Positions 1-64,000 of a DNA stretch of 64,000 nucleotides are shown here, piece after piece. Every line of letters starts with the position of its first letter. Positions within the stretch are counted from its first letter, which is position 1. Origin of the DNA: Thermanaerothrix daxensis (lineage in GTDB: Bacteria > Chloroflexota > Anaerolineae > Anaerolineales > Anaerolineaceae); NCBI RefSeq assembly GCF_001306145.1, contig NZ_LGKO01000004.1, positions 186,001 to 250,000 on the forward strand, written 5' to 3'. Position numbers and translations under genes: made by a program. The notes beneath the pieces are model-generated. The model was not told the origin of the DNA and searched no databases. It saw only the letters and a list, made by a program, of their open reading frames with translations.

Positions 1-313
1 AGAGTGCGACATTAACCCAGTAGAGCCAGGTGACTCGTGCCGCCCAGGTTTCCCCAAAAGCCCGCCGCACCCAGGCATAAATGCCCCCCTGCTCAGGGTA
101 TGTGGAACCCAACTCGGCTGTGATCAGTCCGTAGGGAATAAAGAAAAGCACCAGGGTGATGATCCACCATGAGACAGCCGAAGGCCCAATGGCCGCAGCC
201 GGCGCCAGGGTATCCACAACCAAAATAGCCGCTACGGTGAATAAAATCATATCCAGCCGCCGCAGAGTTTTTTTGAAACTTCCCCCTTTTGTTACCTCAT
301 TTCCCGTCGTCAT
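1..313 (-). CDS. APC-family amino acid/polyamine permease, N-terminal part (cut by window edge)
   Basis: Only the first 104 codons are present; the gene runs off the left edge. The translation starts MTTGNEVTKG and continues with a short basic segment, then a first membrane helix (about residues 20-41, with the Val-Ala-Ala-Ile-Leu-Val-Val-Asp pattern of APC transporters) and a second helix (about 48-64) followed by a conserved GSTYPEQGGIYAWVRRAFG stretch, which is the hallmark helix of amino acid-polyamine-organocation permeases. A good ribosome site (GGGAGG) lies just before the ATG. It is 50 bp downstream of the carbamoyltransferase gene on the same strand, so the two are probably one operon and the natural guess is an agmatine/putrescine exchanger, but the substrate cannot be read from this fragment. 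Confidence 0.8.
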   Translation of the reverse strand, partial: MTTGNEVTKGGSFKKTLRRLDMILFTVAAILVVDTLAPAAAIGPSAVSWWIITLVLFFIPYGLITAELGSTYPEQGGIYAWVRRAFGETWAARVTWLYWVNVAL

Positions 314-363
314 CTTTCCCTCCCAATATAAGAATCAAGTCCCTGGCTAGTGGAGGGATGGGC

Positions 364-1383
364 TTATATGCCCATCCGCTCCGCCAAAAAGGCCTGAATG
401 CGCCCGCGGTAGTGGGCTTCAAGTTCGGTGCTTGGGCGCTTCAGCCGGGGATAGACCAGCCATACTAAAATTCCCTTCTCAGTATGCAATCGGTTCTCTG
501 CCTGGTCAAAAATAATAGATCGCTCAGAGTCCATTACCTCATCGGTAACCTCGACCCCACGTGAGGCTGGCAAGCAGTGCATGAATTTGCAGTGTGCCGG
601 CGCGTGCTTAAACAGGTCCATATTGACCTGGTAACGAGGCATGAAGGCTTTACTGCGTTCGGGAATTTCAGCCTCCTGACCGACCCACCACCACAAATCG
701 GTGTAAATGAAATCAGCATCTCGCACCGCCTCTATCGGGTCCTCAGTGATGCGCAGGGTCCCGCCGGAAATCTTGCAATTTTCTAACGCCATCTTCACCC
801 AGGTCTCGGGAGGCTGGTAACGCTTGGGAGCGGCGTGTGTGAAGTGCATTCCCAGGCGTGTGCAGATTAACATTAGCGACGAGAGAACGTTAGTAGCATC
901 TCCGATAAAGGTGACCCGTAAATCCTCCAAGCGTTTCCCCTCTGGCATGTGCTCCATCATGGTCAACACATCACAGACCACCTGCGTGGGGTGGTTATAA
1001 TCGGTTAGCCCGTTGATGACCGGCACAGTAGCCGCCTGGGCCAGCCCCAGGATTGTCTCGTGCTTCAGCGTGCGCGCCATGATCACATCCACCATGCGCG
1101 AGAGCACCCGCGCTGTGTCAGCCAGGGATTCACGCACACCCAGATGGATCTCGCCCGGCTTCAGATACAACGCATGTCCCCCCAACTCCGTCATGGCTAC
1201 CTCGAACGAAACACGCGTACGGGTAGAGGGTTCCTCAAAAATCATTGCCAGGCTGGCATCTTGAAGCAATTTGGGTGTACAACCTTGCTTGTCCGCCTCT
1301 TTGATCAATCGGGTCAGGGCGATCAAATCCAGAAGTTCTTGTTTGGTAAAATCCTGTGTGTCAATGAAATGTCGTAAAGTCAT
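364..1383 (-). CDS. Putrescine carbamoyltransferase-like (ornithine carbamoyltransferase family)
   Basis: Aspartate/ornithine carbamoyltransferase fold of 339 residues. The carbamoyl-phosphate motif STRTR is at 53-57, HPTQ at 131-134 and HCLPA at 269-273. The substrate loop reads WWWVGQEAEIPERS (231-244), not the SMG loop of true ornithine carbamoyltransferases; it resembles the YGLYEAEL loop of putrescine carbamoyltransferases, and the flanking YTDLW and MPRYQVN also fit. The length and the extra C-terminal helix (about 315-339) match the putrescine enzyme. It would phosphorolyse N-carbamoylputrescine to putrescine and carbamoyl phosphate in the agmatine deiminase route. The permease downstream supports this; agmatine deiminase and carbamate kinase are not in the window. 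Ornithine carbamoyltransferase (argF) remains possible. Confidence 0.72.
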   Translation of the reverse strand: MTLRHFIDTQDFTKQELLDLIALTRLIKEADKQGCTPKLLQDASLAMIFEEPSTRTRVSFEVAMTELGGHALYLKPGEIHLGVRESLADTARVLSRMVDVIMARTLKHETILGLAQAATVPVINGLTDYNHPTQVVCDVLTMMEHMPEGKRLEDLRVTFIGDATNVLSSLMLICTRLGMHFTHAAPKRYQPPETWVKMALENCKISGGTLRITEDPIEAVRDADFIYTDLWWWVGQEAEIPERSKAFMPRYQVNMDLFKHAPAHCKFMHCLPASRGVEVTDEVMDSERSIIFDQAENRLHTEKGILVWLVYPRLKRPSTELEAHYRGRIQAFLAERMGI

Positions 1384-1397
1384 ATCTCGCTCCTTTA

Positions 1398-1410
1398 TTC
1401 CGTTTCGGAA
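1398..1410. promoter_or_regulatory. Inverted repeat TTCCG-TTT-CGGAA before the carbamoyltransferase gene
   Basis: A perfect 5-bp inverted repeat around TTT lies 15 bp upstream of the carbamoyltransferase start. The same CCGTTTCGGAA core occurs in the promoter region of the AsnC/Lrp gene at about 3430-3450, so it is a candidate site for that regulator. Binding is inferred only from the shared motif. Confidence 0.5.
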
Positions 1411-1607
1411 GTTATATATTCCGATTACGTATATATGATAGCGATATTAACCATCAATTTCAAGCATTTTCGGAAGACTTAAGAACAACATCCCAATCCA
1501 AGGTGACAAAACACACCTTGAGTCGCAAAAGAGAACGAATTCATCACTTGCAGGCTTCTCATCAATCTGTTAGAGTATGAATCACCCGCAAGAAGGAAAC
1601 ACAACCC

Positions 1608-2888
1608 ATGAAAGCCCACCAACCATCTTATATCCGGGTCAGTTGGAAAAAGCGAACGTTAGTTATTACTCTCCTTCTGGTCATCGCCATAGGTGCTTTT
1701 CTAATACCGGCTGCAGCCCAATCGGCATCCCAGGTTCGCGTGGTGTTCATCGACGTAAGTCAAGGCGACAGCATTTGGATTCACGACCAGGAAAACCGAG
1801 ATGTGCTTGTAGACGGCGGACCTTTGTCGGCGGGGCCAACGGTGGTGGCTTACCTGCAAAGCCAGGCCATTGATGATATTGACCTGCTGGTTCTCACTCA
1901 CGGGGACGCCGACCATGTGGCCGGGCTGATCCATGTATTGCGTTCCAGTATTCCCATCCAGGCTGTTGCCGATAGCGGACAAACCTGCTCAACCGACACC
2001 TGCCAAACACTAACAGCCGAAATGGTTAAGCGTGGCCTCACCCCCACCCCACTGACGGCAGGCCAGAGCCTAGAAATGGGGTTGTTGAAAATCCACGTCC
2101 TCAACCCCCAGGTCCTCCTTTCGGGTAATGACAACGACGATTCGGTAGTCCTGCGCATCGAGCATGATCAGGTGCGGTTTCTATTAACCGGTGATATTAG
2201 CGCCACGGCTGAAAATCGCATAATGAGCGCTGGTCTACCGCTACAGGCCCAGGTGCTCAAGGTAGCCCATCATGGTAGCAAGTACAGCAGCAGCGCGACC
2301 TTTCTAGCTACCGTCCAACCCCAGGTAGCCGTGATCTCGGTGGGTTCCAACTCCTACGGGCACCCCGCCCCAGAAACCCTACAACGGCTGAGTGATAGTG
2401 GGGCTCAGGTCCTGCGCACCGATCAATCAGGCACGATTGTTCTCCTGAGCGATGGAAGCACGTTCTGGATAGCGCAAGCCCCCTTTCAGGTCTTTCTCCC
2501 CTTGCTCATGCGCGATGGTTCGTCTCCCAACCCCCTGCCAACTGCTACCCCCACACCCAACGTTAAGATCACTTATATTGAATACGACCCGGCTGGCGAC
2601 GACGTTCAGGGAGAATACGTGAAAATAGAAAACCAGGGTGGCGCTTCTCAAACCCTGACGGGTTGGTCTCTATCTGACAAAGCCAACAATAACTACACCT
2701 TTCCGCCGTTCACCCTGGAAAGCGGTCAGTGGGTTCTGATCTGGACCAAAGCCGGCACCAACGACGCTCAGAATCTCTACTGGGAACGCAACCAGGCAGT
2801 TTGGAACAATGATGGGGATTGCGCCTACCTCAAAGACAACATGGGAGGCCTTCGCTCCACCTACTGTTATCTGGGCGCCACCCCTTGA
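1608..2888 (+). CDS. Secreted ComEC/Rec2-like metallo-beta-lactamase hydrolase with C-terminal lamin-tail domain
   Basis: 426 residues. An N-terminal signal or anchor helix covers about 17-37 (ends AAAQSAS). The metallo-beta-lactamase domain (about 42-290) opens with VFIDVSQGDSIWI, carries the metal motif HGDADH at 98-103, and later LLTGD and VAHHGSKYSSS, the pattern of the hydrolase domain of competence protein ComEC and its stand-alone relatives. A Thr/Pro-rich linker (about 310-322) leads to a lamin-tail (LTD) domain at about 325-426 with EYVKIENQGG and LTGWSLSDKANN. The ComEC channel is absent, so this is an extracellular nuclease- or phosphodiesterase-like enzyme rather than the DNA channel. 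AGAAGGA precedes the chosen ATG. The substrate is unknown. Confidence 0.8.
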   Translation: MKAHQPSYIRVSWKKRTLVITLLLVIAIGAFLIPAAAQSASQVRVVFIDVSQGDSIWIHDQENRDVLVDGGPLSAGPTVVAYLQSQAIDDIDLLVLTHGDADHVAGLIHVLRSSIPIQAVADSGQTCSTDTCQTLTAEMVKRGLTPTPLTAGQSLEMGLLKIHVLNPQVLLSGNDNDDSVVLRIEHDQVRFLLTGDISATAENRIMSAGLPLQAQVLKVAHHGSKYSSSATFLATVQPQVAVISVGSNSYGHPAPETLQRLSDSGAQVLRTDQSGTIVLLSDGSTFWIAQAPFQVFLPLLMRDGSSPNPLPTATPTPNVKITYIEYDPAGDDVQGEYVKIENQGGASQTLTGWSLSDKANNNYTFPPFTLESGQWVLIWTKAGTNDAQNLYWERNQAVWNNDGDCAYLKDNMGGLRSTYCYLGATP

Positions 2889-2902
2889 GCAAGCATTACT
2901 GC

Positions 2903-3382
2903 TTATTCTTCGGCGAATTCTTCCACAGGCGGCATCCATTCGTCAATGTTGCGTAGAATGCGCGGCACCAGCGCATATCCCTTGACATGCACCCCGGGGA
3001 TGGAAGGCAGAACACTGCGCAGAAATTCACGCAACTGCTCGTTGTTCTTGAAGCGCACCTCAATCGAAAGATCCTGAGTACCCTGACCAAAGGCCAGATA
3101 CGAGACCTCAGGCATAGCCAGCAGGGCCGTAATGACTGCCTGCTCGTGCTCAAGTTCTACCTCAAGGAAGATATCCGCAGTGATTACGTAGCCGAAGAAA
3201 GCCGGGTCCACAATGCAGGTCAATCGAATAGCCCCTGCTTCTACCATGCGCTCAATACGATTGCGCACAGTGCGCTCGTTCAGGTTGAATTTACGGGCAA
3301 TCTCTGCTGCAGGTTTGCGGGCATCCGCCTGCAGTTCCCGCAAAATTTGGTAATCCACGAGATCAAACGAATGACGACGCAT
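2903..3382 (-). CDS. AsnC/Lrp-family transcriptional regulator
   Basis: 159 residues from the ATG at 3382, chosen because AAGAGGTGG lies 9 bp before it; an upstream in-frame start has no such site. The N-terminal winged helix-turn-helix (about 4-60: LVDYQILRELQADARKPAAE, then NERTVRNRIERMVEAGAI) is followed by the RAM ligand-binding domain (about 65-150), whose usual pattern of alternating strands is visible. Members sense amino acids and act as dimers to octamers. A 21-bp inverted repeat in its own promoter shares its core with the carbamoyltransferase promoter, so it may control itself and nitrogen/polyamine catabolism. It converges with the metallo-hydrolase gene, 14 bp apart. Confidence 0.88.
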   Translation of the reverse strand: MRRHSFDLVDYQILRELQADARKPAAEIARKFNLNERTVRNRIERMVEAGAIRLTCIVDPAFFGYVITADIFLEVELEHEQAVITALLAMPEVSYLAFGQGTQDLSIEVRFKNNEQLREFLRSVLPSIPGVHVKGYALVPRILRNIDEWMPPVEEFAEE

Positions 3383-3429
3383 CAGATGAATCCACCTCTT
3401 GCAGGAATCCAAACGGCTCGGATACTATA

Positions 3430-3450
3430 GCATTACCGTTTCGGAAATGC
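3430..3450. promoter_or_regulatory. 21-bp inverted repeat upstream of the AsnC/Lrp gene
   Basis: The arms GCATT and CCG face CGG and AATGC around a central TTT. The core CCGTTTCGG matches the repeat at 1398-1410. Its position, about 50 bp before the regulator start, suits autoregulation; this is inference. Confidence 0.5.
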
Positions 3451-3469
3451 AAGAGGTGACCACCCCTTA

Positions 3470-4510
3470 TTATTGAAACTGGGGGGCTTCCAGTAAACCC
3501 CGCCCCAGTAAGAATGACATTTGGGGACGGCGCCTTCGCCATAAGCGCCACCAGGCCACAGTATCACGCAAGGTTTCTTCAAACGGGCGGGGGCAGTATC
3601 CCAGCGCCTGCCGCGCCAGGGCCGAAGACACTCGTAATGGGTCGCTCACCGTTTCAATAGCGTAGGGGGTTAAACGCGGCCGCAAGCGAAACCACCGTCC
3701 CAAAGTAACGTTCAGGGAGGCCAGACGCATGGCAAGCCCACGCGGAAGTACCATCACACGAACGGGATGACCGCTCAGCCGTCCCACCTCTCGTAGCATG
3801 GCTTTCATCTCCACCCATTCACCCGAAAGCAAATAGGTGCTGCCCGGTTGTCCGTGTTCACTTGCCAGGATGAGGCCTCTGGTCACATCCCGCACATCCA
3901 CAAAGTCAAAGCCCCCTTCAACCGCCAAAAGAACCCGTTGCGACATTGCTTGTCGGATGAGATTTCCCATCTCCGACCCAAGAAAGTCATAAGGCCCCAC
4001 AATGCCAGTCGGGCAAACGATCACGGCATCCAGTCCCTCCTGGACCGCTGCCCGAACCAGCAAGGACGCCGTCGCTTTTGAACGATCATACACACCCGCA
4101 GGGTTTTCTGGGTCAAACGGCACCTGTTCATCAATCACCTGCATATCGCGGGGGCGTTTCAAGGCATGAATAGAACTGGTGTAGATCAGACGCCTGACCC
4201 CCGTGGCAAAAGCCGCCCGAATCACGTTACGCGTTCCTTCCACGTTGACCCGCCAAACCCGTTCATCCATTCCAGGGCGAATGGCAATCAGGCTTGCCAG
4301 ATGAAACACGCGGTCAACCCCTTGCATCGCGAAACGTAAGATATCCTCATCCAGGACATCACCTGGCACAATCTCAACCGGCAATCCTTCCAAGGGCATC
4401 AGACTCTCACCGCGTAAAACCAACGCCCGCACCCGCTCCCCCCGAGCCACTAAATTACGCACCAAAACATTTCCCAGGTGCCCGGTTGCACCCGTTACAA
4501 GAATAGTCAT
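3470..4510 (-). CDS. NAD(P)-dependent epimerase/dehydratase (extended SDR)
   Basis: 346 residues from the ATG at 4510, which has GGAGG 5 bp upstream. The Rossmann glycine motif GATGHLG is at about 7-13, the catalytic region has YTSSIHALK and then YDRSKA (the YxxxK pair), typical of the dihydroflavonol-4-reductase/3-beta-HSD-like branch of extended SDRs. The C-terminal third, rich in Arg, contains PRGLAMRLASLN and the usual final LGYCPRPFEETLRDTVAW. The substrate is not identifiable. It is divergently transcribed from a TetR-type regulator with an operator-like palindrome between them, so it is probably that regulator's target. Confidence 0.82.
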   Translation of the reverse strand: MTILVTGATGHLGNVLVRNLVARGERVRALVLRGESLMPLEGLPVEIVPGDVLDEDILRFAMQGVDRVFHLASLIAIRPGMDERVWRVNVEGTRNVIRAAFATGVRRLIYTSSIHALKRPRDMQVIDEQVPFDPENPAGVYDRSKATASLLVRAAVQEGLDAVIVCPTGIVGPYDFLGSEMGNLIRQAMSQRVLLAVEGGFDFVDVRDVTRGLILASEHGQPGSTYLLSGEWVEMKAMLREVGRLSGHPVRVMVLPRGLAMRLASLNVTLGRWFRLRPRLTPYAIETVSDPLRVSSALARQALGYCPRPFEETLRDTVAWWRLWRRRRPQMSFLLGRGLLEAPQFQ

Positions 4511-4530
4511 CCCTGCCTCCACTTTCATAA

Positions 4531-4548
4531 ATACCGACTGGTTGGTAT
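4531..4548. promoter_or_regulatory. TetR-type operator palindrome between the SDR and TetR genes
   Basis: An imperfect palindrome with outer arms ATACC and GGTAT and the core GACTGGTT, of the ATACCGACYGGTCGGTAT type common for TetR-family repressors. It lies between the two divergent starts (4510 and 4589), and a TATAAT element follows at 4562-4567 facing the regulator gene. Confidence 0.55.
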
Positions 4549-4588
4549 AATTTTATCCGGTTATAATCTGTTGTCAAGGAGAAACGTC

Positions 4589-5215
4589 ATGCCGAAACAC
4601 GAACGAGCCGAAGAAACGCGCCGCCGCATTTTAGAAGCAGCCCGTGAGGCTTTTGCCAGCCAGGGTTATCAAGCCACTGGTGTGGCCGAGATCTGTCAGC
4701 GGGCAGGTGTTACCAAAGGCGCATTTTTCTATCACTTCCCCACCAAGCAGGCCCTCTTCCTGGCTCTTCTGGAAGAATGGCTGACACAACTGGATCGTTA
4801 TTTGCAAGCCGAGCGTGCGCGCGGGAGCACTGTGGCGCAGAGTCTCTACGCCATGGCCGACATGTTGCGCCTGGGGCTCACCCAGGGACGTGACTACTTG
4901 CCCATGTTTCTTGAATTCTGGCTACAAGCGGCTCGCGATCCTGCCGTTTGGCAAGCCACAATTGAGCCCTACCGACGCTACCGCACTTATTTCACCGACC
5001 TCTATCGTCAGGGCATGACCGAAGGATCCCTGCGCGATTCCGACCCCGCACTCATGGCGTTAGTGACAGTATCACTGGCATTAGGATTGTTGCTCCAAGG
5101 GCTGATGGATTCCGAGAGTGTCGCCTGGGAAGAGGCTGCGCCTGCCGCTTTTCGCTGGATGCTCAGCCTTATGCAGACCTTCCCTTCCACACCATCAGAC
5201 CCAACTCCAAGATAG
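4589..5215 (+). CDS. TetR/AcrR-family transcriptional regulator
   Basis: 208 residues. The start is the ATG at 4589 with AAGGAG 8 bp upstream; an in-frame start further upstream would run through the promoter. The N-terminal helix-turn-helix reads TRRRILEAAREAFASQGYQA then VAEICQRAGVTKGAFFYHFP (about 10-52), the standard TetR signature. The rest is the helical ligand-binding domain with no readable specificity. It is divergent from an SDR gene and shares a palindromic operator with it, so it is probably a local, self-controlling repressor. It converges with the nuclease gene, 5 bp apart. Confidence 0.9.
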   Translation: MPKHERAEETRRRILEAAREAFASQGYQATGVAEICQRAGVTKGAFFYHFPTKQALFLALLEEWLTQLDRYLQAERARGSTVAQSLYAMADMLRLGLTQGRDYLPMFLEFWLQAARDPAVWQATIEPYRRYRTYFTDLYRQGMTEGSLRDSDPALMALVTVSLALGLLLQGLMDSESVAWEEAAPAAFRWMLSLMQTFPSTPSDPTPR

Positions 5216-5220
5216 TGAAC

Positions 5221-5880
5221 TCAGGGGGTTGGGATGGGCGTAGGTGCCCACAATCCCAGCCCCTCCTCCCGTGCCTGCTGTTCCGCCTCGCGAAACACCT
5301 CAGCACATGCCACATCTGGCGGGTAGCGCAAGGCATTTGCATAACCGCCCCGCACCAGTTCATAATTGACAAATACATCTCCGACCAGTACGTAGCGCAA
5401 AAGGCGGTTGTAACGGTCGGTCTCACTCACATCCTTGATCAAGGTGACTTTCTGGCCTGCCACCAGAGTACGATTTCGTTCTGTGGCTTCGAGGCCCCAA
5501 TACTCAACCCGCGTTGTGCTCTCCGGGGTGTCAATACCAATATAGCGCACCTTATATCGCCGGCCACCCAATTCCACCACGATTGTATCCCCATCCGTAA
5601 TTTCTACCACCTTCGCTTGCTCACGACGTGTCTGGGACGGTAAACAAGCCAGAGCAGCCGCGTTCGTGAAAAGAGGGGGCGCTGGTTGGGCAGTAACAGT
5701 CACAGTTGTCTCTGCTCTCCAGATTACGGGTACTTCCGTTGAAGAGATGGAGGCTTGCTCGCTCTCGGGCACGCGCATTTTAATCAAGACCAACACAACT
5801 ACCACCACAACCGTCAGCAGCAACGTGCTGGGTGAGAGCGAATAATGTCGTGCGCTATGAGATGAAGGAAGGCGTGACAT
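5221..5880 (-). CDS. Membrane-anchored thermonuclease (SNase-like)
   Basis: 219 residues from the ATG at 5880 (AGGA 6 bp before; the ATG at 5886 is too close to it). One hydrophobic helix, very rich in Val (about 18-34), anchors it, followed by a low-complexity linker to about residue 75. The staphylococcal nuclease domain (about 88-210) has DGDT (96-99), the active-site strand RYIGIDTPE (112-120) and DRYNRLLRYV (155-164). It would cut DNA and RNA outside the membrane with calcium. It may pair with the secreted ComEC-like hydrolase nearby in external nucleic acid breakdown (inference). Confidence 0.9.
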   Translation of the reverse strand: MSRLPSSHSARHYSLSPSTLLLTVVVVVVLVLIKMRVPESEQASISSTEVPVIWRAETTVTVTAQPAPPLFTNAAALACLPSQTRREQAKVVEITDGDTIVVELGGRRYKVRYIGIDTPESTTRVEYWGLEATERNRTLVAGQKVTLIKDVSETDRYNRLLRYVLVGDVFVNYELVRGGYANALRYPPDVACAEVFREAEQQAREEGLGLWAPTPIPTP

Positions 5881-5969
5881 AAACATTCCTGAAAATCCGA
5901 ATAAGATCTTTGCAGAATATAACCGAGCGTATTTTACCCGGAACTTGTAAAATCCCCCTCATGGGGTGA

Positions 5970-5998
5970 TTGACACTGTGCACCTGCTTCTCTATAAT
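5970..5998 (+). promoter_or_regulatory. Consensus sigma-70-type promoter of the catabolic locus
   Basis: TTGACA at 5970-5975 and TATAAT at 5993-5998 are separated by exactly 17 bp. This is the best promoter match in the window and faces the dehydrogenase gene at 6108. A palindrome starts 15 bp downstream and could block initiation or clearance. Confidence 0.75.
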
Positions 5999-6012
5999 CT
6001 AAATAGCCATTA

Positions 6013-6027
6013 ATGTTCGAACATTCG
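6013..6027. promoter_or_regulatory. Operator-like palindrome ATGTTCGAACAT (shared with the GntR promoter)
   Basis: A perfect 12-bp palindrome at 6013-6024, extended to TGTTCGAACATTCG. Thirteen of these 14 bases recur at 18353-18366 before the GntR/HutC gene. It sits just after the consensus promoter, where a repressor would act. The GntR/HutC protein is the best candidate ligand-responsive repressor (inference). Confidence 0.6.
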
Positions 6028-6107
6028 GTCAGCATAACGTTATATAGTTTTCATTCCTAATCCACCCCCTTTCGTCCAATTTCTATCTTCCACCTAAGGA
6101 GCGCCAT

Positions 6108-7310
6108 ATGCATAAAATCACTCTGCTCGGAACCGGTTTGATCGGCCAGTTCTATGCTGCAAGTCTCATCGGACTGCGCAACCGCGATGAAATAAAAATG
6201 GTGTATTCGCGCACTGCCGAAAACGCGCGCAAATTTGCTGAAAAATGGAACATCCCCCGATGGACCACCGACCTGGCCGAAGCCATCCGCGACCCCGAAA
6301 CCGATGTGGTTGTGATCGGCTTACCCAATCATCTGCATAAGGAAGCCGCCCTATTGGCCGCTGAAGCAGGGAAAGCCATCTTGTGTACCAAACCTCTTGC
6401 CCGCACCGCTGAGGAAGCCTGGGACATGCTAGAAATGGTTGAAAAAGCCGGTGTCTTTCATGGTTACCTGGAAGACCTGGTTTATACCCCTAAGACACTC
6501 AAAGCCCTGGAAGCCGTCCGCCAGGGCGCGTTGGGCAAGGTACTCTGGGCGCGTTCACGCGAAACGCATGGCGGCCCTCATAGCGATTGGTTCTGGAAAA
6601 AGGAGTTTTCAGGCGGGGGGGCGCTAATTGACATGGGGTGCCATTGCATCGAAATCGGACGCAACTTCATAGGCAAGGACATCCGCCCGGTTGAAGCCAT
6701 GTGTTGGGCAGATACCCAGGTTCACCCCATTGAAGCAGAAGACCATGCCATTGGACTGGTGCGCTACGAAAACGGTGCCATTGGGCAGTTTGAAGTGGCC
6801 TGGAACTTCCGCGGTGGCATGGACCTGCGTGATGAGATCGCTGGTACCCAGGGCACCATCTGGTTAAATCACTGGTTGCGCACCGGGTTCGAAATGTTCA
6901 CCGCGGTGGGTCCCCAGGGGTACGTTGCCGAAAAGGCCGAAGGCACCACTGGCTGGCTCTTCCCGGTGGGCGATGAAATCGGCGCATTGGGATACGTCCA
7001 CATGTTCCTGGACCAGTTAAACGCCCTGGACCAAGGCCGCGCCCCCATGGAGACCTTTTATGACGGTTATGTGGTCAACGCCATCATGGATGCCTGCTAT
7101 CGCTCGGTCAACAGCAAACGTTGGGAACCAGTCGAATTGAAGGAATGGCGCGGTGGTGTTAGCGGCGAAGCACAACAGGCACTGGCCGAGTATGACGCCG
7201 ATCATTGGATCATAAAGACCGAGACCATGCCCGATGGCAGCCTCAAGTACATTCTCCGTCACAAACACAGCGGCGAAATTTCCCAAAAGATAGTTCCTCC
7301 CACTCATTAG
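6108..7310 (+). CDS. Gfo/Idh/MocA-family NAD(P)-dependent oxidoreductase
   Basis: 400 residues. The N-terminal Rossmann fold starts [18 protein letters not shown]; the family motif [12 protein letters not shown] (about 98-109) is the EKP-type dinucleotide and catalytic segment. The C-terminal alpha/beta domain contains [20 protein letters not shown], with the conserved Asp and His of the active site. Such enzymes oxidise or epimerise sugars, inositols or glycosides. AAGGAG precedes the ATG. It is transcribed from a consensus promoter with an operator-like palindrome and ends at a hairpin, so it seems to be a single-gene unit at the head of the catabolic locus. The substrate is unknown. Confidence 0.88.
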
Positions 7311-7319
7311 AAAGTCATG

Positions 7320-7354
7320 AGCCGGCAGGAATCCCTCCCAGGTTCCTGCCGGCT
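7320..7354 (+). terminator. Terminator-like hairpin after the first dehydrogenase
   Basis: A perfect 12-bp stem (AGCCGGCAGGAA with TTCCTGCCGGCT) and an 11-nt loop. There is no clear U-run after it, so termination may be weak. Confidence 0.5.
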
Positions 7355-7420
7355 GTCTAACAAAGCGAACAATTATCGAACTTAGTCAAAGAAAGATAGA
7401 AATATTAACACTTTTGCTAC

Positions 7421-7449
7421 TTTACATACAAAGTTTTTATTGCTATAAT
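7421..7449 (+). promoter_or_regulatory. Promoter of the ROK regulator gene
   Basis: TTTACA at 7421-7426 and TATAAT at 7444-7449 with a 17-bp spacer, in an AT-rich stretch 30 bp before the ROK regulator start. Confidence 0.65.
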
Positions 7450-7478
7450 CAAATTAACTTCTGCCGGCCGGTTGTCCC

Positions 7479-8711
7479 ATGTCCCAGCCCTCCCCCTATG
7501 TTCTCAGTCGCGCCGAGAAAATGATTTTAGATCTCCTCAGCCAACACGGAGCGCTCAGCCGCACCGAATTAGCCTGGCGTACCGGTTATTCCCGGGCCAA
7601 GATCGGCGCTGCCGTGCAAAGCCTGATTGAGCGTCGTATTCTTGAGGAGGTGGGGGACGATGAATCGCGCGGTGGGCGGCGCGCACGCTTGCTCAATTTC
7701 TCCTCCAGCATTGGTTACATCTTTGGGGTCGACGTGGGAGCAACCAGCGTTGATATTGCCCTCTCAGATTTCACTGGCCGCATCTTGCAACGCTTCGATG
7801 CACCCGCGGACGTGCGGGACGGGCCCGACGTTCTGCTGGGCATGATCAAAGACCAAATGCTGACAATGCTACAGAACGCGGGACTGATGCCTGATCAAAT
7901 CCACGGAATTGGCATCGGCGTTCCGGGGCCAGTCGAGTTTTCTACCGGTTTGCTGATTGCACCGCCCATTATGCCCGGTTGGGAAGCCTTCCCCATCCGT
8001 GAGTACTTTAACCGCGTTTTTCCCCAAGCCATTGTCATCGTAGATAACGACGTCAACGTCATGGCGCTTGGGGAACTGCGCAGGGGGAAAAATATCAACG
8101 CCCAAAATTTCATTTTCATAAAAATCGGAACCGGAATCGGGTGTGGCATTGTCTGCCAGGGCAAAATCTACCGCGGAAGCAGTGGTTGTGCAGGGGATGT
8201 AGGCCACATTTGCGTGGATTATAACGGACCCATTTGCCACTGCGGTAACCGTGGCTGTGTGGAGGCGATGGCAGCCGGTCCGGCCATTGCAGCCAAAGCC
8301 ATGCAAGCCGCACGAGAAGGCCGCAGCCCCATCCTCCAGCAGTTGATGGAAAGCAACAACGGGGTCCTTACCGCCAAGGATGTGGGCATTGCCGCTGCCC
8401 GCGGTGATCGTGTCTCAATTGGCCTGATCCAGGAATCCGGCAAACTCATTGGTGAGATGTTGGCTGGTGTGGTCAACTTTTTCAACCCAAGCCTTATCCT
8501 TATTGGGGGTGGAGTTAGCAACATCGGTTATCAGTTGCTTTCATCCATTCGGCAGGCTGTGTTGGCGCGCTCACTGCCGCTTTCCACCCGTGACCTGCGC
8601 ATTGAATATAACTCATTACGCGGTGAAGCCGGGATATACGGCGCCATTTACCTGGCATTGGAGCACATCTTCACCACCCTTGCAACTCCTGGCATTGACG
8701 ACGAAGACTAA
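7479..8711 (+). CDS. ROK-family transcriptional repressor (NagC/XylR-like)
   Basis: 410 residues. An N-terminal winged helix (about 10-65: KMILDLLSQHGALSRTELAW then YSRAKIGAAVQSLIERRIL) precedes a sugar-kinase-type ROK domain. The ROK domain keeps the phosphate-binding FGVDVGATSVDIA, the VDNDVN segment and the full zinc motif GHICVDYNGPICHCGNRGCVE, so it can probably bind, and perhaps phosphorylate, a sugar. It is expected to repress the importer operon that begins 131 bp downstream and to be released by the imported sugar or its phosphate. The start has no strong ribosome site. Confidence 0.88.
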   Translation: MSQPSPYVLSRAEKMILDLLSQHGALSRTELAWRTGYSRAKIGAAVQSLIERRILEEVGDDESRGGRRARLLNFSSSIGYIFGVDVGATSVDIALSDFTGRILQRFDAPADVRDGPDVLLGMIKDQMLTMLQNAGLMPDQIHGIGIGVPGPVEFSTGLLIAPPIMPGWEAFPIREYFNRVFPQAIVIVDNDVNVMALGELRRGKNINAQNFIFIKIGTGIGCGIVCQGKIYRGSSGCAGDVGHICVDYNGPICHCGNRGCVEAMAAGPAIAAKAMQAAREGRSPILQQLMESNNGVLTAKDVGIAAARGDRVSIGLIQESGKLIGEMLAGVVNFFNPSLILIGGGVSNIGYQLLSSIRQAVLARSLPLSTRDLRIEYNSLRGEAGIYGAIYLALEHIFTTLATPGIDDED

Positions 8712-8842
8712 CCGGAATGAAGATCTGAAAGGAGGTGGTCGTAAGCCAGATAAAAATCCCCTTCCCACACCCTCGAATCCAGGCCGTTTAAGATTCACCT
8801 TGTGTACCTTTTCTGATGTATCCTTTCAAGGAGGAGTGAGAT

Positions 8843-10951
8843 ATGTCTCAACGTAAATTCCAACCCACCCTGTGGCTTGTCAGCCTGCTGGTTATCGTGG
8901 CCATGATCCTGACCGCGTGTGGTGGGCAGCCAACAGCTGCACCCACTCAACCTGCTGGTGAGCAGCCCGCCACCCAACCGCCCGCTGGCGAGCAACCCAC
9001 GAAGAAGTTCACCATTGGCATCTCCAACCCCTTTGTGGGCAGCGAGTGGCGTTCCCAGATGATCAAAGACCTCCAGGAGGTCAACGCCGAGTACATGGCT
9101 CAGGGCATCACCAATGAACTCATCATCGAATCCTACGACACCGATGTCCAGGGCCAGATCCAGCAAATCCGCAACCTCATGAACAAGGGCGTTGACGCCA
9201 TCATCGTCAACCCCTCGGACGCCGCCGGCCTCAACGCCGTCCTCCAGGAAGCCATTGACGCCGGCATCCTCGTCGTCTCCGTGGACCAGGAGGTCTCCGC
9301 CAAGGGTGCCATCAACGTCGCCATTGACCAGGCCGAATGGGCCCGCATCAGCGCCCGATGGCTGGTCGAAAAACTCGGCGGCAAGGGCAATGTCGTCATG
9401 ATCAACGGCATCACCGGCCACCCCGCTAACGAAGCCCGCGTCAAGGCCGCTACCGAGGTCTTCCAGCAGGCCGGCATCAACATCCTCAACAGCGTCGAGG
9501 GCAAGTGGGATCAGGCCACCGGCCAGCAGAAGATGGCCGACATGCTCGCCGCTTACCCCAACATTGACGGTGTCTGGGCTCAGGATGGCGTTGCCCTGGG
9601 TGCGCTGCGCGCTGTGCAGGCTGCTAACCCCGCCAAGTGGCCCGTCATGGTCGGCGAAGCCCGCGCCGGTTACCTCCAGGCCTGGAAGGAGGTCCTCCAG
9701 TCCAAACCCGATTTCGAGTCCATCGGCGTCATCAACCCACCCGGCCAGTGCGCCACCGGCCTCCGCGTCGCCGTCAAATTGCTCCAGGGGAAGAAGTTGC
9801 GCTCCGATATCCTGAAGGGCGCCGCCGGCAACACCATCTATGTGCCCATCCCCGGCATCGTAACCAAGCGTAACTTCGATACCATCTATGAAACCGTCAA
9901 AGACAAGAGTGACTGGTACACCCTGGATTCGATTTTGAGCGACGCTGAAGTGGATGCCTTCTTCGAGGGCGCACCAGCCCCCAAGAAGTTCACCATTGGC
10001 ATCTCCAACCCCTTTGTGGGCAGCGAGTGGCGCTCTCAGATGATCAAGGACTTCCAGGAGGTCAACGCCGAGTACATGGCTCAGGGCATCACCAATGAAC
10101 TCATCATCGAATCCTACGACACCGATGTCCAGGGCCAGATCCAGCAAATCCGCAACCTCATGAACAAGGGCGTTGACGCCATCATCGTCAACCCCTCGGA
10201 CGCCGCCGGCCTCAACGCCGTCCTCCAGGAAGCCATTGACGCCGGCATCCTCGTCGTCTCCGTGGACCAGGAGGTCTCCGCCAAGGGTGCCATCAACGTC
10301 GCCATTGACCAGGCCGAATGGGCCCGCATCAGCGCCCGATGGCTGGTCGAAAAACTCGGCGGCAAGGGCAATGTCGTCATGATCAACGGCATCACCGGCC
10401 ACCCCGCTAACGAAGCCCGCGTCAAGGCCGCTACCGAGGTCTTCCAGCAGGCCGGCATCAACATCCTCAACAGCGTCGAGGGCAAGTGGGATCAGGCCAC
10501 CGGCCAGCAGAAGATGGCCGACATGCTCGCCGCTTACCCCAACATTGACGGTGTCTGGGCTCAGGATGGCGTCGCCCTGGGTGCGCTGCGCGCTGTGCAG
10601 GCTGCTAACCCCGCCAAGTGGCCCGTCATGGTCGGCGAAGCCCGCGCCGGTTACCTCCAGGCCTGGAAGGAAGTCCTCCAGTCCAAGCCCGATTTCGAGT
10701 CCATCGGCGTCATCAACCCACCCGGCCAGTGCGCTACCGGCCTCCGCGTCGCCATCAAATTGCTCCAGGGAAAGCAACTCAAAGACGGCATCCTCAAAGG
10801 CGCGGCCGGGAATACCCTCTACGTGCCGATCCCGGGTGTGGTGACCAAGGAGAACTTTGACGTGTACTATGAAATCGTCAAAGATAAAACCGACTGGTAC
10901 ACCCTGGATTCGGTCATGAACGACCTTGAGGTTAGCGCGTTCTTCAAATAA
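8843..10951 (+). CDS. Sugar ABC importer substrate-binding lipoprotein with two nearly identical binding domains
   Basis: 702 residues. The signal peptide ends in the lipobox LTAC (Cys at about residue 28), followed by a Pro/Thr/Gln-rich tether to about residue 52. Then come two periplasmic-binding-protein-1-like domains (RbsB/MglB type), about 53-379 and 380-702, each beginning KKFTIGISNPFVGSEWRSQM and containing the DAIIVNPSDAAGLNAVLQEA and WARISARW motifs of sugar binders. The usual length is about 330 residues, so this is a head-to-tail duplication in one reading frame. A strong AAGGAGGAG site precedes the ATG. It heads the importer operon. Codon use is strongly C-ending, as in highly expressed genes. 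The ligand is unknown. Confidence 0.92.
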   Translation: MSQRKFQPTLWLVSLLVIVAMILTACGGQPTAAPTQPAGEQPATQPPAGEQPTKKFTIGISNPFVGSEWRSQMIKDLQEVNAEYMAQGITNELIIESYDTDVQGQIQQIRNLMNKGVDAIIVNPSDAAGLNAVLQEAIDAGILVVSVDQEVSAKGAINVAIDQAEWARISARWLVEKLGGKGNVVMINGITGHPANEARVKAATEVFQQAGINILNSVEGKWDQATGQQKMADMLAAYPNIDGVWAQDGVALGALRAVQAANPAKWPVMVGEARAGYLQAWKEVLQSKPDFESIGVINPPGQCATGLRVAVKLLQGKKLRSDILKGAAGNTIYVPIPGIVTKRNFDTIYETVKDKSDWYTLDSILSDAEVDAFFEGAPAPKKFTIGISNPFVGSEWRSQMIKDFQEVNAEYMAQGITNELIIESYDTDVQGQIQQIRNLMNKGVDAIIVNPSDAAGLNAVLQEAIDAGILVVSVDQEVSAKGAINVAIDQAEWARISARWLVEKLGGKGNVVMINGITGHPANEARVKAATEVFQQAGINILNSVEGKWDQATGQQKMADMLAAYPNIDGVWAQDGVALGALRAVQAANPAKWPVMVGEARAGYLQAWKEVLQSKPDFESIGVINPPGQCATGLRVAIKLLQGKQLKDGILKGAAGNTLYVPIPGVVTKENFDVYYEIVKDKTDWYTLDSVMNDLEVSAFFK
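9002..10951 (+). repeat. Tandem direct repeat (981-bp period) inside the binding-protein gene
   Basis: Copy 1 runs from 9002 to about 9982 and copy 2 from 9983 to 10951. From about 9072 to 9590 against 10053 to 10571 I see no differences at all, third codon positions included. The first 80 bp carry four changes and the last 200 bp of each copy are clearly diverged. The pattern suggests recent duplication or gene conversion that homogenised the centre. Confidence 0.9.
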
Positions 10952-10957
10952 TGCCCT

Positions 10958-12457
10958 ATGAACAAGGTGTCCCTTTCCGCTCAGCATCTGGTTAAGCATT
11001 ACGGGGGTGTAGTTGCCCTTGCCGATGGCAACCTTGAAGTTCACGCCGGCGAGGTCATGACCCTGGTAGGTGCAAACGGGAGTGGGAAGAGCACCCTTGG
11101 TAAGATCGTGACCGGAGTAGTCGCTCCCGACGGGGGGCGGCTACTCCTCAACGATCGCGAGGTGGTCTTCCGATCCCCCCAGGCAGCCCGTGCGCTTGGC
11201 ATCGTGGCGGTTTACCAGGAGCTTTCCCTGGTACCCAGAATGACCATTGCCGAGAATATCTGGCTTGGACATGAATGGCAGGGTACCGGCGCCGTGCTTC
11301 GTGACGCCGAGATGCGTAAACGTACTGAGGAGATGTTAGCCCTCTTTGAGGGAACAACCCATAATCACCTGGACCCAGATTTACCTATTGCCTCGCTTTC
11401 TCCGGGTGAGAAACAAATTGTCGAGATCCTCAAAGCGCTCTCATGGCAACCTTCCATTCTGTTCCTGGATGAGGCCACAGCTTCCCTCGATTCGCGCCAG
11501 GTTAATCGCCTCTTTGAACTGATCAATGAATGGAAGAACCAGGGAATGGCCATTGTGTTTATCTCTCACCGCCTGGATGAGATTTACCGCATTGCCGATC
11601 GTGTGACAGTGTTACGCAACGGACGCACAGTAGCGACCGCACCCATCAACGAGCTCAGTCAGCAGGAGTTGATCAACTTGATGATTGAGGGTGGCGTGGC
11701 AACCCGCACCAATGGCAAGCGACCCGAAACCTCCCAGGCTGAAGAGATACTGAGGGTAGAATCGCTCTCCACAACCACCCTGCGAAATGTGAGTTTTGTC
11801 CTACGACGTGGCGAATTGGTTGGTCTCGGCGGCTTGCAAGGTCAGGGACAAACTGAACTCCTTTTAGCCCTGTTTGGTGCTATTCCCTACTCGGGTCGCA
11901 TTTTCCTGCACGGGCAACCAGTAAGTATTCATCGGCCCCAGGAGGCAATGCGTCATCAAATTGCCTATGTGCCCGGCGAACGCAACACCGCCGGACTCCT
12001 TCCCATCCAATCCATTCTGGATAATCTGCTCCTCCCCTCATGGAAGCAATACGGTTTCCCGCTGCGCGTCCGCCAGGCTCAGGAAGATGCCGCCGGGATT
12101 GCTAATGTGCTTAAACTGGTAATGGCCGGACTGGATGCCCCAGTAAATACCCTAAGTGGTGGTAATGCTCAAAAGGTAGTCTTGGGTAAGTGGCTGCTAC
12201 GCCGTCCAAAAATCCTCCTCCTGGATGACCCCACCAAAGGGGTGGACGTGGGCACCAAGAGCGAATTTTACAAACTCCTTTCGGAGTTGCGCGCCGAGGG
12301 AACTTCTATCCTCTTCTACAGTACGGATGATGAGGAATTACTAGGTTTGTGTGACCGAGTAATGGTTTTACACGATGGCAAAATCACTGCCGACCTCTCT
12401 GGTGAGCGCCTGGTCCATTCGGAACTGGTGGCCGCCTCAATGGGCAGCAGTGTTTAG
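10958..12457 (+). CDS. Sugar ABC importer ATPase with two nucleotide-binding domains (RbsA/MglA type)
   Basis: 499 residues. The first ABC domain has Walker A GANGSGKST (about 34-42), signature LSPGEKQIVEIL and Walker B ILFLDEATASLD. The second has a degenerate Walker A region (GLGGLQGQGQTELL), signature LSGGNAQKVVLGKW and Walker B ILLLDDPTKGVD, as usual for the ribose/galactose import family where one site is defective. It begins 6 bp after the binding-protein stop with no clear ribosome site, so it is probably translated by coupling. It powers uptake through the two permeases downstream. Confidence 0.93.
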   Translation: MNKVSLSAQHLVKHYGGVVALADGNLEVHAGEVMTLVGANGSGKSTLGKIVTGVVAPDGGRLLLNDREVVFRSPQAARALGIVAVYQELSLVPRMTIAENIWLGHEWQGTGAVLRDAEMRKRTEEMLALFEGTTHNHLDPDLPIASLSPGEKQIVEILKALSWQPSILFLDEATASLDSRQVNRLFELINEWKNQGMAIVFISHRLDEIYRIADRVTVLRNGRTVATAPINELSQQELINLMIEGGVATRTNGKRPETSQAEEILRVESLSTTTLRNVSFVLRRGELVGLGGLQGQGQTELLLALFGAIPYSGRIFLHGQPVSIHRPQEAMRHQIAYVPGERNTAGLLPIQSILDNLLLPSWKQYGFPLRVRQAQEDAAGIANVLKLVMAGLDAPVNTLSGGNAQKVVLGKWLLRRPKILLLDDPTKGVDVGTKSEFYKLLSELRAEGTSILFYSTDDEELLGLCDRVMVLHDGKITADLSGERLVHSELVAASMGSSV

Positions 12458-12466
12458 GAGCGGGTC

Positions 12467-13444
12467 ATGAAAGCAGCATTGAATTCGGGTCTGCTACGCC
12501 GTCTAGGGCGCCAGTATTTTCTGTTCTCACTCCTTTTGCTCATTCTGGGAGTGATTATCAATGCCAGTTTACAACAGAATTTTTTCAAACCCATCGCCTT
12601 GGTGGGGCTTTTACGCACCTACCTCCCCCTGGTCTTGCTGGCTGCGGGGCAGACGATTGTGATCATCGGAGGGGGAATTGATTTGTCGGTAGGTGCCATT
12701 GTTTCCATGGTAAATGTGATCTTAGTTACCCGGATGGGGGCCGATGCTACCCAATCTCAGGTTCTGACAGCACTAGCCCTTGGCCTTCTGGCTGGTACTC
12801 TGGCAGGGGCGCTCAATGGCGCATGCATTGCCTTCTTGAGGTTTCAACCCCTGGTCACCACGTTTGCCACCACCTCCATCTTTGCCGGCATTGCGGTGTG
12901 GATATTGCCCCGCCCAGGGGGCAGTGTACCGGATTTCTTCATGCAACCCTATCGTAGCGCTCCTTTGGGAATCACCTTCCCACTATGGATCATTCTTGGA
13001 GTGGCTTTACTCTGGTGGTACCTGCGCTCCACGCGCTTTGGGCGATACCTTTACGCTACCGGGGGCGACCCTTACGCCGCTTACATGAGCGCTGTTCCTG
13101 TAGAATGGATTAAGTTCTTCTCTTACGTCATCTCTGGTCTGATGGCCGCCCTGAGTGGAACCTTACTGACCATGTCCATTGGCACAGGCTCGGCGCTCAT
13201 CGGACTGGACATGACCATGCCCTCCATAGTCTCGGTCGTCTTGGGGGGCACAGCCCTCAGCGGAGGTGCTGGTGGAGTGATTGGAACCCTTTTGGGGGTC
13301 TTTATCCTCGCCATTATCCGCAATATTATCTCATTTGCCAATGTTCCCTCCTGGTGGCAAACGCTGGTCAATGGCCTGGTAGTTATGCTCATTCTAGCCG
13401 GGCCAGGGCTATGGGCACTCATTCGTGGGAGGCGTGAGGCATGA
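12467..13444 (+). CDS. Sugar ABC importer permease (RbsC type), first subunit
   Basis: 325 residues with eight or more hydrophobic helices. It has the family segment LLAAGQTIVIIGGGIDLSVGAIVSM (written here as its two halves LLAAGQTIVIIGGG and IDLSVGAIVSM, about 60-84) and the coupling-helix region GGDPYAAYMSAVPVEWIK, as well as VVLGGTALSGGAGGVIGTLL near the end. It overlaps the next permease by 4 bp (ATGA), so the two should be made together as a heterodimer. It belongs to the operon of the duplicated binding protein and RbsA-like ATPase. Confidence 0.92.
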   Translation: MKAALNSGLLRRLGRQYFLFSLLLLILGVIINASLQQNFFKPIALVGLLRTYLPLVLLAAGQTIVIIGGGIDLSVGAIVSMVNVILVTRMGADATQSQVLTALALGLLAGTLAGALNGACIAFLRFQPLVTTFATTSIFAGIAVWILPRPGGSVPDFFMQPYRSAPLGITFPLWIILGVALLWWYLRSTRFGRYLYATGGDPYAAYMSAVPVEWIKFFSYVISGLMAALSGTLLTMSIGTGSALIGLDMTMPSIVSVVLGGTALSGGAGGVIGTLLGVFILAIIRNIISFANVPSWWQTLVNGLVVMLILAGPGLWALIRGRREA

Positions 13445-14385
13445 AACGACGCATCAGTCCTACCCTAATCGCGCTGGCTCTGGCGGTTGTACTTTTCTTT
13501 GTGGGTGGCTTGATTCAGCCCGGCTTCACTTCATTTGAATTGGCCATGAACATCCTGCGTTTGGCTGCCTTCCTCGGCATCGTGGCAGCGGGCCAAACGC
13601 TGGTTATCATCAGCGGGGGCGAGGGGATTGATCTTTCGGTGGGGGCCATGGTCACACTAGGAGCCATCATTTCTTATGGTCTGATCAGCAAACGCGATGA
13701 CCGCATCCTGATTGGGTTCCTGGCTTCGCTCGGTGCTGGGATGATCATTGGGACCCTCAATGGAATCGGGGTAGCCTATTTGCGCATCCCTCCCCTCGTC
13801 ATGACTCTTGGCATGGCCACAGTTATCCAGGGGCTAATTTTTGCCGTCACCCAAGGCAGTTTGGAAGGAGGTTCGGCGCCCCTCCTCTCCAAGATCACCA
13901 CCGAACCATTGCTCTTTGGTATTCCCGGAATCCTTTACATCTGGGCGGCCTTTGCCGGCTTGATGTGGTTGCTTCTGCAACGAACCCGTTATGGCAAGAA
14001 CCTTTTCGCCATTGGCACAAACCGCGTTACAGCACGCCTCTCAGGGGTAAACGTCAAGGCCACCGTGATCACCACATACATGCTGTGCAGTACGCTGGCC
14101 TCTTTTGGTGGATTCATCTTCTTGGGCTACTACGAACGCGTCTTCCTCAACCTGGGTAATCCCTATACTCTGCCCTCCATCGCCGCAGTTGTCATGGGGG
14201 GAACCGTGCTTTCAGGAGGGGTTGGAAGTTATTGGGGTACCATGGCTGGTTCCATTGTTCTGACCCTGATCACCAGTTTGCTCACCACCCTGCGCATGGA
14301 AGAACACCTCCGCCAAATCGTTTACGGTGCCATCTTGCTGGTCCTGTTGGCGGCTTACGGTCGTCAACGCGCTCTCCGACAGTAA
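13441..14385 (+). CDS. Sugar ABC importer permease (RbsC type), second subunit
   Basis: 314 residues, same family as the preceding gene: AAGQTLVIISGGEGIDLSVG in the N-terminal half, then FAIGTNRVTARLSGVNVKAT (the coupling helix) and AAVVMGGTVLSGGVGSYWGT near the C-terminus, with about eight membrane helices. The ATG overlaps the stop of the first permease. Having two different permease genes is one of the standard arrangements of the carbohydrate uptake transporter-2 class. Confidence 0.92.
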   Translation: MKRRISPTLIALALAVVLFFVGGLIQPGFTSFELAMNILRLAAFLGIVAAGQTLVIISGGEGIDLSVGAMVTLGAIISYGLISKRDDRILIGFLASLGAGMIIGTLNGIGVAYLRIPPLVMTLGMATVIQGLIFAVTQGSLEGGSAPLLSKITTEPLLFGIPGILYIWAAFAGLMWLLLQRTRYGKNLFAIGTNRVTARLSGVNVKATVITTYMLCSTLASFGGFIFLGYYERVFLNLGNPYTLPSIAAVVMGGTVLSGGVGSYWGTMAGSIVLTLITSLLTTLRMEEHLRQIVYGAILLVLLAAYGRQRALRQ

Positions 14386-14409
14386 TCCCTATCACGCGAG
14401 GTCAATCCC

Positions 14410-15117
14410 ATGGACTATCCAATTCTCAATAGTCAGACCATCACCTACGAACAACTTGCCAAAACCATTGACCACTCGCTTTTGCGTCCCGAATTGACCC
14501 GAGCCGAGGTCATTCAAGGATGCGAACTGGCAGCCCGGTATCATGTAGCCTCGGTTTGTGTAAAGCCCTGCCATGTGCGCCTGGCGTGGGAAGTGCTCAA
14601 AGGCAGTGATGTTGCCGTAGGAACGGTGGTTGGTTTTCCACACGGCTCTTCTACTACTGCAATCAAAGTCGCTGAGGCACTCCAAGCCCTTGAAGATGGT
14701 GCCACCGAACTTGATATGGTCATCAATATCGGGGAACTGCGCTCAGGTAATGATGATTTTGTGCGCCAGGACATCCAGGCGGTCGTCACCGCCGCCAAGG
14801 GCCACATTGTGAAAGTGATCCTCGAGAATGCCTACCTGAGCAAAGAACAAATTGTACGCGGATGCCAACTGGCTGAACAAGCGGGCGCACATTTCGTGAA
14901 AACTTCCACCGGCTTCGCGCCCAGTGGCGCAACCGTGGAAGATGTGCGCTTAATGCGTGCCTCGGTAGGTCCGCGCGTTCAGGTCAAAGCCGCGGGAGGC
15001 ATTCGCACCCTGGAGGCCATCCTGGAAATCATAGACGCTGGCGCCACACGTGTAGGCGCCACGGCAACTGCGGCCATCCTGGATGCCTTCCGCGCCCGCC
15101 AAAACTCGGTTCAGTAA
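14410..15117 (+). CDS. deoC: Deoxyribose-phosphate aldolase
   Basis: 235 residues, the usual length. TIM-barrel class I aldolase with the Schiff-base lysine in VKTSTGFAPSGAT (about 163-175), the proton-relay lysine in VQVKAAGGIRT and the LDMVINIGELRSG and VKVILENAYL strands of the family. It splits 2-deoxyribose 5-phosphate into glyceraldehyde 3-phosphate and acetaldehyde. It sits inside the importer operon, 24 bp after a permease, with no nucleoside phosphorylase or phosphopentomutase nearby. It may therefore act on a related deoxy-sugar phosphate here (inference). Confidence 0.92.
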   Translation: MDYPILNSQTITYEQLAKTIDHSLLRPELTRAEVIQGCELAARYHVASVCVKPCHVRLAWEVLKGSDVAVGTVVGFPHGSSTTAIKVAEALQALEDGATELDMVINIGELRSGNDDFVRQDIQAVVTAAKGHIVKVILENAYLSKEQIVRGCQLAEQAGAHFVKTSTGFAPSGATVEDVRLMRASVGPRVQVKAAGGIRTLEAILEIIDAGATRVGATATAAILDAFRARQNSVQ

Positions 15118-15145
15118 GGCTTAATTCTCGTCTGGAGGGGAAAAC

Positions 15146-16312
15146 ATGAGCAAAGATAAACCAATCAAGGTAGGAGTAGCCGGGGTTGGATTCATCGGCC
15201 CGGCGCATATTGAAGCCTTACGCCGCATTAACATACCCGTCGTCGGTCTGGTCTCCAGCACCCCAGAAAGAAGCCGGCAAAAGGCAGCCGCTCTGGGCGT
15301 TCCCAAAGCCTACGCTTCTTACGAGGAGATGATCGCCGACCCCGAAATCACTGCAGTTCACCTGGCAACGCCCAACTACCTGCACTACCAGCAGGCAAAG
15401 GCAGCCTTGCTGGCGGGAAAGCACGTCATCTGCGATAAGCCGCTGGCAATGAATAGCCGTGAATCCGCTGAATTGGTCACACTGGCGCGCGAAAAAGGGC
15501 TGGTCAACGCCGTGTGTTTTAACCTACGCTTTTACCCCCTCCTTCACCATGCCCGCTCGCTGATCCAACAGGGTGCTTTAGGTGACCTGTTCATTTTGCA
15601 GGGGTCCTACTTGCAGGACTGGCTGCTCTATCCGACTGACTGGAACTGGCGGCTTGAACCCGAACTGGGAGGAACACTGCGCGCTGTGGCGGATATTGGC
15701 TCGCACTGGCTGGATCTTCTCACCTTCTTAACCGGGCTGAAAGTTAAAGCCGTGTTTGCCGATTTTAAGACCTTCATTCCCGTGCGCAAGAAACCCTCTA
15801 AACCTGTTGAGACCTACACCGGCAAACTCCTCACCCCAGAAGATTACGTTGACCAACCCATTTATACTGAAGACTACGCCACCATACTGCTGCGTTACGA
15901 AAACGATGTGCGCGGAGTAGTTACCGTTGCCCAGGTCTGCGCGGGACGAAAAAACCGGCTGTACTTTGAAATTGATGGTTCCAAAGCCGCCATGGCTTTC
16001 GATTCGGAACGCCCTAACGAACTCTGGCTGGGCTATCGCGACAAACCCAATGAGGTGCTTCTCAAAGACCCCTCGTTGCTTTCACCGGAAGCCCGTGCCA
16101 TTGCCTCCTACCCGGGCGGGCACAACGAGGGTTTCCCCGATATCTTCAAACAACTGTTCAAGAAAGTTTACGACTACGTTGAACGTGGGGATTACACTGC
16201 GCCTGCCGATTTCCCCACCTTCCTGGACGGGCATCATGAAATGCTGATCGCAGAAGCCATTGAGCGCAGTGCTAAAGAGGGCCGTTGGGTCGAAGTTCAG
16301 TATGATCTCTAG
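15146..16312 (+). CDS. Second Gfo/Idh/MocA-family oxidoreductase
   Basis: 388 residues. Rossmann motif [17 protein letters not shown] at about 8-24, the nucleotide-binding and catalytic segment [16 protein letters not shown] (about 97-112), and [16 protein letters not shown] (about 183-198), where the Asp and His expected of the active site are kept. The sequence is quite different from the first dehydrogenase at 6108, so the two are not recent duplicates and probably act on different intermediates. GGAGG lies 7 bp before the ATG. It is followed by a TIM-barrel isomerase, a pairing common in inositol, keto-sugar and glycoside oxidation pathways. Confidence 0.9.
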
Positions 16313-16332
16313 TTTAAGAGGAGGAGGTTACC

Positions 16333-17247
16333 ATGAAACTTGGACTGTTCAGTGCTGCATTCCCCCAATGGAGTCTGGAACAATTCCTGGCCTGGTCCGC
16401 CGAGAACGGTTTTGAAATGGTGGAAATCGCCTGCTGGCCGCCTGGCAAAGCCGAGCGACGCTATGCTGGGGTAACTCACATTGACGTCACCAATCTGACC
16501 CCCGCAGGCGCGAAAGAAATTCAAGCCATGTTAAAAAATTATGGCCTGCAAATCTCTTCATTGGGGTACTACCCCAACCCGTTACACCCCGATCCGGACC
16601 ATCGCCAAACCGTTATTGAACACCTTAAGAAAGTTATCCTTGCCGCTGAGATGCTCGAGGTTCCTATTGTGGGCACCTTCATCGGTAAAGATAAAAACAA
16701 AACGGTCCCCCAAAATCTGGAGGAGTACGCCAAAGTTTGGCCACCCATTGTAAAGTTCGCCCGTGAGCACGGCATAAAGATCGCCATTGAGAACTGCCCC
16801 ATGATTTTCACTTACGATGAGTGGCCGGGAGGCAACAACCTCGCTAGCACACCTGCCATATGGCGCAAAATGTGGGAGATCATCCCGGACGAGAACTTTG
16901 GCCTGAATCTTGACCCCTCCCATCTCATCTTACAGATGATTGACTATGTGCGGGTGGTCTACGAATTCAAAGACCGCATCTTCCATGTGCACGCCAAAGA
17001 CCTGATGATTGACCGGGAAGGCCTCTACAATAACGGGGTGCTTTCTCAGGGGATGGGCTGGCAGGTACCGCGCTTACCCGGGTTTGGAGAAGTTGATTGG
17101 GGTAAGTTTATCGGGGCTCTCTACCGGGTCGGCTATGATTATGTCCTGAGCATTGAGCATGAGGATCGGGCTTTTGAAGGCACCGAGGATCTGGTCAAAC
17201 GCGGCTTCCTGATTGCCCGCGATGTGCTTCGGCCATACGTCCATTAA
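16333..17247 (+). CDS. Sugar phosphate isomerase/epimerase-like TIM-barrel protein
   Basis: 304 residues of the xylose-isomerase-like TIM-barrel family (AP endonuclease 2 fold). Metal-binding residues are visible in the expected strands: the Glu in IAIENCPMI, the Asp-Pro-Ser-His of LNLDPSHLI, the His residues of FHVHAKDLMI and the Glu of YVLSIEHEDR. This group includes inosose isomerases, 3-dehydroshikimate dehydratase-like and keto-sugar isomerases, and enzymes that break 3-keto-glycosides. GAGGAGG precedes the ATG. A strong hairpin follows immediately, so this is the last gene of the importer operon. Confidence 0.88.
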   Translation: MKLGLFSAAFPQWSLEQFLAWSAENGFEMVEIACWPPGKAERRYAGVTHIDVTNLTPAGAKEIQAMLKNYGLQISSLGYYPNPLHPDPDHRQTVIEHLKKVILAAEMLEVPIVGTFIGKDKNKTVPQNLEEYAKVWPPIVKFAREHGIKIAIENCPMIFTYDEWPGGNNLASTPAIWRKMWEIIPDENFGLNLDPSHLILQMIDYVRVVYEFKDRIFHVHAKDLMIDREGLYNNGVLSQGMGWQVPRLPGFGEVDWGKFIGALYRVGYDYVLSIEHEDRAFEGTEDLVKRGFLIARDVLRPYVH

Positions 17248-17249
17248 CG

Positions 17250-17295
17250 AAAATGTGAGAGGGGTTTAAAATTAGAAAAACCCCTCTCACATTTT
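17250..17295 (+). terminator. Strong intrinsic terminator ending the importer operon
   Basis: Arms at 17250-17267 and 17278-17295 pair over 18 bp (core GTGAGAGGGG with CCCCTCTCAC), with an 8-10 nt loop. The descending arm ends in TTTT and is followed by a T-rich stretch. Confidence 0.8.
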
Positions 17296-17327
17296 ATTCT
17301 CATTGACTCCATGCAACACAGGTGACT

Positions 17328-18305
17328 ATGAAAGAATGGTATATCGGCTGTGACTTGGGTGGCACTAATCTTCGCGCGGCTTTGGTGAACGTCACTGACG
17401 GCTCCGTCCATCATGCCATTTCAACCCCCACCCTTTCCCGTGAGGGCCCCAATGCTGTCATTCAACGCATGATTGACCTATTCCACCGGGTGATTCAAGA
17501 AAGTGGCCTTTCTCCCCAGGAAATTGGAGGAATTGGCATTGGAGTGCCCGGAACGGTGGACATGGAGCGTGGGGTTGTCTTGTTCCTGCCTAACCTGCCC
17601 ACCACCTGGCCTAACGTTCCCCTGGCAGATTATGTTCAGGCTGGCACTACCTTGCCAACCGTCATTATCAATGACGTGCGCGCCATTACCTATGGGGAGT
17701 GGCGCTTTGGTGCGGGTCAGGGAGTCAATACCATGGCGTGCTTTGCCATTGGAACGGGCATTGGAGGTGGCCTGGTGATCAATCGCCAACTCCATTTGGG
17801 GTTCGGAGGCACCGCCGGTGAATTGGGGCACATAACGGTGGATGTGAACGGGCCCCGTTGCGGGTGCGGTAACTATGGCTGTGTTGAGGTCTTTGCTTCG
17901 GGTCCGGCAATCGCCGCCATGGGCATGAAAGCCGTAGCACAGGGCTGGACAACGCAAATTGGAGCATTGGTGGACTATGATCTTAACCGCATAACCCCCG
18001 AGATCATCGCACGCGCTGCGCGCAACGGCGATGCAGTTGCCCGCGAGATCTTTGAAATTGCAGGTGGCTATATTGGCACAGCGGTTGCCAATGTGGTAGT
18101 AGCGGTCAACCCTGAGCGTGTGGTCATAGCCGGCGGGGTCGCTCAAGCAGGTGACCTTCTCCTCGATCCAATTCGGCGCACCCTGCATCAACGCGTCTTT
18201 GTCGTGCCCAAAGAGCGCATTGAAATTGTCCCGAGTAGCCTGGGAAATAACGCCGGGGTCGTCGGCGCAGCCCTATGGGCTTACCACAGTCAACACAGAG
18301 ACTAA
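17328..18305 (+). CDS. ROK-family sugar kinase
   Basis: 325 residues from the ATG at 17328; a GTG two codons earlier (17322) is the alternative. It starts WYIGCDLGGTNLRAALVN, the phosphate-binding motif of ROK kinases, and has no DNA-binding domain. The zinc motif GHITVDVNGPRCGCGNYGCVE and the segment IINDVRAITYGE with the catalytic Asp are intact. This points to a cytosolic kinase for glucose, fructose or an N-acyl amino sugar. It stands after the importer operon terminator and before the GntR gene. With the SIS protein and GntR/HutC regulator it could mean an amino-sugar substrate, but glucokinase activity is equally plausible. Confidence 0.88.
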   Translation: MKEWYIGCDLGGTNLRAALVNVTDGSVHHAISTPTLSREGPNAVIQRMIDLFHRVIQESGLSPQEIGGIGIGVPGTVDMERGVVLFLPNLPTTWPNVPLADYVQAGTTLPTVIINDVRAITYGEWRFGAGQGVNTMACFAIGTGIGGGLVINRQLHLGFGGTAGELGHITVDVNGPRCGCGNYGCVEVFASGPAIAAMGMKAVAQGWTTQIGALVDYDLNRITPEIIARAARNGDAVAREIFEIAGGYIGTAVANVVVAVNPERVVIAGGVAQAGDLLLDPIRRTLHQRVFVVPKERIEIVPSSLGNNAGVVGAALWAYHSQHRD

Positions 18306-18352
18306 TCCCTGAGATGTGAACCAAACCATAGCAGGGTAAAGGCATTGTTTAT

Positions 18353-18366
18353 TGTTCGGACATTCG
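18353..18366. promoter_or_regulatory. Operator-like motif TGTTCGGACATTCG before the GntR gene
   Basis: Differs by one base from the motif at 6014-6027. A TATAAT element follows at 18388-18393, which places the motif in or just upstream of the -35 region of the GntR promoter. Confidence 0.58.
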
Positions 18367-18433
18367 CACTTAAGCACAAATAAGGACTATAATTGCCCAA
18401 GGGTTCCCTTGCACATCCGCACGAGTGATAATC

Positions 18434-19201
18434 ATGGCTTCTCAACCGTCTCTTGCCCTCAACCTGGATATTCGCCCAGCCGATCCGCACAACCCCCTTC
18501 CCCTATACTACCAGGTCTATGCCGACCTTAAACGCCTCATCCGCACCGGCGCATTACGACCAGGTGAATTGCTTCCGCCAGAACTCACACTGTGTGATCT
18601 TTACAGAGTAGGGCGCCAAACCGTCCGAAGTGCAGTAATGCGCCTGGTAGACGAAGGTTGGCTGGAACGTCACCGCGGAATTGGAACTTATGTCATGGCG
18701 CCACAACATGCACAGCGATTTTTCCTGGATCGTTCCTTTTCCCAGCAGATGGAGGAAATGGGAAAACACCCCCGCTCAATGGTCCTTAGACAAACTCCCG
18801 GGGTTTTAGACGAACAAGCCCCCGAACCATTCCAATCTAAAAAGGGAGCCCCCTGCTTCTACCTGACCCGCTTGCGCTTTGGGGATGAAGAGCCCATAGG
18901 CATCCAGCATGCCACCATTGTGACCGAGCATTGCCCTGGACTGGAGGCTTACGATTTCAACACCCATTCTCTTTATGCAGTGCTCTCACAAAATTACAAC
19001 CTGATCGTTGCTCGTATTACCCATGCGTTCAGTGCTGTATCTGCCTCTCCCTATCAGGCCGAACTCCTACAAACCATGTTGGGAGCTCCTCTGCTTCTGG
19101 TGAAAACAACGGCATTCCTTGAAAACGGCGAGCCCATCGAGCACACGCTCAGTTATTATCGTTCCGACCGCTTTGAGTTTACTGTCGTCCACACCCTTTA
19201 G
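18434..19201 (+). CDS. GntR/HutC-family transcriptional regulator
   Basis: 255 residues from the ATG at 18434 (a GTG at 18425 is an alternative). The winged helix of GntR proteins is at about 17-80: LPLYYQVYADLKRLIRTGAL, then RVGRQTVRSAVMRLVDEGWL, with RGIGTYV ending the wing. The UTRA sensor domain follows (about 95-250), with FYLTRLRFGDEEPIGIQHAT and the final LSYYRSDRFEF typical of HutC regulators that sense amino sugars, sugar phosphates or urocanate. It heads the second operon (SIS, SDR and others), 45 bp upstream of the SIS gene. It is the best candidate for binding the motif shared at 6014 and 18353. Confidence 0.9.
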   Translation: MASQPSLALNLDIRPADPHNPLPLYYQVYADLKRLIRTGALRPGELLPPELTLCDLYRVGRQTVRSAVMRLVDEGWLERHRGIGTYVMAPQHAQRFFLDRSFSQQMEEMGKHPRSMVLRQTPGVLDEQAPEPFQSKKGAPCFYLTRLRFGDEEPIGIQHATIVTEHCPGLEAYDFNTHSLYAVLSQNYNLIVARITHAFSAVSASPYQAELLQTMLGAPLLLVKTTAFLENGEPIEHTLSYYRSDRFEFTVVHTL

Positions 19202-19246
19202 CAGCTCTTTTTTATATTCCCTTTCTCTCCTTGAGGGAGGTCACCA

Positions 19247-20044
19247 ATGAACACTGGTCAGGCAGCTCTGGATTACTTAGAACAGGCCATGCATATTTTG
19301 GAACGAATCCGCCAGACTCAGATGGATATGATCCAGGAAGCGGCCGAATTATGTGCTCATGCCATTGCAAACGACGGACTGGTGCACCTGTTTGGCACGG
19401 GGCATTCTCGGATGATGGTAGAAGAAATGTTCCCCAGGCATGGGAGTTTCCCGGGATTTCATCCCATTGTGGAACTTTCACTCACCTACCACAACCCCGT
19501 TGTGGGAGCGAATGGTCAGCGTCAGGCCATGTTTCTGGAACACGTAGAGGGCCTGGGACGGGTGATCATGCGCAATTTTGTCTTCGCGCCGCCAGATGTC
19601 TTTATGATCTTTTCCAATAGTGGCGTCAATGAGGTTGTAGTTGAAGTTGGGCTGGAAGCCAAGCGCCAGGGTATGCCGTTAATCGCGGTAGTATCGGTTG
19701 AGCATTGCCGGGCTGTGCGTGCCCTTCACTCTTCAGGGAAAAAATTGATAGATATTGCCGACATTGTCATTGACAACTGTACTCCCGCGGGCGATGCTAT
19801 GGTCTGGATTGAGGGGTTGGAAGATCCCGTCGGCCCCGGTTCGACCATCGGCGGAGCAGCGGTCGTGAATGCCATTAAGTGCGCCATCGCCGAACGCCTG
19901 ACCCAAATGGGCAAGCCACCTTTGGTGCTGACCAGTAACTACTTTTTAGGCGAAGAACGCTCCCATCAGCGCTTTGAGGCCTGCTACGATGACTATCGCG
20001 CCCGCGTTCAGCGTGTATATGGACGTTGTGGAGGCGAAAAGTGA
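19247..20044 (+). CDS. SIS-domain sugar isomerase-like protein (UPF0309 type)
   Basis: 265 residues. The SIS phosphosugar-binding fold is evident from LVHLFGTGHSRMMVEEMF (about 44-61) and VFMIFSNSGVNEVVVEVGLE (about 121-140), with the Ser-rich loops that bind sugar phosphates. The late motif TPAGDAMV and GAAVVNAIKCAIAERL fit the UPF0309 group, whose reaction is not defined. It probably isomerises or de-aminates a phosphosugar in the pathway. GAGGGAGGT precedes the ATG. It overlaps the following SDR gene by 4 bp. Confidence 0.85.
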   Translation: MNTGQAALDYLEQAMHILERIRQTQMDMIQEAAELCAHAIANDGLVHLFGTGHSRMMVEEMFPRHGSFPGFHPIVELSLTYHNPVVGANGQRQAMFLEHVEGLGRVIMRNFVFAPPDVFMIFSNSGVNEVVVEVGLEAKRQGMPLIAVVSVEHCRAVRALHSSGKKLIDIADIVIDNCTPAGDAMVWIEGLEDPVGPGSTIGGAAVVNAIKCAIAERLTQMGKPPLVLTSNYFLGEERSHQRFEACYDDYRARVQRVYGRCGGEK

Positions 20045-20823
20045 GTAGAGGTTGGCTTGAAGGAAAGGTTGCTGTGGTCACTGGAGCCGCCAGTGGAATT
20101 GGTCGTGCCACGGCACGGGTTTTTGCCCAGGAAGGTGCCCAGGTGATCGGCCTGGACATCAATCCTGAGGTGGAGATGGAATTCCTACGCGAAATTCAGG
20201 AATCCGGAAGTCAGGGAATGTATATTCCCACCGACATGACCTCTTCCCCCTCATTGGAACGTGCCCTCCAGATGATCCGTGATCATTATGATCACCTGGA
20301 TATTTGGGTCAACGTAGCGGGTGGCAGCGGACGCAAATACGGCGACGGCCCAATTGCCGAATGCACCGAGGAAGGGTGGGATTACACCCTGGACCTTAAC
20401 CTGCGCACCGCATTCCTGGGTTCACGCGCTGCTGTTCGCCAGATGCTGCAACAAGGACACGGCGTGCTTATCAATATCGCCTCCGTGTTGGGGCTGGTCG
20501 GGGGTGACGAAGATTTTGCCACTCATGCGTATGCGGCTAGCAAAGGCGGAGTGATTGCCCTCACACGGGCAATCGCGGCTTACTATGCCCCCTACCATAT
20601 CCGTGCCAATGTCATTTGCCCCGGCTTAATCGCCACACCTATGAGCCGACGTACCCAGGAAAGTCTAAAGATCCGAGAGCGACTTTTGCGTTTACAACCA
20701 CTTACCGGAGATTTCGGCCATCCCGAAGACGTAGCCTACGCAGCCCTCTTTCTGGCCTCTGACCACGCGGCGTTTATTACAGGTGCTATTCTGACTGTGG
20801 ATGGGGGTTGGACGGTATTATAA
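20041..20823 (+). CDS. Short-chain dehydrogenase/reductase (classical SDR)
   Basis: 260 residues. The GTG at 20041 is chosen because it overlaps the SIS stop (GTGA) and has GGAGG 6 bp before it. The cofactor motif GAASGIGRA (about 15-23), NVAGG, the catalytic Ser in NIASVLG and YAASK (the YxxxK pair) are all present, followed by ANVICPGLIATPM and the final TGAILTVDGGW. It should oxidise or reduce a hydroxyl of a sugar intermediate with NAD(P). Position in the GntR operon suggests a role in the same pathway as the SIS protein. Confidence 0.9.
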   Translation: MSRGWLEGKVAVVTGAASGIGRATARVFAQEGAQVIGLDINPEVEMEFLREIQESGSQGMYIPTDMTSSPSLERALQMIRDHYDHLDIWVNVAGGSGRKYGDGPIAECTEEGWDYTLDLNLRTAFLGSRAAVRQMLQQGHGVLINIASVLGLVGGDEDFATHAYAASKGGVIALTRAIAAYYAPYHIRANVICPGLIATPMSRRTQESLKIRERLLRLQPLTGDFGHPEDVAYAALFLASDHAAFITGAILTVDGGWTVL

Positions 20824-20834
20824 AGAGGTGATTT

Positions 20835-22130
20835 ATGGACATCTGGCAACGCAAACCCTATAAGGAGATCGAGGTCGAGGTCCTTGTGGTGGGCGGGGGG
20901 GCGGCGGGAGCAACCGCCGCCATTGCAGCGGCCCGCGAAGGTGCGGCGACTCTGCTGGTCGAGCGATACGGCTTCCTGGGAGGGATCAGCACCCAGGTCC
21001 TGGATACATTCTACGGGTTTTACACCCCCGGATCTCACCCTCGTAAAGTAGTCGGAGGAATCCCAGATGAAATTGTTGAAGCCCTTGCTCAACACGACTC
21101 TATGCTCATCCGCCCAAATACTTATGGGGCGGGGAATGGCATCACCTACAATCCTGAAATTCTGAAAGTTGTATGGGAGACTTTGGCCATTCGCGCGGGG
21201 GTAAAGATCCTTTTCCACACGCTGGCCGTGGAGGTTTCGGTTAATCGTGAGCGGATCGAAACCGTCACAGCAGCCACCAAAAGCGGTTTCCTTCGCATCC
21301 GCCCACGTGTGGTTGTGGATGCCTCTGGCGACGCCGATATTGCAGCCCTGGCAGGCGTACCTTATGAGAGTGCAAGTCACGGACCAGTGCAGGCGCTAAC
21401 CACGACATTTCGGCTGCTCAATGTGGACCTTCAGCGCGCCACCCAGGTGACCAGAAAGGAATTACACGAACGAATGGCACAGGCTATTGCTGAAGGTGCC
21501 TACGATCTGCCCCGTAAGGAGGGCAGCGTACACATCTCTCCCTTGCCCGGCGTAATGGCAACCAACATGACTCGCGTTGTAGAGGTGGATCCAACTGACA
21601 TTGAACAACTCAGCCAGGCGGAAATAGAGGGACGTCGGCAAGCCCTGGAATATTTTCGTTTCCTGCGCGAACGTGTTCCGGGTTATGAACGTGCCTGTTT
21701 GGCAGGGCTCAGCGTGCAAATTGGGGTGCGTGAGAGCCGACGCATTTGGGGGCGCTATCGCCTGACCCGAGAGGATGTTCTGAATGGTCGCAAGTTCGAG
21801 GACGCCATTGCCCAATGTGGTGCACCGATTGAGGAACACCATGCTGGAAAGGATACCCGCTGGGAGTATCTGCCCGAGGGCGAAACCTACCACATCCCAT
21901 ATCGCTGTCTGCTCCCCGCCAATTGCGAAGGGCTAATCGTTGCAGGACGCTGTTTATCTGCCGATCACGATGCACATGCTTCGGTACGCAGCATGGGACA
22001 ATGTATGGCAATGGGCCAGGCAGCTGGCGTTGCGGCCGCCTGGGCAGCGCAGCACAAAACCACCCCTGCAGAGATCCCAATTTCCCGACTGCAGGAACGC
22101 TTGCGTCAGATTGGTGCCATTCTAGATTAA
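20835..22130 (+). CDS. FAD-dependent oxidoreductase
   Basis: 431 residues. The FAD motif VEVLVVGGGAAGATAAIAAA (about 14-33) is perfect, with an acidic end VERYGFLGG. Further FAD segments are RVVVDASGDADIAALAGVPY (about 158-177) and, near the C-terminus, LLPANCEGLIVAGRCLSADH plus SVRSMGQCMAMGQAAGVAAA. This is the FAD-dependent oxidoreductase group often linked to sugar utilisation in anaerobes and to broad dehydrogenases. No Fe-S or haem motif is seen, so its electron acceptor is not evident. GAGGTGATTT precedes the ATG. It follows the SDR by 11 bp. Confidence 0.88.
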   Translation: MDIWQRKPYKEIEVEVLVVGGGAAGATAAIAAAREGAATLLVERYGFLGGISTQVLDTFYGFYTPGSHPRKVVGGIPDEIVEALAQHDSMLIRPNTYGAGNGITYNPEILKVVWETLAIRAGVKILFHTLAVEVSVNRERIETVTAATKSGFLRIRPRVVVDASGDADIAALAGVPYESASHGPVQALTTTFRLLNVDLQRATQVTRKELHERMAQAIAEGAYDLPRKEGSVHISPLPGVMATNMTRVVEVDPTDIEQLSQAEIEGRRQALEYFRFLRERVPGYERACLAGLSVQIGVRESRRIWGRYRLTREDVLNGRKFEDAIAQCGAPIEEHHAGKDTRWEYLPEGETYHIPYRCLLPANCEGLIVAGRCLSADHDAHASVRSMGQCMAMGQAAGVAAAWAAQHKTTPAEIPISRLQERLRQIGAILD

Positions 22131-22146
22131 TTTTTTGGAGAAGACG

Positions 22147-23283
22147 ATGCCCGCTACAATGAAGCCACGAGAACGTCTGTTAGCCGCCTTGCACCACACC
22201 GAACCAGACCGAGTCCCCACGGCCCTATGGGGAAGCGCTTATGGCATCACCGATGGGTTGTACTTTAAGCTAGTCGAATATCTTAATCTCAGACAACCGC
22301 TCCCGCCTTTCCGCCGCCGCCTCGGGCACACCGTAAATCATTATGATGACCGTATCCTTGAGGCTTTGGAAATCGACATACGCCACGTGTGGTGTGGATT
22401 TCCCGACTTAGGCGGACCTCAAAAAGGGGGTGGTGCCGATGCCTGGGGGGTCACTTACACCCAAAGTGGGCCTTACCTCACCGCCACCTCTCACCCGCTG
22501 GCCTCTGCCACGGTGGAGGATCTAGAAACCTACCCCTGGCCTAAGGTGGATGCCTACCTGCGTCTGGATGAACTGAAAGAACGTGCGCGTTATCTGCGTG
22601 AGCACACCGCCTACGCTGTGGTCGGACGGGCTCCAGATTCCTACGGAATCTTCGAACGCTGCTGCACACTACGTGGGACAGAGCAATTCTTGATGGATCT
22701 CGTTGACAACCCCTCATTTGCCGAAGTGTTGATCGCTCAGGTCTCTCAAGTCCTGGACACCCTTTTTGTCCGTTACCTTGAAACTGCTGGGCCCTGGCTG
22801 GATGTGCTGGAACTGCCCGGCGATGATTACGCGGGTGAACATCCAATCATTTCCCCACGCATGTTCGACCGCTTCTTCGCCCCAGCCTGGCGACGGCTGA
22901 TCAGCACTATCCGAAGCCTGGCCCCGCACATCAAACTGCTCTTCCATTCTGATGGAAATATGGCTCCTTTCCTGGGGCGATTGGTTGACCTCGGCATAGA
23001 TATTTTCCACAGTGTTGAACCATTGCCCGGCGTTGATTGGGCCTCATTGAAGGCTCGTTATCAGGGTCAACTTTGCTTCTGGGGCGGGATAGACATCAAG
23101 CAAGCCCTGCAAGGCCCCCCCGAGCAAGTCATCGAGGAGGTAAAAAATCGAATTCGTCTCTTAGGCGCAGGCGGAGGATACGTGTTAGCCCCCAGTAATC
23201 ATTTACAGCCCGACATTCCTCCCCAGAACGTGGTGATCCTGTTCAAGGCAGCCCAGGATTACGGTCGCTATCCACTCATCTGA
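22147..23283 (+). CDS. UroD/MtaA-family protein, probable corrinoid methyltransferase-like enzyme
   Basis: 378 residues from the ATG at 22147 (GGAG 7 bp upstream); an in-frame TTG at 22135 is less likely. It begins MKPRERLLAALHHTEPDRVP, the typical start of the uroporphyrinogen decarboxylase superfamily, and has LFHSDGN (265-271), CFWGGIDIKQAL (310-321) and SNHLQPDIPPQN (350-361). True UroD is ruled out by context and by the poor substrate-binding N-terminus. The zinc ligands of MtaA-type methyltransferases (His-x-Cys and a late Cys) appear as His-Ser-Asp and are partly missing. It could transfer a methyl group to the corrinoid protein encoded at 26902, or do another reaction. Confidence 0.72.
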   Translation: MPATMKPRERLLAALHHTEPDRVPTALWGSAYGITDGLYFKLVEYLNLRQPLPPFRRRLGHTVNHYDDRILEALEIDIRHVWCGFPDLGGPQKGGGADAWGVTYTQSGPYLTATSHPLASATVEDLETYPWPKVDAYLRLDELKERARYLREHTAYAVVGRAPDSYGIFERCCTLRGTEQFLMDLVDNPSFAEVLIAQVSQVLDTLFVRYLETAGPWLDVLELPGDDYAGEHPIISPRMFDRFFAPAWRRLISTIRSLAPHIKLLFHSDGNMAPFLGRLVDLGIDIFHSVEPLPGVDWASLKARYQGQLCFWGGIDIKQALQGPPEQVIEEVKNRIRLLGAGGGYVLAPSNHLQPDIPPQNVVILFKAAQDYGRYPLI

Positions 23284-23301
23284 GAAAGGTAGGTGAAAGC
23301 C

Positions 23302-24234
23302 ATGGCGTTTATTCGCACCGTCCGCGGTGACCTGAATCCGAGCGATTTAGGGGTCACATACATGCACGAACACCTGTATTTCCTGCCCCCCGAACCATTT
23401 GCCTCTCAAGACCCTGACCTGCGTCTGGATGATCTGGGGGCCGCCATTCGTGAAGTCACCTGGTTCAAAAAAGCCGGGGGAAGCGCTATTGTGGAGATGA
23501 CCACCCCTGAACTCGGCCGTAACCCCGATGTGCTGCGCCGTATATCCGAAGCCAGCGGCGTGCATATCATTGCCACAACGGGTTTCAACAAGGCCAAGTT
23601 TAGTGCTTCATGGGTAGCAGAACGTACCCCGGAAACCCTGGCAGAAGAAATGATCCGGGATCTGACTCACGGGATCAATCACTCCGGAGTACGTGCGGGG
23701 GTTATCAAAGCATCCAGCAGCCTTAATGAAATCACCCCTTCTGAGGTCACCGTTTTCAAAGCCGCGGCGCTGGCTCATCAGGCCACCGGGGCACCCATTT
23801 CCACGCATACCGAGGCCGGGACAATGGCCTTGGAACAGATCCAGTTATTAACCAGCGCGGGGGTTTCACCCCAACGCATTTTAATTGGACATTTGGACCG
23901 TCATCTGGATCCGGATTACCTGCTCACGGTTGCCCGCACAGGGGTTTACTTGGGCTTTGATCAAATCAGCAAAGAAAAATACGCCCCTGATAGCCGGCGG
24001 ATTGAGATGATCAAACAACTGGTTGCCGAGGGCCATGCTGATCAAATCATGCTTTCCGGGGATCTGGCCCGCAAAAGTTACTGGCCGAGTTTCGGCTTTG
24101 GAAACGGACCGGGACTGACCTACATTCTATGGCGCTTTGTGTCCCGTTTGATTGAAGAGGGTCTTCCGCCAGTTACCGTACAACGTTTCTTGATAGATAA
24201 TCCTGCCCGCTTCCTGGCCTGGGTTGAAAAGTAA
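23302..24234 (+). CDS. Phosphotriesterase-family metal hydrolase
   Basis: 310 residues from the ATG at 23302 (AGGTGA 5 bp before); a GTG at 23293 is possible. The amidohydrolase TIM barrel has YMHEHL (the HxH metal ligands, about 21-26), the lysine of AGVIKASSS that would be carboxylated, the His of STHTEAG, then IGHLDRH and the final Asp of MLSGDLARKS. All metal ligands of the phosphotriesterase/PLL/Php family are present. Members hydrolyse lactones or phosphoesters. In this operon, where sugars are oxidised, a sugar lactonase is the simplest reading (inference). Confidence 0.85.
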   Translation: MAFIRTVRGDLNPSDLGVTYMHEHLYFLPPEPFASQDPDLRLDDLGAAIREVTWFKKAGGSAIVEMTTPELGRNPDVLRRISEASGVHIIATTGFNKAKFSASWVAERTPETLAEEMIRDLTHGINHSGVRAGVIKASSSLNEITPSEVTVFKAAALAHQATGAPISTHTEAGTMALEQIQLLTSAGVSPQRILIGHLDRHLDPDYLLTVARTGVYLGFDQISKEKYAPDSRRIEMIKQLVAEGHADQIMLSGDLARKSYWPSFGFGNGPGLTYILWRFVSRLIEEGLPPVTVQRFLIDNPARFLAWVEK

Positions 24235-24251
24235 ATAAAAAGGAGAATGGA

Positions 24252-24908
24252 ATGGATCGCCTAATGGTCTATCGCGCCATCCTGGAAAAGCGCATTATTC
24301 CCCTTTTCTTCAACCCTCATCCCCAGACCGCCATCGAGGTTACCAGAGCCTGCTTGCGGGCAGGTGCCACAGTAATTGAATTTACCCACCGGGGAAAAAA
24401 CGCTTTAGAAGTTTTTGCAGCACTGCGCCGAGAATTTGAGGGCGCCGAAGCCGTGATCGGGGCTGGCACAATTTTAGACGCCTCTACAGCAGCTCTCTAC
24501 CTGACTCGGGGAGCCGACTTTATTGTCAGTCCGGTTTTTGATCCCTCCATCGCCACCCTTTGCCATCGCCACGGAGTGGCCTATATTCCTGGTGCTGCCA
24601 CACCTACCGAGATTGTGCACGCCCTCTCCGCAGGTGTGGAGATCATTAAACTCTTCCCCGCCGATTCCCTGGGTGGCCCGGCTTACGTCCGCAGCCTGCG
24701 CGGCCCGATGCCCTGGCTCAAGCTTCTCCCTACTGGGGGAATCCCCCTCGAAGAGAGAGCGATTCGCGCCTGGTTCGAGGCTGGCGTTGTGGCAATTGGC
24801 ATGGGTGGCCAGCTTTTGCGCCCAGAATGGATGACCGCACAAGCCTTTGACCAGATTGAACAGGCAGTTGCCCAAGTCCTGACCTGGATCCACTCGCCTC
24901 AGGCGTAG
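24252..24908 (+). CDS. 2-keto-3-deoxy-phosphogluconate-type aldolase (KDPG/KHG family)
   Basis: 218 residues, the usual length. The class I aldolase signature includes VIEFTHRGKNAL (with the catalytic Glu), GAGTILDASTA and the Schiff-base lysine in VEIIKLFPADSLGG, then LLPTGGIPLEE. It would split a 2-keto-3-deoxy acid (phosphate) into pyruvate and an aldehyde. Together with the dehydrogenases and putative lactonase this completes a non-phosphorylative or Entner-Doudoroff-like branch. It is the last gene of the operon and its 3' end overlaps the convergent activator gene by 10 bp. Confidence 0.9.
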   Translation: MDRLMVYRAILEKRIIPLFFNPHPQTAIEVTRACLRAGATVIEFTHRGKNALEVFAALRREFEGAEAVIGAGTILDASTAALYLTRGADFIVSPVFDPSIATLCHRHGVAYIPGAATPTEIVHALSAGVEIIKLFPADSLGGPAYVRSLRGPMPWLKLLPTGGIPLEERAIRAWFEAGVVAIGMGGQLLRPEWMTAQAFDQIEQAVAQVLTWIHSPQA

Positions 24909-26791
24909 CTGAGCATCTTTCGCGCCTCGGTTTGCTCGGGGAAACGCAGGGCATTGATAAAATGGTTTTGAAAACCCGCATCCTGAGGGATGAGTAAGTA
25001 CTCCATTCGCTCTACCAAGTCCACGGCATGACAACGCAGGGTGCGATTAAGCAGTGCCATGCAAGCCCCTGCTCCTGCTACATTTCCCACCCCGCGAATG
25101 CGATCTAGCCTAATAGAAGGAAGCAATCCCAAAGCCATCACATGACGTGGACTGAGCACAGTACCGAAAACCCCTCCCAAAAGGATCGCAGAGAGATCCT
25201 CGCCCCTTATCCCCACCCGTTCGAATAAGAGGGTCAGGCTCGAAGCCAGAGCCCCCTTTGCCAACTGCACAGCCCGCACGTCGCTTTGGGTGAGCACCAA
25301 AGGGGATCCCGTACTGCTTGCTTCCGCAGGAACAATTTCTAACGCCAACTGATGGGTAGAGTTTCGGATAATGCATGCCGCACCCTGTCCCTCATGGATG
25401 CGTCCGTCGGGGGTTATCAACCCTGCCGCCAGGGCTTCGGCAACGATTTCGATCACTGCCGATCCACACAATCCCTTTGCTTTCAGATTGGGTTTATCCA
25501 TTGCACGATCCTGACCAATCAGAGAAAAAACGAAGCGTCCCCGTAAAGGATCGAAACTAACACGTTCCACGGCTCCTGCCTCTGCCCGCATTCCATGCGT
25601 GATCTGAGCCCCCTCAAAGACTGGCCCCATCGGGACGGAGGTGCAGATCAACCGGTCACCATGCTTCAAGATAATCTCGCCGTTCGTCCCCATATCAACC
25701 AGCAAAGCATTTCCCTCAATATTTTCGATGCCACTTCCCAGAACTGCGGCTACTGCGTCGGCCCCTACATAACCTGCTTTTAGAGGTAAAACATGCAGCC
25801 GCGCTGCAGGAGCCAGAGACAATCCAATTTGGTGGGCTGGAATATCCAGAGCATGCCGAAGCACAGGTTCAAAAGGCAGACTTCCCAATCCTGATGGATC
25901 AAGACCTAAGGCCAGATGATGCATCACGCTGTTTCCCACCAAAACGGCTTCCACAATGTCTTCTACCGAAATGCCCACCCGGCATGCCAATTTGGCAATC
26001 ATTCCATTGAGCACCTTGACTAATGTTTGCTGCAGATCTCTCAAGCCTTCTGGATGGGTCTGGACAAACCCAATGCGCGAAATAATATCCGCCCCATAGG
26101 CCACCTGGGGGTTCAATTCTGAACCTGAGGTCAAAATGCGACCCTCAATCAGGTCACACAGATACACCGCCAATGTGGTTGTTCCCACATCTATGGCAAC
26201 GCCATAACCGTGTACGTGAAATCCTGGCTGTACATGAATCACGTTGTGATCATCACACAGGGTGAGAGTCACCTCTGTGATTCCATCTTGCCAGAGAGAG
26301 AAAAGCCTCTTGCCGGCTGAGGGCACCCATTCGAGGTGTCCCTTCCCCACTGCGTTCTTCACAAATTCCAACAGGTCTGTCAAACCCATTTCAGCGAAGG
26401 ACATGCGCCCAGGCAGAGTAACATGGAGGAGTTGTATTGTGGGCTCGGTCAGGAATTCTGTGCTAAAGAGTGTTTTCTCCTTTACCCAGCGGCGACGTTG
26501 GGACGTTTCGGGGACTCGAACCCAAACTTTTCCATGCACCCGGGCATGACAGGCTAAGCGCCAGCCCTCCAGATAACCCCGTCGCTCCAAAAGCACTTTC
26601 TCCTCTGAAGAGACCGGGGAAAGGGCATTGGGATCAGCCATTTCCACCGCCACAACGCACTTCCCACACCAGCCCTTGCCTGCACAGGGTGCCAGGAGAT
26701 CCAATCCTTCCCGCTGAAGCACCTCAAGCAATGTCTCTCCAGGCTGGGCTCCAATTGAGCGATTTTCTGGAAGTAGCACTACCTCTGGCAT
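24899..26791 (-). CDS. Corrinoid protein reductive activator (RACE type, ferredoxin plus ASKHA ATPase)
   Basis: 630 residues, the usual size. An N-terminal plant-type [2Fe-2S] ferredoxin domain (about 1-95) has Cys36, Cys42, Cys45 and Cys81 in the C-x5-C-x2-C-xn-C order. After a linker, the actin-like ATPase part (about 200-630) has GVAIDVGTTTLAVYL, then LLVDMGTNGEIIL and VLLGGVFGTVL-type segments (read here as ILLGGVFGTVL). These proteins use ATP to reduce inactive cob(II)alamin to cob(I)alamin in corrinoid methyltransferase systems. It is divergent from the corrinoid protein at 26902, 110 bp away, which supports the assignment. Confidence 0.9.
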   Translation of the reverse strand: MPEVVLLPENRSIGAQPGETLLEVLQREGLDLLAPCAGKGWCGKCVVAVEMADPNALSPVSSEEKVLLERRGYLEGWRLACHARVHGKVWVRVPETSQRRRWVKEKTLFSTEFLTEPTIQLLHVTLPGRMSFAEMGLTDLLEFVKNAVGKGHLEWVPSAGKRLFSLWQDGITEVTLTLCDDHNVIHVQPGFHVHGYGVAIDVGTTTLAVYLCDLIEGRILTSGSELNPQVAYGADIISRIGFVQTHPEGLRDLQQTLVKVLNGMIAKLACRVGISVEDIVEAVLVGNSVMHHLALGLDPSGLGSLPFEPVLRHALDIPAHQIGLSLAPAARLHVLPLKAGYVGADAVAAVLGSGIENIEGNALLVDMGTNGEIILKHGDRLICTSVPMGPVFEGAQITHGMRAEAGAVERVSFDPLRGRFVFSLIGQDRAMDKPNLKAKGLCGSAVIEIVAEALAAGLITPDGRIHEGQGAACIIRNSTHQLALEIVPAEASSTGSPLVLTQSDVRAVQLAKGALASSLTLLFERVGIRGEDLSAILLGGVFGTVLSPRHVMALGLLPSIRLDRIRGVGNVAGAGACMALLNRTLRCHAVDLVERMEYLLIPQDAGFQNHFINALRFPEQTEARKMLSYA

Positions 26792-26901
26792 CTAAATTAG
26801 GGAGGGCCTCCATTTATTGGGGGTTTTTCTGATTATAGACCCAGCTGTGTCTCTCCTGGTTATAATTATTGTCAACACATAATTTTCCGTGAGAGGAAAA
26901 C

Positions 26902-27546
26902 ATGCCCCCAGACACCCTCACCGCAATTTTTCAAGCCGTTGTAGATGGAAACACCCGTGGAGTGGTTGAAGGCATTGATCGCGCTCTCGATCATGGAATT
27001 GACGCCGAGGTAATTCTGAATCAGGCGCTCATTGGAGCAATGGGTGAGGTAGGGCGTTTATTTGAGGAAGGCGAGTACTTTGTCCCCGAGATGCTGGTAG
27101 CGGCACGCGCCATGCAGGCCGGCCTCAGCCGCTTACGCCCGCTGTTGGTCGCACAAGGCGTTCAACCTCTAGGAAAAATCGTCCTGGGCACGGTCAAAGG
27201 CGATTTACATGATATCGGCAAGAATCTGGTCGGAATGATGCTGGAGGGAGCCGGATTTCAGGTCATTGACCTGGGCACCGACGTGGCCCCTGAGAAATTC
27301 ATTGCTGCTCTGGAAGAACACAAGCCCGACATTTTGGGGATGTCGGCTCTCTTGACCACAACAATGTCGAACATGAAACTCACCCTGGATGCCCTGAAAC
27401 AGACGAATTGGCGCGATCGCGTTCGGGTGATTGTGGGGGGTGCGCCGGTCACCGAAGCCTTTGCACAACAGATTGGTGCCGATGGCTACGCACCGGATGC
27501 CAGCCGCGCCGTTACCCTGGTAAAGCGCTTACTCCAGATCGCCTAG
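26902..27546 (+). CDS. Corrinoid (B12-binding) methyltransferase carrier protein
   Basis: 214 residues. The N-terminal cap helix bundle (about 5-85) contains LFEEGEYFVPEMLVAARAMQ, and the Rossmann-like B12 domain has the lower-axial histidine motif DLHDIG (101-106) within GTVKGDLHDIGKNLVGMML, then LGTDVAPEKF and ALLTTTMSNM and VGGAPVTEAFAQQIGADGY. This is the MtaC/MtbC-type two-domain carrier that shuttles a methyl group between two methyltransferases. GAGAGGAAAAC precedes the ATG. Its activator is divergent next door and a UroD-type protein lies 3.6 kb upstream. Confidence 0.93.
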   Translation: MPPDTLTAIFQAVVDGNTRGVVEGIDRALDHGIDAEVILNQALIGAMGEVGRLFEEGEYFVPEMLVAARAMQAGLSRLRPLLVAQGVQPLGKIVLGTVKGDLHDIGKNLVGMMLEGAGFQVIDLGTDVAPEKFIAALEEHKPDILGMSALLTTTMSNMKLTLDALKQTNWRDRVRVIVGGAPVTEAFAQQIGADGYAPDASRAVTLVKRLLQIA

Positions 27547-27571
27547 GCCCGCCTTCTATGGGGAGCAACCA

Positions 27572-28276
27572 GTGCCGCGCACACTTCTTCTCGTTGATGA
27601 TGATGCTCTTCTACGCCGCTCATTGGGATTCAACCTGGAGCGCGCTGGCTACAAGGTACAGGCCATGGCCACGGCCGAAGATGCACTGGCCTGGCTGAAA
27701 ACTAACCAGCCCGATCTGGTACTGCTGGACATCACCCTTCCCGAGATGGATGGCCTGGAAGCGCTTCGCATCCTCCGGCGTGAATGGCCTACTCTCCCTG
27801 TTATCCTCCTTACAGCGCGACGCCGCGAGTTAGACGAAATCCTGGGTCTAGAATTAGGGGCTGATGATTACGTAACCAAACCCTTTGACACAGATGTTTT
27901 ACTCGCTCACATCAAAGCCGTCCTCCGTCGTTCCGAGATTGCTGGGCAGCCAGTCTCGCGATCACCGATCACACTATATGATCTTTCCCTTGATCCTCAG
28001 ACTCGACAAGCCACCCTCAAGGGGACACCCCTTTCTTTATCGCCGCGAGAATTCGATTTACTCTACTTACTGGTCAGCCGTGCTCCCCAGGTCATCAAAA
28101 CCGAGGACTTGCTTAATCAGATTTGGGGGCCCGAATTCGAAGTTCAGCCCCAGGTTGTGTACGTTCATATTCGGTGGCTGCGTGAAAAGATAGAAGCCGA
28201 TCCCGAGCACCCTCAACGCATCTTAACCGTGCGCGGGGTTGGCTACCGGTATGAGCCTCAGGGTGGTTCTCCATGA
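27572..28276 (+). CDS. OmpR/PhoB-family response regulator
   Basis: 234 residues with a GTG start behind GGGGAG. The receiver domain (about 3-118) has LLVDDDALL (acidic pocket), the phospho-acceptor Asp in LVLLDITLPEMDG (about residue 53), LLTARR and KPF (lysine about 104). The winged-helix output (about 135-230) ends RILTVRGVGYRYEP as in PhoB/OmpR. It overlaps its kinase gene by 4 bp. Four 11-bp-spaced CTTCATA-like repeats at 29719-29762 make the 129-residue membrane protein gene its likely target. Confidence 0.95.
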   Translation: MPRTLLLVDDDALLRRSLGFNLERAGYKVQAMATAEDALAWLKTNQPDLVLLDITLPEMDGLEALRILRREWPTLPVILLTARRRELDEILGLELGADDYVTKPFDTDVLLAHIKAVLRRSEIAGQPVSRSPITLYDLSLDPQTRQATLKGTPLSLSPREFDLLYLLVSRAPQVIKTEDLLNQIWGPEFEVQPQVVYVHIRWLREKIEADPEHPQRILTVRGVGYRYEPQGGSP

Positions 28277-29697
28277 ACCGTCTGCGCTATCGCCTTTTAT
28301 TACTGGGAATCCTCCCGTTGTTACTCATCGTGCCCGCGGTCATTCTTGCCAGTGGTACGCTGGTCCGTTCTCAGGTCATCCTTAACAGCCTTTTGGGCGA
28401 CTATTCCCGACAGGCTCTTCTCGTCTCAGAACTCCTGGCGAATCGCCCCGAAATCTGGCAAAACCGCCGCCTGGCCCAGGATTTCCTCGTGCGCATTTCT
28501 GATATTATTCCCACACGCCTTGAACTCTTTGATAGCCAGGGCTACCTGGTGGCCTCTTCAGATCCGGGAGACGCCTTGCTCATCGGAACGCGCTTTGAAT
28601 TTCCAAGCCAGGACACAATGGTTAGCGCAGGTAATGTGGTCCTGGCCCAAGTGGGAAATGATGAAGGCCTTCTTACCCCTATTTTGGATAGTTCGAGCAA
28701 CCTCCGGGGCTTCGTCTTTCTCAGCACCCCTTTTGCAGAAATTGCCCACCGGACGGCGGCACTTCGCTGGATTCTCCTCGCAACAGGTAGTGGGGGTTTG
28801 GCTTTAGGCATCCTCTTGGCCTTGAAGCTGACCCGAGATCTTGAACGGCCTCTCCAACGGCTGAGCCGCACCGCTTATGAACTTACCCTTGGCACCGCAC
28901 CTCCCCAGGCTCTCCCTGAAGAAGGCCCTTTGGAATTGCAATTACTTGCCCATACCTTCAATGCCTTTCTTGAACGATTGCGAACGCTGGAAGAGACCCG
29001 CAGACGGCTCCTGGCAAACCTGGTTCACGAACTGGGAACTCCCTTGGGCGCGCTCCTTTCGGCAGTGCAAGCCTTGCTCGCCGGAGCGTCAGAAGAAGCC
29101 GAGTTACGCAATGAACTTCTTCATGGCATGGAACAGGAACTCCGACGCCTGAAACGACTGACCGATGAGCTCGCCCATCTACATGAGCAAGCCTTTGGAG
29201 CCTTTGAACTTCGCTATCAGACCATTAACACCTCTGAATGGCTGGGGACTTTCCTGGCTACATGGGCTCATGCCGCTCAGGAAAAGCGACAGCAATGGAT
29301 TGTGGAGCTATCTCCAACCCTTGCCAACCTTGAGGCGGATCCCGATCGCCTCGCCCAGGCGCTGGGCAACCTGATTAACAATGCCATCCGTTATACTCCG
29401 GTAGGAGGAACCATCCGGGTCCGCGCTTTTACCAGTGAAAGGGAATTTCATTTCTCCGTATGTGATAGTGGCCCTGGAATTTCTCAGGAAGAACTGACCC
29501 GCATTTTTGAGCCATTTGAGCGAGGCAGTGCTGCCCGGCGCTTCCCCCAAGGAATGGGGCTGGGATTGACCATAGCTCGTGATCTGATTTACGCCCATCA
29601 AGGGCGCATTGATGTCGAAAGCGCCCCCGGGCGCGGATGTTGTTTCAACGTCACCCTGCCTTTGAATAGGCCAACAACCACGGAGACGAAATCCTGA
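28273..29697 (+). CDS. Membrane sensor histidine kinase
   Basis: 474 residues. Two membrane helices (about 7-29 and 172-190) enclose an extracytoplasmic sensor of about 140 residues, followed by a HAMP linker (about 190-245) and the HisKA domain with LVHELGTPLGALL, where the H-box differs from the usual HELRTPL by Gly for Arg. The ATPase domain has NLINNAIRYTP, DSGPGIS and GMGLGLTIARDL. The signal is unknown. It overlaps the response regulator gene by 4 bp, so the pair is co-translated. Confidence 0.95.
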   Translation: MNRLRYRLLLLGILPLLLIVPAVILASGTLVRSQVILNSLLGDYSRQALLVSELLANRPEIWQNRRLAQDFLVRISDIIPTRLELFDSQGYLVASSDPGDALLIGTRFEFPSQDTMVSAGNVVLAQVGNDEGLLTPILDSSSNLRGFVFLSTPFAEIAHRTAALRWILLATGSGGLALGILLALKLTRDLERPLQRLSRTAYELTLGTAPPQALPEEGPLELQLLAHTFNAFLERLRTLEETRRRLLANLVHELGTPLGALLSAVQALLAGASEEAELRNELLHGMEQELRRLKRLTDELAHLHEQAFGAFELRYQTINTSEWLGTFLATWAHAAQEKRQQWIVELSPTLANLEADPDRLAQALGNLINNAIRYTPVGGTIRVRAFTSEREFHFSVCDSGPGISQEELTRIFEPFERGSAARRFPQGMGLGLTIARDLIYAHQGRIDVESAPGRGCCFNVTLPLNRPTTTETKS

Positions 29698-29718
29698 GCC
29701 CGTGTTTGTTCTCCTCGC

Positions 29719-29784
29719 CTTCACACCATCTTCATAGGGCTTTTATCAAAACTTCATAATGGTACATTAAACTTTCTCACACCA
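29719..29784 (+). promoter_or_regulatory. 11-bp direct repeats, probable OmpR-type regulator binding site
   Basis: CTTCACA at 29719, CTTCATA at 29730, a weaker TTTTATC at 29741, CTTCATA at 29752 and a weak TTCTCAC at 29774 all keep an exact 11-bp step. This is the spacing of PhoB/OmpR half-sites. It lies between the kinase gene and the next gene at 29833. Confidence 0.5.
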
Positions 29785-29832
29785 TTGAAGGAAAATCCTA
29801 CTTTCCTCACTATATCTTTCAAGGAGGTGTGA

Positions 29833-30222
29833 ATGAATAAAAAATCGGGTTGGACGGTAGCCCTGATTGTGATCGGAAGTCTTTTAGGGGTAATCCTTCT
29901 TATCGGCCTGGTGCTTCTCCTCATAAACCGCTGGGAATTTGGTCTCTACCGAATGCCGATGCGACCCTGGGGATTGCACCGTTGGGTTTATCCACCATTC
30001 ATGGGATGGTTCGGTCCGCTGGTGATGATCCTCACACCCATCTTACTGATCACCTTTTTGGTTCTGGGTCTGATCTGGTTGATACGAGGCACTTCGTCGG
30101 CAAGTTCCACCCCCATCCCGGCCCAGTTGCAATGCCCCCAGTGCAAGCGTTCGGTCCGTGAGGATTGGCTGGTCTGTCCCTACTGCGGTACCCGATTAAA
30201 AGAGCCCTCTCAGACCCTTTGA
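29833..30222 (+). CDS. Small membrane protein with C-terminal zinc ribbon
   Basis: 129 residues. Two membrane helices (about 8-31 and 59-83) are separated by a Trp/Pro/Met-rich loop, and the cytosolic tail is a zinc ribbon CPQCKRSVREDWLVCPYCG (about 102-120), the C-x2-C-x13-C-x2-C pattern. I recognise no named family. AAGGAGGTG lies just before the ATG. It follows the two-component genes, has regulator-type repeats in its promoter and a strong terminator after it. It may be an envelope-stress or antimicrobial-response effector under this system (inference). Confidence 0.8.
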   Translation: MNKKSGWTVALIVIGSLLGVILLIGLVLLLINRWEFGLYRMPMRPWGLHRWVYPPFMGWFGPLVMILTPILLITFLVLGLIWLIRGTSSASSTPIPAQLQCPQCKRSVREDWLVCPYCGTRLKEPSQTL

Positions 30223-30236
30223 TCCACTCGCCCCCC

Positions 30237-30270
30237 AATCGGCAGGCCGAATTCCTGCCGATTGCTTTTT
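30237..30270 (+). terminator. Intrinsic terminator after the zinc-ribbon gene
   Basis: AATCGGCAGG pairs with CCTGCCGATT over 10 bp with a 7-nt loop, followed by GCTTTTTATCTTTTT. It also overlaps the end of the convergent YkgJ-like gene. Confidence 0.85.
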
Positions 30271-30733
30271 ATCTTTTTGAATTAGCACCTTGTCTGAAAT
30301 AAGCCCGGCTTTGGGAGCCCTTCCTTGATGAAGATGGTCTCTGACCAGGTTGTTGAGCAGGCGCCGTTTCAACCTTAAGGGGCGGCAATCCCCAAGCCGC
30401 ACGAGCCCGATTACACCGCTCCAGGGCTTCAGGTGTCACTACTGCCCGATGATTCCTCCATTGAATTCCAAACTCCCGGCATGGAGAAGGACGACGTTCA
30501 TAGATACGGCAACGCACTGCATGCCCTACTTCACCCTCCAACGCGACACAGCGCGGGGGTATGCGATCCGTACCTCGCATGACATGGGAATACGGCGGCT
30601 CGGGGATCGTCAACTCACCAGGAACGTACCCGCCTGGCGCCTGATCAGTCTCACCCCAATAAAATGAAACGCGGAAATAAGCACAGCAAGCTCCGCAGGT
30701 TCGGCAAGGATTGGCGGCATGGCCTGGCTGCAT
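30269..30733 (-). CDS. YkgJ-family cysteine-cluster protein
   Basis: 154 residues. The N-terminal CRTCGACC (about 10-17) is the C-x2-C-x2-CC signature, followed by RCVALEGEVGHAVRCRIYERRPSPCREF (given here as the elements RCVAL, HAVRCRIYERRPSPC and REF), with the two further Cys of the metal or Fe-S cluster site. The last 40 residues are basic and low in order. The function of the family is unknown, with a zinc or iron-sulfur cluster suggested. It is separated from the downstream gene on its strand and shares a terminator region with the zinc-ribbon gene. Confidence 0.8.
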   Translation of the reverse strand: MQPGHAANPCRTCGACCAYFRVSFYWGETDQAPGGYVPGELTIPEPPYSHVMRGTDRIPPRCVALEGEVGHAVRCRIYERRPSPCREFGIQWRNHRAVVTPEALERCNRARAAWGLPPLKVETAPAQQPGQRPSSSRKGSQSRAYFRQGANSKR

Positions 30734-30813
30734 ACCACACCCCTTACCAATAAAAGCAAGTTAAGACATTAATAAATCAATATTCCAATTTTCGATCTTT
30801 GCCAAGAGGTGAA

Positions 30814-31893
30814 TTATGGTTGAGTCTTTTCACGATACTTCATGACCAGGGCTACCGCACTGGCTCGACTATGGACCCCTAACTTGGTAAAGATAGATTT
30901 CAGATGCCGTTTTACCGTGTTTAATGAAATCACCAGTTTCTGTGCGATCTGGACATTTGAATAACCCTCTACCAGAAGATCCAAAATTTGGCGTTCCCGG
31001 TCAGTCAGTTCCCCTAAAGGTGATTCAGCACTACATCGGGATTGGATCTCTTCCAAAGCACTCAATAACGCTGCCCGCTCAAATGTTTGCTTTTCCAGAA
31101 ATACGAAGAGACGTTCTTCTCGATAGAGACGTTCAACCAGTCGGGGCGATGAAAGACCGCTGACCACAATGGTCGGGATGCCCCGTGCATGGGTGTGATC
31201 TAGCAGGCGAATCCCACCCATCTCCTCGCCCTCCCCCCATGCCCCTCCCCCCTTTTCCTCTACCAACGAAAGATCCACCACGGCAACGTCAAAATGGAAA
31301 CGGCGCAAACGGCTAAGCGCCTCGCCCAAGCCGGCGCAGACTTGTACACGAAATCCCGCTTCGCTGATTAGATCGCTTAGCAAGGCTCGCCAACCCGCAT
31401 CATCATCTACGACCAGGGCACTAGGCTTTTTCTCTGCTTTTTCATCGGTCAACTGCTGAGGAACGGCACGGGCTTCACTTGAGGGTACCCCAATCGGCGC
31501 GCTGGCTAGAATCTCTTGCACCAGACCACGGAAGTGGGCACGCGTAAAAGTCTCTTTACGCAAGCAGGTCAGTGCCCCATACTCGCGTAATGCCGCAACG
31601 GCAATCTCCACCGTGGCATAGCCAGTCAGTAGAATAGAAGGGCAGGAAGGTGCCTGACGGCGGATAGCCGCCAATACTTCCAACCCTTTACGATTTGGTT
31701 GATAGGCTTCGCCCAAAGACAAATCCACTACTGCCAGACGGTAAGCATGAAGACGCATCAGTTCCTGGGCTTCCATCAAAGTTTCGGCAAAATCCGCCTC
31801 TACCCGTTCATCGGCCAGGGCCTCCGCAATGATGGATCGCCAAGCCGGATCATCTTCTACAATCAACGCACGTCCCAATTGTTCACGCGCCAC
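30814..31893 (-). CDS. Response regulator with two receiver domains and a LuxR-type output
   Basis: 359 residues from the GTG at 31893, chosen because GAGGAG lies 7 bp before it and it overlaps the kinase stop. Two receiver domains are in tandem (about 8-135 and 158-275); each has an acidic pair (VEDDPAW, VDDDAGW) and a phospho-acceptor Asp in an identical AVVDLSL context. The output is a NarL/LuxR helix-turn-helix (about 290-355: LTDREREILDLL-like start LTDRERQILDLLVEGYSN, then QKLVISLNTVKRHLKSIFTK). Two receivers in one protein suggests integration of signals or a phosphate sink. It is made with the GAF kinase just upstream. Confidence 0.92.
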   Translation of the reverse strand: MAREQLGRALIVEDDPAWRSIIAEALADERVEADFAETLMEAQELMRLHAYRLAVVDLSLGEAYQPNRKGLEVLAAIRRQAPSCPSILLTGYATVEIAVAALREYGALTCLRKETFTRAHFRGLVQEILASAPIGVPSSEARAVPQQLTDEKAEKKPSALVVDDDAGWRALLSDLISEAGFRVQVCAGLGEALSRLRRFHFDVAVVDLSLVEEKGGGAWGEGEEMGGIRLLDHTHARGIPTIVVSGLSSPRLVERLYREERLFVFLEKQTFERAALLSALEEIQSRCSAESPLGELTDRERQILDLLVEGYSNVQIAQKLVISLNTVKRHLKSIFTKLGVHSRASAVALVMKYREKTQP

Positions 31894-34135
31894 CGTTAAT
31901 CTCCTCACCTACAGGAGCGGCTGGCAACCGCAGGTAGAAACTGGTTCCACGTGAAGGGTGGCTTTTCACTTTGACGGACCCACCCAGCCGCGTCATCAGC
32001 GTTTTTACCCACCACAGACCAAACCCGATATGGCTAGGCTTGCGGTTGGAAAAGTGCAGTTCAAAAATGCGATCTTGAACATCGGGGGGGATACCGGGAC
32101 CGTTATCGCTAATCTTGACCTCAACCCACTCACCCTCAGCACGCCCAACAATCTCAATCTTCCCTTGCCCTTCTAAAACTTCACAGGCATTTTCGATCAG
32201 ATTCTGAAACACCAGGCGCAAATTGGGCTCACTGGCAATCACCCAGGGCAACTGTTCAAGATTAACCAGGGTAACCTCGATGCCCTTTGGAATGGAAACA
32301 GCCCGCAAGGCACCCTTCACACACGCCAGAATAGAAACCGGGCTGGGCTGAATCGGGTGCAATAGGATCAGGCTCTCTCGCAAAGCATTCAAGGCATTGC
32401 GTGTGGTTTCTTTGATTTCCTCCAGATTACGGGCAAGATAGGCATCCTTCTCAAGAGTTATTCGGCTTTTTTCCTGAAGGGCCTCTATCTTGACAGGAAT
32501 TACCCCGATTTTGTTATTCATTTGGTGCAGCAGATTAGCCGCCACATCCCCTAGCGCCGCAAACGTCTCGCTCAGCATCTGCCGCTCGTGAGCCGCTCGG
32601 ATTTCGGCCTGTCGTTCAGCACTTTCCACTGCCAGAACGGCGTAACGAGCCAAAATGGTAAGGACTTTTTTATCCCAATCCGACTCGATAAAATGCCCCG
32701 GATCTTGTTGGGTGCTGTAGACCGCAAAAGCCCCAATGGCCTTGGCAGTCTCTCGCTGTCCTACCAATGGCACAATTAGCGCGCGCTGCCAGCCATGCTG
32801 GCGAGCCAGTTCTGGGCGGAAGAACCAGGCTTCCTCAGGCAGGTTAGCAGAAATTACCACTTCCCGATGCAACACAGCGCGTCCAATCAAGGAATTATTT
32901 AGGGGCAGATTTTCGGCATGCTCATGCCCTTCCAGCGCAGCCACCAAGTGTAAATTTTCTCCCTCCAACAGCCAAATCGCCGCTGTTGCCGCATTGAGAA
33001 GATGGCAGGCTTTTGCCACCAAATGGTGCAACACCGTCTGGCACGGTTCTATCAGCAACTTCTCAGTTAATTCCTGCAAAGCATCTAGGAGTTTGACCTC
33101 CTGAATGGCAATAACGGCCTGATTAGCCAATGCCTGCACCAGATGGCTGTCTTCCTCAGAAAACGTCCCAGGAATTGGGCTTTCAAGATTTAGTACCCCC
33201 TCCACCCGACCACTGGCGCTGATCAGCGGTACCGCCAATTCAGAGCGAATCTCAAGTCCGGGATCCAAGGGGGAGTACATTCCTGCCCAGGGCTCCTCGC
33301 GAACATCCGGGATGCACAAAGGCTGACGATGCAAGGCAACCCACCCGGTGACGCTTCCCGCATCAATAGGCAATCTCTCGGCTTTCTGGGTTTGAATGGA
33401 TTTACCAATTACTACGCTTGGTAGCAGATAGTTACCGCTGATGTCCACCAACCGAAAACTTCCGTACTCGGCGTTAGTCACCTCCAACGCCATTTTTAGA
33501 ATGGTCTCCAGGGTATCTTCAAGGCGAGGTCGAGAGGAAATTAACATTCCCGCCCGCCGCAAGCGCACCAATTCTTCGTCCCGACGCCAGATCGCCTCCC
33601 GCGCCCGCTCAACCTGGCGCGCATGGTAAATCGCCATGGCTGCCTGATTGGCAAAGTTCTCCAGTGCAAAAACCTCTATGGAGGTAAATGGACGGGATTC
33701 ATACAAGTAAACATAGAGCACACCTACCACTCGGCGAGCCACAATGAGCGGGAATGCCGCCGCCGTCCTGGCGCCCTCGTAACGCCGCTGAGCAGGAAGG
33801 TCCAGGTCAGGCTCTTCTTCTAGTAGTACTCGACGCTGACGACTGACCGCCCTCCAACCCAAGCCCTGAGGACGTGGGGCATCCCGGCCGGGATCATTAA
33901 TTATTAGCCGTTCCCCAGCAGCAACTCGCGATTCAAGGAGAAACGCCTCACGTGTTGGGTCATATAAGAACAAAACCGCACAACTGCCCGGGATAATACA
34001 TACCACACTGTTAACTACCAGGTTTAACAATCCCTCCAGGGTGATCGAGTCACTCAACCCCAGGTGATTTACCAGGGTAGAGGATTGGTTCAGGGTATTG
34101 AGAATGCGGTTGAGTTCGCTCTCAGAAGATATCAT
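31883..34135 (-). CDS. Cytosolic histidine kinase with three GAF domains
   Basis: 750 residues from the ATG at 34135. There is no membrane helix. Three GAF sensor domains lie at about 25-180, 210-355 and 375-525, joined by helical linkers. The dimerisation helix has the candidate phospho-acceptor in LLHQMNNKIGVIP (about 555-567), followed by the ATPase domain with LIENACEVLEG, ISDNGPGIPPD and GFGLWWVKTLM. GAF domains can bind small molecules, haem or chromophores; a conserved chromophore Cys is not obvious. It overlaps the dual-receiver gene by 11 bp. Confidence 0.92.
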   Translation of the reverse strand: MISSESELNRILNTLNQSSTLVNHLGLSDSITLEGLLNLVVNSVVCIIPGSCAVLFLYDPTREAFLLESRVAAGERLIINDPGRDAPRPQGLGWRAVSRQRRVLLEEEPDLDLPAQRRYEGARTAAAFPLIVARRVVGVLYVYLYESRPFTSIEVFALENFANQAAMAIYHARQVERAREAIWRRDEELVRLRRAGMLISSRPRLEDTLETILKMALEVTNAEYGSFRLVDISGNYLLPSVVIGKSIQTQKAERLPIDAGSVTGWVALHRQPLCIPDVREEPWAGMYSPLDPGLEIRSELAVPLISASGRVEGVLNLESPIPGTFSEEDSHLVQALANQAVIAIQEVKLLDALQELTEKLLIEPCQTVLHHLVAKACHLLNAATAAIWLLEGENLHLVAALEGHEHAENLPLNNSLIGRAVLHREVVISANLPEEAWFFRPELARQHGWQRALIVPLVGQRETAKAIGAFAVYSTQQDPGHFIESDWDKKVLTILARYAVLAVESAERQAEIRAAHERQMLSETFAALGDVAANLLHQMNNKIGVIPVKIEALQEKSRITLEKDAYLARNLEEIKETTRNALNALRESLILLHPIQPSPVSILACVKGALRAVSIPKGIEVTLVNLEQLPWVIASEPNLRLVFQNLIENACEVLEGQGKIEIVGRAEGEWVEVKISDNGPGIPPDVQDRIFELHFSNRKPSHIGFGLWWVKTLMTRLGGSVKVKSHPSRGTSFYLRLPAAPVGEEINGGA

Positions 34136-34286
34136 AAAGGAGATTCCAACAACCTGTATACACAAATCTGGGTAATTAGGGGAATATTATATACAGGATT
34201 GAAGAGACGTAAAGAGCAACGGAGTGCCCTTTTCAGGACACCCCGCGCTACAGAAAACCAACACCCCAGGAGAAAAAGATGCTATT

Positions 34287-35726
<1,440 letters not shown>

Positions 35727-35833
35727 CTAATCCTAGCCGCTTCCCCCCATGATGCCTATTACCCGAAAGGGTCATTTTTTACATTACTTCGCCCTTGACC
35801 AGGGCTTTCCCCAACTAATCTAGAAACACAAAA

Positions 35834-36736
35834 TTATTCCGACACCTCAAACAAAGAGGGTAATTGTGCAAGCGCTTCGCCCATACGCACACCCGGCCAG
35901 GTGATCCATGAACCCTCAACGTAATAAATCCGCCCCCTTTGAGCCGCGGTCGTCTCAGCAAAAATCTCCGCCAGGCGCTGACAATCCTCAGGGTGATATG
36001 GATAAGGTTCACTGGGAACCAGGATCACCTCAGGATCGGCACGCAATACTTCCTCCAGACTCACCCGCGGGTATCGAACATCACGCTCACCTGGTGGCTC
36101 ACCCAGAGTCTCGCCCAGTTCGGCCTCCAGAGGATAGCGGCGTTCGCGCGCCGCAAAGACGTTTTCGCCCCCTGCCAACCGCAGGATATCGTGGCTGTAC
36201 GTCTCGCGATTAAACGTCATCCACCAGCGCCCATAGCGAGGATGCTCTTCCTCCCATATGGGGCAAAAGTAACGAATCTTGGGATGTTCATCAGCAGCCA
36301 ATGTAGCGATTTCAACGTTTTTTTCCAACACACGCAGCGCTTGAAAGGCACAATCTCGGGCAAAGAGATGGACAAGTTCCCATAAATCAGCCAATGCCTC
36401 CCGCACTGTCTTCGGAAACGTAACCCATACCCGTTGGTTAGCCTCAACCAGTGCCCAGATCACTTCCGGAGTGTTTTCTTCCTGGCTGGCAAGAATGAGG
36501 TCTGGCTGCAAGGTCACAACGTCCGCCACACGCACATTTTTGGTCCCGCCCACCCGCGGGTAAGCATCTACCGCTCCTTCAGGATATACACAATAATCTG
36601 TAATTCCAACCAATGCATCCCCCAAGCCCAACCGCACCATAGATTCGGTCATTGAGGGCACGAGAGAAACCACACGCCGCGGAGGGCTCTCAAACACAGG
36701 TGGCATGCGCAGACTGTTCAGGTCTTTGCCTTTCAT
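35834..36736 (-). CDS. BtuF/FhuD-like helical-backbone metal-receptor protein without signal peptide
   Basis: 300 residues of the class III substrate-binding fold used for cobalamin and iron-siderophores. The N-terminal lobe has RVVSLVPSMTESMVRLGLGD, then VGGTKNVRVADVVTLQPDLILAS (split here: VGGTKNVRVADVV, LQPDLILAS). The C-lobe has LEEVLRADPEVILVPSEPY. No signal peptide or lipobox precedes it, so it seems cytosolic. Its start overlaps the stop of the M20 peptidase by 4 bp. With a corrinoid system nearby a cobalamin handling role is tempting, but the metal ligand is unproven. Confidence 0.82.
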   Translation of the reverse strand: MKGKDLNSLRMPPVFESPPRRVVSLVPSMTESMVRLGLGDALVGITDYCVYPEGAVDAYPRVGGTKNVRVADVVTLQPDLILASQEENTPEVIWALVEANQRVWVTFPKTVREALADLWELVHLFARDCAFQALRVLEKNVEIATLAADEHPKIRYFCPIWEEEHPRYGRWWMTFNRETYSHDILRLAGGENVFAARERRYPLEAELGETLGEPPGERDVRYPRVSLEEVLRADPEVILVPSEPYPYHPEDCQRLAEIFAETTAAQRGRIYYVEGSWITWPGVRMGEALAQLPSLFEVSE

Positions 36737-37911
36737 TGGGCCTCCAACCTTGCCAAAGTCACTGCGCTCATCAATGCCACTCCATAGATCAAAGCGCGCT
36801 CATCAAAATCAAACCGCGGATGATGGTGCCCGTAAACGAGACCGCGCTCAGGATTCGCACTGCCTATCATAAAATAGCACCCAGGCACCTGCGCCATCAT
36901 AAGCGCCATATCCTCCGAAACCATGGTTCGATAGGTTGTATCCACGTTGACCTCAGGAATGACATCCCGGGCTATCTGAGCCACCCATTTTGCCATTGCC
37001 TCATCGTTGATCACGGGTGGGGTCAGGTCCGTGACCTTTACCTCTCCTTCGCACTCCATCGCTCGGGCTAATTCTTCTGTAATCCTAGTCACTCGGCTCA
37101 GCACCAAATCGCGGATGGGTTGGGTGAAAGTACGCAGGGTTCCGCGCAAATGAACGCTCTCCGGGATGACATTGTGCGCCTCGCCGCCATGGATCTGGGT
37201 CACACTCAGGACTGCTACTTCCAACGGTGAAATATTCCGCGAGATGATGGTCTGCAGAGCCAGCACCAACTGAGCCGCTGCAACAATGGGGTCACGGGTT
37301 TGATGGGGCAGGGCCCCATGCCCCCCCTTACCCCGCAAGGTAATTTCCACAATATCAGACCCGGCCATGAAAGGCCCGGGCACGACCGCCACCCAGCCTA
37401 CCGGTTTCTCATTCCATAGATGCAATGCCAGCGAGAAGTCGGGGTGTGGATTTTCAAGCACCCCATCTTCAAGCATGGCCTGGGCTCCGCCCAATCCTTC
37501 TTCGGCAGGTTGAAAAACAAATTTTACTCTTCCATGCAACCTTTCACGCTGCTGGGATAAAATCCGGGCCACTGTGAGACCAATCGCAGTATGACCATCA
37601 TGCCCACAGGCGTGCATCACACCAGGTTGTGCAGACGCATACTCAGCCCCTGTTTCTTCCTGGATGGGCAGCGCATCCATGTCAAATCTCAAAAGTGCCG
37701 TCGGGCCCTCATACTTCCCTTCTAAAATTCCTACCACGCCGGTTCTGCCTACTCCCGTTGTAACTTCCAATCCCAAGTTTTGGAGTTCGCGGGCTACTAT
37801 CCCAGCTGTACGGTGTTCTTGGAATCCCAGTTCCGGGTGGCGATGGATATCCCGACGTAATTGCCGGGTATACGCGAAAAGAGCCTCGGCTTGCTCGAGC
37901 AGGAACCTCAT
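36733..37911 (-). CDS. M20-family metal-dependent amidohydrolase (hippurate/N-acyl-amino acid hydrolase-like)
   Basis: 392 residues. The N-terminal segment LRRDIHRHPELGFQEHRTA, the metal motif MHACGHDGHTAIGL (about 98-111) and PAEEGLGGAQAML (about 130-142) are diagnostic. The small dimerisation lid follows, and GMVYGHHHPRF-like GLVYGHHHPRFDF gives the last metal His. It hydrolyses N-acyl or N-carbamoyl amino acids and related amides. GGAGG precedes the ATG. It is followed by a 4-bp overlapping BtuF-like gene and preceded by a PIG-L deacetylase, 9 bp apart. Confidence 0.92.
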   Translation of the reverse strand: MRFLLEQAEALFAYTRQLRRDIHRHPELGFQEHRTAGIVARELQNLGLEVTTGVGRTGVVGILEGKYEGPTALLRFDMDALPIQEETGAEYASAQPGVMHACGHDGHTAIGLTVARILSQQRERLHGRVKFVFQPAEEGLGGAQAMLEDGVLENPHPDFSLALHLWNEKPVGWVAVVPGPFMAGSDIVEITLRGKGGHGALPHQTRDPIVAAAQLVLALQTIISRNISPLEVAVLSVTQIHGGEAHNVIPESVHLRGTLRTFTQPIRDLVLSRVTRITEELARAMECEGEVKVTDLTPPVINDEAMAKWVAQIARDVIPEVNVDTTYRTMVSEDMALMMAQVPGCYFMIGSANPERGLVYGHHHPRFDFDERALIYGVALMSAVTLARLEAQ

Positions 37912-37920
37912 TTCACCTCC

Positions 37921-38652
37921 TTACCACACAACCCGATAAAAATACTCCTCATAACGTGGATGTTCGGGCGTGCTATCCGGTGCCAGTCGGGCACGCAGTC
38001 GCGCTTCTAGATCAGCCATGTCCTCAATCTGGCTGCGATGGGCTCGGAGGGCTGTAATTTTTTGCTCCCAGAAAGCCGTCACATCCAGGCGCACATTCGG
38101 TTGCCGTGTGAGCGAAAACCACACTTCTTTGACCTCATGGGGTTCTAGCCCCTCATTGGCAATCAGTTCGGGGAAAAATAATGGATTTCCCGCTGCCGGA
38201 AAAACCGCATCTAAAACGATCTGCCCTGCGGCGCGATGATCGGGGTGATTGATGCGATTGGGTCCCGGAAAGTAGTTCAATGGATCGCAGGTGACAATAA
38301 CGTCCGGACGCTCCTGGCGGATAATTCGCACGGCATCGCGTCGCGCCTCCAGCGAGGGCAGTAAATAGCCATCCGGGTAATCCAGGAAACGCACCCGCCT
38401 GACCCCCAGGAGGGATGCCGCATTTCGCTGCTCTTCTTCTCGGATCTGCTTGAGCGTTTCTGGCGGGATCACTCGCCCGTTTACCCCTTTATCACCCTTC
38501 GTGAACAGACAATATACGACCTCGTGCCCACGCGCGCACCAATAGGCAATAGAAGCCCCACAGAAAAATTCAGGATCGTCCGGATGTGCCAGAAAAATCA
38601 GGATTTTTCGGGGTGCATCCCAATCCACAAAGAGTTCGACGTTGCTTTCCAT
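37921..38652 (-). CDS. PIG-L/LmbE-family deacetylase
   Basis: 243 residues. The zinc motif AHPDDPE is at about 22-28 and the second metal His motif HPDHRAAG at about 135-142, with SLTRQPNVRLDVTAFWEQK and HRSQ (about 203-206) as in other family members. It removes the acetyl group from N-acetylglucosamine moieties, as in thiol or lipid sugar synthesis, or acts on another N-acyl sugar. It lies first in a three-gene operon with the M20 hydrolase and BtuF-like protein, so a combined N-acyl compound breakdown is possible (inference). Confidence 0.9.
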   Translation of the reverse strand: MESNVELFVDWDAPRKILIFLAHPDDPEFFCGASIAYWCARGHEVVYCLFTKGDKGVNGRVIPPETLKQIREEEQRNAASLLGVRRVRFLDYPDGYLLPSLEARRDAVRIIRQERPDVIVTCDPLNYFPGPNRINHPDHRAAGQIVLDAVFPAAGNPLFFPELIANEGLEPHEVKEVWFSLTRQPNVRLDVTAFWEQKITALRAHRSQIEDMADLEARLRARLAPDSTPEHPRYEEYFYRVVW

Positions 38653-38682
38653 AGATCAGATCTACAAACTCTAAAAACAAGG

Positions 38683-39561
38683 TTATCCCTTGGATTTATC
38701 GGCAGGCGGCTTGGCAGACGGCGTACCGCCGTTAGCAGGCTTAATCTCCTCCTTGGAGAATTCACGCACTCCCACTTCTGGTATTTCTACCCTGACCTTT
38801 CCAATCAGGATATTCAAATCCACCACCTTCCCCTCACCCGCGGGCGTCAGAACACGCTTGTTGCGTTTGGGCAAATCGCGGCAGGCTTCACAATATTGTT
38901 CATACTCGTAGATGAGACAGCAGCGCAATCGGCCACACATCCCGGTAATCTCGGCCGGGGTGAGGGAAATATCCTGTTCCTTTGCCATGCGAATCGAAAT
39001 AGAGTTGAACTCAGTTAGAAACTTTGAACAACAGCGCGTTTCCAGACCACATGCCCCCATCCCGCCCATGTACTTGGCCACGTCTCGAGGCCCTAAAAGG
39101 CGGTACTCAATCTGCACGGTGGGGAACAGTTTCTGCACAGCCTGGCGGAACGCCTTGAGGTCTTGTTTTTCCTCTGTATCACTACTGTACAATATCGCCA
39201 GGTGCGTCCCATCCAGGCTATATTCCGCACCAATCACTTTCACCCCGCTCAAGCCCAACTCGGTCACTTTTTGGGTACATAAGTAAACGGCTTGTTGCTC
39301 TTTTGCCTGCCACAACTGGCGCAAAAGCAAGTCACGCGGCGTTGCCAGGCGGTTGATGGGCTTCCACCCTCCTTCCGGAGGATGAGCGGGGGGCGCAACA
39401 ATCTGAGCAACCTCCCCAATTTGCCATCCGCGCGTAGTTTCTACCACCACACGATCTCCCACCTCCACCGTCCCCAGATGGGTAGCATCGTAATGGTAGA
39501 TTTTTCCCACCTTTGAAAATCGGACCCCAACAATCAGCAGGTTGGTGTCTGACGCCATCAT
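38683..39561 (-). CDS. ricT: PSP1-domain protein, RicT (YaaT) type
   Basis: 292 residues from the ATG at 39561, one base after the Mrp stop. The PSP1 domain includes VGVRFSKVGKIYHYDA and GDRVVVETTRGWQIGEV at the N-terminus, and the C-terminal half has the cysteine array GLETRCCSKFL and GMCGRLRCCLIYEYEQYCEACRDLP (about 180-245; elements GMCGRLRCC, EQYC, EACRDLP). In Bacillus subtilis RicT forms an Fe-S cluster complex controlling phosphorelay and RNA maturation. The link with Mrp, an Fe-S carrier, fits this Fe-S view. Confidence 0.85.
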   Translation of the reverse strand: MMASDTNLLIVGVRFSKVGKIYHYDATHLGTVEVGDRVVVETTRGWQIGEVAQIVAPPAHPPEGGWKPINRLATPRDLLLRQLWQAKEQQAVYLCTQKVTELGLSGVKVIGAEYSLDGTHLAILYSSDTEEKQDLKAFRQAVQKLFPTVQIEYRLLGPRDVAKYMGGMGACGLETRCCSKFLTEFNSISIRMAKEQDISLTPAEITGMCGRLRCCLIYEYEQYCEACRDLPKRNKRVLTPAGEGKVVDLNILIGKVRVEIPEVGVREFSKEEIKPANGGTPSAKPPADKSKG

Positions 39562-39562
39562 G

Positions 39563-40648
39563 CTAACCTGTGATCTCAATCCTTGGAAGTGGTTGCTCGC
39601 CCTGCAAAGCCGCTATGCTGATCTGCGCCGCCAAGCGACGGGCGATGTCCACCAACGCCCTGGCTGGCGCGGATTCGGGCTGAGCAAGCACCACAGGCGA
39701 ACCATGATCACCCCCAATACGCACGGCTGGATCCATAGGAATGCTGCCCAGAAAGGGAACATTGGCTTTCTGAGCCAATCTTTTACCGCCCCCCTCCCCA
39801 AAGATGTCCATACGGCTGCCATCCGGCAATTCGAGATAGCTCATATTTTCAATGACCCCTAGAATCGGGACATTGAGTTCGCGGAACATCTCCAGACTAC
39901 GGGCTGCATCCTCAACAGAAACCGCCTGCGGTAGAGTTACAATGACCGCACCGGTCAGGGGAATGGACTGCGCCAGGCTTAGGGGAGCATCTCCGGTGCC
40001 GGGGGGTAGATCAATGATCAGGTAATCCAACTCACCCCAGGCCACATCCGAAAGAAACTGCCGGATCGCTGAATGAAGCATCGGGCCACGCCAGATCAAC
40101 GGCTTTCCCTGCGGAACAAGAAAGCCAATGGACATGACCTTAACCCCAAAGGCCTCGGCTGGGACTAATTTTTCTCCCTGGAACGGAGGAAGACGATCCA
40201 CCCCCAGCATGGTAGGGACATTGGGACCGTAAATATCGGCATCCAAAAGTCCTACTGCAGCGCCTTCTTTTGCCAGCGCCACCGCCAGGTTAACCGCGAC
40301 GGTAGTCTTTCCAACACCCCCTTTACCAGAAGCCACCGCCACCGCATTTTTGACTGGCAACTGCAGGCTTCCACGAATGCGACCATCGGAAGCTACACTG
40401 GCTTGTAAGTTTACTTTTACATCCTTAACACCCGGCAATGCCATTAGGGCTGCCCTCACTTCTTCCTGGATTTGATCCCGCAATGGGCAGGCCGGAGTCG
40501 TTAAAACAATCTCTACGCTCACCACCCCATCCATCACGTCAAGGTGGCGCACCATGTTCAAACTAACAATATCGCGCCCCAATTCAGGGTCTTTTACCTG
40601 ACGTAGAACCGCCAGGAGGGACTCTTTGGACAAAGCATCTGGGCTCAT
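39563..40648 (-). CDS. mrp: Mrp/ApbC-family P-loop ATPase, Fe-S cluster carrier
   Basis: 361 residues. An N-terminal MIP18 (DUF59) domain (about 8-85: VKDPELGRDIVSLNMV, TTPACPLRDQI) is fused to a ParA/MinD-type ATPase with the deviant Walker A SGKGGVGKTT (about 108-117), LLDADIYGPNVPTMLG, DLPPGTGDAPLSL and IENMSYL. The usual CxxC near the C-terminus of the Nbp35/ApbC type is not seen, as in some Mrp proteins. It loads or transfers Fe-S clusters. It is one base from ricT and downstream of the Nuo genes on the same strand. Confidence 0.92.
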   Translation of the reverse strand: MSPDALSKESLLAVLRQVKDPELGRDIVSLNMVRHLDVMDGVVSVEIVLTTPACPLRDQIQEEVRAALMALPGVKDVKVNLQASVASDGRIRGSLQLPVKNAVAVASGKGGVGKTTVAVNLAVALAKEGAAVGLLDADIYGPNVPTMLGVDRLPPFQGEKLVPAEAFGVKVMSIGFLVPQGKPLIWRGPMLHSAIRQFLSDVAWGELDYLIIDLPPGTGDAPLSLAQSIPLTGAVIVTLPQAVSVEDAARSLEMFRELNVPILGVIENMSYLELPDGSRMDIFGEGGGKRLAQKANVPFLGSIPMDPAVRIGGDHGSPVVLAQPESAPARALVDIARRLAAQISIAALQGEQPLPRIEITG

Positions 40649-40693
40649 AACTACTCCTTTCGTGAGTTCAATTGTAATGCAAACTCAGGCACT

Positions 40694-41026
40694 TTACACG
40701 CTTTTCGCCTGTTCCAGTAAAAAGGCTTTGACCTCGGCACGGCAATGCTCAAATTGCTCCATTAATTCTTTGTCCTGGCCTCGATAACGGCGGATGGTTG
40801 TGCGAGCACATTGTGTGCATCCTCGCATTCCACGAAAGGAGTCCGCATTGCAGGTAAGACAGTTGTTCAACCGCACCATCAAAAGTGTAAAAGCCACTTG
40901 ATCAACCAGAGAAACATCTGCGGCCTCTAATCGGGATACTAAATTTTGCCAGAGGGGACCCCGCAAATCTCGCAGGTAAGGAAGTACCCGCAATGGAAAC
41001 AGCAACTCGGTATCTTCATTGTACAT
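40694..41026 (-). CDS. Small cysteine-rich protein of the Nuo/Mrp operon, unknown
   Basis: 110 residues, mostly helical with no signal or membrane helix. A C-x2-C-x11-C-x2-C array (NNCLTCNADSFRGMRGCTQC, about 55-74) could bind zinc or an iron-sulfur cluster. No family name is recalled with confidence. It starts 5 bp after the nuoI stop, so it is co-translated with the NADH dehydrogenase genes, and lies before Mrp. An assembly role for the Fe-S-rich complex I arm is plausible (inference). Confidence 0.75.
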   Translation of the reverse strand: MYNEDTELLFPLRVLPYLRDLRGPLWQNLVSRLEAADVSLVDQVAFTLLMVRLNNCLTCNADSFRGMRGCTQCARTTIRRYRGQDKELMEQFEHCRAEVKAFLLEQAKSV

Positions 41027-41031
41027 ACTGA

Positions 41032-41640
41032 CTACCCTGCCGTGGTTTCAGCCTTCTTGGCACTGCCCTTTTGAGCTCGTGCCGCCTCTTCGAGAGCATA
41101 ATCCGTTGGACGAATGGATGCGTAGTAGGTAACAGGCTTGGCAAGTTTCTCCAGATCGTAGATGTGTTCGCTAAGGCGATCATAAGAGGCGATCTCATAA
41201 TCGTGATCCATCTTGATCGCGTCAAAGGGGCAGAATTCAGCGCAAAAACCGCAATTCATGCAGATATCAACATCAATATAAAATGCTGCCGGCGTAGGGA
41301 TCGGTCGCCCCGTCTGGGGGTCATTCTTTCGCACAATCCAAATGCATTGAGGGGGACATACTTTGGCACAAATCCCACAAGATGTACAACGCATCTGTTT
41401 CTCACCGTCGGGGCCCTCCTCGTAAATCAGAAAAGGCAAATACCGGAATGCCTCTGGAACTGGAAGTTTCTCCTCCGGGTACTGCACAGTGAAAATTCCG
41501 CGTACGTCGCTACTGCGTCGCGCTTCCACTCCCTCGGGAGTGAAATAACGGCGCTTCCCATAACGCAAATCCTCAATGTAGGTGACAACCAAATGTTTGA
41601 ATGTCACCCACAGGCTTTTCAAAATTCCCCAACCAGTCAC
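41032..41640 (-). CDS. nuoI: NADH-quinone oxidoreductase subunit I (two [4Fe-4S])
   Basis: 202 residues. Two ferredoxin motifs are clear: CTSCGICAKVCPPQC (about 80-94) and CMNCGFCAEFCPFDA (about 121-135), each with C-x2-C-x2-C-x3-C(P), which bind clusters N6a and N6b of complex I. The YEEGPDGEKQMRCTSCG and CIWIVRKND context is that of NuoI, and the N-terminal amphipathic segment LKSLWVTFKHLV suits peripheral membrane contact. It follows nuoCD by 13 bp. The last 30 residues extend past most family members and are basic. Confidence 0.95.
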   Translation of the reverse strand: MTGWGILKSLWVTFKHLVVTYIEDLRYGKRRYFTPEGVEARRSSDVRGIFTVQYPEEKLPVPEAFRYLPFLIYEEGPDGEKQMRCTSCGICAKVCPPQCIWIVRKNDPQTGRPIPTPAAFYIDVDICMNCGFCAEFCPFDAIKMDHDYEIASYDRLSEHIYDLEKLAKPVTYYASIRPTDYALEEAARAQKGSAKKAETTAG

Positions 41641-41653
41641 ACCGACCTCCCTT

Positions 41654-43393
41654 CTACCGATCTACCTCGCCCAGCACAATGTCAATAGAACCGAGAATGG
41701 CAACAACGTCTGCCACCTTGGCACCCCGCGCCATATCCACCAGACTGGTCAGGTTGATAAACGAGGGAGCGCGAACGTGGTAACGCCACGGATTGGGTTT
41801 GCCATTGGAAACCACGTAAAAACCCAGTTCACCCTTTGGGCCTTCAACGCGTCCGTAGGCCTCACCCGGAGGAACCCGAACCTGGTACTGGGGCTTTCCC
41901 GTCATGATGGGGCCCTCAGGAATATCCCGAACCACCTGCTGCAAGATGCGCAGACTCTGCCGCATCTCATCCAGCCGGATCAGGTAGCGATCATAGATAT
42001 CGCCATGATAACGAACGGCTACGTCAAACTCCAATCGGTCATAAATGCTATAAGGCTCGGCCCGTCGGACGTCATAAGGAACTCCCGAGGCACGGAGCAC
42101 CGGCCCTGACGCGGAATTGGCAATGGCCTGTTCGGCTGTCAACACCCCCACGCCTTCGCATCGCTCACGCACAATTTCATTTCGAGTCAGAAACTCATCC
42201 ATTTCATCCACTTTGCGCGGCAAGCGATCGTACACCAGTCGGCGGACCTTCTCCAGAATATCCGGCGAAACATCGCGCGCCACACCACCAAAACGGAAGT
42301 AATTACACATCATCCGCGATCCCGAAACGGCCTCAAAAATATCCAGGATTAATTCTCGTTCTTCTATAGCATAAAGAGCAGGAGTAAAATAGGCGCCCAA
42401 ATCATTTAGCAGAAAGCCGATCGCAAAAATGTGATTGAGGAAACGGGTGAGTTCAGCCATCATGACCCGGATGTACTCAGCCCGCTCTGGGGGTTTAACT
42501 CCCATTAATTTTTCAACCGCCAGTGCGTAACCAAAATTATTGCTCATTGAGCAAAGATAATCCAGGCGATCCGTAAAGGGCATGTTTTGGAGAAACGTGT
42601 TCCGTTCTCCAATCTTCTCGTGATTGCGATGCAAATATCCCATGACTGGCTTTAGATCCAGAATCGTTTCCTCGCTCAGCGAAACCACCATCCGGAAAAC
42701 GCCATGCGTTGAGGGATGTTGGGGGCCCAGATTGACGACCAATGTGTCGGCGTGAAGATCATCCTCCTCACTGGCACGCTTTAGAACGCGGTAAATCGCC
42801 TCATCATCAGGAGGGGTCCAGGTTTCTGGATCAAAGCCGGGGGGATATTGCACATTATCCCCGAAGGGATTGCGATCCTCTGCACGAAAGACAAAACCCT
42901 CCGGCCAGCGACTTTTGAAAGGCTTAGCCTCCTCTTCAAAATAAGGCTCGCGCCAATCCTTTCGCAGTGGGAAACCAGCAAAACCTTCCCACATCAGAAT
43001 GCGCCGCAAATCGGGATGCCCCTCAAAACGAATGCCCAATAAGTCCCAGGCTTCGCGCTCCTGAAACTCTGCCCCACGATATAATGGCACCAGCGAAGGT
43101 ACCCGGGGATCCTCTCGAGGCATTTGTACCTTAAGCACCAGCGCCGGTCCACCAAGGGTCTTATAAAGATGATACACAACCTCCATCTTACCCTCGGGCA
43201 AATAGTCCACCCCGGTCACTGAAGAAAGATAATCATAACCGTACTCATCCCGCAATCGCTGTACCACTTCTAGCAAGTGCTCCCGCCCGACAAGGTACCC
43301 CTGGTAACCCGGTCGGGTATCCGGTTGAACTTTATCTGGGAAAAGATCCACCAGATTGGGAATCTGAGCAATCCTGGGAACGGCTTCACTCAT
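41654..43393 (-). CDS. nuoCD: NADH-quinone oxidoreductase fused subunits C and D
   Basis: 579 residues from the ATG at 43393 (GGGGAGG upstream); a further upstream in-frame start lies inside nuoB. The NuoC part (about 1-190) has [22 protein letters not shown] and [26 protein letters not shown]; the NuoD part (about 210-579) has [25 protein letters not shown] and [12 protein letters not shown]-like [15 protein letters not shown]. The pieces were listed as short motifs here. NuoC and NuoD are separate in most bacteria and fused in some, for example enterobacteria. It overlaps nuoB by 8 bp. Confidence 0.95.
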
Positions 43394-44042
43394 GAGCGAC
43401 CTCCCCTTCTTGTTGGTCCTGAACAGCCTGGCGGTGGGTGACCTCACGAATCAAGGCGAATTTACGGGGGTCCATCAAATCCGGACCCAACACCGGCACC
43501 GGAATGGGTTCTGCAGGGCCCTTTTGATACCAGGGTAGATCACGCAAAGATTGGCGTTTGATCTTCTTTTGCAAAGCAATCAACCCGTTTAGAAGCGCCT
43601 GTGGGGTGGGCGGGCATCCAGGGATGTAGACATCCACTGGAATGAACTTATCAATCCCTGAAACAACGTTATAACCCTCCTTAAAGGGTCCACCCCCAGA
43701 AGCACACGCCCCCATGGCGATCACATAACGCGGCTCGGCCATCTGGTTGTAGAGGCGCACAATCTGCGGCACCATTTTTTTAGTCACCGTACCAGAGACA
43801 ATGAGCACATCGCTCTGACGCGGGCTTGGCCGCATGACCTCCATGCCAAAGCGAGCCAGATCATAGCGGCTGGCGGCAGTAGCGATCATTTCAATCGCAC
43901 AGCAAGCCAGACCAAACATCATGGGCCAGAGAGAATTGGCACGCCCCCAGTTGTAGATGCGCTCCAAAGTTGTGATGGTCACTTGATGGCGTAGTTCCGG
44001 GGGGATCTCATAACCGGGAGAAGTCATTTCATTCTCATTCAT
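43386..44042 (-). CDS. nuoB: NADH-quinone oxidoreductase subunit B ([4Fe-4S] cluster N2)
   Basis: 218 residues. The N2 cluster ligands appear as the tandem cysteines of [12 protein letters not shown] (about 44-55) with the further Cys of MGACASGGG (about 110-118) and [14 protein letters not shown] (about 139-152). The C-terminal 35 residues are an extension with mixed charge. It is the first gene of its operon, transcribed from a consensus-like promoter facing away from the SufR-like regulator. Subunits A, E-H and J-N are not in the window. Confidence 0.96.
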
Positions 44043-44107
44043 TGGTGTATCCCTTCAACTAGCAGTTTATGTCCAATCCGGGAAATTACCTCATAAATGG
44101 TTTTTTC

Positions 44108-44135
44108 ATTGTACTGAAGTTCGCAGGTTTGTCAA
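44108..44135 (-). promoter_or_regulatory. Promoter of the nuoB operon
   Basis: Read on the minus strand, TTGACA (44130-44135) and TACAAT (44108-44113) are 16 bp apart, 66 bp before the nuoB start. The element lies in the interval shared with the SufR-like gene and carries GTAC and AGTT/AACT repeats that could be an operator. Confidence 0.65.
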
Positions 44136-44196
44136 CTGTACTTTTAGAAAAAATATTTTTGCTTAATTCATTCAATAATACTAAAATAACATCACA

Positions 44197-44823
44197 ATGA
44201 AAGACACACGTTCCCTTATTCTCGATTTTGTCCGACACCATCCCCACAGCACGGCACACGAGATCGCGCAGGCCCTCCACCTGACCTCCGCGGATGTTCG
44301 TTACCACCTCAATCATCTGGTTCAAGAGGGAAGCCTTCGTCGCCTTACCTCTCAGAGGCAGCCCAGGCGAGGCAGACCGGCAGCTGTATATGCCTCAGCA
44401 CATCTACCATCTCCGGATGCGCTATCTTGGCTATGCGAATTGCTTATAGGTGCTCTCACTTCACTTCAACCTTTTCCATCAGACACCCTCAGAGATTTGG
44501 TTAACTCTCTTATTATTAGCCCCCCTACCCCTACTACCTCGCCGTCAGCCAGACGCCTCAACGAGATGGTGCGCTACTTACAACAGGTGGGATATGAGGC
44601 CCATTGGGAAGCTCATTTCCCCGGTCCCAAGATCACCCTCTCCCATTGCCCCTACTGGCCCCTCCCCAAACGTCTCCCTCAATTATGTTTGTTCGATAAA
44701 TATCTTCTGGAACGCTTAAGCGGACTAACCCTGGAACAGGTTCAGCGCGCCAACCTTGATGAAGGGCATCCAGAAACTTGCCTTTTCAAAATAAACACCC
44801 CGGCACATGAAGAACCGGGGTGA
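44197..44823 (+). CDS. SufR-like winged-helix regulator with C-terminal cysteines
   Basis: 208 residues. The N-terminal winged helix (about 4-55: SLILDFVRHHPHSTAHEIAQ, then SADVRYHLNHLVQEGSL, followed by RRGRPAAVY) is the ArsR/DeoR-like domain of SufR. The C-terminal part has SHCPYWPLPKRLPQLC (149-164) and PETCLFKI (192-199), so Cys151, Cys164 and Cys195 follow the C-x12-C...C pattern expected for an iron-sulfur sensor. The spacing of the last Cys fits a form with one Cys lacking. It is divergent from nuoB and may control that operon. Its last bases form a terminator hairpin for the opposite strand. Confidence 0.8.
   Translation: MKDTRSLILDFVRHHPHSTAHEIAQALHLTSADVRYHLNHLVQEGSLRRLTSQRQPRRGRPAAVYASAHLPSPDALSWLCELLIGALTSLQPFPSDTLRDLVNSLIISPPTPTTSPSARRLNEMVRYLQQVGYEAHWEAHFPGPKITLSHCPYWPLPKRLPQLCLFDKYLLERLSGLTLEQVQRANLDEGHPETCLFKINTPAHEEPG
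44796..44822 (-). terminator. Bidirectional terminator-like hairpin between the SufR-like gene and the cytochrome operon
   Basis: CACCCCGG pairs with CCGGGGTG over 8 bp. On the minus strand it is followed by TTTATTTTG, so it probably ends the cytochrome operon; it overlaps the SufR-like coding end. Confidence 0.65.
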
Positions 44824-44844
44824 TAAACGCGGTCAGGAGGAGTG

Positions 44845-46032
44845 TTAACGCTCTAGTGCGCCAGCAGCAATCCACTCGCGAATCACCGTTAGTTCAATCT
44901 CAGTAAAAGCCCCTGGATGTTTTCCCTCACCCACCACCTGGATCAGACGGCTGCGGTCCGGATCGCCCGGCACAATGACAGTACCGCTTTTGCCCCCCTT
45001 CATGATTGAACGGTAATCCGCCACCGAGAAACCACCCGCCTGTCCATGACAAGCACTGCAACGCCGCGCAAAGATGTCCGCTACCCCCCCATCCCAGGTC
45101 AGGCTTCCAGCCGCTGCCGGCTGAGTCGCCTGCATTGTTGGGGTCACAGTAGGCGAAGGTATTGGGGTAGGAGTGCGCCGCACGAAAGCTGCCACCTCAC
45201 GCTCAGCAGGGGGCAATGTGGTAATGGCCGTTTCTTCAAAGGTGACAAACCGGAAAACACCGTACAGCAACGCCAGCGATAACACACTTGCCACCGGGAT
45301 GAAAACCCGCAATCGGCGTTTGCGTTCCTCGGGGCTTATTTCCGGTTCAACCTGCCCTTGCTCCAGCATTTCCAACTCGAGGGCATGTTCTTCTTCCATT
45401 TCCTCGCGAGTTAAATACCCGGTAAACATGCTGGCATTCCAGTGACGAATGTGCACATGATAAAAGTGCCATAACATGATTGCCAGCACGGCCAGCACGG
45501 CCTCGGCTCCATGGGCAGCTTTTGCCGCCGGGACAACCTCACCCGGAAGCAAGCGGGTTGTGGCAATTGGATTCCATAGCATGAAGCCGGTCAGGGCCAT
45601 GATAACCAATCCCCATACCAATGCCCAATATTCGGCCTTCTCTACAAAGTTGTAGCGCCCCATCTTTGGGCGTTCCTTCGCCAAGCCCAGGTTGAACGCC
45701 AGGGTTTGAAAAGCATCCTGAAGGTCCTTAAATCCTGGTAGCATACTGGCGGATTTCTTTTCAACATAGAGCTTATACCCGATTGAGACAAGATGGTAAA
45801 TCGCCTCCACCATAAAAACAGTGGCGGCTATACGATGAAGGATGCGCACCATTTCAATGCCACCCAGCAAGCGCACAATCACGGGTGACAAGGGAAAAAG
45901 CGCAAATTTTTGTACCAGACCGGTTACTGCCAGGGTTGTAAACGAGGCAACCAGCAACCAGTGCTCAATCCTTTGCAAGATGTCGAAGCGTAAATAGACC
46001 TTATGTGTCGGTGTTGCAGTCGTGGTATCCAT
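44845..46032 (-). CDS. Di-haem cytochrome b fused to a C-terminal cytochrome c domain
   Basis: 395 residues. The N-terminal two-thirds are a formate dehydrogenase gamma/cytochrome b561-type membrane protein with helices at about 24-45, 65-85, 135-153, 175-193 and 243-261 and candidate haem-b histidines (24, 66, 80, 174, 189, 192). A Pro/Thr-rich linker (about 285-308) leads to a class I cytochrome c-like domain with one CSACH (325-329) and late GEGKHPGAFTE, possibly with Met as second ligand. Quinol would be oxidised by the b part and electrons passed to the c domain. It is the last gene of the operon, 3 bp from the nine-haem gene. Confidence 0.88.
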   Translation of the reverse strand: MDTTTATPTHKVYLRFDILQRIEHWLLVASFTTLAVTGLVQKFALFPLSPVIVRLLGGIEMVRILHRIAATVFMVEAIYHLVSIGYKLYVEKKSASMLPGFKDLQDAFQTLAFNLGLAKERPKMGRYNFVEKAEYWALVWGLVIMALTGFMLWNPIATTRLLPGEVVPAAKAAHGAEAVLAVLAIMLWHFYHVHIRHWNASMFTGYLTREEMEEEHALELEMLEQGQVEPEISPEERKRRLRVFIPVASVLSLALLYGVFRFVTFEETAITTLPPAEREVAAFVRRTPTPIPSPTVTPTMQATQPAAAGSLTWDGGVADIFARRCSACHGQAGGFSVADYRSIMKGGKSGTVIVPGDPDRSRLIQVVGEGKHPGAFTEIELTVIREWIAAGALER

Positions 46033-46035
46033 TCC

Positions 46036-47403
46036 TTACTCCTCATCAGAGGTACGATCAGATGAAACAACCTCATCCGTACCTGCTTCCGCCTGGCTTG
46101 CAACGTCTTCTCCTGAAGAAATCAACGAATCGCCTGCCAAATCCTCCCGATCAGCGGGTTGAACCGGTGCCGCCTCTGGTGTTGATTCAACTGGCTGATT
46201 CGCTTCAGCCGAACCCCCTTCCCGGGGCGGAAGTGGTGTTGCTGAAGCCTCCTTCCCTCTCAAGCGGCGCTTGCGCCCCCACACGCGGTAGTAAATATCA
46301 CTAGCCACAAAGATTGCCATTCCTCCTAAAACCGTGGGAATGAAAATTTTATAGAAAAGATTAACGTAGTACACCAAAGGATGACGATCTGGGCTGGGTA
46401 TATAATGCCCAAGCCACGAATCCGGAAAGTTTGTTGAGGCATCCGGGTGGCATCGTTGACATGTCCTTAGCAGATTTTCCTTGATAGCGATTCCTTTATT
46501 AGGATCATCCACCCGTTGAATATCATGAACACCATGACAGTCATAACAGACCGGCTTGTTGGTTTCCTGGTCTGGATCGGTCTTCTCAAACAGAACCACC
46601 GTCGTGCCGTGAAAATCAGCCACATATGTATTGAGCACCTGGGTGGAAAGGCCATACTTGCTCATAATAGTCTCGTCAGTATGGCACTTCGCGCACAATT
46701 GAGGTGAAGAGAGGCGAAAAGCCGCTGTCTTGGGATTGGTAATGCGATGAACCCCGTGGCAATCCGTACATGCAGGCACATCCGGGTTGCGATTTTCAAT
46801 AATACCGGAACCATGCACACTGCTCAGGTACTCCTCGTAAATCGCTGCATGGCAGGTTGAACAGGTTTGGGCAATGCGGGCGTGCTCAGATGGAGCAGGC
46901 AGTCCATCCGGCGTTTTTTCAATCACTTCTTGTGTATGAGGGTTGTGGCAATCTGCGCAAATGGGTGCGTCTCGATTTCCCTCCTGAAAGAGCCGGGTAT
47001 GGACGCTATCTGCTAATTCTTTGACCTGATTGGGGTGACACTGATTGCATGTAGTCTGATATTGAAGGGTGTAGTCTCGTCGATCTTTAGCCGTATTCTC
47101 GGGGTGGGGAAAACCCGTGATATTGGTATGACAGACTTGACAACTCAGACGGGCGTGAACAGATTGATCATACCCCTTGGGATTTATGGTCAAGGGAAGG
47201 ACTTCGCCACTTGGCAGTGGCCACGTGATCCCCTCGCGCTGATGACAACTCAAACAAGCCGAGTTATCCGGTTTTTGTGGGGATACTCCTGTAGAGGGAG
47301 TGGCCAACGTCTTACTCTGCGCTCCCTCCGTAAAAATCAAAAACCCTGCAACCAGGGTGAAAATCACTGCAGCAACGATCCTGGGAAATTGTAGCCTACG
47401 CAT
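46036..47403 (-). CDS. Nine-haem membrane-anchored cytochrome c
   Basis: 455 residues. An N-terminal signal or anchor helix (about 8-26) precedes nine CXXCH motifs (CLSCH at residue 50, then CQVCH, CNQCH, CADCH, CSTCH, CTDCH, CAKCH, CYDCH and CQRCH), with free histidines to serve as distal ligands. One further membrane helix (about 350-372) and a low-complexity Glu/Ala/Pro tail follow. It resembles NrfH/NapC-like and other multihaem carriers in spacing but is longer. It should accept electrons from the cytochrome b partner and pass them outward, in the same operon as the decahaem protein. Confidence 0.9.
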   Translation of the reverse strand: MRRLQFPRIVAAVIFTLVAGFLIFTEGAQSKTLATPSTGVSPQKPDNSACLSCHQREGITWPLPSGEVLPLTINPKGYDQSVHARLSCQVCHTNITGFPHPENTAKDRRDYTLQYQTTCNQCHPNQVKELADSVHTRLFQEGNRDAPICADCHNPHTQEVIEKTPDGLPAPSEHARIAQTCSTCHAAIYEEYLSSVHGSGIIENRNPDVPACTDCHGVHRITNPKTAAFRLSSPQLCAKCHTDETIMSKYGLSTQVLNTYVADFHGTTVVLFEKTDPDQETNKPVCYDCHGVHDIQRVDDPNKGIAIKENLLRTCQRCHPDASTNFPDSWLGHYIPSPDRHPLVYYVNLFYKIFIPTVLGGMAIFVASDIYYRVWGRKRRLRGKEASATPLPPREGGSAEANQPVESTPEAAPVQPADREDLAGDSLISSGEDVASQAEAGTDEVVSSDRTSDEE

Positions 47404-47433
47404 TGTCGTTAGTTCCGCTCCTCATTTCAGAAT

Positions 47434-47480
47434 GGGGAGCATCCCCTGCTCCCTTTTTGGGAATGGCAGGGGATGCCCCC
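47434..47480 (-). terminator. Hairpin between the decahaem and nine-haem genes
   Basis: An 11-bp core stem (GCATCCCCTGC with GCAGGGGATGC) extended by G/C pairs, about 16-nt loop. There is no long U-run, so it may be a partial terminator or mRNA-stability element inside the operon. Confidence 0.45.
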
Positions 47481-47491
47481 ATAAACACCTA

Positions 47492-49660
47492 TTACGGTCG
47501 CACCAGTTTGCCAAGATCTACGGCTCTGACCTTCGTGCTCAAGTCCGCAATCGAGTCGTACAGTGCCTGTAGCACGTACACCCCGTTGTGAACGTAGCCG
47601 CCCGGATCTTTCATTGCGTATTGATAGTTATAAGCCGCGGTTAGCAAGCGTGGTGTCCAGGCGTTATAACGATTCTGGAAGTTAACCTCATCCGGATCCG
47701 CCTGTCCGTTAGCGTTGGTGTCAATGAAGAAATAGGGATAGGCCACCGGGGAGTACACAATGGGCTTACCTGCCACATCCTTCGCATACGCCTGAATGGC
47801 AGTGTAAAGCAAGTCACGCAGGGTTTCGACTTCACCCTTCAGACCTTCCTGGGTGTCCCCATCACCATCGTAATCGGCTTTGGAGGTCATGCGGATCAAG
47901 CCTGGATCATCCACCTGGTGACATCCCTTGCAACTAGCCTCTTTGACCTCCAGGCTGTGGGCATCGTGGCAGTCCGTGCAGGTCTCTACACCCTGAACGT
48001 GTTTAAACTGCCCGACATAGGTTTTGCCGGCATACTCGTAGATGCCCTTAGCCTCGGTACCGAAGAGGGTCGCACCCGCGGCAAAGTAATGCACATTGCG
48101 GAATGAAAGTTTCTCATCAACCGTATCGGGATCTTTCCCCGCAATGGCACGGTTAACAGTGACCGTGGAATCGCGGCCCTGGTGGCAGTTCAGGCATAGA
48201 TTGGCATCGGCCTTGTCGGCAAAGCCCAATTTGGCCCCGCTTGGGAAGGTCACCGCTTCCACCTGGTAACGCTCAAAGGTGGACACACTGCTATGACAGG
48301 TCTCGCACATCAGACCATTGGAAGGCACCATAGAGATATTCACGCCCTCGGCCAGGAACTGCGGCAGACCCTCAGCAGTATGGCACTTGACACAGGTATT
48401 CGGAACTTTACCCTCGGCATCCCAATGGCGGAAAGCCTCTTCCGAACCGGCAAAGTGCCCCGGATCATTGCGATGTGCTTTGCTCAAATCTACTGGCTGA
48501 CTCAGTTTCTCATTCAGGCTCTCAATGGAATCATAGAGCAACTGGATGATGTATTTCGCACCGTGGGCATAACCACCTGGATCCTTAACCGAAACCTGGT
48601 AATTGAAGGCGGCCTTCTCCAGACGCGGCGTCCAGGCGTTATAACGGTTCGGATATTGGGCCTCTTCTGCATCTGCCTGCCCGTTCTTGTTGGTATCAAC
48701 GAAGAAGTAAGGGTAGGCTTCAGCCGAATAGACGATAGGCGTGCCAGCCACCTCGGAGGCATACGCCTGGATAGCCTGATACAGCAATTGGCGCAGGCCT
48801 TCAATCTCGTAGTAAATGCCTTCCTGCACATTGCCGTCGCCATCGTAATCTACCTGCGAAGAGGCCATGCGGATATCTCGCAGTGTCTCAACGGTGGAAG
48901 CGCCCTCATGGCAGGTACTGCACGTTTCCACTTTGACTTCTAGAGAATGGGAATCATGGCAGTCCGTGCAGGTCTGCGTGCCTTTCACGTGCTCAAAGAG
49001 CACGTCGTAGCGCTTACCCTCATATTCATAACCACCCTTGACCTGAGCGCCGTAGCGGCTGATGGCAGCAGCATAGTAGTGCACATTGACAAAGCCCAAT
49101 TCACCCACCACCTGGTCTTCATCCGTTGCGCCGGCCTTTTGAATAGCCTCATCCACCTGAACCTTTGAGGCCGCACCCTGATGGCAGGTCATACAAATCG
49201 CCTCACGACCCAGGCCCGTCAATTCAGCGCCTGAAGGGAACTTAACGGTATTGAGAGCCAGGGTAGCCTCGTTATGGCAGGTCGTACAGGTGATGACGCT
49301 TCCCACTGGCGCATTGGCATCCACCTTGAAGGCTTCACTTCCATCGGCTCCTATATAGTCCAGGAAGCCCTGCGAACTGTGACACTTCGCGCAGGTAGCA
49401 GGTATCTCAGGGGGTTGCTCATTGTTCCAGTGGGTGAAAGCCGCCGCTTCTGCATCTGCATGCCCAGAAGCCTGCCATTTCTGCCAGAACGGAATCTCGC
49501 CGCTTAAATCAGGTGGACAGGCTTCCGGAGTCGGGCAAATCTGAGGAGCCGCTGTGGGCGCTGCGGTCGGCGTTGAGGTTTGCGATTGGCATCCCACCAA
49601 AGCAGCGATCAAGATTAACCCACTTGCGAGGTAGAGAACATACTTCAACGGTAGCTTCAT
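47492..49660 (-). CDS. Decahaem lipoprotein cytochrome with a duplicated five-haem module
   Basis: 722 residues from the ATG at 49660 (GGGAGGG upstream). The signal peptide ends in the lipobox LVGC (Cys24), then a Thr/Pro/Ala tether. Ten CXXCH motifs lie at 90, 125, 156, 231 and 247, and again at 423, 452, 489, 561 and 577, so two similar halves of about 330 residues. Each half ends in a module with EF-hand-like loops (DYDGDGNVQEG at 271, DTNKNGQADAEE at 322; counterparts at 596 and 647) and the repeated PYFF and YNAWTPRL motifs. It should sit on the outer face of the membrane and carry electrons outward. Confidence 0.9.
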   Translation of the reverse strand: MKLPLKYVLYLASGLILIAALVGCQSQTSTPTAAPTAAPQICPTPEACPPDLSGEIPFWQKWQASGHADAEAAAFTHWNNEQPPEIPATCAKCHSSQGFLDYIGADGSEAFKVDANAPVGSVITCTTCHNEATLALNTVKFPSGAELTGLGREAICMTCHQGAASKVQVDEAIQKAGATDEDQVVGELGFVNVHYYAAAISRYGAQVKGGYEYEGKRYDVLFEHVKGTQTCTDCHDSHSLEVKVETCSTCHEGASTVETLRDIRMASSQVDYDGDGNVQEGIYYEIEGLRQLLYQAIQAYASEVAGTPIVYSAEAYPYFFVDTNKNGQADAEEAQYPNRYNAWTPRLEKAAFNYQVSVKDPGGYAHGAKYIIQLLYDSIESLNEKLSQPVDLSKAHRNDPGHFAGSEEAFRHWDAEGKVPNTCVKCHTAEGLPQFLAEGVNISMVPSNGLMCETCHSSVSTFERYQVEAVTFPSGAKLGFADKADANLCLNCHQGRDSTVTVNRAIAGKDPDTVDEKLSFRNVHYFAAGATLFGTEAKGIYEYAGKTYVGQFKHVQGVETCTDCHDAHSLEVKEASCKGCHQVDDPGLIRMTSKADYDGDGDTQEGLKGEVETLRDLLYTAIQAYAKDVAGKPIVYSPVAYPYFFIDTNANGQADPDEVNFQNRYNAWTPRLLTAAYNYQYAMKDPGGYVHNGVYVLQALYDSIADLSTKVRAVDLGKLVRP

Positions 49661-49983
49661 ACACCCTCCCTTGCAAAGAAGTAAAGTTAGGGATCGAGAA
49701 CTGAGCATCTTTTTGGCAACTTTTCTTCCCCAATCACCTCCCTTCACCAGGAATACTGTCTCCAGTATGGCTACATTATAGAAAAATTAGAGCATTAATA
49801 CAAGATTAATGTTAAGGCGAAAACGGCCCTTTCTGTCATAATTGATACGTGAAATTTATCACCTTATTGATAAGACATTCCTTATGTTCTTCTATATAAA
49901 AACATGAATGTAAAGATGAACGAAACCACCCCCGAGTCCGACAGACTTTGGGGGTGGCAAGTGGCTAACTCACTTCAATGTGC
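49661..49983. other. Gene-free stretch with promoter and inverted repeat for the cytochrome operon
   Basis: No coding region is supported here. On the minus strand a promoter is likely: TTGTAT (49798-49803) and TATAAT (49775-49780), 17 bp apart. A 6-bp inverted repeat ATACTG/CAGTAT at 49753-49768 lies in the leader and could be an operator. The glmS terminator is at 49926-49957. The rest is AT-rich. Confidence 0.6.
49926..49957 (-). terminator. glmS terminator-like hairpin
   Basis: CCACCCCC and GGGGGTGG form an 8-bp stem with a 16-nt loop, 27 bp after the glmS stop; on the minus strand TTTCGTTC follows, a weak U-run. Confidence 0.6.
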
Positions 49984-51825
49984 CTATTCAACGGTTACTG
50001 ATTTGGCCAAATTGCGGGGTTGATCCACATCCAGTCCACGCAAGGCAGCAATATGATAGGCAAAGAGCTGCAGAGGAATCACCGTGACCACCGGTGAGAG
50101 CATCCACGGGGCATCCGGAACCCAGAAGATATGATCGCAAAGCGCAGGCAGGCGTTCATCTCCTTCGGTGGCAACTGCGATCACGCTCCCTCCCCGTGCT
50201 TTGGCCTGTTCAATCTGGCTGATCATCTTCTCGTACCAGGGGTCCTTAGGAGCAATGGCCAATACAGGCATATCCCGGTCAATCAACGCAATCGGACCAT
50301 GTTTCATCTCCCCCGCAGGATAAGCCTCAGCGTGAATATAGGAAATCTCCTTAAGCTTAAGAGCTCCCTCATAGGCGATGGGCATATTAATCCCACGCCC
50401 CAAGTACAGAATATTGCGAATATAACGCATTTCTCGCGCCACCTGGACCACCTCTGCTTCGCGATCCAAACAACGGCTGACCAGATCCGGGATCAGGCGC
50501 AAATCAGCCACAAGACGTTTACGCTCTGTTTCGGGTAGGGTTCCGCGTAAATCCCCCAAAAGAATGGCCAGCATATAAAGATCCACCAAAGGGGCTGTAA
50601 ACGCCTTCGTGGAAGCCACCCCAATCTCAGGTCCAGCCTGCATAGCGATATAACCATCGGCAATGCGCATGGCCTGAGACCCAATGGCATTGACAATGGC
50701 CCATAGGGTAGCCCCCTTACGCCGACTCTCGTCCATGGCCGCAAGAGTATCTGCCGTTTCCCCCGATTGGCTGATCGCCAGGACCACAGTATCCGCATCT
50801 ATGATCGGGTCGCGGTAGCGGAACTCTGAGGCAATATCCACTTCAACAGGGATGCGGGCAATGCGTTCAATGAGAATCTTTCCCACCATGCCTGCGTGTG
50901 CCGCAGTTCCACAGGCGGTGATGTAAATACGTTGAATGCGACGCGCCAGTTCAGGGGTGAGATTAAGTTGCGGTAAGCGAATGGTACCTTCATCAAAATC
51001 TACACGCCCTGCCAGCGTATCCGTCAAGGAACGCACTTGCTCATGGATTTCCTTTTGCATGAAGTGACGGTATTCCCCCTTCTCTGCGGCGACTGGGTCC
51101 CAACTGATGTGGTGAACCTGAGGAGTCACCACCTGCCCGCTCAAAGTTTTAACAACCACGCCATCCGCTTTCACCACAGCCATCTGATGGGAATCCAGAA
51201 AGATCATTTGCCGGGTATGCTCTAGAATGGCAGGGATATCTGAGGCAACAAACATTTCACCCTCTCCCACGCCCACCACAACGCCACCCGCATTACCAAT
51301 ACGAGCCGCGATAATCTTGTCTGGTTCACGAGACGAGAGCACAACGATGCCGTGGGCGCCGCGCAACTGACGCAATGCCTGACGCACTGATTCTTCCAGT
51401 GAGGTGCCACTGGCCAGAAACCGCTCAACCAGGTGCACAATCACCTCAGTGTCGGTATCAGAGTTGAACTTAACCCCCTCTGCCTCTAGATCGGCCCTCA
51501 ACTCAAGAAAGTTTTCAACGATCCCATTGTGAACAACTACCACCTCACCAGTGCTTCCAACGTGAGGGTGCGCATTCCGTGCACTGGGCTCCCCGTGCGT
51601 CGCCCACCGTGTATGCCCGATTCCCACATGACCGTTCAGAGGCTGGCTTTCTACCAATGCGGCCAGTTTACTGAGTTTGCCCGCATCACGTCGGACTTCA
51701 ATGCGGCCATCTTGCAAGACAGCCAACCCTGCCGAGTCGTATCCGCGATATTCAAGACGCTTTAACCCATTCAAAATAATGGGGGTAGCGTTTCGATGAC
51801 CAATATAACCCACAATTCCGCACAT
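49984..51825 (-). CDS. glmS: Glutamine-fructose-6-phosphate aminotransferase (isomerising)
   Basis: 613 residues, the usual size. The N-terminal nucleophile Cys2 is in MCGIVGYIG, with the Ntn glutaminase features GHTRWATHG and NGIVENF. Two SIS domains follow, with ACGTAAHAG, ISQSGETADTLAAM, and near the end KEISYIHAEAYPAGEMKHGP and the C-terminal NLAKSVTVE. It makes glucosamine 6-phosphate, the first step of amino-sugar and cell-wall precursor synthesis. GAGGAGGAAATTCC lies before the ATG. The leader carries a glmS-type ribozyme, so product feedback on the mRNA is expected. Confidence 0.97.
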   Translation of the reverse strand: MCGIVGYIGHRNATPIILNGLKRLEYRGYDSAGLAVLQDGRIEVRRDAGKLSKLAALVESQPLNGHVGIGHTRWATHGEPSARNAHPHVGSTGEVVVVHNGIVENFLELRADLEAEGVKFNSDTDTEVIVHLVERFLASGTSLEESVRQALRQLRGAHGIVVLSSREPDKIIAARIGNAGGVVVGVGEGEMFVASDIPAILEHTRQMIFLDSHQMAVVKADGVVVKTLSGQVVTPQVHHISWDPVAAEKGEYRHFMQKEIHEQVRSLTDTLAGRVDFDEGTIRLPQLNLTPELARRIQRIYITACGTAAHAGMVGKILIERIARIPVEVDIASEFRYRDPIIDADTVVLAISQSGETADTLAAMDESRRKGATLWAIVNAIGSQAMRIADGYIAMQAGPEIGVASTKAFTAPLVDLYMLAILLGDLRGTLPETERKRLVADLRLIPDLVSRCLDREAEVVQVAREMRYIRNILYLGRGINMPIAYEGALKLKEISYIHAEAYPAGEMKHGPIALIDRDMPVLAIAPKDPWYEKMISQIEQAKARGGSVIAVATEGDERLPALCDHIFWVPDAPWMLSPVVTVIPLQLFAYHIAALRGLDVDQPRNLAKSVTVE

Positions 51826-51865
51826 GGAATTTCCTCCTCGTTGTTTACAAATTCCACAAAAACCC

Positions 51866-51899
51866 GGATACCCCTGACAGGCATTAAGTCAGGATATCC
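51866..51899 (-). terminator. Hairpin with U-run between the glmS ribozyme and the glmS start
   Basis: On the minus strand GGATATCCTGAC and GTCAGGGGTATCC form a long stem, followed by GGGTTTTTG (five U at 51858-51862). It resembles an intrinsic terminator located just before the glmS ribosome site, so it could attenuate transcription or protect the cleaved mRNA. Confidence 0.5.
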
Positions 51900-52123
51900 C
51901 GCTCACCCACCCCTTTATATCGGGTGGTAATCTTATGTGTGTGATCTGTTGGGGAAAGCGTTCATTGCCTAGTGGCAATGGGAAGGCTTCCGCTGATCTC
52001 TCGATTTTCCCGGCGACCAGGTTAGCAGCCTGTTCCCACCGGTTAGCCCCACTTTTGCAGTGGGGAACCTTCCTCCTCGTCACCTCAGGCCTACCCACCC
52101 CCTGCGACCCAAGGCCATGCGCT
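51900..52123 (-). ncRNA. glmS self-cleaving ribozyme (glucosamine-6-phosphate responsive) with a long insertion
   Basis: Read on the minus strand. The cleavage site is before G of AAGCGCATGG (between 52123 and 52122). The P1 stem pairs CCTTGGGT with GCCTGAGG and leads into TGACGAGGAGGAAGGTT (52066-52082), matching the conserved GUUGACGAGG-P2 strand. After about 60 nt of extra sequence (52006-52065) come AATCGAGAGATCAGCGG and AAGCCTTCC, matching AUCGAGACAUCGGCGG and the P2 partner strand. A P3 hairpin CATTGCC/GGCAATG and a P4-like hairpin ACCACCC/GGGTGGGT follow. The RNA lies just upstream of glmS on the right strand. In known ribozymes only about three nucleotides separate the P2 strand from AUCGA. 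The identification is secure; activity of this variant is not. Confidence 0.88.
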
Positions 52124-52357
52124 TAACTTTCCCACGTTAATCCCAATCTACCAGACTATGTCTCAACCTCCTTTCCCTTCAAAGAATTTATTGGTGGCAA
52201 TTTCTGGGCAACCTCCATACAAAGTAATTATACCGTGTAAAACGTTTGTTACCTCAAAACGCTGAGAGTCCAACAGTAAATATCAGACAACTTATAAAAT
52301 TTTCTGCCTGATAGGCTTTGCGCGTGCTATAATCAATTCAGAAAGAGGTAGATTCCA

Positions 52358-53908
52358 ATGGTCAAACACATCCAGCGCTTCGAAGAACAACTTGATATCT
52401 ACCTCCGCGCGCGCTTTACCTTGCTGATCCTGATTACCCAGGAAGAAGAGCGGGCACTCCAAAAGATTCGCGAGGTATGCGAACGGACTCGGCGTCATTG
52501 TCTGACCTGGGACATCGCCGACGGTTTCCAACGCCTGGTCGGTCAGGGGCCTCTTCCTGTAGCACGCGACCCATTAACGGCACTGGAACAGATTGACCAC
52601 ACCGAGGCTCCAACCAGCACCTTGTTTGTCCTTAAAGATTTTCATGAGACGTGGGCCAATCCCCAAATAAAGCGCAAACTACGTAACCTGGCTCAACGGC
52701 TAAAATTCACCAAAAAATCCATCCTGATTACAACCGTTACCTCGCGCATCCCTGAAGAACTGCGCGATGAATCTGTCATCATTGATTTTGCCCTTCCATC
52801 CGCCGAAGAACTGGAGGAAGTGCTCAACCGACTTACGGCCACCCCTGGCGTCAAAGTCAACCTAACGCCCCTGGGCCGCGAAAAGCTGGTCCAAGCCGCC
52901 ATCGGGTTAACCGCTTCCCAAGCCCAGCGCGTGTTTGCCAAAGCCATCGTAGAGGATGGCTCCCTGGATGATCGTGACATTGATCTGGTTACCGAGGAGA
53001 AAAAACAGATCATCCGTGAGAGTGAGGCCCTGGAGTTTTACCCGGTCACGGAAACGCCCGAGGATGTAGGCGGACTTGGGGTGCTCAAAGAGTGGCTACG
53101 TTTGCGGGAGAAGGCTTTCACACAAGAAGCCCGCCAGTACGGGCTACCGGCACCTAAAGGAATTGGCCTGATCGGTATTCCGGGCACCGGCAAAAGTCTG
53201 ACCGCCAAAATGATCGGCGGTCTGTGGCGGCTTCCCTTGATCAGGTTGGATATCGGTGCGCTCTTCGGCAGCCTGGTAGGTGAATCTGAAGAACGCACCC
53301 GACGCGCTCTACGGCTGGCTGAAACCATTGCCCCCTGTATTATCTGGATTGACGAGGTTGAGAAGGCATTAGCCCACGGGGGGTTGGATAGCGGCACCAG
53401 TACCCGCGTCTTCGCCACGATTCTGACCTGGATGCAGGAGAAAACCGCTCCCTGCTTTGTGGTTGCAACGGCGAATGACATCTCGGCGCTGCCCCCAGAA
53501 CTGTTGCGCCGTGGTCGCTTTGATGAAATCTTTTTTCTTGACTTGCCCACTTTCTCTGAGCGACGCGAGATCTTCGCCGTGCACCTGCGAAAGCGCAACC
53601 GCATCCCAGAAGACTATGACCTCGATCGTTTAGCCGCTGCATCCGAAGGTTACGTGGGAGCCGAGATCGAGCAAGCCATTATTGACGCCATGTACATTGG
53701 GTTCAACGACAACCAACGCGAATTCACCACTGAAGATATCCTGCTTGCCCTAAGCCGACAGGTACCTCTCTCTCGCTCCCAGCGTGAGACAATTGAAACT
53801 CTCCGCAACTGGTTACGCGAGGGCCGTGCTCAGTCTGCCTCTTTCCGAGAGGTAACTGAGGCCGAAACACAGTTTGTCCCTATCCAATTGGACTTTAAGA
53901 AATCCTGA
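52358..53908 (+). CDS. AAA+ ATPase of the Ycf46 type
   Basis: 516 residues. The N-terminal half (about 1-240) is a nucleotide-binding-like domain in which no functional Walker A is seen. The C-terminal AAA domain (about 250-470) has GIPGTGKSLTAKMIGGLW (Walker A near 275), IIWIDEVEKAL (Walker B near 330), RGRFDEIFFLDLPTF (arginine finger) and the helical lid. This is the arrangement of Ycf46 proteins of plastids and cyanobacteria, whose function is unknown but linked with CO2 or carbon metabolism. The C-terminal tail of 60 residues is charged. It is read divergently from glmS and precedes the glycine cleavage genes. Confidence 0.85.
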   Translation: MVKHIQRFEEQLDIYLRARFTLLILITQEEERALQKIREVCERTRRHCLTWDIADGFQRLVGQGPLPVARDPLTALEQIDHTEAPTSTLFVLKDFHETWANPQIKRKLRNLAQRLKFTKKSILITTVTSRIPEELRDESVIIDFALPSAEELEEVLNRLTATPGVKVNLTPLGREKLVQAAIGLTASQAQRVFAKAIVEDGSLDDRDIDLVTEEKKQIIRESEALEFYPVTETPEDVGGLGVLKEWLRLREKAFTQEARQYGLPAPKGIGLIGIPGTGKSLTAKMIGGLWRLPLIRLDIGALFGSLVGESEERTRRALRLAETIAPCIIWIDEVEKALAHGGLDSGTSTRVFATILTWMQEKTAPCFVVATANDISALPPELLRRGRFDEIFFLDLPTFSERREIFAVHLRKRNRIPEDYDLDRLAAASEGYVGAEIEQAIIDAMYIGFNDNQREFTTEDILLALSRQVPLSRSQRETIETLRNWLREGRAQSASFREVTEAETQFVPIQLDFKKS

Positions 53909-53961
53909 ACTTTACCCATGAAAAGTCATCCATCCTTATCCCCTCTGGAATCGAGCGTATA

Positions 53962-54005
53962 TATAATAAATTCTGGGCGGGTCAATCCAGACCCTGGTGG
54001 GTCTG
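53962..54005 (+). promoter_or_regulatory. Promoter and leader hairpin before the glycine cleavage genes
   Basis: TATAAT at 53962-53967, followed by a perfect 7-bp hairpin CAGACCC/GGGTCTG (53988-54005) in the leader of gcvH. No glycine-riboswitch core was recognised. The hairpin has no U-run. Confidence 0.4.
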
Positions 54006-54048
54006 ATCAAATCTCAATTCCCAAAATATCACCCCAGGAGGTCTAATT

Positions 54049-54441
54049 ATGAACATCCCCAGTGATCTCAAATACACCACAACCGACGAATGGGTCAAGG
54101 TGGAGGGCAACACAGCAATTGTGGGGGTCACCGATTATGCCCAGTCTCAACTTTCCGATATCGTCTTTTTCGAGTTCCAGGTCGAAATTGGTGATGAGGT
54201 CAAAAAGGGAGGGGTCATCGCAACCCTTGAATCCGTAAAGGCTGCCGCTGATGTAAACGCCCCGGTTTCAGGCAAGGTCATTGCCCGCAACGAATCTCTC
54301 ACCGAAAAATTTGAACTGGTCAATAGTGATCCCTATGGGGAGGCCTGGATGCTCAAGATCGAGATGAGCAATCCTCAGGAATTGGATACCCTGATGGATG
54401 CTACGGCCTATCAGAAGTATTGTGAAGAAAGGGAGCATTAA
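54049..54441 (+). CDS. gcvH: Glycine cleavage system H protein
   Basis: 130 residues, typical. It begins with DLKYTTTDEWVKVEGNTAIVGVTDYAQSQL (shown in parts as TTDEWVKVEG and VGVTDYAQSQLSDIVF) and carries the lipoyl lysine Lys64 in TLESVKAAADV. The lipoyl arm shuttles the aminomethyl group of glycine between the P, T and L proteins. AGGAGG lies 8 bp before the ATG. It is the first gene of a gcvH-gcvPA-gcvPB operon; T and L proteins are not nearby. The H gene ends one base before gcvPA. Confidence 0.97.
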   Translation: MNIPSDLKYTTTDEWVKVEGNTAIVGVTDYAQSQLSDIVFFEFQVEIGDEVKKGGVIATLESVKAAADVNAPVSGKVIARNESLTEKFELVNSDPYGEAWMLKIEMSNPQELDTLMDATAYQKYCEEREH

Positions 54442-54442
54442 T

Positions 54443-55795
54443 ATGTTCCTGCCACATACCGACTCCGAACGCTCTGAGATGTTGAAGACCATCGGGGTGT
54501 CTTCCATTGACGAGCTCTTCAAGGATGTCCCCGAAAAGGTACGTTATCCGGCTCTGAATCTCCCGCCGGCTTTGACCGAAATGGAAGCTGCCGCACAACT
54601 CCAACAAATGGCCATGGCCAATGAGACGACACAGGACCTGGCGTGCTTCCTGGGAGCAGGCGCTTACAACCACTACATCCCGGCGGCTGTAGATCATATC
54701 CTGCGCCGGAATGAGTTCTATACTGCCTACACCCCCTACCAGCCCGAAGTTTCCCAAGGCACCTTGCAGGCCATTTTCGAGTATCAGAGCCTGATGTGCG
54801 CGCTCACCGGCATGGAAGTGAGCAACGCCTCACATTACGACGGGGCCACGGCCACTGCCGAAGCGGGAATCATGGCCTACCACAACTTCCGCGGCAAGCG
54901 CACCCGCTTCATTCTCTCACCCGGTGTTCACCCCCAATACCGCCAGGTCTTTCGCACCTACATGTCAGGCTATGAAAACCTGGAAATCGTGGGGGACGAA
55001 GCCAACAACGATCCGATGAATTACTTGGAGCGCCTGGAAGCCTTGATTGACGGAAACACCGCCTTGGTGGTAGTGCAATATCCCGACTTCTTCGGCCAAA
55101 TCCATGATTTTGCCCCATTGGCCGAGAAAGTCCACCAGGCAGGAGGGCTTTTCGCAGTGGTGATTAATCCCATTGCGCTGGGCCTCTTAAAGCCACCGGG
55201 GGAATTCGGCGCCGATATCGTGGTTGGTGATGGTCAGCCGTTAGGGATTCCGCTTTCTTTCGGAGGCCCTTACCTAGGCATCTTCACCACCCGCAAAGAG
55301 TACGTGCGCCGGATCGCAGGCCGTCTGGTTGGTGAAACCGTGGATGTGCAAGGACGACGGGGCTACGTGCTAACCTTGACGGCACGCGAACAGCATATTC
55401 GCCGCGAGAAAGCAACATCCAACATCTGCACCAACCAGGGGTTAATGGCATTGGCCGCCACCGTTTACCTTGCCCTGGTGGGTAAAGAAGGGCTACGCCA
55501 GGTAGCAGAATTGTGTTACCACAAGGCCCATTATGCCGCCCAACGCATTGCCGAAATCCCCGGCTATCGCGTTTTGAATACCAAGCCCTTCTTCCACGAA
55601 TTCGTTGTGCAATGTCCCAAACCCGTGGCGGAGATTAATGAGTACCTCCTCGATTACGGCATCCTGGGCGGGTACGACCTGGGTCAGGATTATCCAACAC
55701 TGTCGAATCACATGCTGATTGCCGTGACCGAGATGAACTCCCGTGAAGAAATCGAAACCCTGGTGGAGTACCTGAAGGAGTTCGCCCATGACTGA
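54443..55795 (+). CDS. gcvPA: Glycine decarboxylase (P protein) subunit 1
   Basis: 450 residues from the ATG at 54443, with GGGAG 8 bp upstream. The opening [62 protein letters not shown] and [15 protein letters not shown] (each under 20 residues or shown as parts) are the P-subunit 1 signatures. In this two-gene form the PLP lysine is on subunit 2. Together they decarboxylate glycine and pass aminomethyl to GcvH. It overlaps gcvPB by 8 bp. Confidence 0.96.
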
Positions 55796-57263
55796 GCCTA
55801 CCCTGTTCGAACTTTCATCTCCTGGTCGGCGGGGCGTGCGCTTTCCTGAACCCGATGTTCCTAAGAGCGCCCTTCCCGAAGGTTTTGTGCGCAAGGACCT
55901 GCCCCTGCCGGAACTCGCCGAGGTGGATGTGGTGCGCCACTTCGTGCGCCTTTCGCAAAAAAATTACGCTGTGGATTACGGGTTGTACCCTCTGGGCTCC
56001 TGCACCATGAAATACAATCCAAAGATCAATGAAGACGCAGCCCGCCTACCTGGGTTCGCCCTGGCTCATCCCCTGCAGCCCATTGACACAGTGCAGGGCA
56101 GCCTGGCGCTCATGTACGAATTACAAGAATTGCTAAAAGAAATCACCGGGATGGGGGCAGTCAGTCTTCAACCCGCAGCCGGTGCTCACGGCGAATTGAC
56201 CGGTGTGCTCATTATTCGTGCCTATCACCAATCCCGCGGAGATACTAAACGCACAAAGATCCTCATCCCCGACTCGGCACACGGTACCAATCCCGCTTCT
56301 TCGGCCATGAGCGGCTACGAAGTGGTACAGCTGCCCAGCGACAAACGCGGGAACGTGGATCTAGAAGCCCTGAAAGCCGCTTGCGATGAAACGGTGGCGG
56401 GATTGATGTTAACAAACCCCAACACCCTGGGGCTATTTGAAGAAAATGTTCTCGAAGTTACCCGCGTCGTACACGAAGCCGGCGGCCTCGTTTATGGCGA
56501 TGGAGCCAATCTTAACGCCCTGCTGGGAATTGCTCGCCCCGGCGATATGGGATTCGACATCCTCCACCTCAACCTGCACAAGACGTTCTCAACCCCGCAT
56601 GGTGGGGGTGGGCCGGGATCGGGTCCGGTTGCCGTCACTGAGACTCTCGCCGAATTCCTTCCGGGTCCGATTGTGACCATCCTCGAGGAAGGCAGTGAGG
56701 AAGTTCCTCCGCTCTATGGTTTCAAAATGCCCAACCGCTCGATTGGACGTGTAAAGGCTTTCCACGGCCACTTCGGAATGATGGTACGGGCTTACACCTA
56801 CATCTTGATGCACGGTGCCGAAGGGCTACGTAAAGTAGCCGAGCACGCCGTATTGAACGCCAATTACCTGTTGGCACGCCTTCGTCATGTCTACCACATC
56901 CCCTACGATCGCATTTGCAAACACGAGTTTGTCGCAGAAGGGATTTGGGACGACGCACCCGGAGTTCATGCCCTGGATATTGCCAAGCGGCTCATTGATT
57001 ATGACTTCCATCCCCCCACAAATTACTTCCCTCTGATCGTGCGAGAAGCGCTCATGATCGAGCCTACCGAGACTGAAAGCAAGCAAACCCTGGATAAATT
57101 TGCCGATGCGTTAATTAAGATCGCCGAGGAAGCTCACACTCAACCCGAACTACTAAAGAGCGCACCGCACCACACACCCGTTGGGCGTCTGGACGAGGTC
57201 AAAGCCGCTAAAGAACTGGTTTTGTGCTGCTGGTTCCCCGAAAAAGAATCTCAGGCCGCCTAA
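55788..57263 (+). CDS. gcvPB: Glycine decarboxylase (P protein) subunit 2
   Basis: 491 residues. The PLP-binding lysine is Lys265 in [19 protein letters not shown], the invariant motif of the family. Upstream segments [16 protein letters not shown] and [20 protein letters not shown], and [18 protein letters not shown] fit. It works with gcvPA as an alpha2-beta2 enzyme, giving CO2 and methylamine on lipoyl-H, so that the T protein can feed methylene-tetrahydrofolate. It is the last gene before a perfect 14-bp hairpin. Confidence 0.96.
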
Positions 57264-57286
57264 CCGTCAAAACCGTTTTTCACCTC

Positions 57287-57323
57287 ACAAGCGGGACGCC
57301 GGTTTTACTGGCGTCCCGCTTGT
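57287..57323 (+). terminator. Terminator-like hairpin after gcvPB
   Basis: A perfect 14-bp stem (ACAAGCGGGACGCC with GGCGTCCCGCTTGT) with a 9-nt loop, 24 bp after the gcvPB stop. No long U-run follows. Confidence 0.65.
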
Positions 57324-57513
57324 GTATTACCTGATCGGACTGGCCCTTTAAGACCATTTCCCACATGGTCAAATGTCACCTCGCAGGTATTAAGTTTTTC
57401 ATTAGCCAAATAACGCATGGGGGGTTAGGCATTATTACTCTTTCACCAGAAACATGCAAGGTCTAGAATGAGGCTCAGAAATCTCATTCTCTCTTCATCA
57501 AGGAGTAAGAGCA

Positions 57514-58098
57514 ATGGCCACATCACAATTAGCCAAATCCCCAACTTTTGCAAGTCCACCCTGGGCCGAACTTCTTTTCCGCGACCCCAAATCTGCCTGG
57601 TTCTGGCTGGTTGTCCGTCTGTATCTTGGCTATTCCTGGCTAGAACACGGTCTGGAAAAACTCAGCAACCCCGCCTGGGTACAAACGGGAGAAGCGCTCA
57701 AAGGTTTCTGGCAACGTGCAGTTGCCATCCCAGAGCCGCCCGCGCGCCCGCCAATTGCCTTTGATTGGTATCGCGCTTTTATCCAATCCCTCCTTGATAG
57801 TGGCAGTTACACATGGTTCTCTAAACTGGTCGTTTTCGGCGAAATCGCAGTAGGGATAGCTCTGATTTTGGGTATATTCGTTTGGTTCTCAGCCTTCATG
57901 GGCGGATTCATGAACTGGAACTTTATGATGGCCGGCACAGCCAGCACCAATCCGGTAATGTTGATTCTTGCCATTCTGCTGGTCCTCGCCTGGCGAACGG
58001 CCGGTTGGATCGGACTGGACCGATGGCTACTGGTCTACATTGGAACTCCCTGGCAACCAGGGTTGCTCTTCCAACGCAAGACAGGAACGCAAGCCTAG
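57514..58098 (+). CDS. DoxX-family membrane protein
   Basis: 194 residues. Four membrane helices: about 28-45, 104-122, 124-142 and 145-163. The first helix contains RLYLGYSWLEHGLEKL, a pattern of DoxX/DoxD proteins, and the second half has FSAFMGGFMNWNFMMAGTAS and NPVMLILAILLVLAWRTAG. DoxD-type proteins are part of thiosulfate:quinone oxidoreductase, while DoxX relatives have roles in redox homeostasis; no partner is adjacent. AAGGAGTAAGAGCA stands before the ATG. It is a single-gene unit between hairpins. Confidence 0.85.
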   Translation: MATSQLAKSPTFASPPWAELLFRDPKSAWFWLVVRLYLGYSWLEHGLEKLSNPAWVQTGEALKGFWQRAVAIPEPPARPPIAFDWYRAFIQSLLDSGSYTWFSKLVVFGEIAVGIALILGIFVWFSAFMGGFMNWNFMMAGTASTNPVMLILAILLVLAWRTAGWIGLDRWLLVYIGTPWQPGLLFQRKTGTQA

Positions 58099-58130
58099 CC
58101 CAATAAACATACTTTATGGTTCATTTCGCT

Positions 58131-58154
58131 GAGGGCTACCCAAAGGTAGCCCTC
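58131..58154 (+). terminator. Terminator-like hairpin after the DoxX gene
   Basis: GAGGGCTACC pairs with GGTAGCCCTC (10 bp) around a 4-nt loop, 32 bp after the stop. The following sequence is A/T-rich but not a pure U-run. Confidence 0.65.
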
Positions 58155-58235
58155 AATCTGTTATAGCGAACCTGACTCCTAGCACAAGGCGTTATAATGA
58201 AGTCGATATTCTCAAACAATAAGGAGGAAACCCCT

Positions 58236-58778
58236 ATGCGACTCAAAGGAATGCGTGTTGTTTATCTTATCGGTCCCGGATTTGAAGACCTAGAATTCTA
58301 TGTTCCTCTGATGCGCCTTAAAGAAGAAGGAGCCGAGGTCATTGTTGCCGGCCTCAAGGCAGGTGAAGAATTGGTGGGCAAAGGCGGACTAACGGGACGT
58401 GCTGAGGTGAATGTGGCCGACCTGAAAGCGGAGGACTTTGATGCCATCGTGGTTCCCGGAGGATGGGCACCTGATAAACTCCGCCGTTACGAGGCGGTGA
58501 AAAAATTGGTACGCGATTTCTACACTCAGGGCAAGACGGTCGCCATGATTTGCCACGCAGGGCTTGTCGGCATTAGTGCCGGGATCGTCAAAGGACACGA
58601 GGCAACCGGCAGTGAGGGGATTAAGGACGACCTGATCAACGCTGGGGCCATCTGGCGAGATGCCCCCGCCTTCCGTTCCGGCAACATCGTGTGGGGACGC
58701 GTAGTAGCCGACATTCCCGATTTTTGTCGAGAACTCGTTCAAGCCCTCCTTGAACAAAAAGAAAAACAACCCAAATAA
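58236..58778 (+). CDS. DJ-1/PfpI-family protein
   Basis: 180 residues from the ATG at 58236 (AAGGAGGAAAC upstream); an in-frame ATG at 58197 has no such site. The nucleophile elbow is MICHAG with Cys106 and His107, and Glu17 occurs in GPGFEDLEFY, the usual catalytic set of PfpI proteases and deglycases. Further motifs are VVPGGWAPDKLRRY and ATGSEGIKDDL. Proposed functions of the family are protein/nucleotide deglycation or stress protease. It has its own transcription unit, ended by a hairpin shared with the convergent alaS gene. Confidence 0.9.
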   Translation: MRLKGMRVVYLIGPGFEDLEFYVPLMRLKEEGAEVIVAGLKAGEELVGKGGLTGRAEVNVADLKAEDFDAIVVPGGWAPDKLRRYEAVKKLVRDFYTQGKTVAMICHAGLVGISAGIVKGHEATGSEGIKDDLINAGAIWRDAPAFRSGNIVWGRVVADIPDFCRELVQALLEQKEKQPK

Positions 58779-58801
58779 TTAAGAGGCCGACCCCCATATA
58801 A

Positions 58802-58836
58802 AAAGCCATCCCCTTTACCAACCGGGGGATGGCTTT
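58802..58836. terminator. Bidirectional terminator between the PfpI gene and alaS
   Basis: AAAGCCATCCCC pairs with GGGGATGGCTTT over 12 bp with an 11-nt loop. The A-rich run before and T run after let it work in both directions for the convergent genes. Confidence 0.8.
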
Positions 58837-58859
58837 CTCTCAGTCAACGTGCATCCAGC

Positions 58860-61607
58860 CTATTGGTTGCTCAAGCGCTGCCGTAACCACGGGATGACCC
58901 TATCCAATGCGGCTGATAGTTTCGAGGCGTCCTTCCCACCCGCCTGGGCTAAGTGAGGACGACCGCCTCCGCTTCCCCCAATAACCTGGGCCACCTCCTT
59001 CGCCAGTTCACCAGCGTGGAAACCGCGCTTGACGAGATCCTCGGTCAGGGCCGCAATGATAATGGGACGTTCCTCACTCACCGTAGCCAGCACCACCACA
59101 CCATTTTCAGGATATCGCTGACGGAAGCGATCGCATAACTGGCGTAGAATGTCCGCATCTGCCTCTTTGATCACTGCGGTGAGCACCCGGATTCCATCAA
59201 CAGAACGCACCCCCTGCAGCAACTGATCAAATTCCGCCAGCGCCATTTGGCGGCGCAACTGAACGTTCTGCTTACGCAGATGCTCCACTTCTTGAACCAA
59301 AGCGGCCACTTTCTCAGGAACCTCATCCATACCACAGTTTAAAAGCGCCGCAACACCGGAAAGGTCATTCAAACGCTTGCGAATCAGAGCATACGCTTCG
59401 CGCCCAGTGACCGCTTCAATGCGGCGGATGCCAGCCGCCGCACTGCCCTCACTGGTGATGATGAAAATGCCAATATCCCCGGTGGATTCTACGTGCGTAC
59501 CGCCGCACAATTCATAAGAAATTGGCTGCTCTTCGCCGATCACAATAGTACGCACAACCTCACCATACTTCTCACCAAACAGCGCCATGGCCCCCTCCTG
59601 GAGGGCCTGACTCAGGGGTTTATGCTCGACTTCCAGTTCATAATCTTCATAAATCGCTTGATTCACAGCGGCTTCAATGGCTTCTAACTGTTCCGGGGTC
59701 AGCGCTTCGGGGTACGTGAAATCAAAACGCAAGCGGTCAGGTGCCACCAACGAACCCGCCTGGCGCGCCTCTTTCCCCAATATGGCTTGTAATTTGGCAT
59801 GCAAAAGGTGGGTGGCGGTGTGATTACGCATAATATCGCGCCGACGTTCGCCATCCACCTGCGCCAGGGCCTTATCGCCCACTCGTGGTCGCCCCCGAAT
59901 TACCTCGCCGATGTGAACCACCACTCCTGCTGCCGGTTTGCGAGTATCGTTGACTCGAATCTCCCAATCAGCGCCCTCCAGGCCTATAATGCGCCCGGTA
60001 TCCGAAACCTGGCCACCCGCTTCAACATAGAAGCAGGTGCGAGGTAAAATCACCTCAATTGCATCACCGACAATGGCCTCTTCGACGCTCACGCCGTCAC
60101 GAACAAGAGCCAATACCTGACCTTCGACCTCCAGCGTGCTATAGGGATCATAAATCACCCCCTCAGGCCCAAGTTGACCACGCCGCTGTAAGTCCTCTAG
60201 AATAGTACGGTATACATCTACATTTTCGCCTCCCAGAGGACCAAAGGCCTTGCCTGCTCCCGAGATGGTTCGATGTTCTTCCATCGCTCGCAGGAAGCCC
60301 TCTTGATCCACCTCCAACCCTTCCTCTTGGGCCACATCGCGAATCAACTCCAATGGCAGCCCGTGAGTGGCATAGAGGTCGAAAGCGCGTTCCCCGTCCA
60401 AGACTTGCTCACCCCGTGCTTTGACGTCCTCCAGGTAAGCCTCAAGCTGGCTCAATCCCTGCTCAACGGTGCGTCGGAAGCGAACTTCCTCGCGAGTTAG
60501 GTTATCCTTGATCACCTCCCGATTCTTGACCAGTTCGGGATAGGCATCCCCATAAATCTCGATCACCGTATCAGCCACTTTGGCCAGGAAGGGATCAAGC
60601 AAACCGATTTTGCGCCCAAAACGCGCCGCCCGGCGAATAATCATGCGACACACATAATTACGACCCACATTACCGGGCACCACCCCATCTGCAATTAGAA
60701 ACGTGGCCGCCCGGGAATGATCGGCGATGACCCGGTAGGGAGTGATGTTTGCTTTGCGCTCTTCGAGGGTATGTCCAGTTAATTCCTGCACCTTATCCAA
60801 AAGGGGCGAAAGCAAATCAGTGGCGTAGTTGGACGAAACTCCCTGCAAAATGGCCGTAATGCGCTCGAGCCCCATTCCAGTATCCACATGACGGGCAGGC
60901 AAGGGCTCCAACCGCGTGGGACTCAATCGGTTGTATTGGATAAATACCAGATTCCACAACTCCAAAAAGCGCTTACAATCGCCATTAACACGGCAAACAT
61001 GGCCAGGCACATCCCGTTTATCACAAGCCTCTGGGCCTAGATCAATGTGAATCTCGCTGCAAGGGCCACATGGCCCGGTCTCAGCCATCTCCCAAAAGTT
61101 GTCCTTACGCCCGAAGAAAAGGATGTGACCAGGGTCCATCCCTGGCTGTTTGGCCCAATTTTCGGCGGCTTCCTCATCGGTAGGAATTTCTCCATGTTCA
61201 TCCTTGAAGCAGGTTACCCACAGCCGATTTTTATCCAGCCCCCACACCTCGGTGAGCAGCTCCCAGGCCCAGGCAATGGCTTCCTTTTTGTAGTAATCCC
61301 CAAACGACCAGTTGCCCAACATCTCAAAAAAGGTATGGTGGGTGTCATCACGTCCCACATCCTCAAGGTCGTTATGTTTACCGGCTACACGCATACATTT
61401 CTGTGAATTGACGGCCCGTTTGTAGGGACGCTGATCCGTGCCCAGAAAAACATCCTTAAATTGCACCATCCCAGCGTTGGTAAACAACAGGGTTTGATCA
61501 CCCCCCGGCACCAGCGACGACGACGGCACAAAAGTGTGACCGCGTTCCACGAAAAAATCAATGAACGATTGACGAATGTAGGCTCCACTAAACCGCTTGT
61601 TTGTCAT
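58860..61607 (-). CDS. alaS: Alanyl-tRNA synthetase
   Basis: 915 residues, complete. The class II catalytic core shows motif 1 SSSLVPGGDQTLLFTNAGMVQ, RVAGKHNDLEDVGRDDTHHTFFEMLGNWSFG and VDTGMGLERI (each longer run is split here at natural breaks). The editing domain has RNHTATHLLHAKLQ with the zinc HxxxH, and ELCGGTHV adds further ligands; then a coiled oligomerisation segment and the C-Ala domain with IGGSGGGRPHLAQAGGKD. It charges tRNA-Ala. A promoter (TTGATT 61679-61684, TATAAT 61656-61661 on the minus strand, 17 bp apart) stands upstream. No T-box leader is seen. Confidence 0.98.
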   Translation of the reverse strand: MTNKRFSGAYIRQSFIDFFVERGHTFVPSSSLVPGGDQTLLFTNAGMVQFKDVFLGTDQRPYKRAVNSQKCMRVAGKHNDLEDVGRDDTHHTFFEMLGNWSFGDYYKKEAIAWAWELLTEVWGLDKNRLWVTCFKDEHGEIPTDEEAAENWAKQPGMDPGHILFFGRKDNFWEMAETGPCGPCSEIHIDLGPEACDKRDVPGHVCRVNGDCKRFLELWNLVFIQYNRLSPTRLEPLPARHVDTGMGLERITAILQGVSSNYATDLLSPLLDKVQELTGHTLEERKANITPYRVIADHSRAATFLIADGVVPGNVGRNYVCRMIIRRAARFGRKIGLLDPFLAKVADTVIEIYGDAYPELVKNREVIKDNLTREEVRFRRTVEQGLSQLEAYLEDVKARGEQVLDGERAFDLYATHGLPLELIRDVAQEEGLEVDQEGFLRAMEEHRTISGAGKAFGPLGGENVDVYRTILEDLQRRGQLGPEGVIYDPYSTLEVEGQVLALVRDGVSVEEAIVGDAIEVILPRTCFYVEAGGQVSDTGRIIGLEGADWEIRVNDTRKPAAGVVVHIGEVIRGRPRVGDKALAQVDGERRRDIMRNHTATHLLHAKLQAILGKEARQAGSLVAPDRLRFDFTYPEALTPEQLEAIEAAVNQAIYEDYELEVEHKPLSQALQEGAMALFGEKYGEVVRTIVIGEEQPISYELCGGTHVESTGDIGIFIITSEGSAAAGIRRIEAVTGREAYALIRKRLNDLSGVAALLNCGMDEVPEKVAALVQEVEHLRKQNVQLRRQMALAEFDQLLQGVRSVDGIRVLTAVIKEADADILRQLCDRFRQRYPENGVVVLATVSEERPIIIAALTEDLVKRGFHAGELAKEVAQVIGGSGGGRPHLAQAGGKDASKLSAALDRVIPWLRQRLSNQ

Positions 61608-61655
61608 AGGCCGCCTCTAACACACAAATTTTCAAGCATAAAATGTCTGACGAAG

Positions 61656-61684
61656 ATTATAAGGCATCCTTAAGTAAGAATCAA
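61656..61684 (-). promoter_or_regulatory. Promoter of alaS
   Basis: On the minus strand TTGATT (61679-61684) and TATAAT (61656-61661) with a 17-bp spacer; the leader to the ATG at 61607 would be about 40 nt. Confidence 0.65.
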
Positions 61685-61745
61685 CTATCCCCGTGATTGG
61701 ATTAGAGTCCAATCAGGTAAACACCAATCTAAGCCACATGCCACT

Positions 61746-62690
61746 TTACTTCAGCCAGTAAAGCAGACCCTCTAAAGCGATTGCATACACTCGATAAGGC
61801 TTTGGCCCCACAAGCGCTTCATTCCGGATAAATACAGTGGGGGTACCGTAGAAATTTGTCTTTCGCACCTCAGCCAGTTGCTGTTTTACCACCCACTCGG
61901 TCTGGAAATCTTTGGCGCAAAATTGCACCGATTGAGCGTTGAAACCACTAGCCTTCAACAATTCCTGTACAAATGCTTCATCTTCCAACCGGGTTTTATC
62001 CGCAGCAAAGAGGCGATCATTCAAGTCCCAGAACTTTTGCGGATCCTGTTTATAAGCACAATAGCCCACCTTTGCCAGGTAATCACTGTGTTCCTTAACA
62101 GGGTAATAAAGAAACACCAACTCCGCACCGTACTTCTGGGCCAATCGTCGGATCATGGGATAGGCTTTACGCGAGTAATCACAGCCATAAGATCCGATGA
62201 AGACAATTGATTTGGCATTCGGGTTGCCTGCAAGTTTTGGAAAACCGCCCAGGTCCACTCCCTCAAGAGTCAAGTTGAGAACATTGCCTTCGGATGATAC
62301 CGGGCAACTCTCATCCACACCGGAGAATTGGGTGTTTTGCCCGGTAGGGTCAAACACACAAAACCCGCCCTGATTAAGACCGTTACAACTCCCCGTGGTG
62401 TAGTAGAGGTAGACTCCTCGCACCGCAAAAAATGTACTCCCAACCAGAAGGAAAAAGAAAATCCACGAAAGTGGCTCGAAATAGCGATTGAGAAAACGGG
62501 CGCCGGCTTCAGAACGCGTGATCACATACCCCAATATCTTAGCCTTCATTTTTTCATCAAAGCCGGTAGTGCATGGGCGCAGGGTTACCCGACGTAAAAC
62601 ACAATCCAGAGCCTCCCTGGCCAATTGGCGATTGGAAGCGCTAAAAATGCCTAGAATTGAAAGCACAATAAACGCAATGATGCAAAACAT
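61746..62690 (-). CDS. Membrane-anchored thioredoxin-fold protein with a CXXS site
   Basis: 314 residues. Two membrane helices (about 3-17 and 75-95) enclose an internal segment with two Cys (30, 40). The extracytoplasmic DsbA-like domain has GSYGCDYSRKAYPM (167-180), where Cys170-Asp-Tyr-Ser173 replaces the usual CxxC, and GTPTVFIRNE with the cis-proline near the end. A CxxS site can still form mixed disulfides or act as monothiol reductant or isomerase, but not as a normal dithiol oxidase. It starts 3 bp after the upstream aminotransferase stop. Its role in disulfide chemistry of the cytochromes is conceivable (inference). Confidence 0.82.
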   Translation of the reverse strand: MFCIIAFIVLSILGIFSASNRQLAREALDCVLRRVTLRPCTTGFDEKMKAKILGYVITRSEAGARFLNRYFEPLSWIFFFLLVGSTFFAVRGVYLYYTTGSCNGLNQGGFCVFDPTGQNTQFSGVDESCPVSSEGNVLNLTLEGVDLGGFPKLAGNPNAKSIVFIGSYGCDYSRKAYPMIRRLAQKYGAELVFLYYPVKEHSDYLAKVGYCAYKQDPQKFWDLNDRLFAADKTRLEDEAFVQELLKASGFNAQSVQFCAKDFQTEWVVKQQLAEVRKTNFYGTPTVFIRNEALVGPKPYRVYAIALEGLLYWLK

Positions 62691-62693
62691 GGC

Positions 62694-63911
62694 TTACAGG
62701 ACCTTTCGTATCTTGATAAGTGAGTCGAGAAACAATTTAGCCTCTTCCAGGGTGTTATAAACATAAACTGAAGCTCGAACCGAACCAATCACGCCTCGTG
62801 CGTTGAACCAGGAATGAACACAATGCTGCCCGGAACGCACGGCGATATTTGCCATCTGATCCAGCATTAAAGCAATGCGATGGTGGTCAATCCCTTCAAC
62901 ATAGAAAGAAATAATCCCGCCCCGCAGACGTGGATCCGAAGGCCCAATGATCCTAACACCCGGGATTTCCTCAAGACCCTCGCTTAAGAATTCGTTGAGC
63001 ATCCTCTCTTGTTTCTCAATGGCTTCGTAACCGATGCTCTGTAAGTACTGTACGGCAGCCGCTAACCCCATTATTCCGGCGTAATCTTGTAATCCGGCTT
63101 CAAACTTCTCGGGTGGTGGTAAAAACTGACACGAGTCATAAGTGGAGGTTGAGACAGTATCCCCACCCACCAGGAAAGGCTCTAGTTGTTCCAACAGACG
63201 ATATTTTCCATACAACACACCCGTTCCAGAAGGCCCTAGCATCTTGTGCCCCGAGAACGCCAGGAAATCCACATCCAGGGCTCGTACATTTACTCGTTGA
63301 TGGGGCACGGTCTGGGCTGCATCCAGAAACACCAAAGCCCCTTGACGATGAGCCCGCTTGATTATTTCAGCAGCAGGGATTGTGACTCCATCCAGATTGG
63401 AGGTATACCCCATCGCAACCAGCCTGACCGGGCCTGCTTTCAGAGCCTGCTCGAATGCCTCCATATCAAATGTATTGTCCTCGCAAGTGCGGACGATGCG
63501 CAAGATGGCACCATGCCGTTTGGCTACCATCTGCCAGGGAATTAAGTTTGAATTATGTTCTTTATCCGACACCAGGATCACATCACCGGTTTTCCAATTC
63601 AGGGTTGAAGCGATTAAGTTGACTCCTTCAGTGGTATTTCGGGTAAAAATGATCTCCTCTTTGCGCCCCGCGTTCAGGAACTTAGCCACCCGTTCGCGGG
63701 CCTGGTCAACTTCACGCGTCACTTCGGCGGCCATGCGATGCATGCTTCGACCACTACACGCCGGAAATTCCTGATAATAACGCTGAATGGTTTCAATCAC
63801 CTGGCGCGGCCTCAGTGTCTGGCAGGCGTTGTCAAAGTAAATTACTGGCTTACGCCCATCTCGGGCTTCCAGGGTTGGAAAATCGGCACGAATCTTGGCT
63901 GCAATATCCAT
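62694..63911 (-). CDS. SufS-like class V aminotransferase (cysteine desulfurase family)
   Basis: 405 residues from the ATG at 63911 (GGGAG 9 bp upstream; a TTG at 63926 is the alternative). The PLP lysine Lys223 is in AFSGHKMLGPSGTGVLYG, the start has YFDNACQTLRPRQVIETI, and the sulfur-carrying Cys364 is in AVRSGQHCVHSWF. These match SufS/IscS-like cysteine desulfurases, but no SufU/SufE or SufBCD gene is in the window. It mobilises sulfur from cysteine for Fe-S or thio-cofactor synthesis, or acts on another amino acid. It precedes the thioredoxin-fold gene in the same unit. Confidence 0.88.
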   Translation of the reverse strand: MDIAAKIRADFPTLEARDGRKPVIYFDNACQTLRPRQVIETIQRYYQEFPACSGRSMHRMAAEVTREVDQARERVAKFLNAGRKEEIIFTRNTTEGVNLIASTLNWKTGDVILVSDKEHNSNLIPWQMVAKRHGAILRIVRTCEDNTFDMEAFEQALKAGPVRLVAMGYTSNLDGVTIPAAEIIKRAHRQGALVFLDAAQTVPHQRVNVRALDVDFLAFSGHKMLGPSGTGVLYGKYRLLEQLEPFLVGGDTVSTSTYDSCQFLPPPEKFEAGLQDYAGIMGLAAAVQYLQSIGYEAIEKQERMLNEFLSEGLEEIPGVRIIGPSDPRLRGGIISFYVEGIDHHRIALMLDQMANIAVRSGQHCVHSWFNARGVIGSVRASVYVYNTLEEAKLFLDSLIKIRKVL

Positions 63912-64000
63912 GGGCAATGCTCCCAAAGGTTCACTCAGACATTGATGCAGGAATTACCCCCTCAATTATAAGGCAGATTGTGACCACGTGAACAAACTTA

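Follow-up and report, generated by a model that had tools for sequence, protein, structure and literature searches.

We found three genes, encoding a UroD-superfamily protein, a RACo-type activator and an MtgC-type corrinoid carrier, inside positions 22147-27546 of the window (the whole 64,000-nucleotide stretch of Thermanaerothrix daxensis DNA that was analysed), where they adjoin an Rbs-type sugar locus at 6108-24908. On balance, and judging from sequence, we lean towards the reading that they make up a corrinoid (B12)-dependent demethylation module working for a locus that breaks down a methylated monosaccharide or cyclitol. Comparison of genomes suggests a functional link of the corrinoid genes with the sugar locus, although they do not form one operon here. 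The analysis established the identities of the genes, the superfamily fold, the recurrent linkage and the co-occurrence.

Corrinoid genes beside a sugar locus

The first-pass annotation had placed corrinoid methyl-transfer parts beside a sugar-type import locus within 5.4 kb, and the domain matches of all three genes bear this out. The region contains the following features.

6012..6025, palindromic site AATGTTCGAACATT, one of two mismatch-free motif positions in the window and a putative operator for the first sugar run
6108..7310, + strand, Gfo/Idh dehydrogenase 1 (under cut-off for IolG, at 122 bits, and for levoglucosan DH, at 130 bits)
7479..8711, + strand, ROK-type regulator (PF00480 197 bits)
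8843..14385, + strand, RbsABC-type importer (Peripla_BP_4 twice, ABC_tran twice), with a doubled binding protein (8843-10951), an ATPase (10958-12457) and permeases (12467-13444 and 13441-14385)
14410..18305, + strand, DeoC-like aldolase, Gfo/Idh 2, xylose-isomerase-like TIM barrel and ROK kinase (deoC TIGR00126 251 bits, above the cut-off of 117; PF01408; PF01261 132 bits; ROK_glcA_fam 229 bits, under the cut-off of 260)
18351..18364, related site ATTGTTCGGACATT upstream of the GntR run, a motif match
18425..19201, + strand, GntR/UTRA regulator, with which the UroD-bearing run begins (PF00392 and PF07702)
19247..20044, + strand, SIS-domain sugar isomerase-like protein (PF13580 146 bits; PRK02947 288 bits, above the cut-off of 135; solved relatives 3cvj and 9eol)
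20026..20823, + strand, SDR dehydrogenase (PF13561 208 bits; the true start may be near 20044)
20835..22130, + strand, FAD-dependent oxidoreductase (PF12831 401 bits)
22147..23283, + strand, UroD-superfamily protein, proposed methyltransferase I (PF01208 79 bits, cut-off 23.9)
23293..24234, + strand, PTE-family, lactonase-like protein (PF02126 243 bits; 3pnz is the closest solved relative by sequence)
24252..24908, + strand, KDPG/KHG aldolase-like protein (PF01081 132 bits; eda TIGR01182 177.6 bits, above the cut-off of 156)
24899..26791, - strand, RACo-type ATP-dependent corrinoid activator (RACo_C_ter 235, Raco_middle 177 and Fer2 32 bits)
26902..27546, + strand, stand-alone corrinoid carrier of the MtgC type (PF02607, B12-binding_2, 80.9 bits; PF02310, B12-binding, 101 bits)

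The UroD-like ORF has 378 aa counted from ATG, and its reading frame opens at TTG 22135. The carrier (~210 aa) has both the B12-binding_2 and the B12-binding domain and contains DLHDIG, SALL and GG, which we take to be the base-off motif. It scored 229 bits against the NCBIfam model MtgC_2 (cut-off 370) and was the sole match of its kind in the genome at E 1e-30; since its scores fall under the cut-offs of such models, no substrate-specific name was given to it. The activator has the [2Fe-2S], RACo middle and RACo C-terminal domains by which RACo/RACE proteins are recognised, and its score against the AcsV model was 338 bits, under the cut-off of 800. The MtgC-type carrier and the RACo are each single-copy in the 3.0-Mb genome.

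UroD lies in a same-strand run downstream of the GntR, SIS, SDR and FAD oxidoreductase genes. The activator is convergent with this run, with the ends overlapping by 10 bp, and divergent from the carrier, with 110 bp between them, and the carrier is 26 bp upstream of a response regulator and a histidine kinase. Because of these strands and gaps, the three genes are neighbours in three transcription units, and a single operon is ruled out. The earlier assignment of UroD to the GntR operon agrees with its place on the strand of the GntR-led run; the activator and the carrier lie outside that operon and have no operator in common with it. The operator motif was built from the site at 6012..6025 itself and then matched against the window; at two or fewer mismatches it gave 21 matches where chance would give 22, which leaves just the two exact positions as informative. 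No operator-like site of the sugar runs was present between the activator and the carrier, and the motif scan of the window revealed no common operator tying these two genes to the sugar regulators. An Rfam scan of the window at the gathering score gave no match, and hence no B12 (cobalamin) riboswitch.

By the neighbourhood tables, Gfo/Idh 1 is one of the most strongly conserved genes here, mostly at 68-78% in those relatives that have the locus. The first permease matched ribose-type permease models under their cut-offs, and the second was assigned by eye. An exact substrate name was considered and rejected: the IolG-, IolC-, IolN- and levoglucosan-dehydrogenase-like scores were all under cut-offs, and therefore the substrate is given only as a sugar or cyclitol.

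Family, active site and fold of the UroD-like protein

The UroD-like protein matched only three NCBIfam models, all of them methyltransferase models, and no HemE-type NCBIfam model matched it. Its score against the MtaA/CmuA model TIGR01463 was 37 bits and did not reach the cut-off of 235. The zinc-ligand motif of MtaA is His-x-Cys ... Cys. This motif is absent from the UroD-like protein, which has H267-S-D269 and N351-H352 instead, and H267-S-D269-G and N351-H352 are kept within its clade. Methyl transfer could nevertheless be retained without the zinc site, since the UroD-superfamily methyltransferase I of the chloromethane system CdmBCA (genes cdmBCA) of Acetobacterium dehalogenans reportedly needs no zinc (PMC13222342).

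The AlphaFold model (pLDDT 94.6) has the URO-D superfamily fold. Foldseek ranked the M. mazei methyltransferase 4ay7 first against this model (TM 0.71/0.78), while in VIA-align 2 uroporphyrinogen decarboxylases led (Z 27-29) and the methyltransferase entries 4ay8/4ay7 came at ranks 22-23 (Z about 27; 26.9). As the top Foldseek match was not borne out by VIA-align 2, the fold was dropped as proof of a methyltransferase; by its predicted fold, the protein could be either a methyltransferase or a decarboxylase.

Recurrence of the linkage in other genomes

The main alternative, which we rate as rather unlikely, is that the genes are neighbours without a common job: the UroD-like protein would carry out another reaction of the sugar pathway, and the carrier and activator would form a methyl-to-methionine system resembling a split methionine synthase. 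The separate transcription units, the lack of a common operator, the HxD in place of the HxC of MtaA and a fold equally near decarboxylases and methyltransferases all agree with it; however, the single carrier and the single activator of the genome are both located here. UroD orthologues (41-65% identity) occur in similar sugar loci of many Anaerolineae. The carrier is missing from 24 of 28 orthologue loci, some of them short contigs, as this alternative would have it, but lies inside four (L112, L117, L124 and L132) where 0.33 are expected (Poisson P 4e-4). In the whole scan the carrier was found in 10 of 80 UroD loci, so that the combination recurs, contrary to the earlier statement that sugar import operons rarely carry such parts. 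A UroD tree was built with 45 of the 81 UroDs (80 loci and the window), which we selected ourselves and which leave out the carrier-bearing L171. On this tree, the label for a carrier in the locus (10 rows) requires 10 changes, of which supported branches force at least 8, which argues that the linkage of UroD and carrier is not one inherited accident.

ORFs in the loci of relatives were often named by eye or by tblastn likeness to the window proteins. L117 has the order UroD, MtaA-like, CobW, carrier, RACo, homocysteine methyltransferase and DUF1638, and in L124 the carrier is followed by a MetE-like protein. In L160 (Eubacterium aggregans), UroD, an FGGY kinase, a carrier and a Pterin_bind MTII stand in a row, and in L165 the URO-D and both B12 domains are fused into one 643-aa protein downstream of an Rbs-type importer. 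MTTB, a second family of corrinoid methyltransferases, is represented in the operon-like runs that hold three close orthologues (L070 321, L071 346 and L073 294 bits), which also speaks against unconnected neighbours.

At the genome level, a stand-alone carrier was present in 26 and RACo in 25 of the 28 genomes with an orthologue. Among genomes of the class, the carrier was present in 102 of 109 with UroD versus 33 of 90 without (table 102/7/33/57), counts that are uncorrected for kinship and lifestyle; they were compiled by hand from genome tables listing all positives, with MetH frames left out, and the class sets overlap with the 28 genomes (e.g. G048 and G200). Chance co-occurrence, which the first-pass annotation had named as evidence against its own proposal, was checked with these counts, which did not refute the proposal; the single-copy carrier and RACo and the four linked loci also point to more than chance. 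The co-occurrence of UroD and carrier may mirror an anaerobic lifestyle. The contexts of SIS genes cover 7 of 10 genomes with a window-type SIS protein and a second contig region of G085 (8 regions; G127 is the same as L075). G055 keeps the ABC, Gfo/Idh, ROK, FAD oxidoreductase, SIS and SDR genes without UroD, and its genome has no carrier, RACo or UroD match, a joint absence that counts against unconnected neighbours. In G117, a similar but partial locus (SIS, importer, Gfo/Idh 2 and TIM barrel) lacks UroD although carrier and RACo are present in the genome, which speaks against the link.

Divergent carrier-RACo pairs were picked by coordinate comparison, which is not an exhaustive count. The carrier-RACo units of G209, G215, G226 and G208 each include a homocysteine methyltransferase; three of the four have a different, MtaA-like UroD, and two have DUF1638. 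As these units stand apart from the sugar locus, methyl donors of another kind may feed the carrier. Their homocysteine methyltransferase and DUF1638 genes recall the MtgC/RamA/DUF1638 set of PMC12478193, and in this they favour two separate functions. Taken together, demethylation of a methylated sugar-like substrate fits best, because the linkage recurs, other corrinoid methyltransferases occur in the loci and G055 lacks the parts jointly. The methylated-sugar demethylation of the earlier proposal thereby gains support, while its folate acceptor is less likely than homocysteine.

The MTTB-bearing runs, two of which (L070 and L073) also have a creatininase-like gene, would suit a corrinoid methyltransferase system for an imported N-methylated or quaternary-amine compound rather than an O-methyl sugar. 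Quaternary amines are the substrates on which characterised MTTB proteins are known to act. We nevertheless consider this improbable for the window, as a search for an MTTB partner in this genome found none, the transporter, kinase, Gfo/Idh and aldolases are all of the sugar/cyclitol type, and the creatininase-like proteins also resemble IolN of the inositol pathway (in L070, 115 vs 141 bits, each under its cut-off). It is very improbable that the carrier, together with the response regulator and histidine kinase, serves sensing or regulation and has no part in methyl catabolism. The gap of just 26 bp speaks for this, but the carrier belongs to the MtgC type of methyltransferase systems and adjoins the activator, and the ORF lists inspected for other carrier loci showed no such pairing.

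Methyl acceptor and proposed pathway

A genome-wide search with Pterin_bind (PF00809) gave two matches. One was MetH and the other dihydropteroate synthase (DHPS 303 bits, cut-off 163), and thus this search gave no dedicated folate methyltransferase besides MetH. This confirms the first-pass remark that no second methyltransferase to tetrahydrofolate was present, and it goes against the companion suggestion that the methyl group probably passes on to tetrahydrofolate. Since, in addition, the carriers of several relatives adjoin a homocysteine methyltransferase or a MetE-like protein, homocysteine is the likelier acceptor; the acetogen L160, which does carry a pterin-type MTII in its UroD locus, is a counter-case. 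The genome has a core-MetE-like protein (G000:C1:1249821-1250798) that is 49% identical to the carrier-adjacent MetE-like protein of L124, and a bifunctional homocysteine S-methyltransferase/MTHFR is located after MetH. The RACo protein could conceivably serve to reactivate MetH only; the MetH frame in this genome is 1183 aa.

We infer the substrate, the acceptor and every catalytic step of the demethylation pathway as follows. The RbsABC-type transporter would take the compound in. The UroD-like protein would then act as methyltransferase I, its polar or metal site (H267, D269 and H352) activating the methyl ether, and the methyl group would move onto the carrier's Co(I) corrinoid. Carrier oxidised to Co(II) would be restored to Co(I) by the RACo protein, which would consume ATP and draw the electron from its [2Fe-2S] domain. 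From the methyl-carrier, the methyl group would pass to homocysteine, perhaps by the core-MetE-like protein, the bifunctional homocysteine S-methyltransferase/MTHFR or MetH. The dehydrogenases, lactonase, SIS protein and aldolases encoded in the locus would then take over the freed sugar.

Comparison with known systems

The aromatic O-demethylases MtvB, OdmB, VdmB and MtoB are UroD-superfamily proteins that work with a corrinoid protein, a folate methyltransferase and an activating enzyme (PMC13222342). Compared by description, they share with the window the methyltransferase I superfamily, the carrier type, an ATP-dependent activator and, as proposed here, a methyl ether substrate; they differ in that their substrates are aromatic methoxy compounds and a folate MTII is in the cluster, whereas the window has a sugar locus and the genome only MetH. 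The dedicated PF00809 folate methyltransferase of three-component O-demethylases is lacking from this genome and present in the distant L160. CdmBCA likewise combines a UroD-superfamily methyltransferase I with a carrier but has a haloalkane substrate, the folate MTII CdmA in the cluster and another gene context.

Type 1 mlp clusters, for which Mlp2 and Mlp3 (SCMT-like) are the minimum requirement and which are proposed for methyl-sulfur/selenide compounds, also bring together a UroD-like protein, a carrier and a Ram/RACE protein, and the described clusters have no folate methyltransferase (PMC10418091, whose text contains neither 'sugar' nor 'carbohydrate'). In the window, the 5.4 kb hold one UroD-like gene that scores far under the SCMT models, rather than Mlp2 and Mlp3 with carrier and activator. 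The Ruegeria system MtgC-MtgD-MtgE-RamA-DUF1638, a split methionine synthase and glycine betaine system that passes methyl to homocysteine, resembles the window in its stand-alone carrier and RamA-type activator, and relatives of the window pair carry homocysteine methyltransferase and some DUF1638; it differs in its methyl donors, betaine and methyl-THF, which act through MTTB and pterin proteins, and the word 'uroporphyrinogen' is absent from the text (PMC12478193). The P450 that demethylates 6-O-methyl-D-galactose also removes methyl from a methylated monosaccharide within a sugar utilisation pathway but reportedly (PMC10033563) does so oxidatively, with release of formaldehyde and without corrinoid.

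Plant and microbial polymers commonly contain O-methylated sugars and cyclitols. We found no report of their corrinoid-dependent demethylation in the open-access literature among the matches listed. A wider reading, which we hold to be plausible if just short of probable, is that UroD-superfamily methyltransferases, many with the His-Asp...Asn-His site, are a B12-dependent demethylase family for methylated sugars and cyclitols that is plugged into many different sugar loci in bacteria. The family would be the corrinoid equivalent of the P450 route, which depends on oxygen, and the methyl group would be recovered in methionine or folate. If true, this would provide an oxygen-independent demethylation route for such compounds, tie sugar catabolism to one-carbon/methionine metabolism and offer a candidate role for some of the numerous UroD paralogues in Anaerolineae that have no assigned one. 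It would also predict that clusters of UroD, carrier and UxaC act on 4-O-methylglucuronate. The sugar-locus types proposed for the family are Rbs-type, PTS, uronate isomerase and FGGY kinase loci.

A single carrier-activator pair adjoins the sugar locus

The genome carrying the window (3.01 Mb, 6 contigs, completeness 97%; window at C3:186001-250000) has the following layout around the UroD-superfamily protein (UroD).

Features of the sugar and corrinoid region
6012-6025 and 18351-18364: palindromes TGTTCG(A/G)ACA, upstream of the first and second half of the sugar locus
6108-24908, +: sugar-type locus (profile matches; some genes below cut-offs or named by eye)
First half, +: Gfo/Idh 1, ROK regulator, RbsABC-type importer, DeoC-like aldolase, Gfo/Idh 2, TIM-barrel isomerase-like protein, ROK kinase
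Second half, +: GntR, SIS-domain protein (SIS), SDR, FAD oxidoreductase (FADox), UroD-like, lactonase-like PTE, KDPG-aldolase-like
24899-26791, -: RACo-type activator, behind the sugar locus
26902-27546, +: corrinoid carrier, divergent from RACo, 110 bp between
26902-29697, +: carrier to kinase, with an OmpR-type response regulator and histidine kinase 26 bp after the carrier on the same strand

The gene identities are established. We searched the whole genome for further corrinoid and methyl-transfer genes. PF02607 (B12-binding_2) matched four times, in the window carrier, in MetH and in two adjoining MerR-type regulators with B12-binding domains, while the window activator is the sole match to PF14574 (RACo_C_ter). 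Since the MtgC-type carrier and RACo were each single in these searches, the only such pair of the genome adjoins the UroD of the sugar locus. The MerR-type regulators lie on contig C2 (L006 1072-2064 and L007 1054-2025). PF00809 matched MetH and dihydropteroate synthase. PF01208 matched the window UroD, a 38% identical paralogue (C1:794741-795901) that adjoins a transporter gene and a BMP-type ABC locus (neighbours assigned by eye), and a 331-aa protein at C3:260957, which scored 94 bits against the methylcobalamin:CoM methyltransferase model (cut-off 244). On the homocysteine side the genome encodes MetH and, directly behind it, a bifunctional homocysteine S-methyltransferase/MTHFR (665 bits, cut-off 453); a MetE-like protein is encoded at C1:1249821-1250798.

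Within the window, a motif built from the 6012 site has mismatch-free matches at the two palindromes only, which are perhaps an operator of the locus's ROK or GntR regulator; the same search of the 64-kb window found no such site between activator and carrier. An Rfam search of the window gave no match. The ORF lists inspected for other carrier loci showed no such pairing of a carrier with a following response regulator and kinase.

Linkage of UroD and carrier is recurrent

One scan of named genomes yielded 80 UroD loci. The order UroD-GntR-SIS-SDR-FADox-PTE is found in six (L119, L121, L122, L123, L125, L126), all with the ROK regulator and importer as far as contigs extend; Gfo/Idh is divergent to this set in five (the contig of L123 begins at UroD), and a weak KDPG-aldolase-like match occurs in all but L121. 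A carrier lies within 4 of the 28 loci with a UroD orthologue of at least 41% identity (L112, L117, L124, L132) and was not seen in the other 24; given the number of carriers, the size of the genomes and the length of the loci, 0.33 would be expected (P 4e-4). Over the whole scan, 10/80 loci hold a carrier and 2/80 (L117, L137) a RACo match. The label "carrier in locus", borne by 10 tree rows including the window, needed 10 changes, at least 8 of them forced by supported branches. The linkage has thus been gained or lost repeatedly, and its recurrence is established, yet it is often absent.

At the genome level, a stand-alone carrier is present in 26 of the 28 genomes with a UroD orthologue; the exceptions, G216 and G224, are both below 2 Mb and have MetH-like matches only. 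RACo is present in 25/28 (missing in G205, G216 and G218). Across 199 genomes of the class (UroD at E 1e-20, carrier at E 1e-30), UroD and carrier occur together in 102, UroD only in 7, carrier only in 33 and neither in 57; the corresponding counts for UroD and RACo are 105, 4, 36 and 54, both tables being uncorrected for kinship and lifestyle. Window-type SIS (at least 60%) occurs in 10/199, and eight stretches around it were compared. In G055 (L257), importer-Gfo/Idh-ROK-FADox-SIS-SDR is kept, UroD is absent, and the genome has no carrier, RACo or UroD match at the cut-offs of the class tables. G117 (L256) has SIS, importer, Gfo/Idh 2 and the TIM-barrel protein without UroD, and still holds carrier and RACo. 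These two stretches give one case for a functional link and one partial case against it. G085 (L259) keeps part of the locus, its UroD lying on a different contig, and the remaining stretches show SIS with little more of the sugar locus.

Fold and metal site of UroD

The window UroD is a distant member of the URO-D family (PF01208, 79 bits) and scores far under the NCBIfam MtaA/CmuA cut-off. Its AlphaFold model (45 aligned sequences as input; pLDDT 94.6, pTM 0.93) had as top Foldseek match the Methanosarcina mazei methyltransferase 4ay7, presumably MtaA (E 3.4e-16, TM 0.71/0.78), followed by uroporphyrinogen decarboxylases and then MetE. When Foldseek's matches were realigned with VIA-align 2, decarboxylases came top (Z 27-29), 4ay8/4ay7 fell to ranks 22-23 (Z 27.1, 26.9) and MetE to rank 17 and below. 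The predicted fold thus assigns the protein to the URO-D superfamily; as the two rankings differ, it gives no firm answer as to whether the protein is a methyltransferase or a decarboxylase.

D227, H267, G270 and D316 do not vary across the 45 aligned sequences. At position 269, 30 sequences have Asp and 15 have Cys; Asp269 occurs with N351 in 29/30 (exception L144) and Cys269 with H351 in 14/15 (exception L133), as if ligands had been swapped jointly. The Asn351 of the Asp269 type is followed by His352. The UroD tree splits into 30 and 15 rows (support 100/98), and 29 of the 30 are of the Asp type. Being of the HxDG/NH type, the window UroD lacks MtaA's His-x-Cys...Cys zinc site in the alignment, from which we infer a probably altered metal site. 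For CdmB of the chloromethane system, one account states that zinc is reportedly not needed (PMC13222342).

Proposed methyl transfer and alternative roles

We slightly favor a role in which UroD, with the window carrier and activator, would strip the methyl group from a methylated sugar or cyclitol in a corrinoid-dependent reaction; the second structural alignment lowered our confidence a little. Among the open-access papers listed, none reported corrinoid demethylation of sugars or cyclitols. Several loci are telling. L117 (Anaerolineales UBA6055) holds on a single strand a UroD orthologue, MtaA-like URO-D, CobW-type GTPase, carrier, RACo, homocysteine S-methyltransferase and DUF1638. In L124, the run UroD-GntR-SIS-SDR-KDPG-aldolase-carrier is followed by a MetE-like protein that shares 49% identity with that of the window genome; L132 reads SIS-UroD-carrier, then a second URO-D, FADox and PTE. 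An MTTB-family gene lies in one run with ROK and a UroD orthologue in L070 (5798-7303, 321 bits), L071 (6846-8273, 346 bits) and L073 (11784-13121, 294 bits). L112 (Peptococcaceae CEB3) combines an Rbs-type importer, PfkB kinase, MtaA-like URO-D, UroD orthologue, SIS and carrier, and is weaker as a single case because its genome has 33 carrier matches. In G027, of the same order as the window genome, UroD and carrier lie in one 13-kb stretch of same-strand genes together with a class II aldolase, PTS EIIC-GAT permease and transaldolase-type gene (remaining genes by eye), adjoining a CO-dehydrogenase-family gene. Among more distant UroDs, UroD and carrier matches fall in a single 685-aa frame in G097 (L108 9356-11413), and in L165 (10645-12576) URO-D and both B12 domains are joined in a single protein of 643 aa, encoded behind an Rbs-type importer. 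Distant UroD-type genes also stand consecutively with an FGGY kinase, carrier and Pterin_bind (folate-type) methyltransferase in Eubacterium aggregans (L160 9977-14207), and in one locus with carrier and glucuronate isomerase UxaC in L180 and L087, which are candidates for 4-O-methylglucuronate demethylation.

It is possible, though we consider it unlikely, that UroD, carrier and activator are unlinked neighbors, the pair serving methionine synthesis from other donors. Its strongest support comes from carrier-RACo units of relatives, divergent as in the window in, for example, G209, G215 and G226 and convergent in G208, all four of which contain a homocysteine S-methyltransferase. The units of G209, G215 and G208 also hold an MtaA-like URO-D that carries a thioredoxin-like tail, and those of G209 and G208 a CobW-type gene. 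The homocysteine S-methyltransferases equally support homocysteine as the methyl acceptor of the demethylation we favor. In Ruegeria methionine/betaine metabolism, a carrier, RamA and DUF1638 are described in one study (PMC12478193); among the relatives' units, DUF1638 accompanies the homocysteine S-methyltransferase in G209 and G215.

An N-methylated substrate of the corrinoid system is improbable. The MTTB-family genes of L070, L071 and L073 would fit it, but a PF06253 (MTTB) profile search of the window genome gave no match. The sugar-type runs of L070 and L073 also hold a creatininase/IolN-like gene.

Other features of the window

The substrate-binding protein at 8843-10951 is doubled within one gene. 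Its two Peripla_BP_4 units are 94% identical as proteins and, within the first 750 bases, 99% identical as DNA, so the gene was either duplicated internally in recent times or is an artefact of the assembly. At 46036-49747 lie two adjoining, multihaem cytochrome-like ORFs rich in CxxCH motifs; by eye, the larger one contains two halves that resemble each other.
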